Assembly (NCBI GenBank): GCA_963204975.1
Contig: CAUJJC010000351.1
Location: forward strand, 1-64,000
DNA from: Verrucomicrobiota bacterium
GTDB lineage: Bacteria; Verrucomicrobiota; Verrucomicrobiia; Verrucomicrobiales; Verrucomicrobiaceae
DNA length: 64,000 bases
Reading direction: 5' to 3'
Positions within the stretch are counted from its first letter, which is position 1. Every line of letters begins with the position of its first letter. Below are positions 1 to 64,000 of the stretch, in pieces. A program made the position numbers and the translations under genes. A model generated the notes under the pieces. That model was not told the origin of the DNA. It ran no database searches and saw only the letters and a program-made list of their open reading frames with translations.

Positions 1-3
1 CTC

Positions 4-813
4 GTGGATCGCGACACCGAACAAAGTCATGTGGCCCACGGCCCCTGGGCAGGCACCAGTCTTCACGACCTGTGGACGAACCACCGCGACGAAATCTTCG
101 GCCCTTGCTACCGCTCCCACCCGGCCACACGCTTCCCTTTGCTGATCAAGGTGCTCGACTGCGCTGACGATCTTTCCCTTCAGGTCCACCCGCCCGCGAC
201 CATCGCCGCCGAACTGAACGGTGAACCAAAAAACGAACTCTGGTATGTCGCCCACACCGAGCCCGACGCTCGAATCTTCGCTGGTCTGAAGCAAGGCGTT
301 TCGCGCGAGACTTTCGCAACCGCCTTGGCTGATGGCAACGTCGCCGACTGCGTGCATTCGATCATCCCCAAGATGGGTGACAGCCTCTATGTCCCCAGTG
401 GTCGCCTTCATGCCCTGGGCAGAGGATTGCTCATCTACGAGATCCAACAGAACAGCGACACGACTTATCGTGTGTTCGATTGGAACCGCCTCGGGCTCGA
501 TGGCAAGCCCCGACAACTCCACGTCGAGCAGTCGATGAAATGCATCGACTTCACCGATGCGGAGCCCGCTCTCGATCATGAAGCCGCCACCCTCGCGGAC
601 TGCGAGCACTTCAAGGTGACTCGCGCGCACACCGGCGCTCCGTCACCTCATGATCGATGCCGCATCCTCATTCCGATCACGCCAGTGCAGTGGGGTGAAA
701 CCACGTTGGCACCGGGCGACCTCGCTCTCCTGCCAGCTTCTGCCGTGACTACCGGACACCCGGACCCCATCGGTGAATGGCTGGAGATCGAGCTGCCCGT
801 CGGACTTATTTAG
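4..813 (+). CDS. manA: Mannose-6-phosphate isomerase, class I (5' end possibly truncated by window edge)
   Basis: Motifs SLQVHPP, YVPSGRLHALGRGLLIYEIQQNSDTTYRVFDW typical of type I PMI. Confidence 0.9.
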   Translation: MDRDTEQSHVAHGPWAGTSLHDLWTNHRDEIFGPCYRSHPATRFPLLIKVLDCADDLSLQVHPPATIAAELNGEPKNELWYVAHTEPDARIFAGLKQGVSRETFATALADGNVADCVHSIIPKMGDSLYVPSGRLHALGRGLLIYEIQQNSDTTYRVFDWNRLGLDGKPRQLHVEQSMKCIDFTDAEPALDHEAATLADCEHFKVTRAHTGAPSPHDRCRILIPITPVQWGETTLAPGDLALLPASAVTTGHPDPIGEWLEIELPVGLI

Positions 814-868
814 GGCCTCGCGAAGTAACGCCTTGTGAACGGCACGCCGACTGCGTTACGAAGGAGGC

Positions 869-2224
869 ATGGCAGACGAATCCACCTCTCACGACGGTCA
901 GTTGCAGAAGTCCCTCGGCTTCTGGCAGGTCATGCTTTACGGCATGGGTTCCATGCTCGGTGCGGGGATCTACGGGCTGATCGGGAAGGCAGCGGGCTCG
1001 CTGGGGAATGCGGTCTGGCTGGCCTTCATCGTCGCCATGTTTGCCGCCATGCTCACGGGACTTTCGTATGCCTGCGTTGGCAGTCGTTATCCTCGTGCGG
1101 GTGGGGCGGCGTATGTCACTCAGCAAGCGTTCAGCCGCTCGTGGCTGAGCTATGTGGTCGGCATCGCCGTCATGATGAGCGGACTCACCAGCATGGCAAC
1201 GGGCACGCAGCTCATCGCCGCTAGCCTGATCAAAACGATGCATCTGCCTGTGAATGAGAAGCTGCTGTCCATCGTGCTGGTGATGATGGTAGGCCTGATC
1301 ATCTTTCGTGGCATTCGCGAGAGCATGTGGGCGAACATCACCTGCACCATCATCGAGGCGACTGGCCTCATTTTCATCATCGCCGTGGGCATGCGCTTCT
1401 GGGGCAGCGTGGACTATCTGGATGTGCCCCCCTCAGCATCCAGCGATGGCTTGTGGATGGTGGTGCTTCAGGGGGCGGTGCTCACCTTTTACTCCTTCAT
1501 CGGCTTCGAAGATTTGCTCAATGTGAGCGAGGAAGTGAAGGATGCTCCGCGCAATCTCCCGCGAGGGCTGATTGCGGCGATGATTGGCTCCACCTGCATC
1601 TACATGATGGTCGCCATCACTGCCGTTTCCGTTGTGCCCTGGGGTCAGCTCGCTGCGAGCAACACACCATTGATGGACGTGGCGCACACCGCAGCTCCCT
1701 GGTTCAAGGGCATCGACAGCGTGTATGTGGTGATCACCATCTTCAGCATCGGTAATACCGCGCTGCTCAACTACCTCATGGGCTCGCGCCTGCTTTACGG
1801 AATGAGCAGTCAGGGCTTGATGCCGCCGATCCTCGGCAAGGTGCATGCCATCCGCCGCACGCCGCACGTTGCCATCATGGTGCTCTTCGTCATCGTGGCC
1901 ACGCTCATCCTTTCCGGTGGTGTGAAGCAACTGGCCGAGGCCACGGTGCTGCTGCTGTTGATTGTCTTTATTACCGTCAACGCCGCTCTGGTGCGCCTCA
2001 AGATCACTCGGCCAACGGAGCGCGGACAATTCGAGGTGCCGCTGCTCGTGCCCATCATTGGAGGACTGGTGTGTGCCATCCTCGTGCTCGCCCGCGTATC
2101 GTCCGCCATCACCAGCGCCGATCCTGCGAGCCGGACCGCGCCGCTGATTGCAGGGGCCATCGTGCTGATCGCCCTTGGTCTTTTCAGATGGTTGAAGCCC
2201 TCCCGAGCTGTGCTCGTCGAGTAG
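869..2224 (+). CDS. APC family amino acid permease
   Basis: About 12 hydrophobic segments; N-terminal MGSMLGAGIYGLIG and FYSFIGFEDLLNVSEEVKDAPRNLPRGL motif. Confidence 0.88.
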   Translation: MADESTSHDGQLQKSLGFWQVMLYGMGSMLGAGIYGLIGKAAGSLGNAVWLAFIVAMFAAMLTGLSYACVGSRYPRAGGAAYVTQQAFSRSWLSYVVGIAVMMSGLTSMATGTQLIAASLIKTMHLPVNEKLLSIVLVMMVGLIIFRGIRESMWANITCTIIEATGLIFIIAVGMRFWGSVDYLDVPPSASSDGLWMVVLQGAVLTFYSFIGFEDLLNVSEEVKDAPRNLPRGLIAAMIGSTCIYMMVAITAVSVVPWGQLAASNTPLMDVAHTAAPWFKGIDSVYVVITIFSIGNTALLNYLMGSRLLYGMSSQGLMPPILGKVHAIRRTPHVAIMVLFVIVATLILSGGVKQLAEATVLLLLIVFITVNAALVRLKITRPTERGQFEVPLLVPIIGGLVCAILVLARVSSAITSADPASRTAPLIAGAIVLIALGLFRWLKPSRAVLVE

Positions 2225-2227
2225 TGC

Positions 2228-3244
2228 TCAGTTGCCCGATTTCTCGACTGCTACCTTGAGCACCTGCCAGGCCTTCTCGGCGATGGCTTCCATCCTGGCA
2301 AGTTCGGGGTCCTGAGCCTCCAGCGCAGCTTTGAGAGATTCCGTGGTCACCTTGGTTGCAAAGGAGGCGATGCTCAGGTTCTCCTGCATCAAGCTTCTCC
2401 AGGTGATCGCGATCAGCTTCCGCTGATTGGCGGTGAGTTCGTAAAACAAGGTGTCCAGTGCGTCTTCGTAGGCCACCTGCGCCAGCCAAACCACGCCGAT
2501 CTTCAGCGCGGCATCCTGGAAGTTGCTCGACTTCATCCGCAACGCCAGAATCTCCGCCGCCATAGAGCCTGCCAATTGCAGCGCTGCTGCGGACTGTGCG
2601 CGTTCGCGCTCCTCGGGAGACATTTGGACGAGTTGCACCCAGCGCTTCGACACCGCCGCTGTGAAAGCAAACTCCGGCACCAACTCGTCACCGAGAGCGA
2701 ACATCGCACCAGCCAGAGCGAGCACGACGGGCTGGAGGTTTTGCTTCGAATACTCAGCCACCACTTTGTTGGTTGCCTCAATCTGTTCGCTCAAACCTTG
2801 CTTTGCCAACTGATGTTTCTTATCGGCCTGTGCGATGCCTTCCGCCGCTTGTTTCCGCAAATTCCCCGCGAGCACCAGATTGCGTTTGCCGAACACATTC
2901 ACCTTGGCGGCATGTTGCGCCTGGATTTCTTTGTTCTTCGCTTCCGCCTCGGCCGCTTTCACTCCCTGCTCGGACAGCCTCACCGCATTGGCGGCAGTGA
3001 AAAGATCTTTGATGACGGAGGCCAGCCGCTGAATCGCCACCTGTCCGTCACCAGCATTCGTAGCCGCCAGAGCATTCAGCTTGCCCACCACCGCCACCGC
3101 ATTGCCCAGGGTGGGCTCCTTCAGCGGAGCCAGGCACTCGACCACCACTGGTGCCGCCAACGGAGTTGAAGCCGTCTGAGCCGACAACACGCTCACAAGC
3201 AGCGAAAGCATCAGGGTCAGAGGCAGTGGAGAGAGCGTCTTCAT
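2228..3244 (-). CDS. Hypothetical exported protein, Ala/Lys-rich helical
   Basis: Long ORF with signal peptide MKTLSPLPLTLMLSLLVSVLSAQ. Confidence 0.65.
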   Translation of the reverse strand: MKTLSPLPLTLMLSLLVSVLSAQTASTPLAAPVVVECLAPLKEPTLGNAVAVVGKLNALAATNAGDGQVAIQRLASVIKDLFTAANAVRLSEQGVKAAEAEAKNKEIQAQHAAKVNVFGKRNLVLAGNLRKQAAEGIAQADKKHQLAKQGLSEQIEATNKVVAEYSKQNLQPVVLALAGAMFALGDELVPEFAFTAAVSKRWVQLVQMSPEERERAQSAAALQLAGSMAAEILALRMKSSNFQDAALKIGVVWLAQVAYEDALDTLFYELTANQRKLIAITWRSLMQENLSIASFATKVTTESLKAALEAQDPELARMEAIAEKAWQVLKVAVEKSGN

Positions 3245-3363
3245 GATTCGAGCGGCCCACCAATGAACCGCACATGCGCGAGGTCAAGCAGTGCAGTTCA
3301 ACCCCAAGGCATAAGAAATGACCAACCCCTGGCATTCATCACCAGCCCGAATCACCGCGCATC

Positions 3364-4422
3364 ATGAACACCAGCTCAACATCCGCTCTTCACACCGTCC
3401 TCGATTTGACCAAGCGTGCCACCGCCGCAGCCGTTCGCACCACGAAGCTGCACGTCATCCCTGCCATCGTCACCCACAGTCGCCATCTGGCCAAAGCGAG
3501 CCGGCACTTTGCTACGGTGACGCTGCCTCCCCACCTGGAGCGTGCCGCCCTTGCCTCCCAATCCGCCAGCCGTGAGGTGATTCGATTCAGCCAGGATCAG
3601 ATGTTGCCCACCCTGCGGCAAGCAGGCCACGCCACCCACAGATGGAGCCAATCGCCAACCCTGCGCATGTCGGCGCTAGCCCTCATCGCAGGCGGCGGCA
3701 TCGCGTTGGTTTGGAACGGCCAGCCTCCGGCTTCAGCCCCAGCACCGGGCGCGATGGTCGCCACCCATGCTGCAACGGCTACCCTTTCTGAACCCACGCC
3801 CAGCTCGAAGCCTGCGCTTTCAACGATCCCTGCCGTGCTCAAGACCAGCGCTCCTGCCAGAAAGAAAGAAGCTCGACCTTCCATGCCTCCCGCTGTGGCT
3901 CAATGGAAACGCGTGGAGGTCAAAGGCTACTCCGTTCCCGTGCCGGATGGATGGAACGCCGCTTCATCAAAGGAACTGCGCGCCTACAATGAATACCTCG
4001 CTGAGTGCATTCGGATGCAAGGTGGTCAGCACTTCGACATGGATGGCCGCATCGTTCAGAACGGCTCTCCACTGGGCGGCCTGTTAGGTGTGAACATTTG
4101 TGTGGTGCCTCGCGCCATCTTTGAACCTGAACTCGCCTCCGTTAGCTCGGCTCAAGAGCAGATCGTCCGTGAAGTGGATGATCTCCAGCCCTGGCTTCAC
4201 CACCTGAAGAGCGAAGGAAGTTATTACGACGCCAAGAACGATCTGCTCTTCAGCCAGACGACCAGCATCGGAGCCAATGGCCAGCGCATGGCCTACAACG
4301 GCATCGTTCTCTTCCGTGATGGACTGCAAGTGGAGATCCACGGCAACTGCTTGATCAATGACAAAGACAACATGGCCGCCCTCGTATCCCTGATCGCCAG
4401 TGGAGTTCGCAAAGCTGACTAA
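3364..4422 (+). CDS. Hypothetical membrane-anchored protein
   Basis: 352-aa ORF, internal hydrophobic segment (ALALIAGGGIALVW), Pro/Ala linker, globular C-terminal part. Confidence 0.65.
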   Translation: MNTSSTSALHTVLDLTKRATAAAVRTTKLHVIPAIVTHSRHLAKASRHFATVTLPPHLERAALASQSASREVIRFSQDQMLPTLRQAGHATHRWSQSPTLRMSALALIAGGGIALVWNGQPPASAPAPGAMVATHAATATLSEPTPSSKPALSTIPAVLKTSAPARKKEARPSMPPAVAQWKRVEVKGYSVPVPDGWNAASSKELRAYNEYLAECIRMQGGQHFDMDGRIVQNGSPLGGLLGVNICVVPRAIFEPELASVSSAQEQIVREVDDLQPWLHHLKSEGSYYDAKNDLLFSQTTSIGANGQRMAYNGIVLFRDGLQVEIHGNCLINDKDNMAALVSLIASGVRKAD

Positions 4423-4455
4423 CAATCCTCGCCCCCGAGCAGAGACTGATGCGTT

Positions 4456-5430
4456 TTACACGATCAACATGCAGTCGCCGTAACTGAAGAAGCGATACTT
4501 CTCCTTCACGGCTTCAGCGTAAGCCTCAAGAATCAGTTCCCGTCCTGCCAGCGCGCTCACCAGCATCATGAGACTGCTCTTGGGCAGGTGAAAATTCGTC
4601 ACCAAAGCATCCACGACTTTGAACTCGTAGCCGGGGTAGATGAAGATGTTCGTTTCGCCCTGGCTCGCTGTGACTTTTCCATGCTGCGTGGCTGAGGATT
4701 CCAGCGTGCGACACGCGGTGGTGCCCACGGCGATGACGCGTTCGGCTTTCTCCACTGCCGATGCGGATGCTTCTGGAATCATGTAGCGCTCGCTGTGCAT
4801 CTCGTGCTCCTCCACCGTCTCCGCCTTCACTGGCTGGAAGGTGCCCACACCCACATGCAATGTGACATAGGCGTGTGGCAGCTTGGAGATGAGTTCGGAT
4901 GTGAAGTGCAGGCCCGCAGTCGGCGCTGCGATCGATCCAGGATGCTGGGCAAAGACGGTTTGATAACGCTCGCGATCCTCGGGCCGGTCAAAGCGTTTCA
5001 TGTATGGCGGCAGTGCCAGATGGCCGTGCGTTTCTTCATCGACATCGCCCAGCCACTCGATGATACGCTCGCCATTCTCGTAGATCTCGATGACGCGTCC
5101 TGGCACGCCTCCGATCTTGTGACGGCTGCCCAGGAAGAACTTCTTCCCTGGCTTCACCATGCAGCGCCAATGCCGCGGCGTGATCTTCTCCAACTGCAAC
5201 ATCTCGCGTTTGCCCTCGTCATTGAAGAAGCGGGCGGGGATGACGCGCGTGTCGTTGAAAACAAAGAGATCGCCGGGCCGCTGATAGTCACGCAGCTCGC
5301 GGAACTGACGATGCTCGATCTTCCCCGAGTCACGATGAACCACCATCAGGCGCGAGGCGGCACGATCAGGCAGAGGGTCCGAAGCGATCAGCTCGGGAGG
5401 CAGGATGTAGTCGAAATCTGAAGTGAGCAT
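4456..5430 (-). CDS. queA: S-adenosylmethionine:tRNA ribosyltransferase-isomerase
   Basis: LPPELIASDPLPDRAASRLMVV, FNDTRVIPARF, PTAGLHFTSEL, NFHLPKSSLMMLVSA. Confidence 0.96.
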   Translation of the reverse strand: MLTSDFDYILPPELIASDPLPDRAASRLMVVHRDSGKIEHRQFRELRDYQRPGDLFVFNDTRVIPARFFNDEGKREMLQLEKITPRHWRCMVKPGKKFFLGSRHKIGGVPGRVIEIYENGERIIEWLGDVDEETHGHLALPPYMKRFDRPEDRERYQTVFAQHPGSIAAPTAGLHFTSELISKLPHAYVTLHVGVGTFQPVKAETVEEHEMHSERYMIPEASASAVEKAERVIAVGTTACRTLESSATQHGKVTASQGETNIFIYPGYEFKVVDALVTNFHLPKSSLMMLVSALAGRELILEAYAEAVKEKYRFFSYGDCMLIV

Positions 5431-5433
5431 CGG

Positions 5434-6210
5434 CTAGATCGTCATCGACGAGTAACCTCCGTCCACCACCATCTCGTGTCCGGTGATGAAGGAACCGGCG
5501 GCATTGCTGGCGAGGAGGAGCGCTGCACCGATGAGTTCCTTCGCTTCGCCAAAACGAGCCGCCGGAGTGTGACCCATGATCTTGGAGACACGATCAGGCG
5601 TGAGCACTTTCTTGTTCTGCTCGGCGGGGAAGAAGCCAGGAACCAAGGTGTTCACGCGGATGCCCAACGGTGCCCATTCACGAGCGAGATTCTTCGAGAG
5701 GTTGTGCACCGCCGCCTTGCTCATCGAGTAGGTAAAGACACGGCTAAGTGGGAGAAGGCCCGACATGCTGCCCAGGTTGATAATCGAGGCCGGGACCTTG
5801 TTATCAACGAAGTATCGACCGAACACCTGGCACGCAAGCACCACGGCCTTCGTGTTGATGTTCATGATCCGGTCATACTCCTCTTCGGGAATGTCGAGGA
5901 AGGGCGTGGGCGAGTTCACACCTGCGCCATTGACCAGGATGTTCACGCCCTTGGAGCGCTCCAGCACGGTATCGAGCACGAGCTGAAGGTCGCCGCGCTT
6001 CGAAGCATCGGCTGCCACGAAGTATCCACGCCCACCATGGGCGCAGATGGATTCCAGGCGCTTCTCGGCCTTCGCGGGATCGCGGCCAACGAGGACGACT
6101 TCCGCATTCGCTGCGGCATAGCCCTCGGCGATCGCGCCACAGAGTTCGCCTGTGCCACCGATCACAACGGCGGTCTGGTCAGAGAGATCAAAGAGTTCGA
6201 TGGGAGACAT
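5434..6210 (-). CDS. SDR family oxidoreductase (mannonate/gluconate dehydrogenase-like)
   Basis: [15 protein letters not shown] Rossmann motif, NGAG, YSMSK active site, VDGGYS C-terminus. Confidence 0.9.
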
Positions 6211-6281
6211 GGTGGAAACTGATTCTTGGGGACTGGATAATACGTCGGCCAGCCTTTTTCAGGCAGCCGTTGAGAGGGCGG

Positions 6282-7682
6282 TTATTCGACGAGACCGGTT
6301 GCTGGTTCAACTCTCATCTGCGACGACCTTGAGCGCCACGCCGCCAGGAGGAATACCGCCGATGCGATCATCGTGCCCCAGGGCAGCAGCCACCCGTAGC
6401 GGGTGTAAAAGGTGAGCGTTGTCTCCCGCCCGACCTTGCCGGTCATCACATCTGCGATCATCGGTGCCATCGTGGTCACTTGCCTGCCGTGCGGGTCAAT
6501 GATCTGTGTGATGCCCGAGGTCGTGGCCACCACCATCCATCGGCCATTCTCCGCCGCTCGAACCCTCATCAACTGCGCGTGCTGGAGATGCTGGTTCAGC
6601 GTCCAGGACGCCACATCCATGCTCGGCACCGCGAAGAACTCCGCGCCTGCGAGCGTCATCTTGCGGACGACGTCTTGATAGTCGCAGTCAAAACAGATGG
6701 GCGTGCCCACCTTGCCCAGCGGCGTGGTCACCGGCAGCGTCGTCGTGCCCGGCGTGCCATCGTTGAAGAAGTGGACGGGATGGTTCTTCACATGCGTGCC
6801 CAGCTTGCCGCTCGCGTCGAGCGTGAGGGCCGTATTGAACCACTCCTTCCCCTGCCCTCGCTGCTGCGTGCCGAGCACAAGCACACTGCCGGTGTCCTTC
6901 GCAATCGCTTGCAGCCGTGGCCAGCCTTCCTCGGACTTCATCACATCAAAGGGAAGAGCCTGCTCTGGCCAGAGCACGAGGTCCGTCTTTTCCATCAAGA
7001 CTCTTGTCTTCGACTCGAACCAATCGAAGCTGGAGGCCTCGCTCTGTAGGGCCGCCACGGAGATGGTCGGAGCTGATGGTGGCGGCAACTCGTTGGGCAC
7101 CAGCAGCACCGCGAAGATCGCCACCATGACAGGCCAGGCTCCTCGTCCTTGAGCCGCCGTGCTCGCTGCGATGATCATGAAAAAACTCACGCCATAGATG
7201 CCCACGAGACTCAGCATCTCTGCGCTATTCACCGTGTCCATCGCATGTCCCGGCGTGATCCAGGGAAAGCTGAGCGGGAGCAGTTCACAACGCACAAACT
7301 CGATGGTGGTCCACAACGATGCTGTGGCTACCACCTTGATCGCCGGATGCCACTGCCGCTGCTGAAACTCTGCACTGCCCCACGCGAACAGCATGAGGTC
7401 CAGCGCCAGAAATCCCCACAAGGCCAGCGCGAGCGGACCAAACATCGTCCACAGCCAGGAAACCGCGCTGCCATAGGCCACGACGCCGAAAAGAAATCCA
7501 GCACGCCGCGCATTGTCGGGAGCCAGGTTTTTGAGCACGATCATCAAGCCCAGCAAGGCGATGAAGGCCCACGGACGAAATCCCACCGGAGGGAAAGCAC
7601 GCGCAAACAGCCAGCCGAGAAACACCGGGGCAACCACCACCTGAAGCCAGAGGATCGCCTTGCTTGAGCGCGAGTTGTTCAT
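6282..7682 (-). CDS. lnt: Apolipoprotein N-acyltransferase-like protein
   Basis: Multiple N-terminal TM segments followed by CN-hydrolase domain (LWPEQALPF, ICFDCDYQDVVRKM). Confidence 0.8.
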   Translation of the reverse strand: MNNSRSSKAILWLQVVVAPVFLGWLFARAFPPVGFRPWAFIALLGLMIVLKNLAPDNARRAGFLFGVVAYGSAVSWLWTMFGPLALALWGFLALDLMLFAWGSAEFQQRQWHPAIKVVATASLWTTIEFVRCELLPLSFPWITPGHAMDTVNSAEMLSLVGIYGVSFFMIIAASTAAQGRGAWPVMVAIFAVLLVPNELPPPSAPTISVAALQSEASSFDWFESKTRVLMEKTDLVLWPEQALPFDVMKSEEGWPRLQAIAKDTGSVLVLGTQQRGQGKEWFNTALTLDASGKLGTHVKNHPVHFFNDGTPGTTTLPVTTPLGKVGTPICFDCDYQDVVRKMTLAGAEFFAVPSMDVASWTLNQHLQHAQLMRVRAAENGRWMVVATTSGITQIIDPHGRQVTTMAPMIADVMTGKVGRETTLTFYTRYGWLLPWGTMIASAVFLLAAWRSRSSQMRVEPATGLVE

Positions 7683-7723
7683 TGCCTCACTGCACCAGAT
7701 GGTTCATCACTTGCCAAGCACAC

Positions 7724-8431
7724 ATGCGGGACATCTACATCTTTCTCGCCGGTCTCATCTGCGGCATGGGCATCATCCTTGTCTGGAAAGGATTGCGCCT
7801 CCTCGCCGACATCAAAGCCGCAGGCAAGGCCACCGAGGATGCTCTGCGTGCCTTGCACGGCACGGCCAAGGACGAAGAGGCCCAGGCCACGGTGCTCGAG
7901 TGCAAGAACCGCCTGCGCTGGACTCGTCAGGTAAACCCCGAGTGGATCGGCCCACTTGTGCAGGAAGTTCCGCGACTCGTTCGCGAAATCGCAGCCGTGT
8001 ATTTTCCTGCCGAGCACAATCCGCTGCTCGCTCCCGGCTTGAGCCACTTCACCCGAGCTGTCCACTTGGCCGCTCTCGATGTGGCCACCTTCCTCCAGAC
8101 TCGCACCATCGGACGCCTCGTCGATGTCAGTGCCAACACCGCCCTGCAGGCCATCAGCAAGGGCAAGAAGATCGTCGAGAGCGAGCACTTCCAGTATGCC
8201 ACCAAGTGGTATAAACGCCTGCTCCCGGTCTGGCAGGTGCTGCGATTCAAGTCGCCTGTCATGTGGGCAGGCCTCGCCGTGTCCAATGTAGCGGTCCGCG
8301 CCCTTCAGCCCGCCGTCATCGACATTGTCGCCCGCCGTGCCATCGAACTCTACAGCGGACGCCTCGCCGCCGGCCAAGAATTGCCCGCCCTGGCCAGCGA
8401 ATCATCGCAGTCCGTAGACACATCGGCCTGA
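7724..8431 (+). CDS. Hypothetical membrane protein
   Basis: ORF from MRDIYIFLAGLICGMGIILVWKG; N-terminal TM helix. Confidence 0.6.
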   Translation: MRDIYIFLAGLICGMGIILVWKGLRLLADIKAAGKATEDALRALHGTAKDEEAQATVLECKNRLRWTRQVNPEWIGPLVQEVPRLVREIAAVYFPAEHNPLLAPGLSHFTRAVHLAALDVATFLQTRTIGRLVDVSANTALQAISKGKKIVESEHFQYATKWYKRLLPVWQVLRFKSPVMWAGLAVSNVAVRALQPAVIDIVARRAIELYSGRLAAGQELPALASESSQSVDTSA

Positions 8432-8493
8432 AGCGAATCACCGCATTTGGTGATGAGAGCCCGCTCATGAACCGCGTAAAGGCGTGATCACTC

Positions 8494-9429
8494 ATGAACT
8501 CATCACCGCACTCCCCTGCTCTGTTCCGTCGTGACTTCCTGCGCGGCATGACAGTATCCACTCTGATCACCGCAGCCTCTGCGCGCGCTGCCTCAAGCCT
8601 TCATATCTCCACTAACACCTACCCCTGGGGCACCTTTGCGAGGCGTGAGAACAAACCTTTCAAACTGCACTCCGACGAAGCCCTCGCAGCGATCGCTGCC
8701 TGCGGAATCAATGGCTACGAGCCTTCCGTTTCCAAGCCCGAGGAGTTCGATGGACTCGGCGATCGCCTTCGGAAGCACGGCCTGGAGATGCGGTCGATCT
8801 ATGTCGGCAGCACCCTCCACGACGAGGCCCAGGTAGCGCAGAACATCGAGCAAATCCTCGCCATCGGAAAACACGCAGCCGAGCTGGGCACTCGCATCAT
8901 CGTGACCAATCCGTCGCCTATCAAATGGGGCGGCAGCCAAACAAAGTCCGACGAGCAACTCGCCACCCAGGCCAAGGCCTTGGACACACTCGGCACCAAG
9001 CTCCGCACCCTCGGCATCACGCTGGCTTATCACAACCACGACATCGAACTGCGCGACAACGGTCGTGAGTATCATCACATGCTGAGCAAGACGAACCCGG
9101 ATGCTGTGAAGTTCTGCCTGGATGTTCACTGGGTGTATCGCGGCAGCGGCAACTCCCAGCCAGCCGTCTTCGATACCCTGGAGCGCTACGGCTCCCGCAT
9201 CGTCGAACTCCACATCCGTCAATCGCACGACAAGGTCTGGCGTGAAGACTTCGTGGCCCAGGACGACCTCGACTACGTTCAGCTCGCCTCGTGGTTGGGC
9301 CGTCACACGATCAAGCCGCACCTCGTGCTCGAGCAATGCGTGGAGGCCAAGTCGCCTAACACCATGACGGGTGACAAAGCGCACACGCTGAGCACGACTG
9401 CTGTTCGCCAAGTCTTCGCCAGCTTGTAA
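8494..9429 (+). CDS. Tat-exported sugar phosphate isomerase/epimerase-like TIM barrel
   Basis: Signal RRDFLRGMTVSTLITAASARA; YHNHDIELRD, CLDVHWVYRG, ELHIRQS. Confidence 0.85.
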   Translation: MNSSPHSPALFRRDFLRGMTVSTLITAASARAASSLHISTNTYPWGTFARRENKPFKLHSDEALAAIAACGINGYEPSVSKPEEFDGLGDRLRKHGLEMRSIYVGSTLHDEAQVAQNIEQILAIGKHAAELGTRIIVTNPSPIKWGGSQTKSDEQLATQAKALDTLGTKLRTLGITLAYHNHDIELRDNGREYHHMLSKTNPDAVKFCLDVHWVYRGSGNSQPAVFDTLERYGSRIVELHIRQSHDKVWREDFVAQDDLDYVQLASWLGRHTIKPHLVLEQCVEAKSPNTMTGDKAHTLSTTAVRQVFASL

Positions 9430-9503
9430 TTCTCACCGACAGACACCTGCTCAGCGGCAATTCCAAATCCAAGCGAAGCAACCAACTATCCCCCGCCCTT
9501 GCC

Positions 9504-11129
9504 ATGAACTCCAGCATCGTCTCGCGCCGCCATTTTCTCCTCAGCACAGGAGCCGCTGCCTTGCTGCCGCGCACTTGGGTCCGGGCCGACATTCGATCAT
9601 CAAACCCCAATGGCTACGTCGTTGGTGAAGCCATCGTCGAACACATCGGGGCCAGGATTCTAGCCGAAGGCGGCAATGCTGTAGATGCCCTGATCGCCAC
9701 AGCCCTCGCAGGTGCCATCACTCAGCCGCACCAGACTGGCATCGGTGGGTATGCCACGCATGGCATGTTTGCGATGAATGGCGGCAAGCGCATCGCCGCA
9801 CTCGATGGCAACACGATAGCTCCTGCAGCCTTCACCCCGGACATCTTCAAACCTGACGCCAAAGGCAAGGTGCCTGGTGCCAAGAACGAGCACGGATGGC
9901 TCGCCGCAGGCGTTCCTGGAGTCATCGCCGGGCTCAAGCTCGCCTTGGACACCTTTGGCACCATGCCCTTCAGCGAAGTGCTCGCCCCAGCGATCAAACT
10001 CTGTCGCGAGGGTGTGCCCGTCACCCAAGCCCTCGCCTCGGCCTTGGCGCGAGCCGCAGTCTTTAAACACGACCCCGGCTCTGCCAAGCTCTACCTCCCT
10101 GGTGGCTCCGTGCCCAAGATCGGCGAACTCTGGAAGAACCCCGATCTCGCCGAGGTGCTCACCACCTTGGCCAAGGCCAACTCCATCGAGCCCTTCTATC
10201 GTGGCGACATCGCGCAACGAATCGCCGAGGGTTTCGCCAAGAATGGAGGCATGGTCACCGCCAAAGACCTCGCCGCGTATCAGGCCCGCATCGTGGAGCC
10301 CATCACGATCACCCTCGGCGAGCGCACCATCCACACGCCACCCCTGACGTGCGGCGGTTTCACAGTCATTCAAATGCTGAGCATTCTGAAGGCGATGAAG
10401 TGGGACACCATTCCCGATGGCAGGCGTCGCCTTTATGCTCGCGTCGAAGCCATGCGCCTCGCTTGGCGCGACCGCCTTTCCTTGCTCGGCGATCCTGCGT
10501 TCGTTCAAGTGCCACAAGAACGGCTCCTGTCCCACGACTACGCAGCGGAATGCGCCGAAAAGATTCTCACCATCGTCAAAGAGGGCCGCATCCTGGACCC
10601 CGAGTTCACCACCAGCACGCAAGGGGGCACCCTGAGCTTCAGTGCCTGCGACAAGGACGGCAATGTGGCCGCCCTGACACTCACACACGGCAACGGCTAC
10701 GGAGCGCACGTCACCGTCGAAGGGCTGGGCCTCACGCTCGGTCATGGCATGTCGCGCTTTGATCCACGTCCTGACCATCCCAATGCACCAGCGGCTAGCA
10801 AGAAACCACTGCACAACATGGTTCCCGTGGTCATCACGGAAGCTGGTCAGCCAGTCGTCGCTATCGGTGGTCGCGGTGGACGACGCATCCCCAATGCCAT
10901 GCTGGAGTTTCTCACTCAATTCGTGCTCAGAAACCGCCCCTTCTCGGAATCTCTCGCCTCACCACGACTGCACACCGAGGGCTCTAAGGTCATCGAGTTT
11001 CAAAAGGCCTGGCCCAAGCCTAGCATCGACGTGCTGAAGACGGCAGGCTACACCGTGAAAGTCGGCGGCAGCGCCACGCTCAGTGGTGTCGGTTTGGAAA
11101 AGGGCCAATGGTCCGCAGGAATGAAGTAG
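9504..11129 (+). CDS. Gamma-glutamyltransferase family protein
   Basis: EGGNAVDALIATALAGAITQPHQTGIGG; GGTLSFSACDKDGNVAALTLT processing-site-like motif. Confidence 0.9.
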   Translation: MNSSIVSRRHFLLSTGAAALLPRTWVRADIRSSNPNGYVVGEAIVEHIGARILAEGGNAVDALIATALAGAITQPHQTGIGGYATHGMFAMNGGKRIAALDGNTIAPAAFTPDIFKPDAKGKVPGAKNEHGWLAAGVPGVIAGLKLALDTFGTMPFSEVLAPAIKLCREGVPVTQALASALARAAVFKHDPGSAKLYLPGGSVPKIGELWKNPDLAEVLTTLAKANSIEPFYRGDIAQRIAEGFAKNGGMVTAKDLAAYQARIVEPITITLGERTIHTPPLTCGGFTVIQMLSILKAMKWDTIPDGRRRLYARVEAMRLAWRDRLSLLGDPAFVQVPQERLLSHDYAAECAEKILTIVKEGRILDPEFTTSTQGGTLSFSACDKDGNVAALTLTHGNGYGAHVTVEGLGLTLGHGMSRFDPRPDHPNAPAASKKPLHNMVPVVITEAGQPVVAIGGRGGRRIPNAMLEFLTQFVLRNRPFSESLASPRLHTEGSKVIEFQKAWPKPSIDVLKTAGYTVKVGGSATLSGVGLEKGQWSAGMK

Positions 11130-11135
11130 GATGCT

Positions 11136-11903
11136 TCACTTCTCCAGTGCCCACGTCACTCCATTGACCAAAAGCCGCCGCACGTCCGCGATCTGCATGT
11201 CCTGAGGCGCACCGAGACTGGTGTAAAAGACACGCGCCTTGTTCGTGCCATAAGTGCGTGTCCACGCGACTGGCTGCGGCGGCGTGATGGCACCGGGCTG
11301 CGGAGTGCCGATGAGCAAAGGCGTCGCATTGTCCGCGAGCGGCAGCACCTTGTAGAGCGAGAGATGTCCGAAGATGTTGGCGGCGTTCACACCGGCGAGC
11401 AGCGCGCTGCTCTCAGCTCCTTTCGCCACACTCACGCGGTAGGGCAAACCTTTGGTTTCATAGCCCGTGTTCTCGCCACCGAGAACATCATGCGTGAACT
11501 CCGGCCACGGGGCGAGGCTGGGATCAACGAGGTCCTTGGGTTTCGGAAGGAAGGCATGGTTGGCCGTGCGAATGCCGACCAGCGGTTTTCCAGCCTCCAG
11601 GTGCGCACGAATCGCGGCCATCTGCTCCTTCGGAGGAAAGCGACGACGCGAGAATAGCACCAACACATCCGCATCCTTCATCGCCTCAATGAGCCCCTCG
11701 AAGTGATGCTTCTCCGGCTTGTCGCCTTCGATGATCGTCACACGATGTCCCGCCGGTTTGAGTTCCTTGTCAGCGAAGTCGCGCATTGAGGTCGGCGCTT
11801 CATAGTTATCTGGCTCTTCGACAACCATGATCACAATGTTCGCGGCGGGCACCCAGTCTGTGAACAAAAACACAATGGCGAAGACGGCGATAAGACACTT
11901 CAT
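11136..11903 (-). CDS. ThuA domain-containing protein
   Basis: DADVLVLFSRRRFPPKEQMAAIRAHLEAGKPLVGIRTANHAF; WTRTYGTNKARVFYTSLGAPQDM. Confidence 0.88.
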   Translation of the reverse strand: MKCLIAVFAIVFLFTDWVPAANIVIMVVEEPDNYEAPTSMRDFADKELKPAGHRVTIIEGDKPEKHHFEGLIEAMKDADVLVLFSRRRFPPKEQMAAIRAHLEAGKPLVGIRTANHAFLPKPKDLVDPSLAPWPEFTHDVLGGENTGYETKGLPYRVSVAKGAESSALLAGVNAANIFGHLSLYKVLPLADNATPLLIGTPQPGAITPPQPVAWTRTYGTNKARVFYTSLGAPQDMQIADVRRLLVNGVTWALEK

Positions 11904-12073
11904 ACTGATGACCGATTACGCATTCAGGCCGCCAGTTCTTTGGCATTGCGACGCCGTTGTCTTTCAAAGCGACATCACTTCACTCGCTCCAGCATCTCCG
12001 GCATGGGGCGACGCAAGGTGCGGCGGCAGAGCGACGAGGACGAGCAGGACAGGCGTTTCATCAGAGTGAGTAG

Positions 12074-14593
12074 TTACTTGGAGGGCTTGGGCTCTTCGGT
12101 GAGCAGGAAGGTCATGAGGTCGCGCAGCTCTTCCTTGCTGAGAGTCTTGTCGATGTCCGTGGGCATGAGGGACACAGCCATGGGCTCCACCTTGACGATG
12201 TCCTTCTTGGCCAGCTTCGCCGCTTGTCCACCAGGCTGGGTGAGCGTCAGTTCCTCTTCGTTCTCGCCTGTTCGTGTGCCGACCGCGCTACCGCCGTTTT
12301 TAAGAGTCGCGACATAACCCACAGCGTCAGGATTGATGACGGCATTCGGCTCTACGATGTCGCGCAGCACACTGGCGTAATCGCGATGAACGAGATTGTT
12401 CAGATCCGGCCCGACGGCGAAGCCTTCGGCGCGCATGACGTGACAGGTAAAGCAAGCTGCCTTGCCTTTGAACAAAGCGGCACCGTTGTGCCAGTTGCCT
12501 CCCGCGAGTTCAGGGATGCTGCGCTCAACGACATCGCTGACAGCAGGCTTCGCAAAAGGAAGCAGGAACCGCCGAGTCGAAGGTGCGCGCTCGCGCTTGT
12601 CGCGATCCGTGAAGTAGGACACGTCGAGAGACTTCATCGGTGTGGTCACTGCCAGCTTGATCTCCTTCCACTGATTCTCGGCGGTGCCGACAACGGTCAC
12701 GCGCGACTCATGATCGCTGATGCGTTCGACGCGCGCCTTGGGGGCTTCGAGAGTCAGGGCAGCATCGCTCCTGAAGATCATTGTCACCATCTCAGGCTTC
12801 GGGATGTAGCCGAGATCCGAGCCCGGCTGAGTGAGGGGTTGCAGCATGTTGAACAAGTCGAGCTGCGCATGGAGCTGGAGCTTGCCTTCCCTGCTCAGTG
12901 ATGGCCAGAGCATGTCGTGGGCGCTGCTGGCACGAGTCAGCCCCTTGACCGCGACGAGATCAGGATGCGGCAACCAACCCGTCCATTTCTCACCTTTGCC
13001 CCCTTCCCATCTGGCAGCGACACCATGGAGATCATGCGCGAGTGCTAGCAGCGCACCTTGGCTCCTCTTCTTGGTGTGCAGCGCGTAGTTCACTGCGTCA
13101 CGACGTGCCTTCGTCTCGATGATTAAACTTCGCCGATCCTCACCCAAACGCACCGACTCCATCGCCAGCTCTTTCTTGGCCTGACGCTGCTGCATCTGCA
13201 CCACCTTGTAGCCAGGACGCATGGTCTCAAGATGATCACCAGCGTCCACATAGCGACCGGACTGAATGCTCGCTCGTTTCGCCAGATCGCTCCACTCATC
13301 GGCGGCGATCTCACGATCAAAGGCGACCACCGTCTCGGTCTCATTCGCTGCCCAGGTGAGCACGGGCTGAGGTGAATCCTTGTGCTGATAGCTGATCTTG
13401 AAAAGCCTGCCATCGCCCTTCGGACCATTGCCCCAATCAGGCTTGCCCGTGTGGCAGCACACCACCAGATCACCGCTTGGCGAGATCGCGCAATCAATGG
13501 CAAGCAGCCCGATGTTCGCGATCAGTTGCGTGCTTGCCACATAACCCGCTGCCGTCTTCACCGTGGTGGTGCGCCACAGTTTGCCGCGCGATTCGCCCGT
13601 CACGAGTGCATCATCTTCCCAGAAGGACGGGCCAAACAATCCCCTGCCCTTCGTCGGCGTATTGAAGCGAAAGCCGCAGGTGCTCTGATGCTGCGGCGCG
13701 TAATCCCACACGCTCGGTTCATCCACCACATCAGGCAGGAAGGTGGGATGACGGGGAGGGAAGCCATAATGACGACCCGCCTGAATGTGCAGCAGTTCAT
13801 CAAAGGGATTTCCATTCGGCACCCAGGTCGCGCCCTCCTGCTCGCTGCCGAAGAGGTCGCCCACCTTGTTGAATTGCAGCGACATGATGTAGCGCAACCC
13901 GCTTGCGAGCTGCTCCACTTTGCCATCGGGCGTGATGCGCAGGAGACAACCGCGACGCTTGTCCGGTGAGTAGTGCGGGGTCCCCGAGGGCTCTTTGCCC
14001 TTCTCGAACTTGTCCTGCCAATACGGGTTGTTGTAGCCCGCATTGCCCATCGTCAGATACCAGGCTCCGTCGGGGCCAAAGGCCAACGCCATCGAGCTGT
14101 CCACGCGACGATGATTCAGATACTTCGCTGCGACGAGTTCGGGATCATCGAAGCCCTTCGCAATGGTTTCGCGCTTGTCTGGAATGCCGTCACCATTCGT
14201 GTCACGGAAGCACACGAGTTCATCCGTGAGCACCACATACGGATCACCATCCTTCACGACCATGCCGAGCGGATAGTTCGGGCCACCTTCGGGTGAAAAC
14301 GTATCCACCTTGTCCTCCAGTCCATCGCCATTGGTATCACGCAGCAGATGGAACCGACCATCGTAGCCACCGGCAAACAACCGACCATCCGCCGCATACT
14401 CGATGTTGTTCAAGCTCGTCAGCTTCACGGGCAGCTCACGGACGACAAAGCCAGGCACCAGCATCTCCGGCATGATCTTCGGTTGCGCTGCAAAGGGCGG
14501 CTCAGGTTGCTTGTCAGGCACCGGTGGGATCGGTGGTTCAGCGGCCAGACCCTCAAGGGTGACGACAGAAGCAAGTGCGAGGAGCCATTTCAT
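12074..14593 (-). CDS. Membrane-bound dehydrogenase-like beta-propeller with C-terminal PVC-type c-type cytochrome
   Basis: DGRLFAGGYDGRFHLLRDTNGDGLEDKVDTF; CFTCH heme site; PNAVINPDAVGYVATLKNG. Confidence 0.85.
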   Translation of the reverse strand: MKWLLALASVVTLEGLAAEPPIPPVPDKQPEPPFAAQPKIMPEMLVPGFVVRELPVKLTSLNNIEYAADGRLFAGGYDGRFHLLRDTNGDGLEDKVDTFSPEGGPNYPLGMVVKDGDPYVVLTDELVCFRDTNGDGIPDKRETIAKGFDDPELVAAKYLNHRRVDSSMALAFGPDGAWYLTMGNAGYNNPYWQDKFEKGKEPSGTPHYSPDKRRGCLLRITPDGKVEQLASGLRYIMSLQFNKVGDLFGSEQEGATWVPNGNPFDELLHIQAGRHYGFPPRHPTFLPDVVDEPSVWDYAPQHQSTCGFRFNTPTKGRGLFGPSFWEDDALVTGESRGKLWRTTTVKTAAGYVASTQLIANIGLLAIDCAISPSGDLVVCCHTGKPDWGNGPKGDGRLFKISYQHKDSPQPVLTWAANETETVVAFDREIAADEWSDLAKRASIQSGRYVDAGDHLETMRPGYKVVQMQQRQAKKELAMESVRLGEDRRSLIIETKARRDAVNYALHTKKRSQGALLALAHDLHGVAARWEGGKGEKWTGWLPHPDLVAVKGLTRASSAHDMLWPSLSREGKLQLHAQLDLFNMLQPLTQPGSDLGYIPKPEMVTMIFRSDAALTLEAPKARVERISDHESRVTVVGTAENQWKEIKLAVTTPMKSLDVSYFTDRDKRERAPSTRRFLLPFAKPAVSDVVERSIPELAGGNWHNGAALFKGKAACFTCHVMRAEGFAVGPDLNNLVHRDYASVLRDIVEPNAVINPDAVGYVATLKNGGSAVGTRTGENEEELTLTQPGGQAAKLAKKDIVKVEPMAVSLMPTDIDKTLSKEELRDLMTFLLTEEPKPSK

Positions 14594-14629
14594 GAGACGC
14601 AGAAGTAAACGGGATCAACGGCGAACGAG

Positions 14630-15400
14630 TCAAGGTTTCTCGATCACGAGCCCGGCTTTGCCATCGAAGCGAGCGACCACCACGCTGCCGTGGTTGAGCT
14701 TGTCCTTGCCCGCCTTGTTCTGCGCGATCAGGAATCGACCTCCACCCAGAGGTGCAATGCCGTAGGATGCATTGAAGAACCACTTGTCGGTGAAGCGGAA
14801 GGTCGCATCCGAGCGAAGCAGTTCCGCAGGCTTGCCATAGCAACCAAACCAAAGCGCACCATCCGCACTCGCGACGGTCTGAATGCCCATCAAGGTGTAG
14901 CCGCTCGCCAGCACATGGCGCGCCCGAAATTTGAAGCTCTCATCATACTCGTATAGGTAGTTTTCGTTGACGTTCTTGGGCAGCCCTCCCACCACGATGA
15001 ACTTCCCTTCGTGATAAGTAATTCCGCCCGCCCCATGCACCACCTCGGGCACTCGATGCCGGGCCACTTCAGCGAGAGTCTCCGCATCATACACATAAAC
15101 CCATGAGTCCTCTTTGCCTGCGGGCTCATTGAACTTGCCCAGGTTCGTCGCCACATACACACGCCCAGCATGAAAGCAGAGATCGCCATGGTGATTCGCC
15201 ACAGGCACCTGCTTCATCACATGCCCCATCGTATCTGTCTTCACCAACACATCCGTCCAGCACCAGTAGATCGCGTCTTTGCCATTGGTGCAGATGCCTT
15301 GCACATGTCGCTTGTAAGCGCCCTCGCAAGTCATCGGCTTAAACCCCGAATCAGCAGCCATGGCCACCGACGCAGCAAGGAGAAACAGCAGCATCTTCAT
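14630..15400 (-). CDS. Hypothetical secreted beta-propeller-like protein
   Basis: Signal peptide MKMLLFLLAASVAMA; repeat-like WCWTDVLVKTDTMGHVMKQVPVANHHGDLCFHAGRVYVATNLG. Confidence 0.65.
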   Translation of the reverse strand: MKMLLFLLAASVAMAADSGFKPMTCEGAYKRHVQGICTNGKDAIYWCWTDVLVKTDTMGHVMKQVPVANHHGDLCFHAGRVYVATNLGKFNEPAGKEDSWVYVYDAETLAEVARHRVPEVVHGAGGITYHEGKFIVVGGLPKNVNENYLYEYDESFKFRARHVLASGYTLMGIQTVASADGALWFGCYGKPAELLRSDATFRFTDKWFFNASYGIAPLGGGRFLIAQNKAGKDKLNHGSVVVARFDGKAGLVIEKP

Positions 15401-15486
15401 GGAATGATTCGTCGTGGTTCGATAGCGTTCAGCAACGGCCACAAGAAAACCAGATTCCCAGCCGCCACGCCGAATTACTTCGCACC

Positions 15487-15915
15487 TTAATTGGTCGTTG
15501 GTGCCGAGGTCGGGATCAGCCCTTCCTTCTTCTTCGCCTCCACTTCGAGCCGGGCATCCGTCGCATACGGATTCATCGGCATGAGCGTAGCGGGGACCGG
15601 GGCGCGACGATAGTTCTGGGCGTCGCCTGGTCCGTAGTTGGTGGTGAGATACTTGATGATCGTTTTCTGGATGGCAGGATCGAGCTTCCAGAGACCGCCA
15701 TACTTCTGCATCCACTCCAGTGTCGAAGTCCAATTCGCTTCCGTGGCCCGCTGGCGAAGGAAGGTTTGCGACGAATGGCAGACGATGCAGTGATTGCGCA
15801 CGATCTCCCAGTCCGGTGCGATCTTCATGCCTGTAGTGGAATCGACCGGAACCTTCTCCTCAGCAGCGAGAGCGAAGGAACCCAACGATAAAAGAGCAAT
15901 GATAAGCGTGCGCAT
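15487..15915 (-). CDS. Small c-type cytochrome, probable sulfite dehydrogenase cytochrome subunit
   Basis: Signal peptide and CIVCHSS heme motif; directly downstream of sulfite oxidase-like gene. Confidence 0.78.
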   Translation of the reverse strand: MRTLIIALLSLGSFALAAEEKVPVDSTTGMKIAPDWEIVRNHCIVCHSSQTFLRQRATEANWTSTLEWMQKYGGLWKLDPAIQKTIIKYLTTNYGPGDAQNYRRAPVPATLMPMNPYATDARLEVEAKKKEGLIPTSAPTTN

Positions 15916-15917
15916 GA

Positions 15918-17251
15918 TCAGGAGGCCTGGATGGCGAGACGGTGGCAGGAATTGTTCAGGTAGCCTTCAGGATTCCAGCCTGGCAGGACCATGGGCTGAG
16001 CGCGTCCCTTGTCGTCCGTAGCCCGTGCCCAGATCTCATAGTAGCCCTTCTTCGGCAGGCTCAACTCCGTGTGCCACTGCTGCCATGCGTATCGGTTCGC
16101 AGGCTTGCTGAGGTTGGCTTTGGTCCAGGTGATGCCGAAGTCGATGGATACATCCACGCTAGCAATCTCCCCTTCTCCAACCCACGCATGACCGCGCACG
16201 GCGAGCTTGTCTGCCAGCGGATGCGTGATGCCCGATTTCGGGAATGTGATCAACGACTTCACCGGCATCTCCGCGATCACCTGCATGTCCTCGGCAGGCA
16301 CCTTCGTGCCGGGAGCCACGGGATAACGCGGCATGCGATAGGAGTGCCCGGTCATCTTCTCGCCATCGTGCTCACGATCACGGATGACAATCTTCTTCAA
16401 CCACTTGCCACAGGTCGATGCGGCCCAACCACCGAACATGAGACGCAGCGGATGACCATTTTGAATCGGGATGTCTTCACCATTCATCGCGAACACCAGC
16501 AACGACTCATCTTCGAGCGCCTTCTGAATGGGCACGCCTCGTGAAATGGCTGACTTCTTCGGATCACCGGACAAGTGGGCGTCCGCTCCGTAGTAGCCGA
16601 TGTAAACTGCATCCTTTTTGATGCCACAATGTTTCAGCACATCCGCCAGGCGAATGCCGGTCCACTTCGGGCAGCCGACACCACCGGTGGTCCACTGATT
16701 GCCCGTGGCGGGCGGGTTGAACTCACTGCGCCCATTGCCAGCACACTCGAGCACCATTTGCAGATCGTGATGCGGGAACTTCTCCTTCAATTCCTTCAGC
16801 GTGAAAGTCGTCGGCTTCTCACAACTCTCCCCCGCGATCTCCAGCGTCCACTTGTCCGCATCCAGGTTCTCTGGTGTCGGCATGTGCCCGTTGTTGCGAA
16901 TGAACAAATGCTTCGCTGGCGTCACCGCATCGTCCAACAAATGTGCGGGCGTCTCAGCCACCAGCGGACGATCATTCATCACCGTCAGCCCCTCTTTGCC
17001 CGGGATCTGAAACGGCTCGGGACTCTGTGCGAAGGCGGCAGGAATCAAACCGGCAGGCATCTTGTCCGCGAAGACGATCTCCGCCCCCACCGCCGCCGAC
17101 ATGGAAAGCAAACCAAGCCTCTCCAGAAATCCACGACGACTGAACGGATCAGCTTTCCTTCCCCAGACAATCTCATCCGCACGTTGTGGATTTTCGGAAT
17201 ACAACTGGTGCAGGCCAGCCTGCTTCGGAGGCGTCGGAGAGGAGCTTTTCA
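15918..17251 (-). CDS. Sulfite oxidase-family molybdopterin oxidoreductase (SorA-like)
   Basis: MVLECAGNGRSEFNPPATGNQWTTGGVGCPKWTGIRLADVL; HAWVGEGEIASVDVSIDFGITW dimerisation domain; start chosen at MKSSSPTPPKQ. Confidence 0.88.
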
Positions 17252-17359
17252 TGAGTGGAGGATACGTGGAGACTGAACCCAATATTGTGGGGATGGATCG
17301 AAAGCTGACAAGCCTGCGATTACGAGCAGTTCGCCAGCTCCTTTCCACTCACGATCCTG

Positions 17360-17884
17360 TCATCGCTCAACACGAGCAACAGCTGCTTTTATCTTCTCAA
17401 TTGCTTCACGCCATGATGTCGGCCCGTCACACCACCACGAAAGATCGACGGCAAAGTAGCCTTGGTCGGCTTTAAATCGGTAACCTACTCCATCCGTTCC
17501 TAGCATGAACTCATCAGGTCGAAGACAAGGCAGAGAAACTCGCTTCAGATCATTAATAACATCAGCAACAAGCTCGTGAGCCACTTCCCCTGTGGAAGTT
17601 TCAATCGTTGGTTCCATTTTTCCTGGATGCATTAAGCGATCAAGCGGAGTCCTAAACTTATCTGCATCCACTCCCCGCTTCCAAACCACGAATTCCACAA
17701 AGGAGGCAAGTCTCGATTTATCTCGTCTGGGTGTGTAAAGAGTAACGCGAGTTTGATCAGCGAATGCAGGAAGACACCAGAACGAGAACACGCATTGGTA
17801 GCTGCCGGATGCTGCTACGCTGTTGAGCCTCTGGAGAGCAGATTGGCACAACTCTTGAAACTCTTGGATATGATTTTTCTCCAT
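17360..17884 (-). CDS. Hypothetical protein, relatively AT-rich
   Basis: 174-aa ORF; locally lower GC than surroundings. Confidence 0.55.
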   Translation of the reverse strand: MEKNHIQEFQELCQSALQRLNSVAASGSYQCVFSFWCLPAFADQTRVTLYTPRRDKSRLASFVEFVVWKRGVDADKFRTPLDRLMHPGKMEPTIETSTGEVAHELVADVINDLKRVSLPCLRPDEFMLGTDGVGYRFKADQGYFAVDLSWWCDGPTSWREAIEKIKAAVARVER

Positions 17885-17935
17885 CGGCGGACTCTGATGA
17901 TCATCTGCGAAGGATAAAGCCAGTCTTCGACTTCT

Positions 17936-19900
17936 TTATCTCGGCCACTTCGTCAGCACCTTCCCATCTACGCCTTTCAGCACCAGGCCTTCGATCCTCA
18001 CTTCGCCTTCGCCGCCACAGGGATCGAGGCGCAGGGCATGAACGGTTTTTGTTTCGTCGATGCGCAGAGTCATCTCGTGCCATTCGCCGTCGTGTTTGAC
18101 TTCGAAGTCTTGGTGTTTGCCTTTGGGGAGGATGGTTGCGGCATCGGTGGTCCAGTAGAGTTCGGCGGGGCCGGTGGCGTGGCTTTGGAGTTTGAATTCG
18201 AGGACGTAGGGACCGGGAGTGGTGTGATGCAGATCGCTGAAGGCGATGCCGGGATCATCACCGGTGCATTGGAGAATGAGTTGATCGCCTTCGACGGTGA
18301 GTTTGGTGCCTTTGCGGGCGCGAGGGAGCGTGGTGGCGGTTGATTTGCCTTGGCGGACTTTGCCGGCGGTGAGCGCTTTATCGTAGTCGGTCCATTCGCG
18401 GTGGCGATGATCACCGGGTTCGGTGGAGACGGGCGTGCGTTCCTTCGGCGGCGTCATGAGGACGTGCTCGGCCATGTCGTGCCATTGTTTGACCATGCGC
18501 TGAACGATGTCGGGATGCTGTGCGGCGACGTCGTGCAGCTCGGTGCGGTCCGTGCGCAGATTGTAGAGCTCCCAGGGCTCGCTTTGAAAGCTGACGAGCT
18601 TCCAATCGCCATCGCGCAGGCCGCGATCACTCGAAAAGAGCAGATGAATCGGCGGACGTGCCTTCAACTCGCCACCGGCGATGATCGGCGCGAGCGACGT
18701 GCCGGCGAGCGGCGTGAGTTCGCGTTCAGGAAAGCTCTGCGGCAGCTTGGCACCGGCGAGTTCGGCAAGGGTGGGCAGCACATCGACGAGATGCGCGGGC
18801 GTATCGATGACGGTGCCGGGCTTTTGCTTCAAACCGGCGGGCCAGTGCAGGATGGCGGGCGTGGAGATGCCGCCTTCGAATTGGTTCTGCTTGTAGTAGC
18901 GGAAGGGTGAATTGCGGGCCCAGGCCCAGCCGGTGCTGTCGCTCCAGCTTGTCTTGGGATCAAACGGCTGCGCGTCCGGCTCCGGGCGGCCGCGGTCGTA
19001 AGGACACGCGCCGTTGTCGGATACGAAGAGGATGACGGTGTTGGCGAGATCGCCGTTTTGATCGAGATCGGCGATGAGGCGGCCCATTTCCTGGTCGATG
19101 CGGTCGATGAGGCCCGCGTAGGCGGCCATGCGTTTCGCTTCCCACGCTTTTTTCTCGGGAGTGAGCTGATCCCACGCACGCACGTGCTCGGGACGCGGTG
19201 ATTCTTCGAGATTCGCGGGCAGGAGGCCGATTTGCTTTTGTTTGGCGACTCGCGAGGCACGCACGCGGTCCCAACCGGCATCGTAGCGGCCGAGATACTT
19301 CCGGTAATCTTGCTCCAGAGGCTGCAAAGGCGCGTGAGGGGCATTGAAGGCGATGTATTGAAACCACGGCTTCTTCGCCTGACGTGCCTCGCTGATGAAC
19401 TCGATGGCGCGGTCCACGTTGGCGATGGTGGTGTAGAAGCCTTTTTCGGGCACGGGCCATTTTTCGCCGTTCAGGCGGAAGGTTTTGTCACCGAGGTAAT
19501 AATTCGTCGCGCCGGAAAGATGACCAAAGTAGCGCTGAAAGCCAAAAGCGGTCGGTTCCTGGCTGAGATGCCATTTTCCGGTCATGGCGGTGAAATAGCC
19601 CGCTGGAGCGAGAACTTCGGGAATGATCGCGGCGCGCTTCAAACTCTCGTCACCGGCCTGGCGGCACCAACGGCCACTGAGGAGGCTCACGCGCGATGAA
19701 TGGCACTTGGCGGTGTTGTAGAACTGCGTGAAGCGCAGGCCATTCGCGGCCAGTTTGTCGAGATGCGGCGTTTCGATCTCGCTGCCGTAACAACCGAGGT
19801 CGGAGAAGCCCATGTCATCGACGAGGACGAGGAGGAGATTGGGCTGAGGGGCAGCAAAGAGCGAAGGGCAGAGAGCCAAGAGCAGGGCGAGGAGTCGCAT
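17936..19900 (-). CDS. Type I sulfatase (arylsulfatase) with C-terminal beta-sandwich-like extension
   Basis: DDMGFSDLGCYGSEIETPHLDKLA; CHSSRVSLLSGR (C-x-S-x-R FGly motif); signal peptide. Confidence 0.92.
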   Translation of the reverse strand: MRLLALLLALCPSLFAAPQPNLLLVLVDDMGFSDLGCYGSEIETPHLDKLAANGLRFTQFYNTAKCHSSRVSLLSGRWCRQAGDESLKRAAIIPEVLAPAGYFTAMTGKWHLSQEPTAFGFQRYFGHLSGATNYYLGDKTFRLNGEKWPVPEKGFYTTIANVDRAIEFISEARQAKKPWFQYIAFNAPHAPLQPLEQDYRKYLGRYDAGWDRVRASRVAKQKQIGLLPANLEESPRPEHVRAWDQLTPEKKAWEAKRMAAYAGLIDRIDQEMGRLIADLDQNGDLANTVILFVSDNGACPYDRGRPEPDAQPFDPKTSWSDSTGWAWARNSPFRYYKQNQFEGGISTPAILHWPAGLKQKPGTVIDTPAHLVDVLPTLAELAGAKLPQSFPERELTPLAGTSLAPIIAGGELKARPPIHLLFSSDRGLRDGDWKLVSFQSEPWELYNLRTDRTELHDVAAQHPDIVQRMVKQWHDMAEHVLMTPPKERTPVSTEPGDHRHREWTDYDKALTAGKVRQGKSTATTLPRARKGTKLTVEGDQLILQCTGDDPGIAFSDLHHTTPGPYVLEFKLQSHATGPAELYWTTDAATILPKGKHQDFEVKHDGEWHEMTLRIDETKTVHALRLDPCGGEGEVRIEGLVLKGVDGKVLTKWPR

Positions 19901-19929
19901 GGGGCTGGTAACGCGGTAGGGACACGGAT

Positions 19930-20040
19930 GTAGCTTCGATTATAAATCGAAGACGAGATGCCAGATGAGTATGCGAAGGTCGGGAGCATGGTCGAAGCCA
20001 CAAGACCTGCGACGCGACTTCCCCTGTGCGTCGCAGCTAC
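19930..20040. repeat. Palindromic REP/MITE-like element with terminal inverted repeats GTAGCTTCGA/TCGCAGCTAC
   Basis: Internal hairpins CTTCGATT-ATA-AATCGAAG and TGCGACGC...GCGTCGCA; outer ends inverted at 9/10 positions. Confidence 0.6.
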
Positions 20041-21086
20041 TTCCCCATCACCCACGCGGGACCTTTGCCGCACGCATACGTCTTCAGCGGTGTGAGCAAA
20101 CCTGAGTCGGCATCGCGGCGATACACGATCAGCTTGTGCGATCCTTCTCCAGCTGACACGACGAAACGATCACCCGAGACGAGTGCGAAGGAACGCGGCG
20201 TCTTCTCGGTGGGTGTCTGGCCGAGCGAAGCGAGTTCGCCGGTTTGAGCGTTCACGGAGAAAACCGCGAGGCTGTCATGGCCTCGATTTGACGCATACAC
20301 AAAGCGTCCGTCGGTGCTGATGTGGATGTCGGCGCAGGAGCCCTTGGTGCGCCAGTCTTCGGGCACGGTGGGGACGCTTTGGCGAGACTTCAGCGTGCCC
20401 TTGTCTGCATCGTAATCGCAGAGAGTGACGCTCTTGCCCTGCTCATTCACGAAGTAGGCCCACTTGCCGTTCGGGTGGAAGGCGAAGTGTCGCGGACCCT
20501 CGCCAACGCCGCCGGGGAGATGCGGCGGTGTGTTGGAGGTGAGCTGACCAGTCGTGGCATCGAAGCGGAGTTGCTCGACCTTATTCAGCTCGCCGACATG
20601 CGGCACGAAGGCGAACTTGTTCGCTACATCGGTTTGAATGCTGTGGGCCTTGAGGCCGGTCGTGAGCGTGCAGACAGGAGTGCCGGTGACGCGTCCGTCT
20701 TTGATGGCTGAGACACCGACGACGCCTTCGCTGTAGGAGGCCGCAAGCAGCCAGCAACCGGTTTTGTCAGCATAAACGTAGGCCGCATTGAAACCCGCAT
20801 CAGCGAACGTGGGGTTCGACAGCGCGCCTGTTGTCGCATCGACATCCAGCGTGGCGAACTGCTTGGCCGAGCGCACCGAGGCGTAGAGGTGCCTGCCGTC
20901 CGGGCTCATCGAGAGGCTGCCGGGCGAGCCGGGCAAGGCGGTCTCGCTTTGGCGAGTAAGTTCGCCAGACGATTCATCGAGCGACCACACGGCGATGCGC
21001 TTCTCGCCGCTTTCGGAGACATAGACGATGGTCGAGCCTGCGAACGAAGCGCTGGCGAGCGTGAGGAGAGCGAGGACGAGTTTCAT
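20037..21086 (-). CDS. Lactonase family protein (6-phosphogluconolactonase-like beta-propeller)
   Basis: GSPGSLSMSPDGRHLYAS; GEGPRHFAFHPNGKWAYFVNE; DIHISTDGRFVYASNRGHDSLAVF; TPRSFAL. Confidence 0.92.
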   Translation of the reverse strand: MKLVLALLTLASASFAGSTIVYVSESGEKRIAVWSLDESSGELTRQSETALPGSPGSLSMSPDGRHLYASVRSAKQFATLDVDATTGALSNPTFADAGFNAAYVYADKTGCWLLAASYSEGVVGVSAIKDGRVTGTPVCTLTTGLKAHSIQTDVANKFAFVPHVGELNKVEQLRFDATTGQLTSNTPPHLPGGVGEGPRHFAFHPNGKWAYFVNEQGKSVTLCDYDADKGTLKSRQSVPTVPEDWRTKGSCADIHISTDGRFVYASNRGHDSLAVFSVNAQTGELASLGQTPTEKTPRSFALVSGDRFVVSAGEGSHKLIVYRRDADSGLLTPLKTYACGKGPAWVMGK

Positions 21087-21278
21087 CGCGGGAAGGAACG
21101 TCTGGCGCAGTGGATTCGTGCAAGGCGCTTATCGAAGCCGGACGAAACGATGGAACGCGCACTCGAAACGCATGGAATGGAACCTGCTTCTCGGCCATGA
21201 TTGTTCACTCATTAGCCGATGCTACGCGACTGCAACATGCTGGCATTCGTAGCGTAGTTACATTTCCCCAAACACCTC

Positions 21279-22550
21279 ATGAATCGTCGTCGTTTTATTC
21301 TCCGCTCCCTTGGTGCCACGCTCGCACTGCCGGGCCTGCCTTCCCTCATGGCCAAGTCCGTGGGCGGCAACTCCGCAGTCCAACTCGCCAAAGGTGCCGG
21401 CATGGGCGCGCGGCGCTTTGTGGCGATCGGCAACCTGCTTGGCTATCAGACCAAGAGCCTCTTCCCCACCAAGACCGGCACCGAGTATGAAAAGACCACG
21501 TTGCTCGAGCCGCTCTGGGACATTCGCAAGCACATGACCGTGTATCGCGGTCTCGATCACGGCGTGCGCGGCGGTCACTTCGCCGTGCATTCGTTCCTGT
21601 CCGGCGTGCTGCATTCCGAAGCGCAGAACCGGCCTGAGGGGAATGTCACGATTGACCAGTATCTCGCCGACGAGATTGGTTTCCAGACTCGCTTCCCATC
21701 GCTCACCGTTGGCTCCGAAGGTGGCATCCATGGCGGCTGCCAGATTGCGTGGACGAAGTCGGGCGTGCGTGTGCCGCCGGTGACGAATCCTGCCGAGTTG
21801 TTTGAGAAGCTCTTCGTCACCGACTCGAAGGAACGCCAGGCGCGTCGCGAGCAGGAGAACAAGGTGCAGGCGTCCATTCTCGACTCCGTGCGCGAAGAAG
21901 CGAAGAGCCTGTCGAAGCAGGTGAACAAGGAAGACAAGGACAAGCTCGACGAATACCTCACCTCCGTGCGCGATGTCGAGAAGCGCCTGGAACTCCGCCA
22001 GCGCTGGACCAGCCAGCCGAAGCCCAAGGCTCCTTTTGACAAGCCCGCGAATCACAATGCGGTCGAAGACCTGCCGATGCTCTATGATTTGATCGCGCTC
22101 GCCTTGCAGACGGACAGCACGCGCATCGCCACGCTGGAGATCGGCGGCGACTTCATGCCGCAGCATCTCGGCATCAAGAAGGACTGGCACGGCCTCTCCC
22201 ATCACGGCAACGACCCCGAAGCCGTCGCTGATTTGATCACCCTGGAGAAATATCAGATCGAGCACTTCGGCAAGTTCGTCGCCAAGCTCGCGAAGCTGAA
22301 CGACGGCGACCGCACCTTGCTCGACTCCACGACTGTCCTCTTCGGCAGCGGCATGGGCGATGGCAACACGCACAAGAACTCCGACCTGCCCATCCTCCTC
22401 GCCGGTGGCGGCTACAAGCACGGCGAGTTCCGTCAGGTGCCCGGCGAAGGCATCAACAAGGTCCGCCTATGCAATCTCTTCGTGGATGTCGCGCAGAAGA
22501 TGGGCGTGGAGATTGATTCCTTTGGCAACAGCACCGGACGCTTCGCGTGA
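21279..22550 (+). CDS. DUF1552 domain-containing exported protein
   Basis: MNRRRFILRSLGATLALPGLPSL; GHFAVHSFLSG; VLFGSGMGDGNTHKNSDLPILLAGG. Confidence 0.93.
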   Translation: MNRRRFILRSLGATLALPGLPSLMAKSVGGNSAVQLAKGAGMGARRFVAIGNLLGYQTKSLFPTKTGTEYEKTTLLEPLWDIRKHMTVYRGLDHGVRGGHFAVHSFLSGVLHSEAQNRPEGNVTIDQYLADEIGFQTRFPSLTVGSEGGIHGGCQIAWTKSGVRVPPVTNPAELFEKLFVTDSKERQARREQENKVQASILDSVREEAKSLSKQVNKEDKDKLDEYLTSVRDVEKRLELRQRWTSQPKPKAPFDKPANHNAVEDLPMLYDLIALALQTDSTRIATLEIGGDFMPQHLGIKKDWHGLSHHGNDPEAVADLITLEKYQIEHFGKFVAKLAKLNDGDRTLLDSTTVLFGSGMGDGNTHKNSDLPILLAGGGYKHGEFRQVPGEGINKVRLCNLFVDVAQKMGVEIDSFGNSTGRFA

Positions 22551-22605
22551 TGCGTAGGGTTCTAACGGCGGTTTGACAGCAAAAGGGCGTGAAGCACCTT
22601 CGACC

Positions 22606-22848
22606 ATGCAAATCACTCTCGATCTACCTGATGATGTTTTTGCCCAAGCGGAAGCGATGGCACGCAGGGAATCGCGCAGTCTTCCCAGCGTGGTGCTCGA
22701 TCTCATCCGGGGTGCAAGGAAGATGCCTCAGACTGACCCCATTCCCGCTGAAAGTGGCAAGGCGTGGAGGCTGCCGGTCGTCGCAGGATCACGGCCCTTC
22801 ACCGTGGAGGAAATCGACAGGATGCTGGAGGAGGATGGTCTTCCATGA
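22606..22848 (+). CDS. Ribbon-helix-helix-like antitoxin (VapB-like)
   Basis: MQITLDLPDDVFAQAEAMARRESRSLPSVVLDLIRGAR; stop overlaps next start (ATGA). Confidence 0.75.
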   Translation: MQITLDLPDDVFAQAEAMARRESRSLPSVVLDLIRGARKMPQTDPIPAESGKAWRLPVVAGSRPFTVEEIDRMLEEDGLP

Positions 22849-23270
22849 GCTGGTTGCTTGATGGCAACTTGATCGTCGCGCTTCTCATTGATGCCCACCC
22901 AAATCATCACCGTGCAAGGGCTTGGTTCAGCTCGATCACGGACGAGGTGGTGACCTGTTCGGTCACTGAAGGAACTTACCTTCGTCTTCACATGCGGATG
23001 GCGGCTGATCGCAGCGCTGCCTCAGCCTGGCAAGTTCTCGCCCAGTTTCAGAGCAATCCGATGCACCGCTTCATCGACGACGGCTTCACCTACGCCGAGG
23101 TCTCATCTCAAAAACTGCAAGGCCACAAGCAAGTGACCGATGCATGGCTGGCCCAGTTAGCTCGTCGTCATGGTAGTCGTCTCGCCACCTTGGACGCCGG
23201 ATTGGTCTCGGAGCATGTGGACGTTGGATTCTTGATTCCAGAGTTACCGCTTGCCACGGCCCAGCCGTAA
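22845..23270 (+). CDS. PIN-domain toxin (VapC-like)
   Basis: MSWLLDGNLIVALL, CSVTEGTYLRL, QVTDAWLAQLARRHGSRLATLDAGL: PIN acidic residue pattern. Confidence 0.85.
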   Translation: MSWLLDGNLIVALLIDAHPNHHRARAWFSSITDEVVTCSVTEGTYLRLHMRMAADRSAASAWQVLAQFQSNPMHRFIDDGFTYAEVSSQKLQGHKQVTDAWLAQLARRHGSRLATLDAGLVSEHVDVGFLIPELPLATAQP

Positions 23271-23299
23271 AACCCTCCCCCAACAACGCACCCCCGCGC

Positions 23300-25990
23300 T
23301 TGATCTTGAAGCCCACACTCTATCTCTCCTGTCTCCTTCTAGCGGCCGCAGCTTGGCCGATTCATGCCCAAGACAAGCTGCCTGCCCCGAAGCTCGTGCA
23401 GCAGTTCCTCGGCAAATACTGCACCGAGTGTCACGACGCCGATGTGCAGAAAGGCGACCGCAACTTCGAGGCGTTTGCTTTGCCGCTGAAGAACACCGCC
23501 GACCTCATCGACGCACGCGACATCATTGATCAGCTCACGCTGAAAGAGATGCCGCCAAAGAAGGCGGATCAGCCGACGAGCGATGAACGCCTCGCGATGA
23601 TTCGTGCGCTGCGCGATGGCAGCGCGACGGCGTTCAAGAAGATGGAGAGCACCGGCTCACGCACTGTGTTGCGCCGTCTCTCCAGCCGCGAGTATGAGAA
23701 CACGCTCGCGACCTTGATCGGTCGTCGCGTGGATACGCTTGGTCTCACCGCCGACTTCCCGAAGGAGAAAACCACCGAGCACATGGACACCATAGGCAAG
23801 TCGCTGGTGACCTCCGGTTTCCTCGTCGATCAATACTTCCAGTCCGCCAATCGCCTTGTCGAAGCGCGCCTGGGCAAGCCAGCGACGGAGCCCAAGCAAT
23901 GGCACTTCAACGGCCACTTCGTGCAATACGAAGAGCTGCAAGGAGCGCACAAAGCCGCGTTCGATTATCGCTACCTCAACCTCTACGAGCAGCCCAACTC
24001 CGACACTCGCCAGGGTGGCTACGGCCACATCGAAGACTTCCAGCAGGGCGTGCCCGTCGCCGGTTTGTATGATCTCGAAGTCGAAGCGCAGGCGATGCAT
24101 CGCGATACGCATTACGATCCGAAGATCTTCGGCATCGACTTCTCCGAGCCCTTCATCCTCGGCGTCGTGCCGGGCGATGTCACCAAAGGCCACATCCATT
24201 ACCCGCAGCCCATCGAGCCCTTGCTCGCGAGCACCACGGTGCCGGATGACAAACCGACGGCACTGAAGTTCCGCGTCTGGCTCGAAGCTGGGCAAACCCC
24301 TCGCTTCATCTTCCCCAACGGCCCGTATGAATCGCGTGCCTCGGTCATTCAGGTGAATCAGCGCTACAAGCATGAGTTCAAGGATCAGAAGACTCGGCTC
24401 GATGTGAGTCGCACCACCCTGCTGCGCGAAGGCAAGCTCCCGCACATCCGCATCAGCGACATCAAGATCAACGGCCCCGTCAAAGAGCACGGCGGCAGCG
24501 TGGAAGAAGTCGCCGTGTTTGGCAAAGAAGGCTTCAAGGCCGAGCGCGCAGTCGAGCAACTCCATGCCTTCGCCGAGAAAGCGTATCGTCGTCCGCTCAC
24601 CGACGCAGATCGCCAACCGATCCGCGCCATGTATGACAAGCGCATCGCCGAGAAGGCATCGCCACGTCAGGCCGCACTCGATGCGCTGAAGCTCATCCTC
24701 TGCTCGCCATCGTTCCTTTATCTCAGCGAGATCACTGACGAGACCGCGAAGACACTGAAGCCTATCGACCTCGCCTCACGCCTCTCGTATGCGCTGTGGA
24801 CCGCGCCTCCCGATGACGCCCTGCTCGCCTCAGCGAAGTCTGGCAAGCTCACGCAAGACGCCGAATTGAAGAAGCAAATCGAGCGCCTCATGAATGACGA
24901 CCGCATCAACGGCTTCATCAACGGCTTCCTCGATAGCTGGCTGAACCTGCGCGACCTCGGCACCCAGCCGCCGCCGCGCGAAACCAACCGCGCCTACTAT
25001 GCCGAGGATCTCCCGACTTCGATGAAGACCGAGGCTCGCCTCTTCTTCCGCGATCTGCTCAAGGCCAACGGCAGCGTCGCCCAGTTCATCGACGCCGGCC
25101 ACACCTTCGTGGACAAGAAGCTCGCGAAGCTCTACGACCTGCCCGAGAAGGACAAGCTGCGCCTCGCGGATGGCTTCCAAAAAGTCAGCCTCAAGGACAA
25201 CAACCATCGCGGTGGCCTGCTCGGCATGGCCGCCGTGCTCACCGTGAGCGCGAACGGCGTCGAGACCTCGCCCGTCACACGAGGCGTGTGGGTCACGGAC
25301 AACTTCCTCGGCGTCCCACCACCACCGCCACCAGATGTCGTGCCCGCCATTGATACCGACACCACGGGCACCAAGACGATCCGTGATCGCCTCGCCAAGC
25401 ATCGCGCTGATCCCGTGTGTGCCGAATGCCATCGCAAGATCGACCCGCTCGGTTTCAGCCTGGAGAGCTTCGACGCCGTCGGACGCTGGCGCGTCACCTA
25501 CCCCAAGCCTGGAAACAATTCCTCCGTCGCCCCCAAGAATGCCCAAGCCCCCGAGCCCAAGAAGGACCAGCCTCCAGCGCCGAAGCCTGACAAAGGGCCA
25601 GAGCCCAAGGCCAACAAAACCCCGGAGCCCAAGGCGAACAAGCCAACCGATCCGAAAGGCGGCAAGCCTCCTGGCCCCAACAACGGCAAACCTCCCGCGC
25701 CTAACAAACCCAAGCCCTCTGCCCCCAAGGTCGATCCCTCCGGCGAACTCCCCTCCGGCGAGACGTATGCCGATTTCGCCAGCTTCAAGAAGCTCCTCGG
25801 CGACACCCGCCAGGACCTCGTCACCCGCCATCTCATCCGCCAGTTCCTCACCTACAGCACCGGCCGCAAGATGGAGTTCGCCGACACCTTCATCATCGAC
25901 GACCTCCACGACAAGGTGAAGAAGCAAGGCCTCGGCCTGCGCACCCTCATGACCGAGTGCCTCATGAGTGAGATCTTCCGGTCCAGGTGA
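23300..25990 (+). CDS. DUF1587/1592/1588/1585-type planctomycete cytochrome protein
   Basis: YCTECHDADVQKGDRNF; LSYALWTAPPDDALLASA; CAECHRKIDPLGFSLESFDAVGRWR; TYSTGRKMEFAD. Confidence 0.93.
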   Translation: MILKPTLYLSCLLLAAAAWPIHAQDKLPAPKLVQQFLGKYCTECHDADVQKGDRNFEAFALPLKNTADLIDARDIIDQLTLKEMPPKKADQPTSDERLAMIRALRDGSATAFKKMESTGSRTVLRRLSSREYENTLATLIGRRVDTLGLTADFPKEKTTEHMDTIGKSLVTSGFLVDQYFQSANRLVEARLGKPATEPKQWHFNGHFVQYEELQGAHKAAFDYRYLNLYEQPNSDTRQGGYGHIEDFQQGVPVAGLYDLEVEAQAMHRDTHYDPKIFGIDFSEPFILGVVPGDVTKGHIHYPQPIEPLLASTTVPDDKPTALKFRVWLEAGQTPRFIFPNGPYESRASVIQVNQRYKHEFKDQKTRLDVSRTTLLREGKLPHIRISDIKINGPVKEHGGSVEEVAVFGKEGFKAERAVEQLHAFAEKAYRRPLTDADRQPIRAMYDKRIAEKASPRQAALDALKLILCSPSFLYLSEITDETAKTLKPIDLASRLSYALWTAPPDDALLASAKSGKLTQDAELKKQIERLMNDDRINGFINGFLDSWLNLRDLGTQPPPRETNRAYYAEDLPTSMKTEARLFFRDLLKANGSVAQFIDAGHTFVDKKLAKLYDLPEKDKLRLADGFQKVSLKDNNHRGGLLGMAAVLTVSANGVETSPVTRGVWVTDNFLGVPPPPPPDVVPAIDTDTTGTKTIRDRLAKHRADPVCAECHRKIDPLGFSLESFDAVGRWRVTYPKPGNNSSVAPKNAQAPEPKKDQPPAPKPDKGPEPKANKTPEPKANKPTDPKGGKPPGPNNGKPPAPNKPKPSAPKVDPSGELPSGETYADFASFKKLLGDTRQDLVTRHLIRQFLTYSTGRKMEFADTFIIDDLHDKVKKQGLGLRTLMTECLMSEIFRSR

Positions 25991-26166
25991 TTGGCGGCGG
26001 GGGGGCTGGCGCTGCTGGTGGCGTAAGACTGCCGGGTGCTCACCCGACCCTGGCTGTCATAGAGCAGCGGCGTTCCCGTGTGGTGGTTCAAGGCGAACCC
26101 GCTGGAGCCATTGACAGTCACCAGTAGCACGGTGAGAAACGCGAGACATCGTGTCATCAGTCGCAT
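25991..26166 (-). pseudogene. Signal peptide plus RHS-like fragment truncated at the DUF1592 gene 3' end
   Basis: MRLMTRCLAFLTVLLVTVNGSSGFALNHHTGTPLLYDSQGRVSTRQSYATSSASPPAA; resembles LLYDSRDRVKGVEFYATSSATTP in the RHS gene of this window. Confidence 0.5.
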
Positions 26167-26207
26167 CTCTGACCGAACGCCCTGCCGCAGCAGCGGCATT
26201 GATGACG

Positions 26208-26422
26208 GACTGCCGGAGGAGGCCAGACCCACACCGCATAGGCGAAGCGGAGCGAAGCCAACTCGTTTCCGCCACCGACCAGCACTCGCGCCTGTCGGCC
26301 AAGCGGAAGGTGAACCGGGACAGCGCTCCGTGGCGAATGCCTTGCTGCGGCGAGCAGCATCCCTTTCGGGCCGACGGAGGAGGAGGTCCGATACTGCATG
26401 GGCGAAGCGGAGCGCAGCCAAC
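26208..26422. repeat. Two imperfect direct repeats containing GGCGAAGCGGAGCG(A/C)AGCCAAC, 160 bp apart
   Basis: Copies at about 26208-26262 and 26370-26422 read directly. Confidence 0.7.
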
Positions 26423-26743
26423 ATGGCGTTGGGATGTTGAGTTGGAAGTAGGTTGTTTGGCTCTATCGAAATGTCGTGGGGTCGCTCAAAGACGTATGCC
26501 GCTGTGTGAAAGCGTTGGCAGGCAGACTTGTGCGGGTCTCGACATCATTCGGAGCAGGTTCGCAATCGAGCTGCGACGCCCCGAGGGACGAGGGAACGTG
26601 ATGGCACTTCAAAATGAGGCAAATGGGTTGGCACATGGGTTCATTTCGTTGATACGAGTGAGTTCCGTTTGCTGCTGGATATTACATTTATCCAACGCGC
26701 CTACATCAAATTCACAAGCCTCCAGCGTTTCCGCTCGTCGAAC

Positions 26744-27328
26744 ATGGCCTACACAACAAGAGCATTGATAATCTTAAGTTTGCTATGCGGCCTTGTATCC
26801 GTTTGCTATCACGTCAACCGCGTAACCCGCGAGCCTGAAGAACATGTTTGTATGGGAGCGGTTGAGCTGTTCAGAGATGGGGCGGGTTCACCTCCCATAA
26901 TCAGCAAAGATAACGCCCTCCAATTAGAAAGGTGGGCTGAATCAGTTCACTGCGATACGCTGGCTTCCAAAGCGGTCCAGATCGATCATCCAAAGCTCTT
27001 GATTTGTGACCTGAGTGTGGACGCAGTCTGGGACCTCGATCAACCAGTGATGAGAGTTTTCGCCATGGGCTCGATGCCCAACTATACGAGGCGCTACCTC
27101 GAAGCCTTGTTGAATGAGTGTGTGATCTTCGCCCGAGGCAAGAATGGCTTGTTGCCACCAGATGTTCGAATCAGGATTTCAATCCATCCCGAAACTCCAA
27201 TAAAAGTGCCTCAGTATGGCCCACTCTCGATCACCGTATGGTGGTGCTTAGGATCAGGGGGAGGGGCGATTTTGGGACTAATTCTGACAATAGTCGCAAA
27301 GTTGTTTTTTGGTTCCCGGTGGGGATAG
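26744..27328 (+). CDS. Hypothetical membrane protein with N- and C-terminal TM segments
   Basis: MAYTTRALIILSLLCGLVSVCYHV ... ITVWWCLGSGGGAILGLILTIVAKLFFG; AT-rich relative to window. Confidence 0.6.
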   Translation: MAYTTRALIILSLLCGLVSVCYHVNRVTREPEEHVCMGAVELFRDGAGSPPIISKDNALQLERWAESVHCDTLASKAVQIDHPKLLICDLSVDAVWDLDQPVMRVFAMGSMPNYTRRYLEALLNECVIFARGKNGLLPPDVRIRISIHPETPIKVPQYGPLSITVWWCLGSGGGAILGLILTIVAKLFFGSRWG

Positions 27329-27372
27329 TGCAAAATGGGTTGTCACGGCTAATGGTTGGCTCGTGGGGGGCT

Positions 27373-27996
27373 TTAAGTATCGAGTGGAAGCTCGTCCCAT
27401 TGGTCGCCACAAAGCAACCAATCCAACGAACGCCGCCTTTCTTCAATTACATAAGACTGCACGCGTCCTGGTAACTTGGTATTGGTCAGTTGTGCCTGAT
27501 GAATCGCCCAATGCAGGCAATAAACAAGGTCAGCTGCTACAACAACTTCCTCACTCGCTCTGAGCTTGGCACGTTGGCGCAGAGACGAACTGCCTTCGCT
27601 CGCTTTGAGGTTTGGCAGCATTACCGCAAAGCGGTTGTCACAGTCTTTCCCAAAGTCGATTTGCGGAACCAACCCAAGGGTCCACGCAAAAGCCCACATG
27701 CCTTCGATTTGAACTTTGAAGCGGTTGGAGTCGCCTATGCCTTGCGTGACGAACTGATGCTCGGAAGGCGCAAGGGCTTTGACCGCATCTTCCTGTTGGA
27801 GCCACGCCCACGCTTTGCCCTTGTCAAAGCCATACGCGCAAGCAGCAGCAGCATGAAGGCATAGAAGACGCTTCACTATCTCGTCCAATGTTCTCGTGAT
27901 TGTTACCCCATCCAGCAGAGGAAGTTTGTCGTTCACACTGAAGCCAAGACGGGCGGCAGTTTTTAGCGATTGCTTGCGAATGATTTCAAGGTCCAT
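27373..27996 (-). CDS. DUF4272-like protein, candidate immunity protein for the RHS toxin
   Basis: C-terminal VIEERRRSLDWLLCGDQWDELPLDT resembles DUF4272; ATG at 27996 lies inside the last codons of the RHS gene (11-nt overlap). Confidence 0.7.
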   Translation of the reverse strand: MDLEIIRKQSLKTAARLGFSVNDKLPLLDGVTITRTLDEIVKRLLCLHAAAACAYGFDKGKAWAWLQQEDAVKALAPSEHQFVTQGIGDSNRFKVQIEGMWAFAWTLGLVPQIDFGKDCDNRFAVMLPNLKASEGSSSLRQRAKLRASEEVVVAADLVYCLHWAIHQAQLTNTKLPGRVQSYVIEERRRSLDWLLCGDQWDELPLDT

Positions 27997-30900
27997 AGAA
28001 GGTTCCAAAGCCACCAATGCCGTTCGGTCCAGGATGCAACACGGGTTGGAGAGCAGGGTTTGTGTGTTCGCCTACACGAAGCAAGCGCATGACGTTCGGT
28101 GTTTCAATCGGGTGATGCCAAACAGTTCCCGGAGGATTTAGCAAACTCTTTCCAGACCGCATGTGCTGAAGCACATTTGTTCCAAGCTCTTGATTCATCA
28201 TCCCGGCCAGCCCGGCATCGTTGCCCATCTGGTTGGCAAGAAAGCGATTGGCTGACGCACGATGCGCACCACGAGTTGTTCCGGTGATCGGAGCCTCAAA
28301 TATAGTTTCGTAAACATTCAGATTCCGAGGCGCTCCCGTCCTTACAGCAGCCGCCGCCCCCCGTGCGACGGCGGTGGTGGTGCGGGCGGGGAGGGAGGCA
28401 CCGGCGAGGGCGAGATCGGCGGCGATGGATGCGCCCTCGGCCATGTGGCCACGCAAGCTCCCGTAGTAGCGGGCACCCGAGATGTCTTCCGCACTGCGGG
28501 AGCTGCTCTCCGAGGGCATGATCTGCGTGTGGCTGCGCTCGAAGGTCGGCAGCTCCACATGGCCTCCGGCGGGGGACTTGGGGAGCAGCGTGGTCCAGTC
28601 GTAGAGGGCAAAGTTGTCCGCGCACAGACCGCTGGCGTCCAGCAGGGAGATGGGGCTGCCGTTGGCAAAAGCGAACAGGTTGAGCCCGCCATCAAACCCA
28701 ATCGGGTCCTCGCTCACGAACCTCGCCAGCCAGGGGTGGTAGTAGCGGGCGCGCATGTGGATGAGGCCGGTTTCCTCGTCCCACATGACGCCGTAGGCTC
28801 CGTTGAACTGGAACGGCGTATCCGTATCCCCGCTGCGCTGGGCGATCAGCCCATAGGGCGTGTAGTCCAGCCGTCCCGTCACTGCCCCGGTGCCATCGCT
28901 CAGCGCGAGCACGCTGCCCACCTGATCCGTGTGGTAGTAGCGCAGGGTGCCATCGCTGCGCTCCTCATAGAGCAGCCCGGCGGGGCCGCCCCAGACATAC
29001 CAGCGGGTGCTGCCGCCGGGGCGATGCTCCACCGTGACCTCGCTCAAGCCACTGAGGCCGTGCGGGTTATGCACGTAGCGCGTGGTGCCTGCGCTGCTCG
29101 TCTTGGTGAGGCGGCGGCCTTCCGCATCATAGGTGAAGCTCACGGTGCCGCTGGGGCTGAGGGTGAGACTGGTGAGGCGGTTGCGCTGGTCCCAGGTGGC
29201 ATTGCTCAGGCTGGGATGCACCAGCTTGATGCCGGGACTGGCCTGGGGCAGGCTGATGCCGTAGGGCTGAGTGCTCACGGCGGGCACGACGGGAATGGCC
29301 AGCAAATTGCCATCCGCATCATGGCTGTAGCCGCTGATCCAATTTTCGGCGGTGTAAGTAAGGTTGGGCACAGGAGCCGTCGCTCCAGGGGGGATGGGCA
29401 CGACGAACCGTTTGTCGATACGACCGGCGACATCCAGGCCCAGGCGCACGAGAGTAATGAGGTGGCCATCGGCCTTGCGTTCCTCAGCGCGGATGAACCG
29501 CCCGGCGGCGTCATAGAACAGCTTGCGGGTGGTGCCGTTGGGGCGGGTCACCTGGGTGAGGCGGCTGGCGGCGTCCCAGCTCAGGGTGGTGGTGCGGGCG
29601 GCCCAGTCCGTGACGGTGCTGAGGCGGTCACGGCTGTCATAGGTGTAGTCCAGGATCTTGCCATCGGGCAGGGTGAGGCGGGTGAGGTTGCCATTGGCGT
29701 CGTAGCGGTAGAGGAAGGTTTCATTCAGCGCGTTGGTGAAGGTGGCGACGGCGTTGCGGCGATCATAGGTGCGGGTGAGCACGGCACTGCCTTCGGTGAG
29801 CGTGAGCAGGTTGCCATTGCCATCAAAGGTGGAGGCCAGACTGCCCACGGGTGTGGTGGCACTGCTGGTGGCGTAGAACTCCACGCCCTTCACACGGTCG
29901 CGGCTGTCGTAGAGCAGTTTGGTCCATTGCCCGCTCGGCTCGTTGCGGCGCAGGATGCGCCCCTGGCTGTCGTAGGTCCAGGAGGTGCTTCGGGAGGTGG
30001 GGCTGGTCAGGCCATTGGCACGACCGTAGTTGTCATAGGTGTAGGTCCAGGAGGTGCCAGTGCGGTTCTTCAGCGTGAGGGGCCGCCCTTCGTTATCGTA
30101 GCTGTGCTCTACGAAGAAGCCGTCAGGTTGTGTGGTCTTCCAGACCTCGTTTCGATTGGTGTAATCGGTATGCGTGGTGAAGTTGAGTGGATTCTTCACG
30201 TCCGTGATCCTGCCATCGTCATCGAACGTGGTTTCCACGGTATGGAATAGAGCGTTTCGCACTTTCCAGGGCCTTCCTAAAGCATCAAGCTCGCGGGTGA
30301 TAACGATACCGGTCGGGTCAGTCGTATCCGTGGGGCGATCAGCCAGATCGTAATCCGTCACCTGGGCGGGATTGCCGGGGTCTGGAAAGAGTGTTTTCCA
30401 GGGCTTGCTCAGCCGGGTGTAACGGAAGGTAGTGGTATGATTGCGAGCAGTGGTAGTGGTCTCCAGATCACGGTTGTCATTGTAGGTATGATGGATGTTG
30501 GCGTCAGGATCGCCAGGCATGCTGCCTGGGTGAAAGGTATCGACAAGCTGACGACGCAGGTTGTGGTCATACGTGGTGATGTTCCCACGCGAATCCTCAA
30601 CAGAGGTGAGATCCCCCCGTGTATTGTAGAGAAAGGTAACTGTTCCGGCATCTGCACCAGTGCCCGTGGTAATTTTCCAAGGCCGGTCATAGCTGTCGTA
30701 AACACTGACTGACTTGAGCGTGCCCGCCACGCTGACAGTATGCACTCCCCCTGCTCCAGGGCTGCTGGCTGGCACATAAGTATAGGTGGTGATCACGCCA
30801 GAGGGGGCTGTCACCGTCTGGGGCTGGTGCTGCGCATTGTAATCGCTGTAAAGCGTCGTTTTGAAATTGCGGTCAGTCTCCGAGACCAAGTGGTTTTGGC

Positions 30901-33900
30901 CGTCGTAGGCGCAGCTCGACCCATGATTAAGGGCATCATAAACGGTGACCGGATTGTGCGATCCGTCGAAAAACGCGATCTTCTTATTTCCCAAAGGAGT
31001 GGTGGCTTGCGCAATGTGATCCTGTCCATCGTGCAGATAGCTGGTGCGGTTCCCCAGTGCGTCCACTGTGGCTGTCTTCCGGCGGCGCTGATCGAAAATG
31101 TGAGTGGTGCGTTCGCCCAGAGGATTCACCTCCACGGTCTGGCCGGGCGCATAGTAGTAGCGCCACACGCGGGCGGCATCGCCCTGGCTGATCTGGGCCG
31201 TCACACGGTCCTGGCTGTCAAATTCGCTGTTCTGCACCAGGAACTCTCCTGCATGATTCTTCATCCCTGTGAGCCGCCGCTGTGCATCATATTCGAAAGT
31301 GGTCGTTTTGCCCTCCACATCCGTGCTGGATTGCAGCGATCCATCCACCTGAACGAGGAAAGATACGGAGCGCCCCGTGCTGTCACTGACGCCAGTCATT
31401 CGCCCGGAAATGGGGCTGTATGCCAGCGTGAGGCTGCGTCCATAGCAGTCCGCCACACTCTCGACTCGCTTCTTCGTCGCATTCCATACGAAGGTGGCCT
31501 CCCTGCCCCATTGATCGGTTACTTTCGCCAGGGTGCCGTCGATATTGTAGGTCCATGTATTGCCGTGGCGTTCCTGGACGATGAACTGGCCAGTGCCGTT
31601 TTTCGTCAGCGTCGCCGTAACGCCCGGAGGCGACAGGTAAGTGCCATCCGGGAGACGCTGAAACTCCAGCACCCGGTCTGCGAGGTTGACGACTGCACTG
31701 TTGTTGTAGAGCCGGTCGGCCACCCACTTGGCCGCAAGCATGGCCGCAACCCAGTTGCGCGGCGTGGTGCCCCGGTTCTTGAACACGTCCCATGTGGCAT
31801 AGATGCCCATGATCGCCGCCGCCGCGTGCTGCGCACTGCTGCCGCCCAGGGCACCCTCAATATCAGAACGCTCCGTGGCAGTGAAATGAAGACTGTGATT
31901 CCAGCCGTAGCCCAGGCCCGAGGGATTGATCTGTCGCTTGCCTCCATGGTAGTGCCTGCCGAAAGAGATGCCACGCGGCAACGATCCATCTCCCAACGTC
32001 AGATCGATTTCATCGTAGGTGAACTGACCGCTGCCCATGTCCACGGGATCACCGCCAGTGTGCAAAGCCTGTGTCACTGGCGCATAATTCATGCGGCCCG
32101 ATGATTGAAGGAACTGGTCATAGGCTTGATAGGCGTTCATCGGAGCGCTTGTGCCTGAATAGCCGCCAAAGTATCCCCCAGTGATCTTCATCCCCACATT
32201 CAATCCCCCTGTAGTGGTTGGCTTCCAGGTCATGTAGCCTGCGCCCTGCCAGGAACCAATCGTGATCAGCCCGTCTCCAGGCACTAGAGCGAAGCCGGTC
32301 GTAGAGGTGACCGCACTCTCAATGGCGGCAATATCTGCCGCCTGATAGTGTGTCAGCGCCCCATAAACGGAAGTCAGCCAGTTGGTATTCGTGGCCAGAT
32401 AGGTGGTGCCATTGGCCAGATTCCCCGCTGCTGTGAGGGAGGCGGTGCTCGCCGCAGACTGCCCGCCCTGCTGTTGCGCAATGACACCGTGCTCCATGGC
32501 ACTGCCAATCATGGCCAGCGTGCCCAGCCAGGTATCCGTATCCGCCGCTGTCACCGCTGTGGTCCGGCCAGAAGCAGTCGTAAACTGAAGCGGAAAGTCC
32601 ACATAGTAACCCCCTTCACCAGTGGTCGTATTATACTCATCTGCCATGAAGCCCAGGCGGTGGTGGTAAAACCCGGCAATGCCAGCCATATCCGCCAGCA
32701 ACTTTCCGGCGCTCTGAGTTTGATGCATCCAGGCATAACCGACCACCGCCTGTGCCTCGGCCTTCAACCTGGGCGAGATCGCCGGATTGCTAAGCGCCAG
32801 TGTTTCCTGCTTTTCCTGATGTCTTCTCAAGGCAGCCTGAGAGCCATCCATGCCATACACCACAGCCCGGATACCCACTCTCGGCACCGTCTGCACAGGG
32901 CCGGTTTGATCACCAAACGTGCCGCCGGCATGGTCGATGCTGAACACCACGTCAATACTCGCCGGATTGGGCGCAATCGCTTCCTGAGCGATCACGCTTT
33001 CATCCAGCCATAGCTTGCTCAGCGCCCCCATCTCCATCCACAACGTCTTCCCCTGCAACTCCGCCAGCCTCAGGCTCACATTGATAGACCCCGCCTGCAC
33101 CTGCATTGTGCTAAACAACGTGGAAGGCAGAGCGTCATATACCGGCAAGGGCGCAGGCGATTGGGTGGTGTCCACCGACAGCGGGAAATATACGGACGCT
33201 CCGCTGCCTGCTTCTGCCCCAGCCACAGGGACCAGACCGCCCGTGATGTCTGTGGGGTTCGCATTCGGCATGTTGGACCGGATGTAACTGAGAAGAGCGT
33301 TCGTGCGTCCGCTCAATTCCGTTCCCAACCCGGCTTCGTTCATATTCCTTACCGAGTGGGGAGTGGAAACCGATCCTGCTGACGCCGCACTCAGCAGCAC
33401 AGATCGGGAGTATTGTGCCGCTGTAACCATATTGACCGCTGGTGTCCGGTTGTAAGTCTTGAAGGAGGCATCAAACCAGATCGCATTGCCGCCGCTGGTC
33501 AGTTGCACCTGCACCCACCAGTGCCTCCATGCATACGCCACCAGCGTGCCGCCTGTGGTGAAACCTTTCACGACATCAGCAACGGGCGTCCCATGCTCTG
33601 TGAGCACCGAATCCACCAGAGACGCCACCGGATCGACACCAAGCCAGTGATTGATGTCCTTGCCCGTGCTCGTGTCGTTGAATGGAACGCTCACAAACCC
33701 TTGCACATATTTCGCTGTGCTGACCGTTGGGCACAACCGCAGCAAGGCCACCAGTAACGCAGCCGTATCCGCATCATTGCCACTGCGTTCCAACAAAGTC
33801 GCCGCAGCCCCCTTTCGAATGCCGTAGTAGTGGGAAAACGCGATATTGTCCCGCACCCAGAAGAACAAAGCATAGGGATCATATCCCAGACCAAGCGCGA

Positions 33901-34180
33901 GTTCCTGAAGTTCGGGCGTCACCTCGTCTGCTGCGTTACCTACCGATAAAGTCGATGCTGCTGCCGCCGCCCCGGCCTCGCTTTCGCCAGTCACTGTTGC
34001 CAGCGGCGCGGCACCATCAAGCATCACAAAAGTATCCTCTGTTAGAATCGTCGATGGCAACACTGGATCAGCAGCAGGATTCAGCACGATCCATCCAGGC
34101 TCTTCCTGAGCCATCAGCGAGGAACAAATAAAAGCCGTTACGGCCAGCATCAAAGGCAATGGCAGGGTCTTCATAATCAA
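27986..34180 (-). CDS. Exported RHS/YD-repeat polymorphic toxin with N-terminal transglutaminase-like region and C-terminal WHH-type nuclease-like tip
   Basis: Signal peptide; many YDxxGRL-type repeats; RARYYHPWLARFVSEDPIGFDGGLNLFAFANGSPISLLDASGL core end; variable C-terminus with GTVWHHPIETPNVMRLLRVGEHTNPALQPVLHPG. Confidence 0.92.
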   Translation of the reverse strand: MIMKTLPLPLMLAVTAFICSSLMAQEEPGWIVLNPAADPVLPSTILTEDTFVMLDGAAPLATVTGESEAGAAAAASTLSVGNAADEVTPELQELALGLGYDPYALFFWVRDNIAFSHYYGIRKGAAATLLERSGNDADTAALLVALLRLCPTVSTAKYVQGFVSVPFNDTSTGKDINHWLGVDPVASLVDSVLTEHGTPVADVVKGFTTGGTLVAYAWRHWWVQVQLTSGGNAIWFDASFKTYNRTPAVNMVTAAQYSRSVLLSAASAGSVSTPHSVRNMNEAGLGTELSGRTNALLSYIRSNMPNANPTDITGGLVPVAGAEAGSGASVYFPLSVDTTQSPAPLPVYDALPSTLFSTMQVQAGSINVSLRLAELQGKTLWMEMGALSKLWLDESVIAQEAIAPNPASIDVVFSIDHAGGTFGDQTGPVQTVPRVGIRAVVYGMDGSQAALRRHQEKQETLALSNPAISPRLKAEAQAVVGYAWMHQTQSAGKLLADMAGIAGFYHHRLGFMADEYNTTTGEGGYYVDFPLQFTTASGRTTAVTAADTDTWLGTLAMIGSAMEHGVIAQQQGGQSAASTASLTAAGNLANGTTYLATNTNWLTSVYGALTHYQAADIAAIESAVTSTTGFALVPGDGLITIGSWQGAGYMTWKPTTTGGLNVGMKITGGYFGGYSGTSAPMNAYQAYDQFLQSSGRMNYAPVTQALHTGGDPVDMGSGQFTYDEIDLTLGDGSLPRGISFGRHYHGGKRQINPSGLGYGWNHSLHFTATERSDIEGALGGSSAQHAAAAIMGIYATWDVFKNRGTTPRNWVAAMLAAKWVADRLYNNSAVVNLADRVLEFQRLPDGTYLSPPGVTATLTKNGTGQFIVQERHGNTWTYNIDGTLAKVTDQWGREATFVWNATKKRVESVADCYGRSLTLAYSPISGRMTGVSDSTGRSVSFLVQVDGSLQSSTDVEGKTTTFEYDAQRRLTGMKNHAGEFLVQNSEFDSQDRVTAQISQGDAARVWRYYYAPGQTVEVNPLGERTTHIFDQRRRKTATVDALGNRTSYLHDGQDHIAQATTPLGNKKIAFFDGSHNPVTVYDALNHGSSCAYDGQNHLVSETDRNFKTTLYSDYNAQHQPQTVTAPSGVITTYTYVPASSPGAGGVHTVSVAGTLKSVSVYDSYDRPWKITTGTGADAGTVTFLYNTRGDLTSVEDSRGNITTYDHNLRRQLVDTFHPGSMPGDPDANIHHTYNDNRDLETTTTARNHTTTFRYTRLSKPWKTLFPDPGNPAQVTDYDLADRPTDTTDPTGIVITRELDALGRPWKVRNALFHTVETTFDDDGRITDVKNPLNFTTHTDYTNRNEVWKTTQPDGFFVEHSYDNEGRPLTLKNRTGTSWTYTYDNYGRANGLTSPTSRSTSWTYDSQGRILRRNEPSGQWTKLLYDSRDRVKGVEFYATSSATTPVGSLASTFDGNGNLLTLTEGSAVLTRTYDRRNAVATFTNALNETFLYRYDANGNLTRLTLPDGKILDYTYDSRDRLSTVTDWAARTTTLSWDAASRLTQVTRPNGTTRKLFYDAAGRFIRAEERKADGHLITLVRLGLDVAGRIDKRFVVPIPPGATAPVPNLTYTAENWISGYSHDADGNLLAIPVVPAVSTQPYGISLPQASPGIKLVHPSLSNATWDQRNRLTSLTLSPSGTVSFTYDAEGRRLTKTSSAGTTRYVHNPHGLSGLSEVTVEHRPGGSTRWYVWGGPAGLLYEERSDGTLRYYHTDQVGSVLALSDGTGAVTGRLDYTPYGLIAQRSGDTDTPFQFNGAYGVMWDEETGLIHMRARYYHPWLARFVSEDPIGFDGGLNLFAFANGSPISLLDASGLCADNFALYDWTTLLPKSPAGGHVELPTFERSHTQIMPSESSSRSAEDISGARYYGSLRGHMAEGASIAADLALAGASLPARTTTAVARGAAAAVRTGAPRNLNVYETIFEAPITGTTRGAHRASANRFLANQMGNDAGLAGMMNQELGTNVLQHMRSGKSLLNPPGTVWHHPIETPNVMRLLRVGEHTNPALQPVLHPGPNGIGGFGTFYGP

Positions 34181-35163
34181 GGATTGGTGAGGAGGTTGCC
34201 TTCACGGTCATACGTGAAGCTAGTGGTAGGGCTGCTCATTTTGGTCACATGCCGCAGCCGGTTGATCGTATCGTAAGTCATCTGCGTCGCCTTCGCGGTG
34301 AAGTCATTGGAGCGCGGATCAAAATTGAAATCGTATTCATCCAGGTTGTTGAGCGAGTCCGCATCCCCGTCCGCCGTCGCATCGGCGGCGCTCATCGCAT
34401 TGAGCCGATACATCGCCTCCCAGCCATCGGGCAGCCCATCCCCATCCGTGTCTGCCAGCAGCGGGTTGGTGCCAAACACGTTCACCTCATACCAATCCAG
34501 CAGCCCGTCCCCATCCGTGTCCAGTCCGCCACCGTTGGTCTGCTGCAATCCCACCCGGAAGAACATCCGGTCCGCCGTGCCGGTGGCGATGGTGATGGCT
34601 TTCAGGCTGCCATCGCCCCACACCTGCTGATCGTTGGTCCACGTCACAAGGTCCGCGCTGCGCTCGATGAGATAGCTCATCCCGGCCACGCTGCGGAAGC
34701 TCAGCGTGAAAGAGCCGGGGCCGCTCGCCGTCGTGGGCGTGTTGCTCATGTAAGCCCAGGGCTCATCGACCACCCAGGGGTTGGTCCCCGTCACGGATTC
34801 CTCCAGATTGGTGCGGTTGTCGCCATCGGGATCGCCCAAGGTCGTCAGCATGCCGCCGCTGCTGTGCTGGGCGAACCACGCATCATCAAGCTGATCGCCG
34901 TTCGCGTCGCCAATGACCACCATGCCCCAGCCGATATGCGGATGCGCGCTGTCGGTGGGATCGCTCCAGTTGAGGCTCTCCACCAAATTCGGGCGACCAT
35001 CACCATCAGGATCAGCGCTGCCAGTGAAGGCGGCGATGTTGTAAGCGGTCTGCCAGGCATCATCCAGGCCATCGTGGTCAGCATCTGTGGCCTGCGCCAC
35101 GCCAGCCAAGAGCATCACCGCCAGCACAGCGGTCGCGGTTCGGGGATTCAACGGTGAGTTCAT
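34177..35163 (-). CDS. Exported thrombospondin type 3 repeat (Ca-binding-like) protein with C-terminal YD-repeat tail
   Basis: DTDGDGLLDWYEVNVFGTNPLLADTDGDGLPDGWEAMY; ends MTYDTINRLRHVTKMSSPTTSFTYDREGNLLTNP; stop overlaps RHS start (ATGA). Confidence 0.85.
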   Translation of the reverse strand: MNSPLNPRTATAVLAVMLLAGVAQATDADHDGLDDAWQTAYNIAAFTGSADPDGDGRPNLVESLNWSDPTDSAHPHIGWGMVVIGDANGDQLDDAWFAQHSSGGMLTTLGDPDGDNRTNLEESVTGTNPWVVDEPWAYMSNTPTTASGPGSFTLSFRSVAGMSYLIERSADLVTWTNDQQVWGDGSLKAITIATGTADRMFFRVGLQQTNGGGLDTDGDGLLDWYEVNVFGTNPLLADTDGDGLPDGWEAMYRLNAMSAADATADGDADSLNNLDEYDFNFDPRSNDFTAKATQMTYDTINRLRHVTKMSSPTTSFTYDREGNLLTNP

Positions 35164-35204
35164 AAGTTCACAGGGGTTCGGTTCTCGGTTCTCGGTTCTC
35201 AGTT

Positions 35205-35366
35205 TCAGCTTTCTTGTTTCCGCTTTTCTTGCCGTCTCTTCTCCGCCTTGGACATCAGCGCCAGAGCGAGCAAAGAGGCGGCCTCCAAAGGAGTGACGGG
35301 CCGGGACGGCGAAGGCACCACCGAGAGCACGGGTGGTTTCGTGAGTGAGTGACAACGGGCGTTCAT
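35205..35366 (-). CDS. Candidate 53-aa small protein upstream of the TSP3/RHS operon
   Basis: ATG at 35366: MNARCHSLTKPPVLSVVPSPSRPVTPLEAASLLALALMSKAEKRRQEKRKQES*; below the ORF-track size cutoff. Confidence 0.45.
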   Translation of the reverse strand: MNARCHSLTKPPVLSVVPSPSRPVTPLEAASLLALALMSKAEKRRQEKRKQES

Positions 35367-35420
35367 AGGACTCGGTTCTCAGTGTTTCAGTTCTCTGCTT
35401 TTCCCCCCACGTCTGGGCAC

Positions 35421-35447
35421 AAAAGAGGGCGCGAACCTGTCGCGCCC
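35421..35447 (-). terminator. Intrinsic terminator ending the structured RNA
   Basis: 8-bp perfect stem GGGCGCGA/TCGCGCCC followed by TCTTTTGT on minus strand. Confidence 0.75.
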
Positions 35448-35600
35448 TTCACCGAGGCACCTGGAAGCGCCTACCTGACGAGACGCAGACAAGCCGCGCC
35501 CCGGTCGGGCGCGCTTCCCTTGGATTCATCAGGTGGGGCGGCAAAAAATTTCCAGGTTTTCGGTGAAGCCCCGCTGTCCCTGTTTCAGGACAGCACGCAA
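35421..35600 (-). ncRNA. Structured RNA: long rod-like hairpin followed by an intrinsic terminator (6S-like or 5' leader; identity unresolved)
   Basis: Inverted arms CTTCACCGA-aa-ACCTGGAA (35550-35568) and TTCCAGGT-gcc-TCGGTGAAG (35447-35467), inner ACCTGATGA/TCGTCAGGT and GCGCCC/GGGCGC stems, then terminator GGGCGCGA-CAGGT-TCGCGCCC-TCTTTTGT. Confidence 0.55.
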
Positions 35601-35721
35601 ATGGATGTGGTGATGTAAGAGGTCAGCGTCAGTCGATAGGCAAAAGAGCGCGAAGGGGGTGATCCGAAGAAAAGAGAGAACCGACAGGGGTATGGCGCAG
35701 ACTTCGCACCATGGCCAGAAC

Positions 35722-36456
35722 TTACGCAGAAGCAGGAGACGAAGGAGCGGGCGGCACCGCCGGAGCAGGGGCCGTCGTCTCACGTCCACCACCCGCGTCC
35801 ACTATGATGCGGGCACTTTTCCATGCCTGAGCGAAGCGTTCACCTGCCGGACTGGCTCCGAACTGAACGACGAGATCGTCCATGCTAGCCACCTGATCCA
35901 GGAGTCCGGCAATGTCGGTCTCGATTTCCTTGAGCAGCGCACTGCGGTTGACGATCTGACCGCGTGGCGTGTTCATGACGGCGCTGTAAGCGGCGATGGC
36001 TGCCGTGAGCGCAGCGATGCTGGCGGCGGTGACACCTCGTCCGGCGGCACCGGCTTCATTCGCAGCGCTTTGTGCGACATCGCGGATGGCCGTCGTCTGG
36101 GTGACCAAGTCCTGCGCACGAAGGCGGACGATCTCGCTCTTACTGTAGTCGATCTTGCCACGCCGGTCCAAATCGCCTGTCTTTTTAAAATGGTTGGCCA
36201 GAGCACGCGCGAGGACATAAGCCGCATCCTCCAGCACGGTCTCAGCGGCGGCCTTGGCATCAGAGGCACCGCCTGTTGCCGCATCAACCTGGGCGGCCTT
36301 GGCGGTGACGGCTCCATAGGCATTAGCAAGGGTATCGAGATCAGTGCCGAAATCAGCTGGCTGCTGGTTTTTCCAAATAGACTGATAGTCATTGCTTTGA
36401 GCCAGGGTGATGCACGCACCCACCATGTTGAGCTGGTTTTGGAGACGAGAATTCAT
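35722..36456 (-). CDS. Hypothetical Ala-rich helical protein
   Basis: 244-aa ORF MNSRLQNQLNMVGACITLAQSNDYQSIWKNQQP with Pro/Ala-rich C-terminus. Confidence 0.6.
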   Translation of the reverse strand: MNSRLQNQLNMVGACITLAQSNDYQSIWKNQQPADFGTDLDTLANAYGAVTAKAAQVDAATGGASDAKAAAETVLEDAAYVLARALANHFKKTGDLDRRGKIDYSKSEIVRLRAQDLVTQTTAIRDVAQSAANEAGAAGRGVTAASIAALTAAIAAYSAVMNTPRGQIVNRSALLKEIETDIAGLLDQVASMDDLVVQFGASPAGERFAQAWKSARIIVDAGGGRETTAPAPAVPPAPSSPASA

Positions 36457-36890
36457 AGGAATTCAAGAATGGGGAAAGGGCGTGAAATACTCAAGCTGAA
36501 AATGAAGAGGATCGCCAAAATATCCACTCACTCACGCTGCAAGGCTTGATTTTCTGAAAAATCGGGGGCTCAGCGACAGTGCGCCAGCCGTAAGAAGCTG
36601 TGGATAAGTCGGCGGAAGCACCGTTCGTGCCGATTGCGGAGCTGTCAGCGTCCGCAGAAAGGCTGCGCGTCGCAAAGGAGAGAGTGTCAGCACGGTTTGA
36701 TGGCTTGCACAGGCCTCTCGAACCAAGGTTAGTCTCAATTGCAGCACCGTCAGTCTCAATTGAAGGGCTGCGCATGTCTTTGGAACAATTGCAGATCAGC
36801 TTTGAACCGACGTTCTCGTTACCCGAAATGCGTGACCGGCGTCTGGTTCTTCCCCAAACCCTGACCCACTGATTGCTTGAACAACATGTA

Positions 36891-37030
36891 AACTGGTCAC
36901 TCACGGCGGCGGCTTTAGCGAGGGTGTAGACACTCAGGCCGAGAGCCGTGCGGCGCTCGGCGATCTCGGCACCGATGCGTTGATTGAGGAAGGAAATGTA
37001 GTCGTCAGGTGAGCGCTCAGAATGAGACAT
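36891..37030 (-). pseudogene. Truncated XRE-like helix-turn-helix N-terminus
   Basis: MSHSERSPDDYISFLNQRIGAEIAERRTALGLSVYTLAKAAAVSDQ then HTH similarity stops abruptly. Confidence 0.4.
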
Positions 37031-37166
37031 AGCGCACGGGGAGTCACGACCGCGAACCTGGATTTGCAAAATGGTCCACAGACCATCAAAGCCCATCGTC
37101 TCGATGGGTCTCGAAGTTTGTAAACATGCATCACCTCACGACGTGAGATCTGCCCGTCCGAAGCGA

Positions 37167-38813
37167 TTATCGCTTCGGCGCATTCGAAACGCTGGAGGCC
37201 GTGTATTCAGCTTCGTCGATCACGCCATCCTTGTTCATATCGCGAGCGATGAACCAGCCAGCCGCATCGGTGGCGTTTCGATTGGCGCTGAACTCTTCTT
37301 TGCTCAGCCTGCCATCGGCATTGGCATCGAGCTTCTTGAACATCTCCGCACGCTTCGGATCGCTCTTGCTTCTCCCCTTCCCTTTGCCTTTCTCATCAGG
37401 GGGGATGGGCAGCGGCAGGTAGTCGTAGTCGAGGATCATCTTCCGCTGCAATGCGGTCTTGAGTTCCATCGTGACGGCTTCGAGTCCTTTCTGACCGTAG
37501 AGATTGTGCAACTCGCTGGGGTCTTGCTTCAAGTCGTAGAGTTCATACACCGGACGAGGATGCGTGAACCACACGGCTTCGAACTCCGATGCCAGCCGCC
37601 CTTCCTCGTGGGCCTTCGTGATGTCTTTCCAACTGGGATCACCCGCGCTGTCCACAGGCGAGTAGCGCTGATAGGGCGAGACATTGTAGATCAACTTGTA
37701 GCCCGCACTGCGGACACAACGACTGAAGTCCACACTGCTCGCAGCGGTGTTCGCCGTGAAGGTCGAACTGCCATGTGGACCACGCTCAGCGAAGATGTAA
37801 GTGCGCTCTTGGGGAAAGGATTCCCCTTTGAGCAAAGGCATGAAACTCACGCCACTGATGCGCTCGGGCACGGCGAGACCTGCGGCCTCCAGGCAAGTGG
37901 GAGCGATGTCTTCACCCGAGATAAGAACACTCGAATCACCGCCCGGCTTGATCACGCCAGGCCACCAGGCAAGCAGTGGAACATTGAGCCCTGGATCATG
38001 CAGCGAGCCCTTGCCGCTCGGGAAGGCCATGCCGTTATCGCCCATGAAAATGATGAGCGTGTTCTCCAATCCGGCACGCTCCTTCACGATGTCGAGCACG
38101 CGCTGGAAGTCGCCATCGCAATGCTCGATCTCGCCCTCGTAGCGTGAGAGATCCTCGCGCACGCTAGGCAGATCAGGAAGGAATCCCGGCACTTTCAGCT
38201 TGGCCGGATCAGGCGGATTCTTGCCCGAGGTCCATGCATGATGCGGATCACTGAATCCGACCCACAGGAAGTAAGGCGCATCCTTCGGACGCTGATCAAA
38301 GAACTCATTCATCCGTGCAGGCACGCTCTCCTGACCACTCGAGTCCACGTAGTTGAAGCGATCTTTGAAGGTGAGCATACGATGCTCATCGAAGACCTGC
38401 GATGAAGCCTCTGGCGCTTTGCCCGAACCATCCAGATGATAACTCCGCCCGAGGCAGCCCACGAAGTAGCCGCCCTCCTTGCGCAGCATCTCGGGGAACG
38501 TGATCTCGTCGCGAGGAAGTGGCGATGAGAAACGTGTGATGCGCGCCGCCACGGGCGAGCGCCCGGTCATGATGGTCGCGCGCGATGGCACACACTGCGG
38601 AGCACCCGTGAACATGCGACGGAACTTGATCCCCTCCGCCGCGAAGCGATCAAGATTCGGCGTCTTCATCTCCTCGCGTCCATAGCATCCGAGAAACGGG
38701 TAGCTGTGATCATCCGAGAGGATGAAGACGATGTTGGGCTTGGCCTCAGCGCTTGATGAAAAGGCGAGAACAACCAGGAGAGCGGTGAACAAGGATCTCA
38801 TGCCCGCCCACAA
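37167..38813 (-). CDS. Type I sulfatase with C-terminal EF-hand pair
   Basis: FILSDDHSYPFLGCYG; CVPSRATIMTGR FGly motif; C-terminal DANADGRLSKEEF and DMNKDGVIDEAEY. Confidence 0.93.
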   Translation of the reverse strand: MWAGMRSLFTALLVVLAFSSSAEAKPNIVFILSDDHSYPFLGCYGREEMKTPNLDRFAAEGIKFRRMFTGAPQCVPSRATIMTGRSPVAARITRFSSPLPRDEITFPEMLRKEGGYFVGCLGRSYHLDGSGKAPEASSQVFDEHRMLTFKDRFNYVDSSGQESVPARMNEFFDQRPKDAPYFLWVGFSDPHHAWTSGKNPPDPAKLKVPGFLPDLPSVREDLSRYEGEIEHCDGDFQRVLDIVKERAGLENTLIIFMGDNGMAFPSGKGSLHDPGLNVPLLAWWPGVIKPGGDSSVLISGEDIAPTCLEAAGLAVPERISGVSFMPLLKGESFPQERTYIFAERGPHGSSTFTANTAASSVDFSRCVRSAGYKLIYNVSPYQRYSPVDSAGDPSWKDITKAHEEGRLASEFEAVWFTHPRPVYELYDLKQDPSELHNLYGQKGLEAVTMELKTALQRKMILDYDYLPLPIPPDEKGKGKGRSKSDPKRAEMFKKLDANADGRLSKEEFSANRNATDAAGWFIARDMNKDGVIDEAEYTASSVSNAPKR

Positions 38814-38864
38814 CGTGGCGAACTATGAAGTCCTACATTCGTTCTTTGCGTCGAAGCTCTGGAA

Positions 38865-41249
38865 CTACTTCCGAATCGTCGCGGGCAAAGCCTTCTCCAG
38901 TGCGGCCAGGATGCGACCGTGGGCGAGTTCGACTTCGTTGGTTTCCAGCGTGCGATCCGAGGCGCGATAGGTCAGCGTCCAGGCGATGGACTTGCGATCC
39001 TGCGCGAGCTTCGTGCCGGTGGCGTCGGTGAAGACGTCGAAGACTTCGGCCTTGATCAGCAGCGGCTCCTTCTGTCCGGCGAAGAACGTGGCGACCTGCT
39101 GGTGCGGCAGGTCGGCGGGCACTTCCATCGCGACATCGCGGGTGATGGCAGGGAAGCGAGGCAGCTCCTCGAACTTCGCAGGTGCGTTGTTGCCGCGGAT
39201 GCTGCTGAGCACGATCTCGGCGACATAGACGGGATTGCGCGAATCAATGGCGCGAGCGCGTGACGGATGCAGTTGCGCGATCCAGCCGATGCCCTTGTTG
39301 TTCGCCTTGAGTTCGGCGCTGAGCAGGAAGGTGTCGTTGTCGGCGGTCTTCTTCAGTTCGATGCTCTGGCCGGTGAGACCGGGCAGTTGCTCGATGATGC
39401 CGCGCAGGTCATGCACGCTGGCAGCTTGCGGTTCGCGGCCATGCCAGGAGGACGGCGACACCGGACCGCTGATGAGGATGGCCAGGCGTTCGTCTTCGCG
39501 CGTCTGACCGTTCGGCAGCTTGAGGAAGATGCGGCCCAGCTCGAAGAAGCGCAGGCGGTTGTTCCCCTGGCGAATGTTCAGCGCGGCGGTGGCGATGAGG
39601 CCGGGCACGATGCTCGGACGCAGCGTGGTGTGGTCTTCGCTCAGCGGGTTCTTCACCGGCACGGTCCACTTCGAAAGGTCGATGACACCGAGGCTGTCGG
39701 TGAGCTGGGCATTGGAGACAAGGCGCAGCGTTTGCGCCTCATTGAAGCCGCGATGCACCAGGGCGTGACGCACCTGCATGGCGAAGTCGTAGGCCTTGTC
39801 TGCCGCATCGGTGGAAGCAAAGGCCGCGCTCTGCTTCGACGGCACGCGGTCGAGTCCGACCACGCGCGCGATCTCCTCGGCGAGGTCCACGCTGCGCTGG
39901 AGGTCGAGGCGATAGCTCGGCACCTGCCATTCATCGCTGGTCTTGGTGAGGCCGAACTTGCCGAGGATGTCGTGCATCTCGCCGTCGCTCAGATCGGGGA
40001 TGCCCAGCAGCTTGCGCGTCTTGGCTTCATCAAAGACCACCACACCCGCGAGCTTCGGTGCCGCACCAGCGTGCTGCGTGCTGTCCTCAGCGGTGCCGCC
40101 CGCGAGTTCAAGGATCAGCTTGGTCGCGAGTTCGGATGCGCCTTGCACCTGCTGCGGATCCACCCCGCGCTCGAAGCGATAGCTGGAGTCGCTGCTCAGG
40201 CCCAGCTTGCGCGAGGTGCGACGAATGCCGCTCGGCTGGAAGTAAGCGCTCTCGAGCAACACATCCGTGGTGCCTTCGGTCACGCCCGTGTCTTCGCCGC
40301 CCATCACGCCTGCGATCGCCACTGGGCGAGCGCTGTCGGCGATGACGAGGTCGCTGGTGTCCAGCGTGTATTCATTGCCATCCAGCGCCAGCATCTTCTC
40401 GCCCTCGGTCGCATGACGCACCACGATGCAGCCACTGAGCTTCGCGACATCGAACGCATGGAGCGGCTGGCCCATTTCCATGAGCACGTAGTTCGTGATG
40501 TCCACGATGTTGTTGATCGGGCGCAGGCCGATGCTCTCCAGGCGCGCCTTCAGCCAGTCCGGGCTCGGGCCGACCTTCACGCCCTTGATCAGACGAGCCG
40601 TATAGAACGGGCAAGCCTCCGCCGCTTCGATCTTGATCGCGGAAGCCGTGAGCGCCGTCGCCGCCGTCGCGTGATCGCGCTGCCCCTTCAGCGGCAGACC
40701 GGTCAAAGCCGACAGCTCACGGGCAAGGCCGAGGTGGCTGAGCAGGTCGGAGCGGTTCGGCGTGATCTCCAGGTCGAAGATGACATCCGGCTTCACCAGT
40801 TGGTTGAACGGCGTGCCCACTGTCGCCGAGGGATCCAGAATCATGAGGCCGCCCGTGTCCTCGCCGATGCCGAGTTCCTTGCCAGAGCACATCATGCCGC
40901 CGCTCACCACGCCGCGCAGCTTGCCTTCCTTGATCTCGAAGTTCCCCGGCAGGATCGCGCCCGGCAAGGCCAGCGGCACCTTGTCGCCAGATTTAAAATT
41001 CTTCGCCCCGCACACGATCTGCCGCAGCGTGCCCGAGCCATCGTCCACCTGACACACGCTCAGCTTGTCCGCGTTCGGGTGCTGCACGAATTCAGCAATC
41101 TGCGCGACCACGACCTTGTCCGACGACACGCCCTTCTCTTCCACGCCCTCGACTTCCACACCCGCAAAGGTGAGCAAGTCCGTGAGCTGCGCGGTGGTGT
41201 AAGCGCTGAGGTCGATGTGAGTGCTGAGCCAGGAGAGGGATGTTTGCAT
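38865..41249 (-). CDS. pheT: Phenylalanyl-tRNA synthetase beta subunit
   Basis: MQTSLSWLSTHIDLSAYTTAQLTDLLTFAGVEVEG; B3/B4, B5 and FDX-ACB regions recognisable. Confidence 0.96.
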   Translation of the reverse strand: MQTSLSWLSTHIDLSAYTTAQLTDLLTFAGVEVEGVEEKGVSSDKVVVAQIAEFVQHPNADKLSVCQVDDGSGTLRQIVCGAKNFKSGDKVPLALPGAILPGNFEIKEGKLRGVVSGGMMCSGKELGIGEDTGGLMILDPSATVGTPFNQLVKPDVIFDLEITPNRSDLLSHLGLARELSALTGLPLKGQRDHATAATALTASAIKIEAAEACPFYTARLIKGVKVGPSPDWLKARLESIGLRPINNIVDITNYVLMEMGQPLHAFDVAKLSGCIVVRHATEGEKMLALDGNEYTLDTSDLVIADSARPVAIAGVMGGEDTGVTEGTTDVLLESAYFQPSGIRRTSRKLGLSSDSSYRFERGVDPQQVQGASELATKLILELAGGTAEDSTQHAGAAPKLAGVVVFDEAKTRKLLGIPDLSDGEMHDILGKFGLTKTSDEWQVPSYRLDLQRSVDLAEEIARVVGLDRVPSKQSAAFASTDAADKAYDFAMQVRHALVHRGFNEAQTLRLVSNAQLTDSLGVIDLSKWTVPVKNPLSEDHTTLRPSIVPGLIATAALNIRQGNNRLRFFELGRIFLKLPNGQTREDERLAILISGPVSPSSWHGREPQAASVHDLRGIIEQLPGLTGQSIELKKTADNDTFLLSAELKANNKGIGWIAQLHPSRARAIDSRNPVYVAEIVLSSIRGNNAPAKFEELPRFPAITRDVAMEVPADLPHQQVATFFAGQKEPLLIKAEVFDVFTDATGTKLAQDRKSIAWTLTYRASDRTLETNEVELAHGRILAALEKALPATIRK

Positions 41250-41271
41250 TATCGAAAATGGAATAGTTTTG

Positions 41272-41356
41272 AACCACTAATGGACACTGATTGGCACTAA
41301 TGACGGGGAGCCATCAGCCTTCAGAGATTAGTATCCATGAGTGGTCATTAGTGGTT
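41272..41356. repeat. Intergenic inverted repeat AACCACTAATGGACACT / AGTGGTCATTAGTGGTT between pheS and pheT
   Basis: Arms at 41272-41288 and 41340-41356. Confidence 0.65.
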
Positions 41357-41364
41357 TGATGAAT

Positions 41365-42420
41365 TCACGCGAACTGCCCGAGGAAGCGCGTGTCGTTCTC
41401 GATGAGGTGACGAATATCCGTGATGCCGTGGAGGATCATCGCGAGGCGATCCAACCCGAGGCCGAAGGCAAATCCTGTCACCTTCTCGCCACCAATCAGA
41501 TCATCGCCGCGCTTCTTGGCGATCTCGTCGAACACAGCGGGATCGACCATGCCGCAGCCAGCGATCTCGATCCAGCGAGGTTCCTTACCTTTGACCTCAA
41601 GCAAGATGTCGATCTCGAAGCTGGGCTCGGTGAAGGGGAAGAAGTGGGGGCGGAAGCGAACCTTGGTCTGCGGGCCGAAGATCTCGCGGAAGAAGAACTC
41701 GAGCGTGCCTTTGAGGTCGGCGAGGCTGACGTCCTTATCGACGTAGAGGCCTTCGAGCTGGTTGAAGACGCTGAGGTGCGTGGCGTCGATCTCATCGCGA
41801 CGATACGCAGCACCAGGGGCGATGATGCGGATGGGCAAGCTCTTCACCGACTCCATGGTGCGGACCTGCACGGACGACGTATGCGTGCGCAGCAAGCGAC
41901 CATCGGCAAGGTAGAAGGTGTCCTTCTCGTTGCGCGCGGGATGATCGGCAGGTGTGTTGAGCGCATCGAAGCAATGCCACTCGGTTTCAATCTCCGGTCC
42001 ATCGGCGATGGCGAAGCCCATGCGACGCAGCGTGCTCACAGCGAGGTCACGAATCTTCGTGAGCGGATGCAGCGTGCCAACACCATAACCAGGACGACCA
42101 GGCAGCGTGGCATCAATACCTGCAACGGCGGCAGCGTCCTTCGCGGCTTGCAGCGCGGCTTGCTTCGATTCGATAGCTTCGGTGATCGCGATGCGGACTT
42201 CGTTGAGCTTGGCTCCGACTTCCTTCTTCTGATCCACGGGCACATCTCGCATCCCGGCACTGAGCGCGGTGAGGCTGCCTTTCTTGCCGAGGAAGTTCAC
42301 ACGCGCGGCTTCGAGGGCAGCTTCTTCATTGGCAGTCGCGAGGATGGCGAGGGCTTCGGCTTTGAGGGTATCGAGTTGGGCGAGCATGGCGGGGCGCGGA
42401 GTATGGGAGAGAATGGCCAT
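41365..42420 (-). CDS. pheS: Phenylalanyl-tRNA synthetase alpha subunit
   Basis: HPLTKIRDLAVSTLRRMGF; RTHTSSVQVRTM; AGCGMVDPAVF; FGLGLDRLAMILHGITDIR. Confidence 0.96.
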   Translation of the reverse strand: MAILSHTPRPAMLAQLDTLKAEALAILATANEEAALEAARVNFLGKKGSLTALSAGMRDVPVDQKKEVGAKLNEVRIAITEAIESKQAALQAAKDAAAVAGIDATLPGRPGYGVGTLHPLTKIRDLAVSTLRRMGFAIADGPEIETEWHCFDALNTPADHPARNEKDTFYLADGRLLRTHTSSVQVRTMESVKSLPIRIIAPGAAYRRDEIDATHLSVFNQLEGLYVDKDVSLADLKGTLEFFFREIFGPQTKVRFRPHFFPFTEPSFEIDILLEVKGKEPRWIEIAGCGMVDPAVFDEIAKKRGDDLIGGEKVTGFAFGLGLDRLAMILHGITDIRHLIENDTRFLGQFA

Positions 42421-42593
42421 CGAGCAAGTCGGGATGATTGATTCTCAGCCGCTGTGCCCTCATCTGGGGCCAGCCATGGAAGCGATGATGAGGTTTCAAA
42501 TCAGAACCTCGCTCCCTTCGTCATCGCCGCTCACTCATCACGAGCGCATCACCTTCAACAGACGCCTCACCATGCATCGTCATACTCTCTGGG

Positions 42594-42630
42594 CAAAAAA
42601 GAGGCCCCCGGGCAGCGGAGCCCGGGGGCC
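42594..42630 (-). terminator. Strong intrinsic terminator upstream of pheS
   Basis: GGCCCCCGGGC-TCCGCT-GCCCGGGGGCC followed by TCTTTTTT (minus strand). Confidence 0.85.
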
Positions 42631-42720
42631 ATGCGATCCAGCAACCAACAACGAGGATCGAACACTCGATTACCTGCTTTCGCTTGTAACCGACGGCCCA
42701 GGAAGACGTGCTTCACGGAC
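42594..42720 (-). ncRNA. Candidate structured small RNA or pheST attenuator leader
   Basis: Promoter-like TTGACC-16-TAACAT (42754-42727), hairpin CGGTTAC..GCGAAAGC..GTAATCG, hairpin CGATCC..GGATCG, 11-bp terminator plus TCTTTTTT. Confidence 0.5.
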
Positions 42721-42726
42721 GCGCCC

Positions 42727-42754
42727 ATGTTAAAAACTTTTTGGCAAAGGTCAA
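42727..42754 (-). promoter_or_regulatory. Sigma70-like promoter TTGACC-N16-TAACAT
   Basis: Read directly on minus strand, about 7 nt upstream of predicted RNA 5' end. Confidence 0.4.
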
Positions 42755-43053
42755 TCCTGCTGCTCGCTTTTTTCAAAATCACCCTCGGATGTCGCAAATT
42801 TGCGAGCCTGAGTGTGGACTGAATACGATAATTTCAAATTCTTGCGCCTTGACACACCTCGCCCGACGAAAAACTAAGCCCATCAGACGGTGTGAAGAAC
42901 CGCTAACATCTGAATAACTCGGCAGAAGATCCTGCGCTCGCAAAAATGCGAGAGAATCACCGCCCGCGTTCGCACTTTTTGAAAACCCAGGCCGACCCCG
43001 CTCCAGAATGCTCGCCGGAGCTTGAAAACTAATCTGAAGCCCAGCAATTCGAA

Positions 43054-44322
43054 TCAAGCCCGGATCTGCCCGTCTCCAAAAGCGAGGTATTTATAGCTAG
43101 TCAGTTCCACCAGACCCATGGGACCGCGGGCATGGAGCTTGTCGGTGCTGATCCCGATCTCCGCGCCGAAGCCAAATTCGCCTCCGTCATTGAATCGGGT
43201 GCTGGCATTCCAGAGCACGAGGGCGGAATCCACATTGTGCATGAAGCTCTCAGCCACCGTCGCATCGCGAGTCACCACGACATCGGTGTGATGCGAACCA
43301 AAGGCATTGATGTGTTCGATTGCTTCTTCAAGGCTGCCCACCGTCTTCATCGACAGAATGAGATCGAGATACTCTGCGCGCCAGTCTTCTTCGGTCGCAG
43401 GCTTCGCTCCTGAGGGAAGATATTGAAGTGCGGATGCATCACCGCGCATCTCCACTCCGGCCTCGACCAGCAGCGCACCCACCTTCGCGTAGAAGGGCTC
43501 AGCCACATCGCGATGCACGAGCAGCGTCTCCAGGGCATTGCACACGCCTGGCTTCTGCGTCTTCGAATTGATGACGATGCGAGCCGCCATGTCGAGGTCG
43601 GCATCAGGATGGACATAGACATGACAAACACCGTCGTAGTGCTTGATGACCGGCATCCGCGCCGTGGACACCACCTTCTCGATCAGGCCCTTGCCTCCAC
43701 GCGGGATGATGAGGTCGATGAATTGATCCATCTTCGCCATGTGCTCCACGCTGCTGCGGTCCGTGAATGGGATGAGTTGCACGCTGTTTGCAGGCAGACC
43801 CGCCGCAGCGCCAGCGTCCTGCAAGGCAGCCGCCAGCGCTGTATTCGAGTGAATCGCTTCGGAGCCACCGCGCAGGATGGTCGCGTTGCTGGTCTTGAAG
43901 CAAAGCGAGGCTGCATCAGTGGTGACGTTCGGTCTCGATTCAAAGATGATGCCGATCACACCGATGGGCACCCGCTTCTTCACGATGCGGAGTCCATTGG
44001 GACGGGTCCAATCCGCGAGCACCTCACCCACCGGATCAGGCAGGTCAGCCACTTCGCGCACGGCCTGTGCGACAGCCGCGAGACGCTTCGGGTTGAGCAT
44101 CAGGCGGTCGATCATCGCCTTGCTCAATCCATTGGCCTCCGCTTGAGCGAGGTCTTCCGAGTTGGCTTCGAGGATCAAGGCTTCACGAGCGACGAGGCCA
44201 TCCGCCATGGCGCGCAGGATGTCGTTCTTCTGGGCAGCAGTGAGTTTCACGAGTTCGCGTGAGGCACTGCGGGCTTGGCGACCCATCTCAAGAATGGCGG
44301 ACTGGACTTCGGAATCGGTCAT
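43054..44322 (-). CDS. proA: Gamma-glutamyl phosphate reductase
   Basis: VPIGVIGIIFESRPNVTTDAASLCFKTSNATILRGGSEA; RGGKGLIEKV; RGPMGLVELTSYKYLAFGDGQIR. Confidence 0.96.
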   Translation of the reverse strand: MTDSEVQSAILEMGRQARSASRELVKLTAAQKNDILRAMADGLVAREALILEANSEDLAQAEANGLSKAMIDRLMLNPKRLAAVAQAVREVADLPDPVGEVLADWTRPNGLRIVKKRVPIGVIGIIFESRPNVTTDAASLCFKTSNATILRGGSEAIHSNTALAAALQDAGAAAGLPANSVQLIPFTDRSSVEHMAKMDQFIDLIIPRGGKGLIEKVVSTARMPVIKHYDGVCHVYVHPDADLDMAARIVINSKTQKPGVCNALETLLVHRDVAEPFYAKVGALLVEAGVEMRGDASALQYLPSGAKPATEEDWRAEYLDLILSMKTVGSLEEAIEHINAFGSHHTDVVVTRDATVAESFMHNVDSALVLWNASTRFNDGGEFGFGAEIGISTDKLHARGPMGLVELTSYKYLAFGDGQIRA

Positions 44323-44423
44323 GGCGGGGGCTGATCATGTGGCCCCAAATCAATCGAGTTGCTAGTATCTTCTTCATTCACAGCCTTGCTCGCGCAGGCA
44401 TTCCGCCTTACCTCGGCGCTCTG

Positions 44424-45170
44424 ATGTCGAGCATCATTCATCTGGACCAACTAGAGAAGGTTTACCGCAGCGCGGAAGAGCCGGTGTATGCCGTTCGCAG
44501 CGTCACGCTCGATATTCAGCAGGGGGAGTTCGTCGCCATCATGGGCACCAGTGGATCGGGCAAGTCCACCCTCATGAACATCCTCGGCTGCCTCGACCGG
44601 CCCACGGGCGGGAGTTATCAGCTCGATGGTGTGGAAGTCTCATCGCTCAGCCGCAACCAGCTCTCCGACCTCCGCAATCGCAAGATCGGATTCATCTTCC
44701 AGAACTTCAATCTGCTCTCCCGCACCACGGCCCTGGAGAACGTGGAGTTGCCCATGCTCTACCGTCGCAGTGCCATGAGCCGTCGCGAGCAGCGCGACAA
44801 GGCGATGAAAATGCTCGACCTCGTCGGCATCGGCAAGCGAGCCTACCACACGCCCAATCAACTCTCCGGTGGCCAGCAGCAGCGCGTCGCCATTGCTCGC
44901 GCTTTGATCAATGATCCGGTGCTCCTGCTAGCGGATGAATCCACGGGCAATCTGGACACGCGCACGAGCATCGAGATCCTCGGCATCTTCCAGCGCCTCA
45001 ACGATGCAGGGATCACCATCGTGATGGTCACGCATGAAAACGACGTCGCCCAGTATGCCCGCCGCATCATCGTCATGCGCGATGGTCGCATCCGCAGCGA
45101 CACCCCTGTCACTCAGCGCCTCAATGCCGAGGAAGAACTCAAGAACCTCCCAGCCGTGGACGCCGCATGA
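44424..45170 (+). CDS. ABC transporter ATP-binding protein (MacB/LolD type)
   Basis: [24 protein letters not shown] Walker [33 protein letters not shown]. Confidence 0.95.
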
Positions 45171-46387
45171 GATTCTTCACCACCCTCTTCACCGCCTTCC
45201 GTGCTCTGCGACGCAACAAGATGCGCTCGCTCCTCACCGCCCTGGGCATCATCATTGGCGTCGCCGCCGTGATTGCGATGGTGGGCATTGGCAACGGAGC
45301 CAAGAAACAGGTCGAGGATCAAGTCGCGAGCATGGGCGACAATGTGATCATGGTCTTCTCCGGCAGCAGTTCGCGCGGCGGTATGCATGGCGGCTCCGGC
45401 TCTGCGGGCACACTCACCATTGATGACGCGAATGCCATCGCCCGCGAAGTGCCCACGGTCGAGGCCGTCACGCCCGAGGTCGAAGGCTCCACCCGCATCA
45501 GCTACGGCAATCAGAACTGGTCCACGAGGCTCAATGGCGTGTCCGCCGACTACTTCAAGGTGCGTAGCTGGACCTTCTCTCAAGGCACGCCCTTCGAGGA
45601 GCGCGATGTCAGCGCCGTGGCCAAGGTGGCCCTCATCGGACGCACCGTGTCCACGCAGTTGTTTGGCTCTGATGAAGAGGCTCTGGGCAAGACCGTTCGC
45701 ATCAAGCATGTGCCCTTCACCATCATCGGCGTGCTGGGGCCGAAGGGTGCCTCCTTCTTCGGACGCGATCAGGACGACACCATCGTCATCCCCTACACCA
45801 GCGCGATGAAGCGCCTGCTCGGCATCAAGACCATCCCGCGCATCACCTTGAGCGTGGAGCGCGGCAAGTCCCTCGCACCCGTGCAGCAGCAGATCACCGA
45901 ACTCCTCCTCCAGCGCCACAACATCGCCAACGAACGCGATGCGGACTTCAGCGTGCGCACCCAGGAAGAGATGGCCCGCATGGCCACCGCCACCTCCAGC
46001 ATCATGACCACGCTGCTCGGTTTCGTCGCCAGCATCTCCCTCATCGTGGGCGGGATCGGCATCATGAACATCATGCTAGTCAGCGTCACCGAGCGCACTC
46101 GCGAGATCGGCATCCGACTCGCCATCGGCGCACGCGGCAGCGACATCCTGCTTCAGTTCCTGATCGAAGCCATCACCCTCAGCCTGCTCGGCGGCATGAT
46201 CGGCGTAGCGCTCGCCTTTGGTGTGGCCGAGCTGGTGCGCGAATTCACCGAGATGCCCGTGCTCATCACCGCAGGTCCGGTGATGTATTCCTTCGGCTTC
46301 AGCGCTGCGGTCGGCATTCTGTTCGGCTTCTATCCCGCCCGCAAAGCCGCATCCGTCGATCCCATCGAAGCCCTGCGCTACGAGTAG
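45167..46387 (+). CDS. ABC transporter permease (MacB/FtsX type)
   Basis: MRSLLTALGIIIGVAAVIAMVGIG; GGIGIMNIMLVSVTERTREIGIRLAIGAR; ATGA overlap with ATPase gene. Confidence 0.95.
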   Translation: MRFFTTLFTAFRALRRNKMRSLLTALGIIIGVAAVIAMVGIGNGAKKQVEDQVASMGDNVIMVFSGSSSRGGMHGGSGSAGTLTIDDANAIAREVPTVEAVTPEVEGSTRISYGNQNWSTRLNGVSADYFKVRSWTFSQGTPFEERDVSAVAKVALIGRTVSTQLFGSDEEALGKTVRIKHVPFTIIGVLGPKGASFFGRDQDDTIVIPYTSAMKRLLGIKTIPRITLSVERGKSLAPVQQQITELLLQRHNIANERDADFSVRTQEEMARMATATSSIMTTLLGFVASISLIVGGIGIMNIMLVSVTERTREIGIRLAIGARGSDILLQFLIEAITLSLLGGMIGVALAFGVAELVREFTEMPVLITAGPVMYSFGFSAAVGILFGFYPARKAASVDPIEALRYE

Positions 46388-46391
46388 GCAC

Positions 46392-47666
46392 TCACTCCTT
46401 CAGCACTGGCGTATCGACAGGCAGTTCGCCCCGCAGCAACTTCGCGCCCAGGCCAGTGAGGCGCAGGTAGAAGTCGGAAGGCAGACCCTCGCAATCCACG
46501 AACGGCACCTGCTCGGTCGCGGGCGTGTCGTTGGTGCATTTGAAGATGGCGGTGCCTTCATCGACCTCGTCAAACATGGCCACGTAGATCATGTTGGCAC
46601 CGATGCGCTTGTTCGCCTGGAACTGCGACCAGAGGAACTCGCCCTTGAGTCGCGGGATCGAGTTTAGCGGCGCGCCATACATGTTGTGCCAGGAGAAGCC
46701 GGGGAAGACGACGGGCAGGTAATCGAGGCCACGCGACTTGCACCAGTCGAGGTCCGGCTTCGCCACGGTTTGCGCGTGATGCTGCGCGCGCTCGGGCGAG
46801 TTGTAGCGGCCTACCATCCAGGGGCTGATCACGTCGGCCAGCGCCAGCACCTCATGCAGCGCGGCGTCTTTCGCGGCATCGTTCTTCTGCTCGCGCCAAT
46901 ACGTCGGCGTGCCCAGCATCACCGCGCAGCCATCGGCTTTCAGCGCTTCGATCAGCTTGCGACATTCCTCCAGCGTGTAAGCGCGCTTGTCGTTGAAGCC
47001 GATGCCCCACACGGCCACGAGCGGCTTGCCGCGATGATGCAGATAAGCGGCGTCTTCGCCCAGCTTCATGCGCGTGCGCAGCTCACGCCAGTCCTCGATC
47101 ACCTCGTCCATCTTGTTCGCGCCGAGTCCACTCAGGTCATACATCAAGGCGTAGGCGCGACCGCTGCGATGGGCCGCCTCGCGGCAGTTCGCCAGCACCA
47201 CGTTGGTGCTGCGCAGCACGCGCGGGTCACGCATCCCGGCGACGAAGCGCTGCACCATCGCGCCATCAATGCCGTGCTGCTTCATCCACTCGAAGTGCCG
47301 CTGCACCGTCGCTTTGTTCGATGAGCTGAAGACTTGCGCCGTGCGGCCATCGCGATGCTTGAAGGCAGTGTCGAACTTCTCTTCGGCGCTCAGCTCGGAA
47401 ACATCCGGCCACAGATCCACCTTCACGTTGTCGGGTCCCATCGGTCCCTTGCCCTTCACCCAGTGAACCCAGCCACGCTCTGCGCCATCACCTTCGCAGT
47501 GGAACCAGCCCTGGTAGCCGCACACGACTTTGTTCGTCAGCGTGCTCACGTCCACGCCGCGCTCGCTTGGGCCGTTGTAGGGCGCTAGCGTTTGCGCCAG
47601 CACTTCTTCACGAGTGGCGGCGATGACTTGGGAGGCGCAGAGGAGAAACACAATCAGTCGAACCAT
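46392..47666 (-). CDS. Glycoside hydrolase family 71/99-like exported protein
   Basis: [58 protein letters not shown]. Confidence 0.82.
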
Positions 47667-47727
47667 GCCGCACTATGCACACGATCCCGCTGAAACAATC
47701 CCGACCGCGCCTCACGTATGGCTTGCC

Positions 47728-49029
47728 ATGAAAGCCATTACCTTCGCCGTCCTCGCGCTCGCCACGTCCATCGCTGCCGCCGATGCGCCGGAGGGCTGGA
47801 CGACATGGGCTCCGCGCGATGAGATCAAACCGGCGTTCAGCTTTGATGCGAAGACGAAGACCTTGATCATCGAGTCCGATGCACAGGAGGGAAGGCAGGG
47901 CCGCTGGACGCGCACGCTGCCGGTGGAGGGAGGCAAGACGTATCGCTTCAGCGTGCGTCGCCAGCTCACGGGCGATGGAGCGAACGACGGTCGTCGCACC
48001 GCAGTGGCGCGTGTGCTTTGGCGCGATGTCAAGGGCCGCACCGTGAAGCACGATGCGGCATCGACCGCCTCGTATGCGAAAGGCGAAGTGCCCAACGCGG
48101 AGCCTGAGTATCCCTCTGATGGCGCGACGGATGCGAGCGGCTGGACCGAAGTCACAGGCACTTACCGTGCGCCGAACGCAGCGAAGCAAGCCGTGATCGA
48201 ACTCGAGTTTCGCTGGGCGGCGAAGACGCGACTCGCATGGAGCTTGCCCACACTCGAAGCCATCGCTGCCCCCACGCCGCGCATCGTCCGACTCGCCACT
48301 GCGCACTTCGTTCCACGCGATGCGACGAATGCGACCGAGCGACGCGAAGCCTTCGTGCCGATCATCGAAGAGGCCGCGAATCAGAAGGCCGACTTGCTCG
48401 TGCTGCCGGAGGTGGTGACGTATGGCAAAGGCTCCACTTACGAGAGCGAGGCCGAGCCCATTCCTGGACCGTCCACCGAGTTCTTCGGTGCCCTCGCGAA
48501 GAAGCATCACCTCCACCTCGTGCCCGGCCTGCTCGAACGCGCGGGTCCGCTCATCTACAACGTCGCCGTGCTCATCGGCCCCGATGGCGCGATCCTCGGC
48601 AAGTATCGCAAGGTCTGCCTCCCTCGCGGCGAGATCGAAGGCGGCATCACGCCCGGCCACGAGTATCCGGTCTTCGACACCGCCTTCGGCAAGGTGGGCA
48701 TGATGGTGTGCTACGACGGCTTCTTCCCCGAGGTCGCGCGCCAGCTCAGCAACCACGGAGCCGAAGTCATCGCCTGGCCCGTGATGGGCTGCAATCCACT
48801 GCTCGGTGCCGCGCGAGCCTGCGAGAACCACGTCTATGTCATCAGTTCCACGCACACCGATGCGACCAAGCACTGGATGATCTCCGCCATCTTCGGTCAA
48901 GACGGCGTGCCGCTCGCCCAAGCCAAGGACTGGGGCACCATCGCGATCACCGAAGTCGATCTCAATCAACGCCTCCACTGGAGCAGCCTCGGCGACTTCA
49001 AGGCGGAGATACCGCGCCATCGGCCTTGA
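47728..49029 (+). CDS. Exported carbon-nitrogen hydrolase (nitrilase superfamily)
   Basis: Signal peptide; [11 protein letters not shown] (Glu), [14 protein letters not shown] (Lys), [15 protein letters not shown] (Cys). Confidence 0.92.
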
Positions 49030-49038
49030 TGACGGGCG

Positions 49039-49071
49039 GGTCGGTTTCGGCACAGCCCTGACGAACCGACC
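49039..49071 (+). terminator. Hairpin after nitrilase gene
   Basis: GGTCGGTTTCG ... CGAACCGACC near-perfect inverted repeat. Confidence 0.45.
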
Positions 49072-49264
49072 GCCGTCGTGAAGCCGCATCACCAGGGGTC
49101 TGTTGATCGCCTCCGGTGATCAGCGCAGCGTTCGGCGGATCGTGAAGGAGACGCTGGCATCTCCACGGCATAACCTTTGATCCCGCCGCTGCGCAGGTGC
49201 ATGACCAACTGCACGCGCACTTCGGCGGAGCCGAGTAGTCCCGCGCTCAAGCGCAGGACTCCTT

Positions 49265-49582
49265 TCACAGGCCAAATGCCGCGCGCATGGCCGCTCGGAT
49301 CTTTTCCAAATCATCAGGCGGCAGCACGCCCAGCTTACGCTCAAAGCGAGTCTTCGGCAGTGAGCCGATCCCCTGGATATTCGCGGTGGAGTCGGGCTTG
49401 AGGAAACGAAGATGGCCCAGCGGAACCTCCAGCACCGTTCCGCGATTCTGCGAAGTGACTGGCACCTGCACGATCAGCGCCCGTTCGACTTCGACCCGAT
49501 CATCGAGAACAACGACGGCAGGACGCACTTTGCCTGCGATGCCCATATCGACCATCCACACTTCACCGAGCTTTGGGATCAT
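49265..49582 (-). CDS. MazF/PemK-like toxin
   Basis: PKLGEVWMVDMGIAGKVRPAVVVLDD; IVQVPVTSQNRGTVLEVPLG. Confidence 0.85.
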   Translation of the reverse strand: MIPKLGEVWMVDMGIAGKVRPAVVVLDDRVEVERALIVQVPVTSQNRGTVLEVPLGHLRFLKPDSTANIQGIGSLPKTRFERKLGVLPPDDLEKIRAAMRAAFGL

Positions 49583-49755
49583 GGCGCATCAAGGAGATCG
49601 AGGATTTCTTGCTCGACTGCGCGGGAGGGCAAGACGTCCTGCCATTCCGCCTCCTCCTGCTGTCGTGCCGCAAAGCGCATGAAGTGCAGCGTCTCAATCA
49701 GCACAGACTCGGGCAGATGTTGGATTTCGGTGAGCAAAGCGTCGCGGGCTGACAT
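49579..49755 (-). CDS. Small antitoxin-like protein (58 aa) upstream of the MazF-like toxin
   Basis: Hand-translated: MSARDALLTEIQHLPESVLIETLHFMRFAARQQEEAEWQDVLPSRAVEQEILDLLDAP*; stop overlaps MazF-like start (ATGA). Confidence 0.7.
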   Translation of the reverse strand: MSARDALLTEIQHLPESVLIETLHFMRFAARQQEEAEWQDVLPSRAVEQEILDLLDAP

Positions 49756-49995
49756 GAGACGAGGATAAGGAATTCACGAGTTCTTTCAACTGGCAGAAAC
49801 CACGTCCAGCCTGGTCCTCGTGCCACCTCGGAATGAATGCACTTGTTGCAAGGCGAGTGGCCCGCCTTTGAAGGAGCCTCCGTGCATCTGGATCAAACGC
49901 CCGCGACGCAGGACTGGCTGGCGGTGCTGCGAGAGGCACCAGGCCCGGAGTTCTGCCCTGAAATGGCAATTTCCAGAGTCCCAAGGCCTCCCCCG

Positions 49996-50290
49996 CGTGA
50001 AATGGTGGCGCACCCGGAGACGCCGGGGTGTTCCCTGGACGCGGCGGGGTCTTCGCTCCGGGAAATGGTAGCCACCCCGCGCCGTTCAGGGAGGACCCCG
50101 GACGCGGCGGGGGCGGAGTTCCAGCCAATGGGGGCGGCCCCCGGACAAAATGGTAGCGCCCCCGGACGCGCCGGGGTGTTCCCTCCGCCGAATGGGGTGG
50201 CCACTGCGCCGTCCAGGGAGGACCCCGAACGCGGCGGGGTGTCCGCTCCGGCGGGCGGGTCTGCCCCCGAACGAAATGGGGGGAGCGGTG
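49996..50290. repeat. Degenerate GC-rich tandem repeats, about 60-66 bp units
   Basis: Recurring AATGG(T/G) blocks at 50001, 50061, 50127, 50191, 50275 and GCGGCGGGGT(C/G)TTC(G/C)CTCCG-like blocks. Confidence 0.65.
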
Positions 50291-50468
50291 GGCAGGGCCT
50301 CGGCGTGGTTCGCGCTCCGATGGATGGGCGGCATGACCTGGGACTCCCTGGCGGAGGCTCGCAGCGATCCAGCGACTCGACTTGAGTCCGTCCCCTTGAA
50401 CCAATGCTTGTCGCCGGGGGCGGGTTGGCATTAGCGTCAGGTCGCGCTCAAGCCCGAAGACCTTCCCC

Positions 50469-50627
50469 ATGCTGGACACCAACCCTCACTCCCAGGACGC
50501 AGGCCTGCCCCTCGCCCACGCCGGGGACTGGGACACCATCGCGATCACCGAAGAGGATCTCAACCAACGTCTCTACTGGATCAGCCGGAGTGACTGCCAA
50601 GCGGAGCTTCCGCGACATCGTCCATGA
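50469..50627 (+). pseudogene. Remnant of nitrilase-superfamily gene C-terminus
   Basis: GLPLAHAGDWDTIAITEEDLNQRLYWISRSDCQAELPRHRP* aligns to [41 protein letters not shown] of the gene ending at 49029. Confidence 0.75.
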
Positions 50628-51283
50628 GGCCCACACGACGCCATTGCCTGCTCGCGCTCCTGGTTCTCCAGTCCCTCGTCATCGCGGGGCTGGTCTGGAC
50701 TTTTCGGCAGGAGTTGCATCAGAAACTCGCTGCCCGTGTTCCCTGTCGGGTCCTCTATCTCGGCGACTCCATCATTGCCCAAGGCGGCGTCTGGAGCTGG
50801 CGTCTGGGACACTGGTGGCCGCACGATCAGAACCACGGGCGACCCGGCTTTGAACTCTTCCAAATCAACGCCACCGCGCAGGAAGTGCTCCCCGTCCTTC
50901 GCCCGCAGACAGTGGTCGTCATGGGCGGGCACAATGACCTCGCTCGGCACGATCTCGCCACCCTGACTCGCGACTACGATCAACTGCTGACCACGCTGCG
51001 ATCCTGCGCCAGCGTCGAGCGGATCATCGTTGTCTCCACCTTGCCGGACACGACGCGGCAGTTCGCCGACCAGGTGTCAGGGCTCAACGGCCACCTCGTC
51101 GCCACCTGCCAGAGCGACCCACGCCTCACCTTCCTCGACCTCCGTCCCCTCCTCTCCCCGGAGGGCAAGCTCCGCGCCGAGTTCAGCCGCGATGGCGTCC
51201 ACCTCAATCCGAAGGGCTACGCCGCATGGGCGGAGGCGCTGCGTCCGCTCGTCGATGGCGGTCGTTCAACGACCGACCGCTAG
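50624..51283 (+). CDS. SGNH/GDSL hydrolase family protein
   Basis: VLYLGDSIIAQGG block I; MGGHNDLARH; DGVHLNPKGYAAWAEAL block V. Confidence 0.88.
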   Translation: MRPTRRHCLLALLVLQSLVIAGLVWTFRQELHQKLAARVPCRVLYLGDSIIAQGGVWSWRLGHWWPHDQNHGRPGFELFQINATAQEVLPVLRPQTVVVMGGHNDLARHDLATLTRDYDQLLTTLRSCASVERIIVVSTLPDTTRQFADQVSGLNGHLVATCQSDPRLTFLDLRPLLSPEGKLRAEFSRDGVHLNPKGYAAWAEALRPLVDGGRSTTDR

Positions 51284-51290
51284 CGGGGGG

Positions 51291-51367
51291 CGAATGATCG
51301 CGAATGAACGTGCATCGTCGGATTCGCGGCAATTCGTTTTCATTCCTTTCCATTCGTGTTGAGAGAG
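51291..51367. repeat. Intergenic (C/G)AATG-(A/T)(T/A)CG-type repeat element
   Basis: GCGAATGATCGCGAATGAACG ... TTTCATTCCTTTCCATTCGTGTT. Confidence 0.4.
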
Positions 51368-51519
51368 ATCAAAGACTGAACGCTCAGCCTGTCCGCCGAC
51401 GCCCCCCGAGTTCTCCCGTGATCTGCGTTTCGAAGGTGCTGCCCGCCGCCACGAATCCCCCGTCCCCTTTTGACAAGGCGGATCACTTGCCTACTCTGCG
51501 CGCCCCCAAATCTATAACT

Positions 51520-53379
51520 ATGAGCAACACTACTGCCCCCGAGCACAAGGAGTTCCAGGCTGAAGTCAAACAGCTCCTGGACATCGTCATTCACAGTCTC
51601 TACACCGACCGCGAGATCTTCGTTCGCGAGCTGGTCTCGAATGCCGCCGACGCCCTGGAGAAACTGCGCCACACGCAGCTCACCGAGCGCAACATCTTCG
51701 ACGACAAGCAGCCACTGGAGATCAACATCACCACCGACGACACAGCGAAGACGCTGACCATCGCCGACTACGGCATTGGCATGACACACGATGAACTCGT
51801 CGAGAACCTCGGCACCATCGCGCACTCAGGATCGAAGGCCTTCATGCAGGCGCTCAAGTCCAGCGGCAAGGACGGCACGCAGTTGATCGGGCAGTTCGGC
51901 GTCGGCTTCTACTCGGCCTTCATGGTGGCCAGCGAAGTCAAAGTCTATACCCACTCCTGGCGTCCCGAGGGCGGCCATCTGTGCTGGACCAGCGATGGCG
52001 CGACCGGCTACACCATTGAGGAAGCCGAAGGCCAGAGCCGTGGCTGCCGCATCGTGATGCATCTCAAAGACGACGCGCACGACTTCGCTGATGCCGCCAC
52101 GATCAAGCGCATCCTCGCGAAGTATTCCAACTTCGTCGGCTTCCCCATCAACCTCAACGGCGAGCGCGTGAACAACGTGGAAGCCGTGTGGCTGAAGAAC
52201 AAGAGCGAGGTCACCGAGGATCAATACAAGGAGTTCTATCGCTTCCAGGCGAACGCCTTCGACGATCCGCGCTACACCTTCCACTTCAATGCGGATGCTC
52301 CTTTGGTCATCAACTCGCTGCTCTTCGTCCCCTCGCAGAACATGGAGATGTATGGCATGGGCCAGATGGAGGCCGGTGTGTCGCTTTACTGCAAGAAGGT
52401 GCTCATCGACGACAAGCCGAAGAAGCTCCTGCCCGAGTGGCTGCGCTTCCTACGTGGCGTGATCGACAGCGAGGATCTGCCGCTCAACATCAGCCGCGAG
52501 ACCATGCAGGATAGCGCGCTGGTGCGGAAGCTCGGCGAGGTGGTGGAGAAGCGCTTCCTCAAGTTCCTCGACAAAGAAGCCACCGACAACGCGGAGAAGT
52601 ATGCCGAGTTCTATGCCAGCTTTGCGCGCTTCCTCAAGGAAGGCGTCGCCACCGACTTCGACAACCGCGAGGCCATCGCGAAGCTCCTGCGCTTCGAGAC
52701 CAGCATGACCGAGCCGGGCAAGACGACGAACTTCACCGAATACGTCAGCCGCATGAAGGACGGCCAGAAGGCGATCTACTACCAGATCGCGCCCTCCCGT
52801 GCCGCCATCGAGAACGGCCCGTATGCCGAGGCCTTCAAGGCGCGCGGCTACGAGGTGATCTACCTCTTCGAACAGATCGACGACTACGTGGTGAATGCGC
52901 TGCGTGAGTTCGACAAGAAGTCGCTGCAATCCGTATCGAGCGACAAGGTGGAACTCGACGACGCTCCCGCCGCTGAAGGCGAAGCGCTCGCCGAGGACGC
53001 CGCCACGAAGCTCTGCGACTGGCTCAAGGACAAGCTCGGCAAGCGCGTGGAAAACGTCCGCACCGGCAAGCGCCTCGTCAGCAGTCCGGCCATCGCCTTG
53101 CTGCCCGAGGGCGAACTCACCCCGCAGATGCGCCAGATGATGCGCGCGCTGAAGAAGGACGATGAGATGTCCGCGCCCGAAGTGATCCTGGAGATCAACA
53201 CCCGCAGCGGCCTGATCAAGAACCTCGCGAACCTCACCGACAAGAACGCCGACGTGGCCTCCTTGATTGCCGAGCAACTGCTCGACAACTCCCTGCTCTC
53301 CGCCGGCCTCATCGACGACCCGCAACCCGTCGTCGCCCGCAGCATGAAGCTGCTCGAAGCACTCGCTGAGAAAGCGTAA
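51520..53379 (+). CDS. htpG: Molecular chaperone HtpG (Hsp90)
   Basis: FQAEVKQLLDIVIHSLYTDREIFVRELVSNAADALEKLR; GTIAHSGSKAF; GQFGVGFYSAFMVA. Confidence 0.97.
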   Translation: MSNTTAPEHKEFQAEVKQLLDIVIHSLYTDREIFVRELVSNAADALEKLRHTQLTERNIFDDKQPLEINITTDDTAKTLTIADYGIGMTHDELVENLGTIAHSGSKAFMQALKSSGKDGTQLIGQFGVGFYSAFMVASEVKVYTHSWRPEGGHLCWTSDGATGYTIEEAEGQSRGCRIVMHLKDDAHDFADAATIKRILAKYSNFVGFPINLNGERVNNVEAVWLKNKSEVTEDQYKEFYRFQANAFDDPRYTFHFNADAPLVINSLLFVPSQNMEMYGMGQMEAGVSLYCKKVLIDDKPKKLLPEWLRFLRGVIDSEDLPLNISRETMQDSALVRKLGEVVEKRFLKFLDKEATDNAEKYAEFYASFARFLKEGVATDFDNREAIAKLLRFETSMTEPGKTTNFTEYVSRMKDGQKAIYYQIAPSRAAIENGPYAEAFKARGYEVIYLFEQIDDYVVNALREFDKKSLQSVSSDKVELDDAPAAEGEALAEDAATKLCDWLKDKLGKRVENVRTGKRLVSSPAIALLPEGELTPQMRQMMRALKKDDEMSAPEVILEINTRSGLIKNLANLTDKNADVASLIAEQLLDNSLLSAGLIDDPQPVVARSMKLLEALAEKA

Positions 53380-53399
53380 AGCCCCCCTCATGAATCAAG

Positions 53400-53440
53400 G
53401 AAGCACAGCGTGGTCCCGCCTGCGCCCCGCGCTGTGCTTC
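53400..53440 (+). terminator. Hairpin downstream of htpG
   Basis: GAAGCACAGCG ... CGCTGTGCTTC 11-bp perfect stem; weak T tract. Confidence 0.45.
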
Positions 53441-53711
53441 TCGGTTCATCCAACGGTCCGCGAGCTGGTCATTGGTCATTGGTCCCGCCCCCACGCATCC
53501 ATGAGCACCTTGAGAGCCTGAAATTGCTACCGAAACGCCGCTGCCTCAATCAGCACGCCCGCCGCTGGGAAGTTGGGATCGTAGGACATGGAGTTCGGTT
53601 CTCAGGCTCTAGGGCTCTCGCCCCATCCAGGGGCCTTGCACCCGGCACACAAACTTTCTGACAGGCTCCTTTCTGGACGCGATAGTTGCTAGGGAGGCCG
53701 CGAAGAATGGG

Positions 53712-53785
53712 TTTCACGCAGAGTCGCCAAGTCGCATAGGCCAGAAAGCAGGGAGCACGGTGCGCCTTCGCGGCTTTGCGTGAAG
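53712..53785. repeat. Small palindromic intergenic element with TTTCACGCAGAGTCGC / GCGGCTTTGCGTGAAG ends
   Basis: Terminal imperfect inverted repeat read directly. Confidence 0.6.
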
Positions 53786-53937
53786 TGAAACAGCGAGCCC
53801 CTTCCTGACCATACCCGAGCATTGCCAGCCGCCCCTACGGCCCGTGCTCCCATGTTTTTTCTTCTCTCAGAATGCCAAACTGATTGATAGACCCCGCTGA
53901 TTCCGATACAAAGCGCTGAAACTCTAAGCACTCTTTT

Positions 53938-54450
53938 ATGGCCAGAATCGTTCTCAAAACTCCCGAAGGACAAATGTTCGAAGCAGAACTGACCGGCAAT
54001 CGCCAGTCCGTTGGTCGCAATGACGACAATGACATCGCCATTCCCGATGGTTCGGTTTCGGGCTCACATGGCGAATTCGTCAACAATGGTGGCACCTGGG
54101 CATTCACGGACCTGGGCTCGACCAACGGCACCAAGATCAATGGCGAGCGTGTGGACAATGTGGAACTGGGCCATGGCGCGGAGTTTGAGATCGGCCATGT
54201 GGCTGTGACTTTCTACGACGAGGAAGCCGCCCCCGCAGCCTCCGCGCCCGTATCTGCCGCCCCTCGCGCCATGACGGCCTCCTCGGATGGCTACGGTGCT
54301 CAGAAGATTGATCGCGCCGCCCGCACCGGTTTCGGTGCCAAGAAGGTGAAGGCCGACGGCTCCCGCACCATGCTCATGCTCCTCGGAGTGGTGGGTCTGC
54401 TCGCCGTGCTCGGCATTGCCGCCATGATCATCACTGACGGTCTCAAGTAA
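53938..54450 (+). CDS. FHA domain protein with C-terminal TM anchor
   Basis: SVGRNDDNDIAIPDGSVSGSHGEFVNNGGTWAFTDLGSTNGTKINGERV; C-terminal MLMLLGVVGLLAVLGIAAMII. Confidence 0.93.
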   Translation: MARIVLKTPEGQMFEAELTGNRQSVGRNDDNDIAIPDGSVSGSHGEFVNNGGTWAFTDLGSTNGTKINGERVDNVELGHGAEFEIGHVAVTFYDEEAAPAASAPVSAAPRAMTASSDGYGAQKIDRAARTGFGAKKVKADGSRTMLMLLGVVGLLAVLGIAAMIITDGLK

Positions 54451-54602
54451 ACTCTCTGGAGACTGGATTGCTTGATTCTCGATGCTGGTTCCCTAACCAG
54501 CACCAGCAGGCAACGCGTGGTGACCTCCTGTCGTCACCCTTCCGCGTCATTCGTCACCCAGTCCCCCGCATCTAGCATTCATTCCCCCAGCATCCAGTTT
54601 CC

Positions 54603-55877
54603 ATGTCCAATACCATCGTAGTCGGCGCCCAGTGGGGCGATGAAGGCAAAGGCAAGATCGTTGATTACCTCACGGAGCACGTCGATGTGGTCGTGCGCGC
54701 CCAGGGCGGCAACAACGCCGGCCACACCGTCATCCACAACGACGTGAAGTATGTGCTGCACCTCGTGCCCAGCGGCATCCTCTGGGGCGACAAGCTGAAC
54801 GTCATCGGCAATGGCGTGGTCCTCGACCCCATCGGTCTCGTGGAAGAATTCATCAAGCTGCGCGGCCAGGGTGTGGCCATCACACCGGACAACCTGCTGA
54901 TCTCCGACTGCGCGCACCTGGCCATGCCTTACCACAAGGGTCTGGACAAAGCACGCGAGGCTGCCCGTGGCGATAAGAAAATCGGCACCACGGGGCGCGG
55001 CATCGGCCCGTCGTATTCAGACAAGGTGGAGCGCATGGGCCTGCGCGGCTCCGCTCTGCGCGACCCGGATGCGCTTTGCCAGGAGGTCGCAGAACGCATC
55101 GCCTTGCACAATGAGTTCATCACCAGCCAGGGCATTGAGGCGGTGAACGCCGATGAAGTCCTGCCCAAGCTGCGCGAGGCCGCGATCATGCTGGCGCCGC
55201 ATGTGACCAACACGGTCGTGGCGCTGCACGACGCGCGGAAGGCGGGCAAGGACATGCTCTTCGAAGGCGCGCAAGGCACCTTCCTCGACATCGACCACGG
55301 CACCTATCCTTTCGTCACTTCGTCGAACACGACCACCGGCGGTGCCTGCACCGGCAGCGGCGTCTCGCCTCGTCACATCAACCGCGTGGTCGCCGTGGCC
55401 AAGGCCTACACGACTCGCGTTGGCTCCGGTCCTTTCACGACGGAGAACGATGCCATCGGCGACATGCTGCACAACATGGGCCGCGAGTTCGGTGCCACCA
55501 CGGGCCGTGCCCGCCGCTGCGGCTGGCTGGACATGGTGCTCGTCCATTGGGCCTGCATGGTCAATGGCGCAGACGAACTGGCCATCACGAACCTCGACGG
55601 TCTCGATGGCTTGGACACGATCAAGCTCTGCACCGCCTACAAGCTGGATGGCAAGGTGATCAACCATCCGCCGAGCACCATCGCCGAGATCGAGCGCCTG
55701 GAACCCGTTTACGAAGAGCATCAGGGCTGGAAGCAAGACCTCAGCGGCATCCGCAATGCGGATGATCTGCCACCGCTCGCGAAGCAGTATCTCGCCCGCG
55801 TAGCGGAACTCGCCGAGGCTCCCGTGACGCTCATCGGCATCGGTCCCTCGCGCGATCAGACCCTTCGCGTCGCCTGA
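54603..55877 (+). CDS. purA: Adenylosuccinate synthetase
   Basis: GAQWGDEGKGKIVDYL; AQGGNNAGHTV; TTGRGIGPSYSDK; FEGAQGTFLDIDHGTYPFVTSSNTT. Confidence 0.98.
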   Translation: MSNTIVVGAQWGDEGKGKIVDYLTEHVDVVVRAQGGNNAGHTVIHNDVKYVLHLVPSGILWGDKLNVIGNGVVLDPIGLVEEFIKLRGQGVAITPDNLLISDCAHLAMPYHKGLDKAREAARGDKKIGTTGRGIGPSYSDKVERMGLRGSALRDPDALCQEVAERIALHNEFITSQGIEAVNADEVLPKLREAAIMLAPHVTNTVVALHDARKAGKDMLFEGAQGTFLDIDHGTYPFVTSSNTTTGGACTGSGVSPRHINRVVAVAKAYTTRVGSGPFTTENDAIGDMLHNMGREFGATTGRARRCGWLDMVLVHWACMVNGADELAITNLDGLDGLDTIKLCTAYKLDGKVINHPPSTIAEIERLEPVYEEHQGWKQDLSGIRNADDLPPLAKQYLARVAELAEAPVTLIGIGPSRDQTLRVA

Positions 55878-55900
55878 GGTCCACGGCGTTTGGATTGCCC

Positions 55901-56566
55901 TCAGTCTGAGTTGAGCCGGTAACCAATCCCCGGCTCGTTCACGATGCGTGGCCCGCTGTCACCTAGCTTTTTGCGCAGGTGATTGATGTGAACGCGCAGG
56001 CCTTCGCTCGGATCGCTGCTCTGGCCGGCCCACACTTGTTTCACGATCTGATTCTGCGTGACGATGCGTCCCGAATGCTCCGCGAGCACCTTTAATAGCG
56101 CGAACTCGGTGGGCGTCAGCTTCAGCAGTTCATCGCCAAGGCGGGCCTCATGATGAAGAAGGTCGAGCACCAATGCACCGGCAACAATCTGAGGACTCTG
56201 GCGTGTGAACCGACGACGCTGAATCACATCGAGTCTCGCCAGCAGTTCCGCCGTGCCGAAGGGTTTCGTCACGTAGTCATCGGCTCCGAGTTCCAAGGCC
56301 TCGACCTTCACCGTCTCGTGATCGCGCACGCTCAGAATGAGCACGGGCACATCCGTCCACTCGCGCAGACGTTTGAGCACCTCAATGCCACCTAGCCCCG
56401 GCAGACCGAGATCGAGCAGCACCACATCGGGCCGCTGAAACGCCGCTTCTTGCAACCCAAGCTGCCCTTCCGCTGCTTCGCAGACCTCATAGCCACGGGA
56501 CTCGAGCACCATGCGCAGGAGACGGCGCATCTGCTGCTCGTCATCAATGATCAATGCTTTGCTCAT
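55901..56566 (-). CDS. kdpE: OmpR-family response regulator, KdpE-like
   Basis: KALIIDDEQQMRRLLRMVLESRGY; VVLLDLGLPGLGG; LTPTEFALLKVLAEHSGRIVTQNQIVKQVWG-type winged helix. Confidence 0.9.
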   Translation of the reverse strand: MSKALIIDDEQQMRRLLRMVLESRGYEVCEAAEGQLGLQEAAFQRPDVVLLDLGLPGLGGIEVLKRLREWTDVPVLILSVRDHETVKVEALELGADDYVTKPFGTAELLARLDVIQRRRFTRQSPQIVAGALVLDLLHHEARLGDELLKLTPTEFALLKVLAEHSGRIVTQNQIVKQVWAGQSSDPSEGLRVHINHLRKKLGDSGPRIVNEPGIGYRLNSD

Positions 56567-57657
56567 GAGGGATTGCGGCTTTTGACAGGCAGGCGAAGCA
56601 CAAACTCAGCGCCTCCCTGTGGGTGATTGCGAGCTTCGATGTCACCTTTCATCGCGCGCATCAAGCCGCGAGCGATGGCGAGGCCGAGGCCAGTGCCGCC
56701 AGCGGGCGAATCGGGAGCGCGGTAAAACTTGTCGAACACCCGCCCCTCCTTTCCGGGCGGCAGGCCAGGGCCATGATCGCGCACGCGGAGTTCCAGCGCA
56801 CCGTCCTTGAGTGCCGCATGAATCTCGATCTCCGACCCTGCTGGCGTGTAGAGCGTGGCATTGTGCAGAACATTGCCCAGCACCTGCGCAAGCAATCGGC
56901 TGTCGAGCATCACCAGAGGCATCTCAGCAACGCCACGAACGTTGACGACATGCAAGGCAAGCTCGTTGCTGATCGGCTTCATCGCCTGCTCCAGCACATC
57001 CACCACCTCGCACCAGTCGGGACGAGGCTTGAGGGCTTCGGACTCCACGCGAGTCATTTCCAGGAAGTTCTCCACGATGCGCTGCAGCCGTCTGTTAGCC
57101 GTCTCGATCTCCGCCGCATACGGGTTCCCCTGTCCCAGCCCGTCCAAGGCCGTGCGAATGATCGCGATGGGAGTCTTGAGTTCATGGGACACACTGTCGA
57201 GCAACGTGCGATGCAGCCGCTCCGACTCCGCGAGCAATTCAGCGCGATGCTTCTCTGCCAGCAATTCCTCCCGCTCACGATGATTCTGTTCCAAGGCCGC
57301 CTCACGCTCCCGCAGACGAGTGATGAGATGCCCCATGCTCAGAGCGACCACGAAGAACATCGCAAACATCGTGATGTCCTGCGGCTTCTCGATGTGCAAA
57401 GTGAACTGCGGCGGGATAAAGATGAAGTTCCACACCACCGCACTCACCGCCGCCATGGCCAGCACAGGCCCGCGATTCCATCGTGTGCCAGCCAGCACGA
57501 TCGCCATCAAGAAGACGAGGGCCGAGAACAAGTAGCCCGTGTAAGGCAGGAGCACCCAGCACGTCGAAGCCAGCACGAAGAGAATCGTCAGCCCCCAGCT
57601 GAACTGCCCCACAACAGCCGCAGGCAGAGGTATGCGAGGTTTGGATGGATCGTTCAT
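56563..57657 (-). CDS. kdpD: KdpD-like sensor histidine kinase lacking the long N-terminal KdpD/Usp region
   Basis: Starts at DUF4118-like four-TM segment; DSVSHELKTPIAIIRTALDGL H-box; GTGLGLAIARGL; ATGA overlap with kdpE. Confidence 0.85.
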   Translation of the reverse strand: MNDPSKPRIPLPAAVVGQFSWGLTILFVLASTCWVLLPYTGYLFSALVFLMAIVLAGTRWNRGPVLAMAAVSAVVWNFIFIPPQFTLHIEKPQDITMFAMFFVVALSMGHLITRLREREAALEQNHREREELLAEKHRAELLAESERLHRTLLDSVSHELKTPIAIIRTALDGLGQGNPYAAEIETANRRLQRIVENFLEMTRVESEALKPRPDWCEVVDVLEQAMKPISNELALHVVNVRGVAEMPLVMLDSRLLAQVLGNVLHNATLYTPAGSEIEIHAALKDGALELRVRDHGPGLPPGKEGRVFDKFYRAPDSPAGGTGLGLAIARGLMRAMKGDIEARNHPQGGAEFVLRLPVKSRNPS

Positions 57658-57680
57658 GGCGTTATCGTGCGAGTGAAATG

Positions 57681-57729
57681 CCTTGTCGCCAGTGAACAGG
57701 AGTCTCCGAAGCGTTAAGAAGGTGTAAAC
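57681..57729 (-). promoter_or_regulatory. Putative KdpE operator/promoter upstream of kdpDE
   Basis: TTTACA-CCTTC-TTAACG-CTTCGG ... GTTCACTGGCG, shared with kup upstream region. Confidence 0.6.
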
Positions 57730-57736
57730 GCTCGAT

Positions 57737-58450
57737 TCACTTTTCGAGCTTATCGATCTGCTCAGCGATGAAACCCGGAGGTGGCTGACCAGGAGGCTGC
57801 GTCGAAATGGACGCAGGGTCGAGGATGTCACGCTTTAGATCAAAGCGATGCCCGTAAATTTCGAGCAGGGCTGCTTCGGCATTGAAGCGGAATGAATTCA
57901 ATCCGCCATCGTGCGGCGGACGGAAGCTGGATTCGCAGTTTACCAAGTCCTGAAGGAACTCGGGCAGCGTCGGATGTCCGCCGCTGAGTTCACGCACACG
58001 CTGGAAGGCTCGCCGGTCTTTGGGGATGAGGGCTTCCTGACCTTCCACGCGCGAACGATGGAGTTTCGCGATGAGAATGTCCCGCAGATGAGGCACGATG
58101 ATGGTCAGACCTTGCCGGACTTCAGTGTGGGCACGCTGGAGGTAATGCGGCGTCGGATTGAAAAGCAATGGCGGGCATATCTGCACTCCAAAAGCGGAGC
58201 GAACGTTTCCTGCACGGCCCAGGCCGACCTCGGTGGCGATGCGGCGCAGCTTTTCTCCCCCCTCTAGCACCATGATGTCCACATCGGCACTGGCGAAGTC
58301 TTCATCGAGGCAGAGTTGAATGGGTGCGGAACCGAAAATCGTCAGAGGCTGATCGTAGCTAGGCATCGCCTGATGCACGGCGGCAAAAAATGAATCCAGC
58401 ACTTTGCCTGCGAGCGTGTCCCAGCGGGGACGTGGCGGCATCCAGTTCAT
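57737..58450 (-). CDS. Nucleotidyltransferase-like protein (AbiEii/DUF6036-like fold)
   Basis: LTIFGSAPIQLCLDEDFASADVDIMVLEGG (GS...DxD nucleotidyltransferase motif). Confidence 0.65.
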   Translation of the reverse strand: MNWMPPRPRWDTLAGKVLDSFFAAVHQAMPSYDQPLTIFGSAPIQLCLDEDFASADVDIMVLEGGEKLRRIATEVGLGRAGNVRSAFGVQICPPLLFNPTPHYLQRAHTEVRQGLTIIVPHLRDILIAKLHRSRVEGQEALIPKDRRAFQRVRELSGGHPTLPEFLQDLVNCESSFRPPHDGGLNSFRFNAEAALLEIYGHRFDLKRDILDPASISTQPPGQPPPGFIAEQIDKLEK

Positions 58451-58698
58451 GATTGGGCGATGGGTTGCTCTTGCTTCAGCCAGCGCATAGCCTGCATGAC
58501 TAGCCGGTCTTCCACACCGGGATTCAGGGCAAGCTGGCGGGCCAGATCGCACCATTTTTTGCGCTGCCGAAGACGGCGGCTGACGAGCACACGAGCCACG
58601 ATGCGTGAGAGGCGGTAATAGGCATCACCAGAGCCGCGTTCAGCGAAATCACCCAACCGCACGGCAAGCGAAGCGATGGAGGGTGGGGAGGCAGTCAT
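58447..58698 (-). CDS. Small basic protein paired with the nucleotidyltransferase
   Basis: 83-aa ORF overlapping downstream gene by ATGA. Confidence 0.55.
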   Translation of the reverse strand: MTASPPSIASLAVRLGDFAERGSGDAYYRLSRIVARVLVSRRLRQRKKWCDLARQLALNPGVEDRLVMQAMRWLKQEQPIAQS

Positions 58699-58722
58699 GC
58701 CCAGAGACTAAGGGCACCGCAT

Positions 58723-60666
58723 TTAGATTTCAACCTGCTGTCCAAGCTCGATCACTCGCCCAACGGGAATCTGGAAATACGTGGCAGGCTGTTGGGCCAG
58801 CTTGCTGGCAAACGAGAACAGATGCTCACGCCAGCGCGCCATGCCTGGCGACTTGCTCGGAATGATGATTTCCCGGCCCAGGAAGAACGTCGCTTTCTCA
58901 GGCTCCACATCGAGGCCGTAGTTGCTGCACTGTCGAAGCAATCGCGGAACATTGGGCTTCTGCATGAAGCCGTAGCGACCCGTGACACGCCAGAACCCAT
59001 CACCGAGCTGCTCGACTTGCACACGACGGCTCGGGAGCACCCAAGGTTCATCTTCCGTCACGAGCGTCATGAAGATCACGCGCTGATGAATCGCCTGATA
59101 ATGCTTCAGGCTGTGCAGCAAAGCGACAGGCGAGCGTCCGCTCGTGCTCGTCATGAAAATCGCCGAGCCCGGCACCTTCACGATCTTGCTATGGGACAAG
59201 CTCTCGATCAGCATCTCCTGCGAGATAGCACTCCTTTCCATTGAGGCCCGCACCAACCTGCGACCCATCGCCCAGGTGGTCATCAGCGTGAAGATCACAG
59301 CACCCACAGCCAACGGGAACCAACCGCCGTCAAAGAACTTCACCAGGTTCGCACTCAGGAAAGCGAGTTCCACCGAACCAAACACAACACACAACGGCAA
59401 GGTCTTGAGCACCGACCACTTCCAAAGATGTCGTGCTGTGAAGTAGAACAGCACGGTCGTGATCAGCATGGTCATGGTCACCGCCACACCATAAGCAGCC
59501 GCCAGATTCGACGAGGTGCGGAAGGCGAGAACAAGCGCAAGGCAGGCGAGCATCAGCAGCCAGTTCACCATGGGAATGTAGATCTGGCCACGGGCATGCT
59601 CAGAGGTATGGCGAATGCTCAGACGTGGCAGATAGCCAAGCTGGACGGCGCTGAGCGTCAGCGAGTAAGTGCCCGTGATGAGCGCCTGTGAAGCAATGAC
59701 CGTGGCAGCTGTGGCGAGCAACACGAGCGGTAACGTCGCCCAGCCTGGAGCCATCTGGAAGAAGGGCGCATTCGCCAGCTCAGGACGGTGCAGGAGCAAC
59801 GCCCCTTGCCCAAGGTAGTTCAGCCCAAGAGCCGGAAACACGAGTGAGAACCAGCCCCGGCGAATCGGTCCAGCCCCGAAGTGGCCCATGTCCGCATACA
59901 GAGCCTCACCACCCGTGACCGCCAGGAACACGCTGCCCAGAATCACAAAGCCCGCATGGCCTGAGGTCATCAAGAAGTGCCAGCCATGCCAGGGATTGAT
60001 GGCGGCAAGGATCTCAGGACCATTCAGAAGCTGAAACAGCCCGAGGACTCCCAGGCTGACAAACCAGAGGCCCGTGATCGGTCCAAAGAACCGCCCCACT
60101 TTGGCTGTGCCGAGAAACTGCACCGAGAACAGCACGATCAAGATAACGATGGTGATCCCCATGATCAGCCACTGCATGTGATGCTCCCAGGCCGCTGCTT
60201 CCACTGCATCCACAGGCGTGGCTCCGAGCAGCCCGCCATCTTTGAGACCTTCTACCGCACTCAGCACAGAAATGGCAGGCGTGATGATCCCGTCACCGAA
60301 CAAAAGGGCGGCACCAAACAATCCCAGCAGCACCACCACGACCCGGCGCTTGGACGTTTCACTCATGCCATGAGAAGCCAGGGCCATCAATGAGAGCACC
60401 CCACCTTCACCCTTGTTGTCAGCGCGCAGGATGAAGACGAGGTATTTGACGCAGATGAGCAAAATCAGCGACCAGAGCACGAGCGAGACGACGCCGAGGA
60501 TGTTCGCATGGGTCGCGGCGATGTGATGGGGACTATGAGGACTGAAGCATTCCTTCAAGGTGTAGATCGGGCTTGTCCCAATGTCCCCAAACACCACCCC
60601 GAGCGCCGCGACGACGAGGGTGGCAGTGGAGAGCTTGTGGAGGCCGTGTTTATCGTTGTCGTTCAT
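58723..60666 (-). CDS. kup: KUP-family potassium transporter
   Basis: LVVAALGVVFGDIGTSPIYTLKECF; LRADNKGEGGVLSLMAL; GDGIITPAISVLSAVEGL; ALYADMGHFG. Confidence 0.96.
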   Translation of the reverse strand: MNDNDKHGLHKLSTATLVVAALGVVFGDIGTSPIYTLKECFSPHSPHHIAATHANILGVVSLVLWSLILLICVKYLVFILRADNKGEGGVLSLMALASHGMSETSKRRVVVVLLGLFGAALLFGDGIITPAISVLSAVEGLKDGGLLGATPVDAVEAAAWEHHMQWLIMGITIVILIVLFSVQFLGTAKVGRFFGPITGLWFVSLGVLGLFQLLNGPEILAAINPWHGWHFLMTSGHAGFVILGSVFLAVTGGEALYADMGHFGAGPIRRGWFSLVFPALGLNYLGQGALLLHRPELANAPFFQMAPGWATLPLVLLATAATVIASQALITGTYSLTLSAVQLGYLPRLSIRHTSEHARGQIYIPMVNWLLMLACLALVLAFRTSSNLAAAYGVAVTMTMLITTVLFYFTARHLWKWSVLKTLPLCVVFGSVELAFLSANLVKFFDGGWFPLAVGAVIFTLMTTWAMGRRLVRASMERSAISQEMLIESLSHSKIVKVPGSAIFMTSTSGRSPVALLHSLKHYQAIHQRVIFMTLVTEDEPWVLPSRRVQVEQLGDGFWRVTGRYGFMQKPNVPRLLRQCSNYGLDVEPEKATFFLGREIIIPSKSPGMARWREHLFSFASKLAQQPATYFQIPVGRVIELGQQVEI

Positions 60667-60691
60667 GACGACTCGATCATTCCCGCACTCC

Positions 60692-60740
60692 CCTTGCCCG
60701 CCAGTGAACGGCTCGCGCCGAGGCGTTAAGAAAGTGTGAA
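60692..60740 (-). promoter_or_regulatory. Putative KdpE operator/promoter upstream of kup
   Basis: TTCACA-CTTTC-TTAACG-CCTCGG ... GTTCACTGGCG, same arrangement as upstream of kdpDE. Confidence 0.6.
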
Positions 60741-60775
60741 GACCACCGTCGGACAGCAAGCCTGCGACGAACCAA

Positions 60776-62185
60776 TCAAGCGATCAAAGCACGCACCACA
60801 TCGCCGCTCACATCGGTGAGGCGGTAATCACGACCATTGAAGCGATAGGTGAGCTGTTCGTGATCGAAGCCCAGCTGATGCAGGATCGTGGCGTGCAGGT
60901 CGGGCACGGACATGCGGTTCTCGACAGCGCTGTAGCCAAACTCGTCCGTGGCCCCGTGGATCATGCCTCCTTTGATACCACCGCCAGCCATCCACATAGT
61001 GAAACCCTTGGGATGATGATCGCGACCCTTGCCATTCTCGGCGACCGGTGAACGCCCGAACTCACCGCCCCAGACGACGAGCGTGGAATCGAGCATACCG
61101 CTGATCTTCAAGTCGTCGAGCAGTGCCGCGATGGGTCCATCCGTCTCGGCGCAGTGCAGGTCGTGATTGCGCTTGAGATCATCATGCGCATCCCAGGCTT
61201 TGGGTCCTTCATTGCCTCCGCTGTAAACTTGCACAAAGCGCACGCCACGCTCCACCAGTCGGCGAGCGAGCAGGCAGTTCTTGCCGAAGTGCGCAGTCAC
61301 CGGATGGTCGAGTCCATACATCTGGCGCACGGCTTCGGGTTCACGACTGAGGTCGGTGCATTCGCTCGCACTCATCTGCATCTTGAAGGCGAGTTCATAC
61401 GAGTTGATGCGGGCCGCGAGGGAACTCTCCGCTGGATTAGCTTCGGCGAACTCGGTGTTCCATTGCTTGAGCAAGTCGAGTCGCGCACGCTGCTGGGCTC
61501 GCGACACGTTCTTCGGCGGCGTGAGGTAGGCAATGGGCTCGCCGCTGCTGCGAAAGGGAACGCCTTGGAAAGTCGCGGGCATGAAGCCATTCGACCAGTT
61601 GAGCGCGCCATTCACGGGTGCGCCTTGCTTGTCCATCAGCACCACGAACGCGGGCAAATTCTCGCTCTCGGAGCCGAGCCCATACGTCACCCACGATCCC
61701 ATGCTGGGTCGGCCCGCTTGCATGAAGCCGGTGTTCATCTGGAAGAGCGCCGGGCCATGATTATTGCTCTCGGCATGCATGGATCGAATCATGCACAGGC
61801 TGTCCGCATGGCGTGCGAGGTTGGGATACACGGAGGCCATGTCGATGCCCGCCTGACCATGCTTGGCGAAGGGGTAGTAGCTCTGCATCGCCACGTTCTT
61901 CGTTTTGCCGCCCATGAAGGCATCTTCCTTTTTCCACACCGGGATCGCCTTGCCATGCCATTTCGCGAGTTCAGGCTTGGGATCAAAGAGATCCACATGC
62001 GATGGCCCGCCATACATGAAGAGGAAGATAACGGCCTTCGCCTTCGGCGCGAAATGCGGGGCCTTCGGTGCCATCGGATTCGATGTGTTCAATACACCGT
62101 CCGCACCGAGCAACGACTGCAAGGCCAGTCCGCCGAATCCGGTTCCTGCCTGCTGAAGAATGTGTCTGCGTGTGAGCGCCTGCAT
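60776..62185 (-). CDS. DUF1501 domain-containing protein
   Basis: TRRHILQQAGTGFGGLALQSLL; FLFMYGGPSHVDLFDPKPELAKWHGK; VVWGGEFGRSPVAENGKGRDHHPKGFTMWMAGGGIKGG. Confidence 0.95.
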   Translation of the reverse strand: MQALTRRHILQQAGTGFGGLALQSLLGADGVLNTSNPMAPKAPHFAPKAKAVIFLFMYGGPSHVDLFDPKPELAKWHGKAIPVWKKEDAFMGGKTKNVAMQSYYPFAKHGQAGIDMASVYPNLARHADSLCMIRSMHAESNNHGPALFQMNTGFMQAGRPSMGSWVTYGLGSESENLPAFVVLMDKQGAPVNGALNWSNGFMPATFQGVPFRSSGEPIAYLTPPKNVSRAQQRARLDLLKQWNTEFAEANPAESSLAARINSYELAFKMQMSASECTDLSREPEAVRQMYGLDHPVTAHFGKNCLLARRLVERGVRFVQVYSGGNEGPKAWDAHDDLKRNHDLHCAETDGPIAALLDDLKISGMLDSTLVVWGGEFGRSPVAENGKGRDHHPKGFTMWMAGGGIKGGMIHGATDEFGYSAVENRMSVPDLHATILHQLGFDHEQLTYRFNGRDYRLTDVSGDVVRALIA

Positions 62186-62259
62186 CGCGTATGTGGGTGA
62201 TCAAACGCCACGAGAAGCCGGAGCTTCCATCGGTTTGCACATCCCCTTCCTTCCTCTTG

Positions 62260-62796
62260 CTAGACGAGCACCTTGATCGGCGAGATTGGATCGAGGTCGA
62301 AGACTTCATCCCCTGGAGGTCCGGGGAAGTTGTCCTCGCGGAATCGCCGCCAGGTATCCTTCGTGTGCTGGGAGAGCAGCTTCTGCGTGCCTTCACCGCA
62401 CTTGCCGCAAACCATCAGCCCATGCAGCAAACGATCCCCCTCACAGACACCCGTAAGCACAAACTCCGCTTCGTTGCCTGCGTGCTTGGCCGTGCCGCAG
62501 ACGCTGCAATGCGTGAGCCCGGACTCCAGATTCACATGCTCGTCCTGAAACTGTGCGAGCCGCTTCTTCGACTCCTGGGAAAACTCTTCCATCAACTGCG
62601 TGCGGCAGTGATCGCACAGCGCGTATTCAAAGACGCACTCGCCTTTCTTCCATGCCTTCGAGATTTGAAAGCCTCCGGGGAAGTCCTTGAGGCTCTCGCC
62701 ACACCGCGTGCAGTTCGCGAACGGCTCGTCCGTGTAGTCGGAGTTCAGCTCGCTCGGGATGGGTAGTGGCTCAGGCTCCTCGCCGAAGTTATGCAT
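62260..62796 (-). CDS. Hypothetical protein with several CxxC zinc-ribbon-like motifs
   Basis: CTRCGESL, CDHCRTQL, CSVCGTAKH, CGKCGEGTQ. Confidence 0.7.
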   Translation of the reverse strand: MHNFGEEPEPLPIPSELNSDYTDEPFANCTRCGESLKDFPGGFQISKAWKKGECVFEYALCDHCRTQLMEEFSQESKKRLAQFQDEHVNLESGLTHCSVCGTAKHAGNEAEFVLTGVCEGDRLLHGLMVCGKCGEGTQKLLSQHTKDTWRRFREDNFPGPPGDEVFDLDPISPIKVLV

Positions 62797-62845
62797 GGCG
62801 AAACAATGCTCGCGAGGCAGTCGTTTCACAGCGAAATCTCTCATC

Positions 62846-64000
62846 ATGAATCACCTTTCCCGTCTTTGTCTCACGCTCCTTCTCAGCGCAGGCTCCGCCT
62901 TCTCCCAGACTGCGGGCGATTGGTCCTACAGCCGGGCCAATGCCGCGATGACCGGCGTGTCGGGCACCACCTTGAACCTGCCTCTGCAGGAGGGCTGGAC
63001 CTTCGCCACCATCGAGAAGATGAAGGGCAAGGGCGAGATGATGCTGGCCTCCGCCGTCGTCCGCAATGGCAAGGTGTATGTGGGCAACAAGGAAGGGAAA
63101 TTCTTCTGCCTGGAGCTGTGCACCGGAAAGAAGCTCTGGGAATCGAGCGCGCCGAAAGGTTCCTTCGAGGGAGCGGCGGCGTTCAGTGGCGACCTCGTGA
63201 TCGCGGGCTGCACCGACAGCTTTGTTTATACCTGGAACGCGGAGACGGGACTGCCGAACTGGAAGTTTGAAACCCAAGGCGAGATCCACGCAGCGGTGAA
63301 CGTCTGGACCGATCCAGCGACGAAGCAGGATCGCGTGCTGATCGGCAGCTACGACAACTTCATCTACAGCCTCGATGCCAAGGACGGCAAGAAGCTCTGG
63401 GCCGTAGAGACAGGCAACTACATCAATGGTGGCTGCGCCGTCAGCCCCGATGGTAAGATCGCCCTCGGCGGATGCGATGCGGTGCTGCACATTCTCGAGG
63501 CCACCACGGGCAAGGAGATCAAGCAGATCGACGTGGGTGCCTACATCGGCAACAACGTCGCGGTGGACGCTGGCGTCGCCTACGTGAGCCACTACGGCAA
63601 TCGCGTGGGTGCCTACTCGATCACCGATGGAGCCAAGGTCTGGGAATACGGCGAGCGCGACTTCGAATTCTACGCCGCCCCAGCCCTGTTGCCCAAGATC
63701 GTCGTCGTCGGTGGCCGCGATAAACGTCTGCACGGCATCGACCGCATCACGGGCAAAGGCTTGTGGGAATACAAGTGCCGCGACCGCATCGACAGCTCGG
63801 CCGTGATCTGCGGCGAGAAGCACGCCGTGGTGGGCTGCGATGACGGCTACCTCTACGTGATCGACATCGCCACAGGCAAGGAAGCCTGGTCCTCCCAGAT
63901 CGGCGCTCCGATCAAAACCTCCCCCGCCGTCGCTGGCGACTGGATCATCATCGGAGCCGACGACGGAGTCGTCTATGCCTTCAAAAACAGCGCGGTGAAG
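62846..64000 (+). CDS. PQQ-binding-like beta-propeller repeat protein (runs off window end)
   Basis: Signal peptide; repeated GKVYVGNKEGKFFCLELCTGKKLWE / DGYLYVIDIATGKEAWSS blades; no stop before 64000. Confidence 0.9.
   Translation, partial: MNHLSRLCLTLLLSAGSAFSQTAGDWSYSRANAAMTGVSGTTLNLPLQEGWTFATIEKMKGKGEMMLASAVVRNGKVYVGNKEGKFFCLELCTGKKLWESSAPKGSFEGAAAFSGDLVIAGCTDSFVYTWNAETGLPNWKFETQGEIHAAVNVWTDPATKQDRVLIGSYDNFIYSLDAKDGKKLWAVETGNYINGGCAVSPDGKIALGGCDAVLHILEATTGKEIKQIDVGAYIGNNVAVDAGVAYVSHYGNRVGAYSITDGAKVWEYGERDFEFYAAPALLPKIVVVGGRDKRLHGIDRITGKGLWEYKCRDRIDSSAVICGEKHAVVGCDDGYLYVIDIATGKEAWSSQIGAPIKTSPAVAGDWIIIGADDGVVYAFKNSAVK

Follow-up and report, generated by a model that had tools for sequence, protein, structure and literature searches.

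Organization of the RHS locus

The window, a 64,000-nt stretch of a Verrucomicrobiota bacterium contig (GCA_963204975.1, CAUJJC010000351.1, positions 1 to 64,000), carries a long RHS gene followed directly by a gene of the DUF4272 family (Table 1). The RHS product is intact over its 2064 aa, and its C-terminus reads ...GTVWHHPIETPNVMRLLRVGEHTNPALQPVLHPGPNGIGGFGTFYGP*, with the asterisk marking the stop codon. Searches against Pfam and NCBIfam matched the protein to PF05593 (8.6e-48, 10 repeats), PF20148 (2.6e-7) and TIGR03696 (2.3e-21), and to PF01841 at 2.8e-4, under the curated cut-off. A Sec-like signal sequence was called by eye, and neither Pfam nor NCBIfam revealed a PAAR domain anywhere in the 2064-aa protein. 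Since no PAAR domain was found and the N-terminus bears a Sec-like signal, type VI delivery of the RHS protein is unsupported.

Table 1. Features of the RHS locus and neighbouring genes, in positions of the window.
Feature	Positions	Strand	Remarks
RHS ORF	27986-34180	minus	open for 2064 codons
RHS protein without linker and tip	28651-34180	minus	Sec-type signal sequence, transglutaminase-like region, DUF6531, RHS/YD repeats, C-terminal end of Rhs_assc_core
Linker from RHS core to nuclease tip	28337-28650	minus	~100 aa, GC 70%
Predicted WHH-type HNH/EndoVII nuclease tip	27986-28336	minus	~115 aa plus stop
Overlap of toxin stop and immunity start	27986-27996	minus	11 nt, atggaccttga
DUF4272 gene, candidate cognate immunity protein	27373-27996	minus	207 aa, ATG at 27996, stop ending at 27373
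Gene immediately upstream of the RHS gene	34177-35355	minus	4-nt overlap with the RHS gene
Small gene, then PIN-domain protein	22573-23270	plus	likely VapBC-type pair

Beyond the end of the RHS core (DPIGFDGG...DASGL) lie about 215 aa, made up of the linker and the nuclease domain. An earlier reading of the sequence (the original prediction) had described some 220 aa of unrelated residues at this place as the toxin tip; the unrelated region is there, and the toxin domain occupies its last ~115 aa and not the whole. The start codon that the same reading placed inside the last RHS codons, with an 11-nt overlap, was borne out exactly, and the gene that it opens, called DUF4272-like at the time, is a true DUF4272 (PF14094; E 9.2e-39, 133 bits against a cut-off of 27, profile positions 1-207 of 208). 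The GC content of the RHS core is 60%, that of the tip 53% and that of the DUF4272 gene 52%. The tip and the DUF4272 gene, unlike the RHS gene, therefore make up one compositional block, although unrelated DNA outside the block likewise has a GC content of ~51%.

The gene upstream of the RHS gene encodes bacterial TSP3 repeats and an RHS-repeat fragment, and is probably part of the RHS operon. Elsewhere in the window, the PIN-domain protein (PF01850, 2.3e-10) and the small gene before it likely constitute a toxin-antitoxin pair. Four more Rhs-associated core domains were found on other contigs of the same genome (C356, C215, C22 and C45; loci L057-L060), and their C-terminal ends differ, as would be expected of a repertoire of polymorphic toxins.

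Assignment of the tip to the WHH nucleases

The window tip alone had no Pfam match at E<=1, PF14414 (WHH) included, and none in NCBIfam. Its close relatives matched PF14414 at E 0.02-0.09. Homologues 31-37% identical to the window tip reached E values from 2.1e-9 (best) to 4e-8 for the same family and of 2.6e-9 at best for PF12639 (Colicin-DNase), and among the five distant ones scanned three passed the PF14414 cut-off. With tblastn (to 1e-5), homologues were found as the terminal part of RHS proteins encoded by Enterobacter and Burkholderia glumae plasmids, and also on a Variovorax plasmid, and one verrucomicrobial genome, G226, has a tip homologue. Compared with three relatives in HHalign, the window tip scored a probability of 98% (E 1.8e-13, 103 columns). 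The catalytic-type residues are all retained in the relatives, with W72-H73-H74, H90 and H100 of the tip conserved, and in the alignments the whole WHH motif and two additional histidines are invariant in ten tips. An AlphaFold2 model calculated from the ten-sequence alignment (pLDDT 88.8, pTM 0.82) has two strands and a helix around the WHH motif (E71-74, E82-87, H88-92), the arrangement expected of the HNH/EndoVII superfamily. Foldseek returned no significant match for this model, so the assigned fold is a prediction from sequence. Taken together, these comparisons support a predicted WHH-type nuclease of the HNH/EndoVII superfamily, similar to colicin DNases. The W-H-H signature that had suggested this class is thus upheld by the families of the homologues, and the profile check proposed for the last 220 residues, blank for the tip itself, succeeds through the same homologues.

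The PDB entries 8h8a and 8bd1, which we take to be RhsP (their PDB names give Rhs only), aligned with the tip over the WHH core at E 0.2-0.8, so that only the motif region is held in common. A match to PDB 7obi, a designed TPR protein (6e-4), was rejected, as it adds up from four repeat matches to a helix, each of them weak and by itself not significant. No tip homologue was found in a phage collection, no relative was confirmed among the viral contigs scanned, and PADLOC gave no defence-system match for either the tip or the DUF4272 protein.

Pairing of close tip relatives with DUF4272

In a scan covering ~85,000 species genomes, nine relatives of the tip were found, four of them close (63-77% identity) and five distant (31-37%). 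A DUF4272 gene lies directly downstream of the tip in every close relative (4/4, or 5/5 with the window), and it is the single DUF4272 in each of the four relatives' genomes. The RHS gene and tip are intact in a Flavobacteriales MAG (L044), where stop and start overlap as TGATG. The tip gene is broken in the other three, a MAG (L043), Sphingosinicella terrae (L045) and a MAG labelled 'Akkermansia' (L046), and hence in 3/5 loci; of the four relatives, all except S. terrae come from MAG contigs. The 11-nt overlap of the window recurs in L045 and L046 (3/5 loci). Since the tip-DUF4272 arrangement is repeated in unrelated genomes, the pairing goes beyond chance.

At L043 (positions 1758-2711 of that locus), an in-frame TGA lies inside the tip and a one-base indel merges the tip frame with that of DUF4272. 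A tip-DUF4272 fusion protein was considered and rejected, as a one-base indel on a contig of ~1.4x coverage explains the merged frames; with coverage this low, the break represents either decay or sequencing error.

Displacement of the tip was seen at two loci. At L046 (1500-3742), an LHH tip (PF14411) now forms the end of the RHS gene, which is followed by a gene identified by eye as SUKH-like; right behind the latter stands a fragment of the WHH tip, which still overlaps a DUF4272 gene that is intact save for one TAG near its end. In S. terrae just the end of the tip is left, with an intact DUF4272 gene and no RHS upstream. Such remnants are those expected of an antidote that outlasts a replaced toxin.

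The DUF4272 subfamily linked to the tip

The DUF4272 proteins linked to tips are 41-50% identical to that of the window, whereas six others taken for comparison, that of genome G330 (see below) among them, reach 19-29%. The A5 profile scored the tip-linked five, the same proteins from which it was built, at 337-367 bits, and the G330 protein at 70 bits. By these measures the tip-linked proteins are a separate, diverged subfamily. The AlphaFold2 model of the window DUF4272 is all-alpha (pLDDT 88.8, pTM 0.87), and Foldseek found nothing significant for it.

Among other DUF4272 loci inspected, from plasmids and from Verrucomicrobiota, Sphingomonadales and Bacteroidota, the great majority lack a toxin tip upstream; one (L007) offered too short an upstream stretch for a decision, and another (L030) was without annotation. 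Co-occurrence of DUF4272 and RHS genes was accordingly rejected as a family-wide rule; the genome-wide co-occurrence that the original prediction proposed as a check holds in every case found for the tip-linked subfamily and fails for most DUF4272 genes. As most of these genes stand alone, immunity would be the role of particular lineages and not of the entire family, and caution is needed before labelling every DUF4272 an immunity gene, the tip-linked cases being one diverged subfamily and one lone example. On plasmid pPP2 of Persicobacter psychrovividus (L032, 172-8516), several genes of the DUF4272 family run along one strand together with a DUF4279 gene and small hypothetical ones, in a pattern that resembles a poly-immunity array.

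An independent DUF4272 cassette

The lone example is in G330, a genome that belongs to the same taxonomic order as that of the window but to a different family. A protein matched by the A1 tip profile (2.5e-8) is followed by a DUF4272 gene that starts 5 nt after the stop of the WHH-like tip gene. The pair lies in a cassette array on a non-RHS chassis (L061, G330:C1:6398000-6410000, positions 1364-12001). In the first cassette a 1448-aa chassis ends in a NucA-type Endonuclea_NS_2 tip (PF13930) and is followed by Imm52 (PF15579); the second carries the WHH-like tip and DUF4272 on a chassis repeat that is 97% identical at the DNA level; a third chassis repeat runs on, the repeats being 97% and 95% identical. 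DUF4272 therefore takes the slot that Imm52 holds in the adjoining cassette. The G330 tip is highly diverged, with the motif W-D-H and an unsure placement in the tree, and its DUF4272 falls outside the window's subfamily. Pfam gave no match for the chassis, which may represent a new carrier of polymorphic toxins.

Distant WHH relatives and DUF7716

A small DUF7716-like gene lies downstream of the tip in 9/9 distant relatives, five from the genome scan and four found earlier. Seven of the nine have a DUF7716 Pfam match at E<0.02, and BLAST aligns the remaining pair, L047 and L048, with these seven at ~4e-13 or better. Counted by tip group, DUF4272 and DUF7716 divide 5/0 versus 0/9 (p = 5e-4, a guide only, as the sequences are related). 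The tips linked to DUF4272 group on one long branch of a small tree, with support of 91/99, slightly under the threshold of the tool. Because the close tips are accompanied by DUF4272 and all nine distant ones by DUF7716-like genes, a switch of partner is indicated, and the WHH subclade of the window is, as judged from sequence, guarded by the diverged DUF4272 subfamily. In Sorangium cellulosum (L049, 3001-5008), a second WHH-like tip fragment stands directly behind the first tip and its DUF7716-like gene, in an orphan cassette arrangement.

Discussion

We consider it highly probable that the locus encodes a polymorphic toxin and its immunity gene, that is, an RHS-delivered WHH nuclease together with a DUF4272 protein that blocks the nuclease in the producer. 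Of the characteristics of such systems, a gene in the immunity position directly 3′ of the tip, conserved pairing, joint movement and tip displacement were found. The tip and DUF4272 have spread between bacteria as one cassette, and since the two genes travel together in several bacteria that are only distantly related, we regard DUF4272 as very probably the antidote of the tip. The proposal of an immunity factor in the original prediction is thus favoured by a pairing that is complete in the tip subclade, kept after displacement and repeated beside Imm52 in G330.

For the delivery route, nuclease activity, target and inhibition through direct binding, we infer the following sequence of events. 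The RHS shell would be exported and its C-terminal ~115-aa WHH nuclease delivered; the tip, predicted to be metal-dependent, would cleave the nucleic acid of neighbouring cells, most likely their DNA. DUF4272, translationally coupled to the toxin, would be made alongside it in the producer and would block the nuclease, most likely bound over the active site. AlphaFold 3 puts the DUF7716 partner of a Salmonella WHH nuclease over the metal site (PMC13224477), and by analogy with this placement the all-helical DUF4272 probably blocks the same site.

The family's wide distribution, mostly as standalone genes, would suit a DUF4272 that is merely a chance neighbour or a housekeeping gene near the RHS end, the true immunity gene being another or absent. 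Against this stand the 5/5 pairing across phyla with its conserved overlap, the survival of the pairing after tip displacement, the independent cassette beside Imm52 and the distinctness of the tip-linked subfamily, so that this reading is close to refuted and retains very little probability. We attach just as little to an accessory function (chaperone, activator or second effector) with no inhibitory role. Chaperone-like partners of RHS effectors exist, and an all-alpha helical model would be compatible with one; adaptors, however, normally lie upstream of the toxin, whereas DUF4272 lies 3′ of the tip and in G330 occupies the Imm52 slot. It is also retained with a broken tip, both in L045 and, with its one TAG, in L046, and a DUF4272 that outlasts the toxin fits immunity, not activation.

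A different target is improbable too, if less so: the tip could be a WHH-fold cutter of RNA (tRNA or rRNA) with DUF4272 still its immunity protein, given that PF12639 spans both DNase and tRNase colicins. The HNH/WHH motif is, however, typical of DNases. The WHH relative paired with DUF7716 likewise degrades DNA (PMC13224477).

Within the preferred reading of DUF4272 as the antidote of a WHH nuclease, its history can be proposed with moderate confidence. DUF4272 would be a reservoir recruited at least twice as immunity against WHH-type tips, one subfamily now being fixed as a cross-phylum cassette with its own WHH subclade, in which it replaced, or was replaced by, DUF7716. Related tips with two immunity families, DUF7716 and DUF4272, would amount to a natural experiment in the change of partner between toxin and antidote.

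Comparison with known systems

The window gene has the full-length domain match of the DUF4272 family (PF14094); most members found of that family differ from it in standing alone, with the toxin absent. RhsP of Vibrio parahaemolyticus (PDB 8h8a, 8bd1) resembles the window protein in being an RHS effector whose tip is of the WHH nuclease type, and the match between them is weak. Closer in layout is RhsA-HNHc of Salmonella Tennessee (OD436_002541/002540), a WHH RHS nuclease with a DUF7716 partner that was toxic, rescued by its partner and DNA-degrading at the bench (PMC13224477). Like the window locus, it has a WHH-motif HNH tip, a small downstream gene in the same slot and an RHS-type chassis (PMC13224477). 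The two differ in immunity protein, DUF7716 being ~100 aa in length and the window DUF4272 ~207 aa, all-alpha and of another family, and in delivery, which in Salmonella is by T6SS (PMC13224477), whereas the window protein starts with a Sec-like signal and yielded no PAAR match. The Tox-WHH toxins of Zhang et al. 2012 share with the window an HNH/EndoVII assignment, the conserved WHH and downstream histidine, and the RHS chassis; their listed partners are Imm-SUKH, Imm28 and Imm37, and DUF4272 is not among them (PMC3482391). A search of the open-access literature, outside which most subscription papers lie, gave no mention of DUF4272 or PF14094. The toxin class is therefore a known one, the immunity role of DUF4272 is one for which we found no published description, and a partner switch is visible. 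The pairing would add a further immunity family to those of the WHH nucleases and offers a first testable function for DUF4272, a widespread domain of unknown function.
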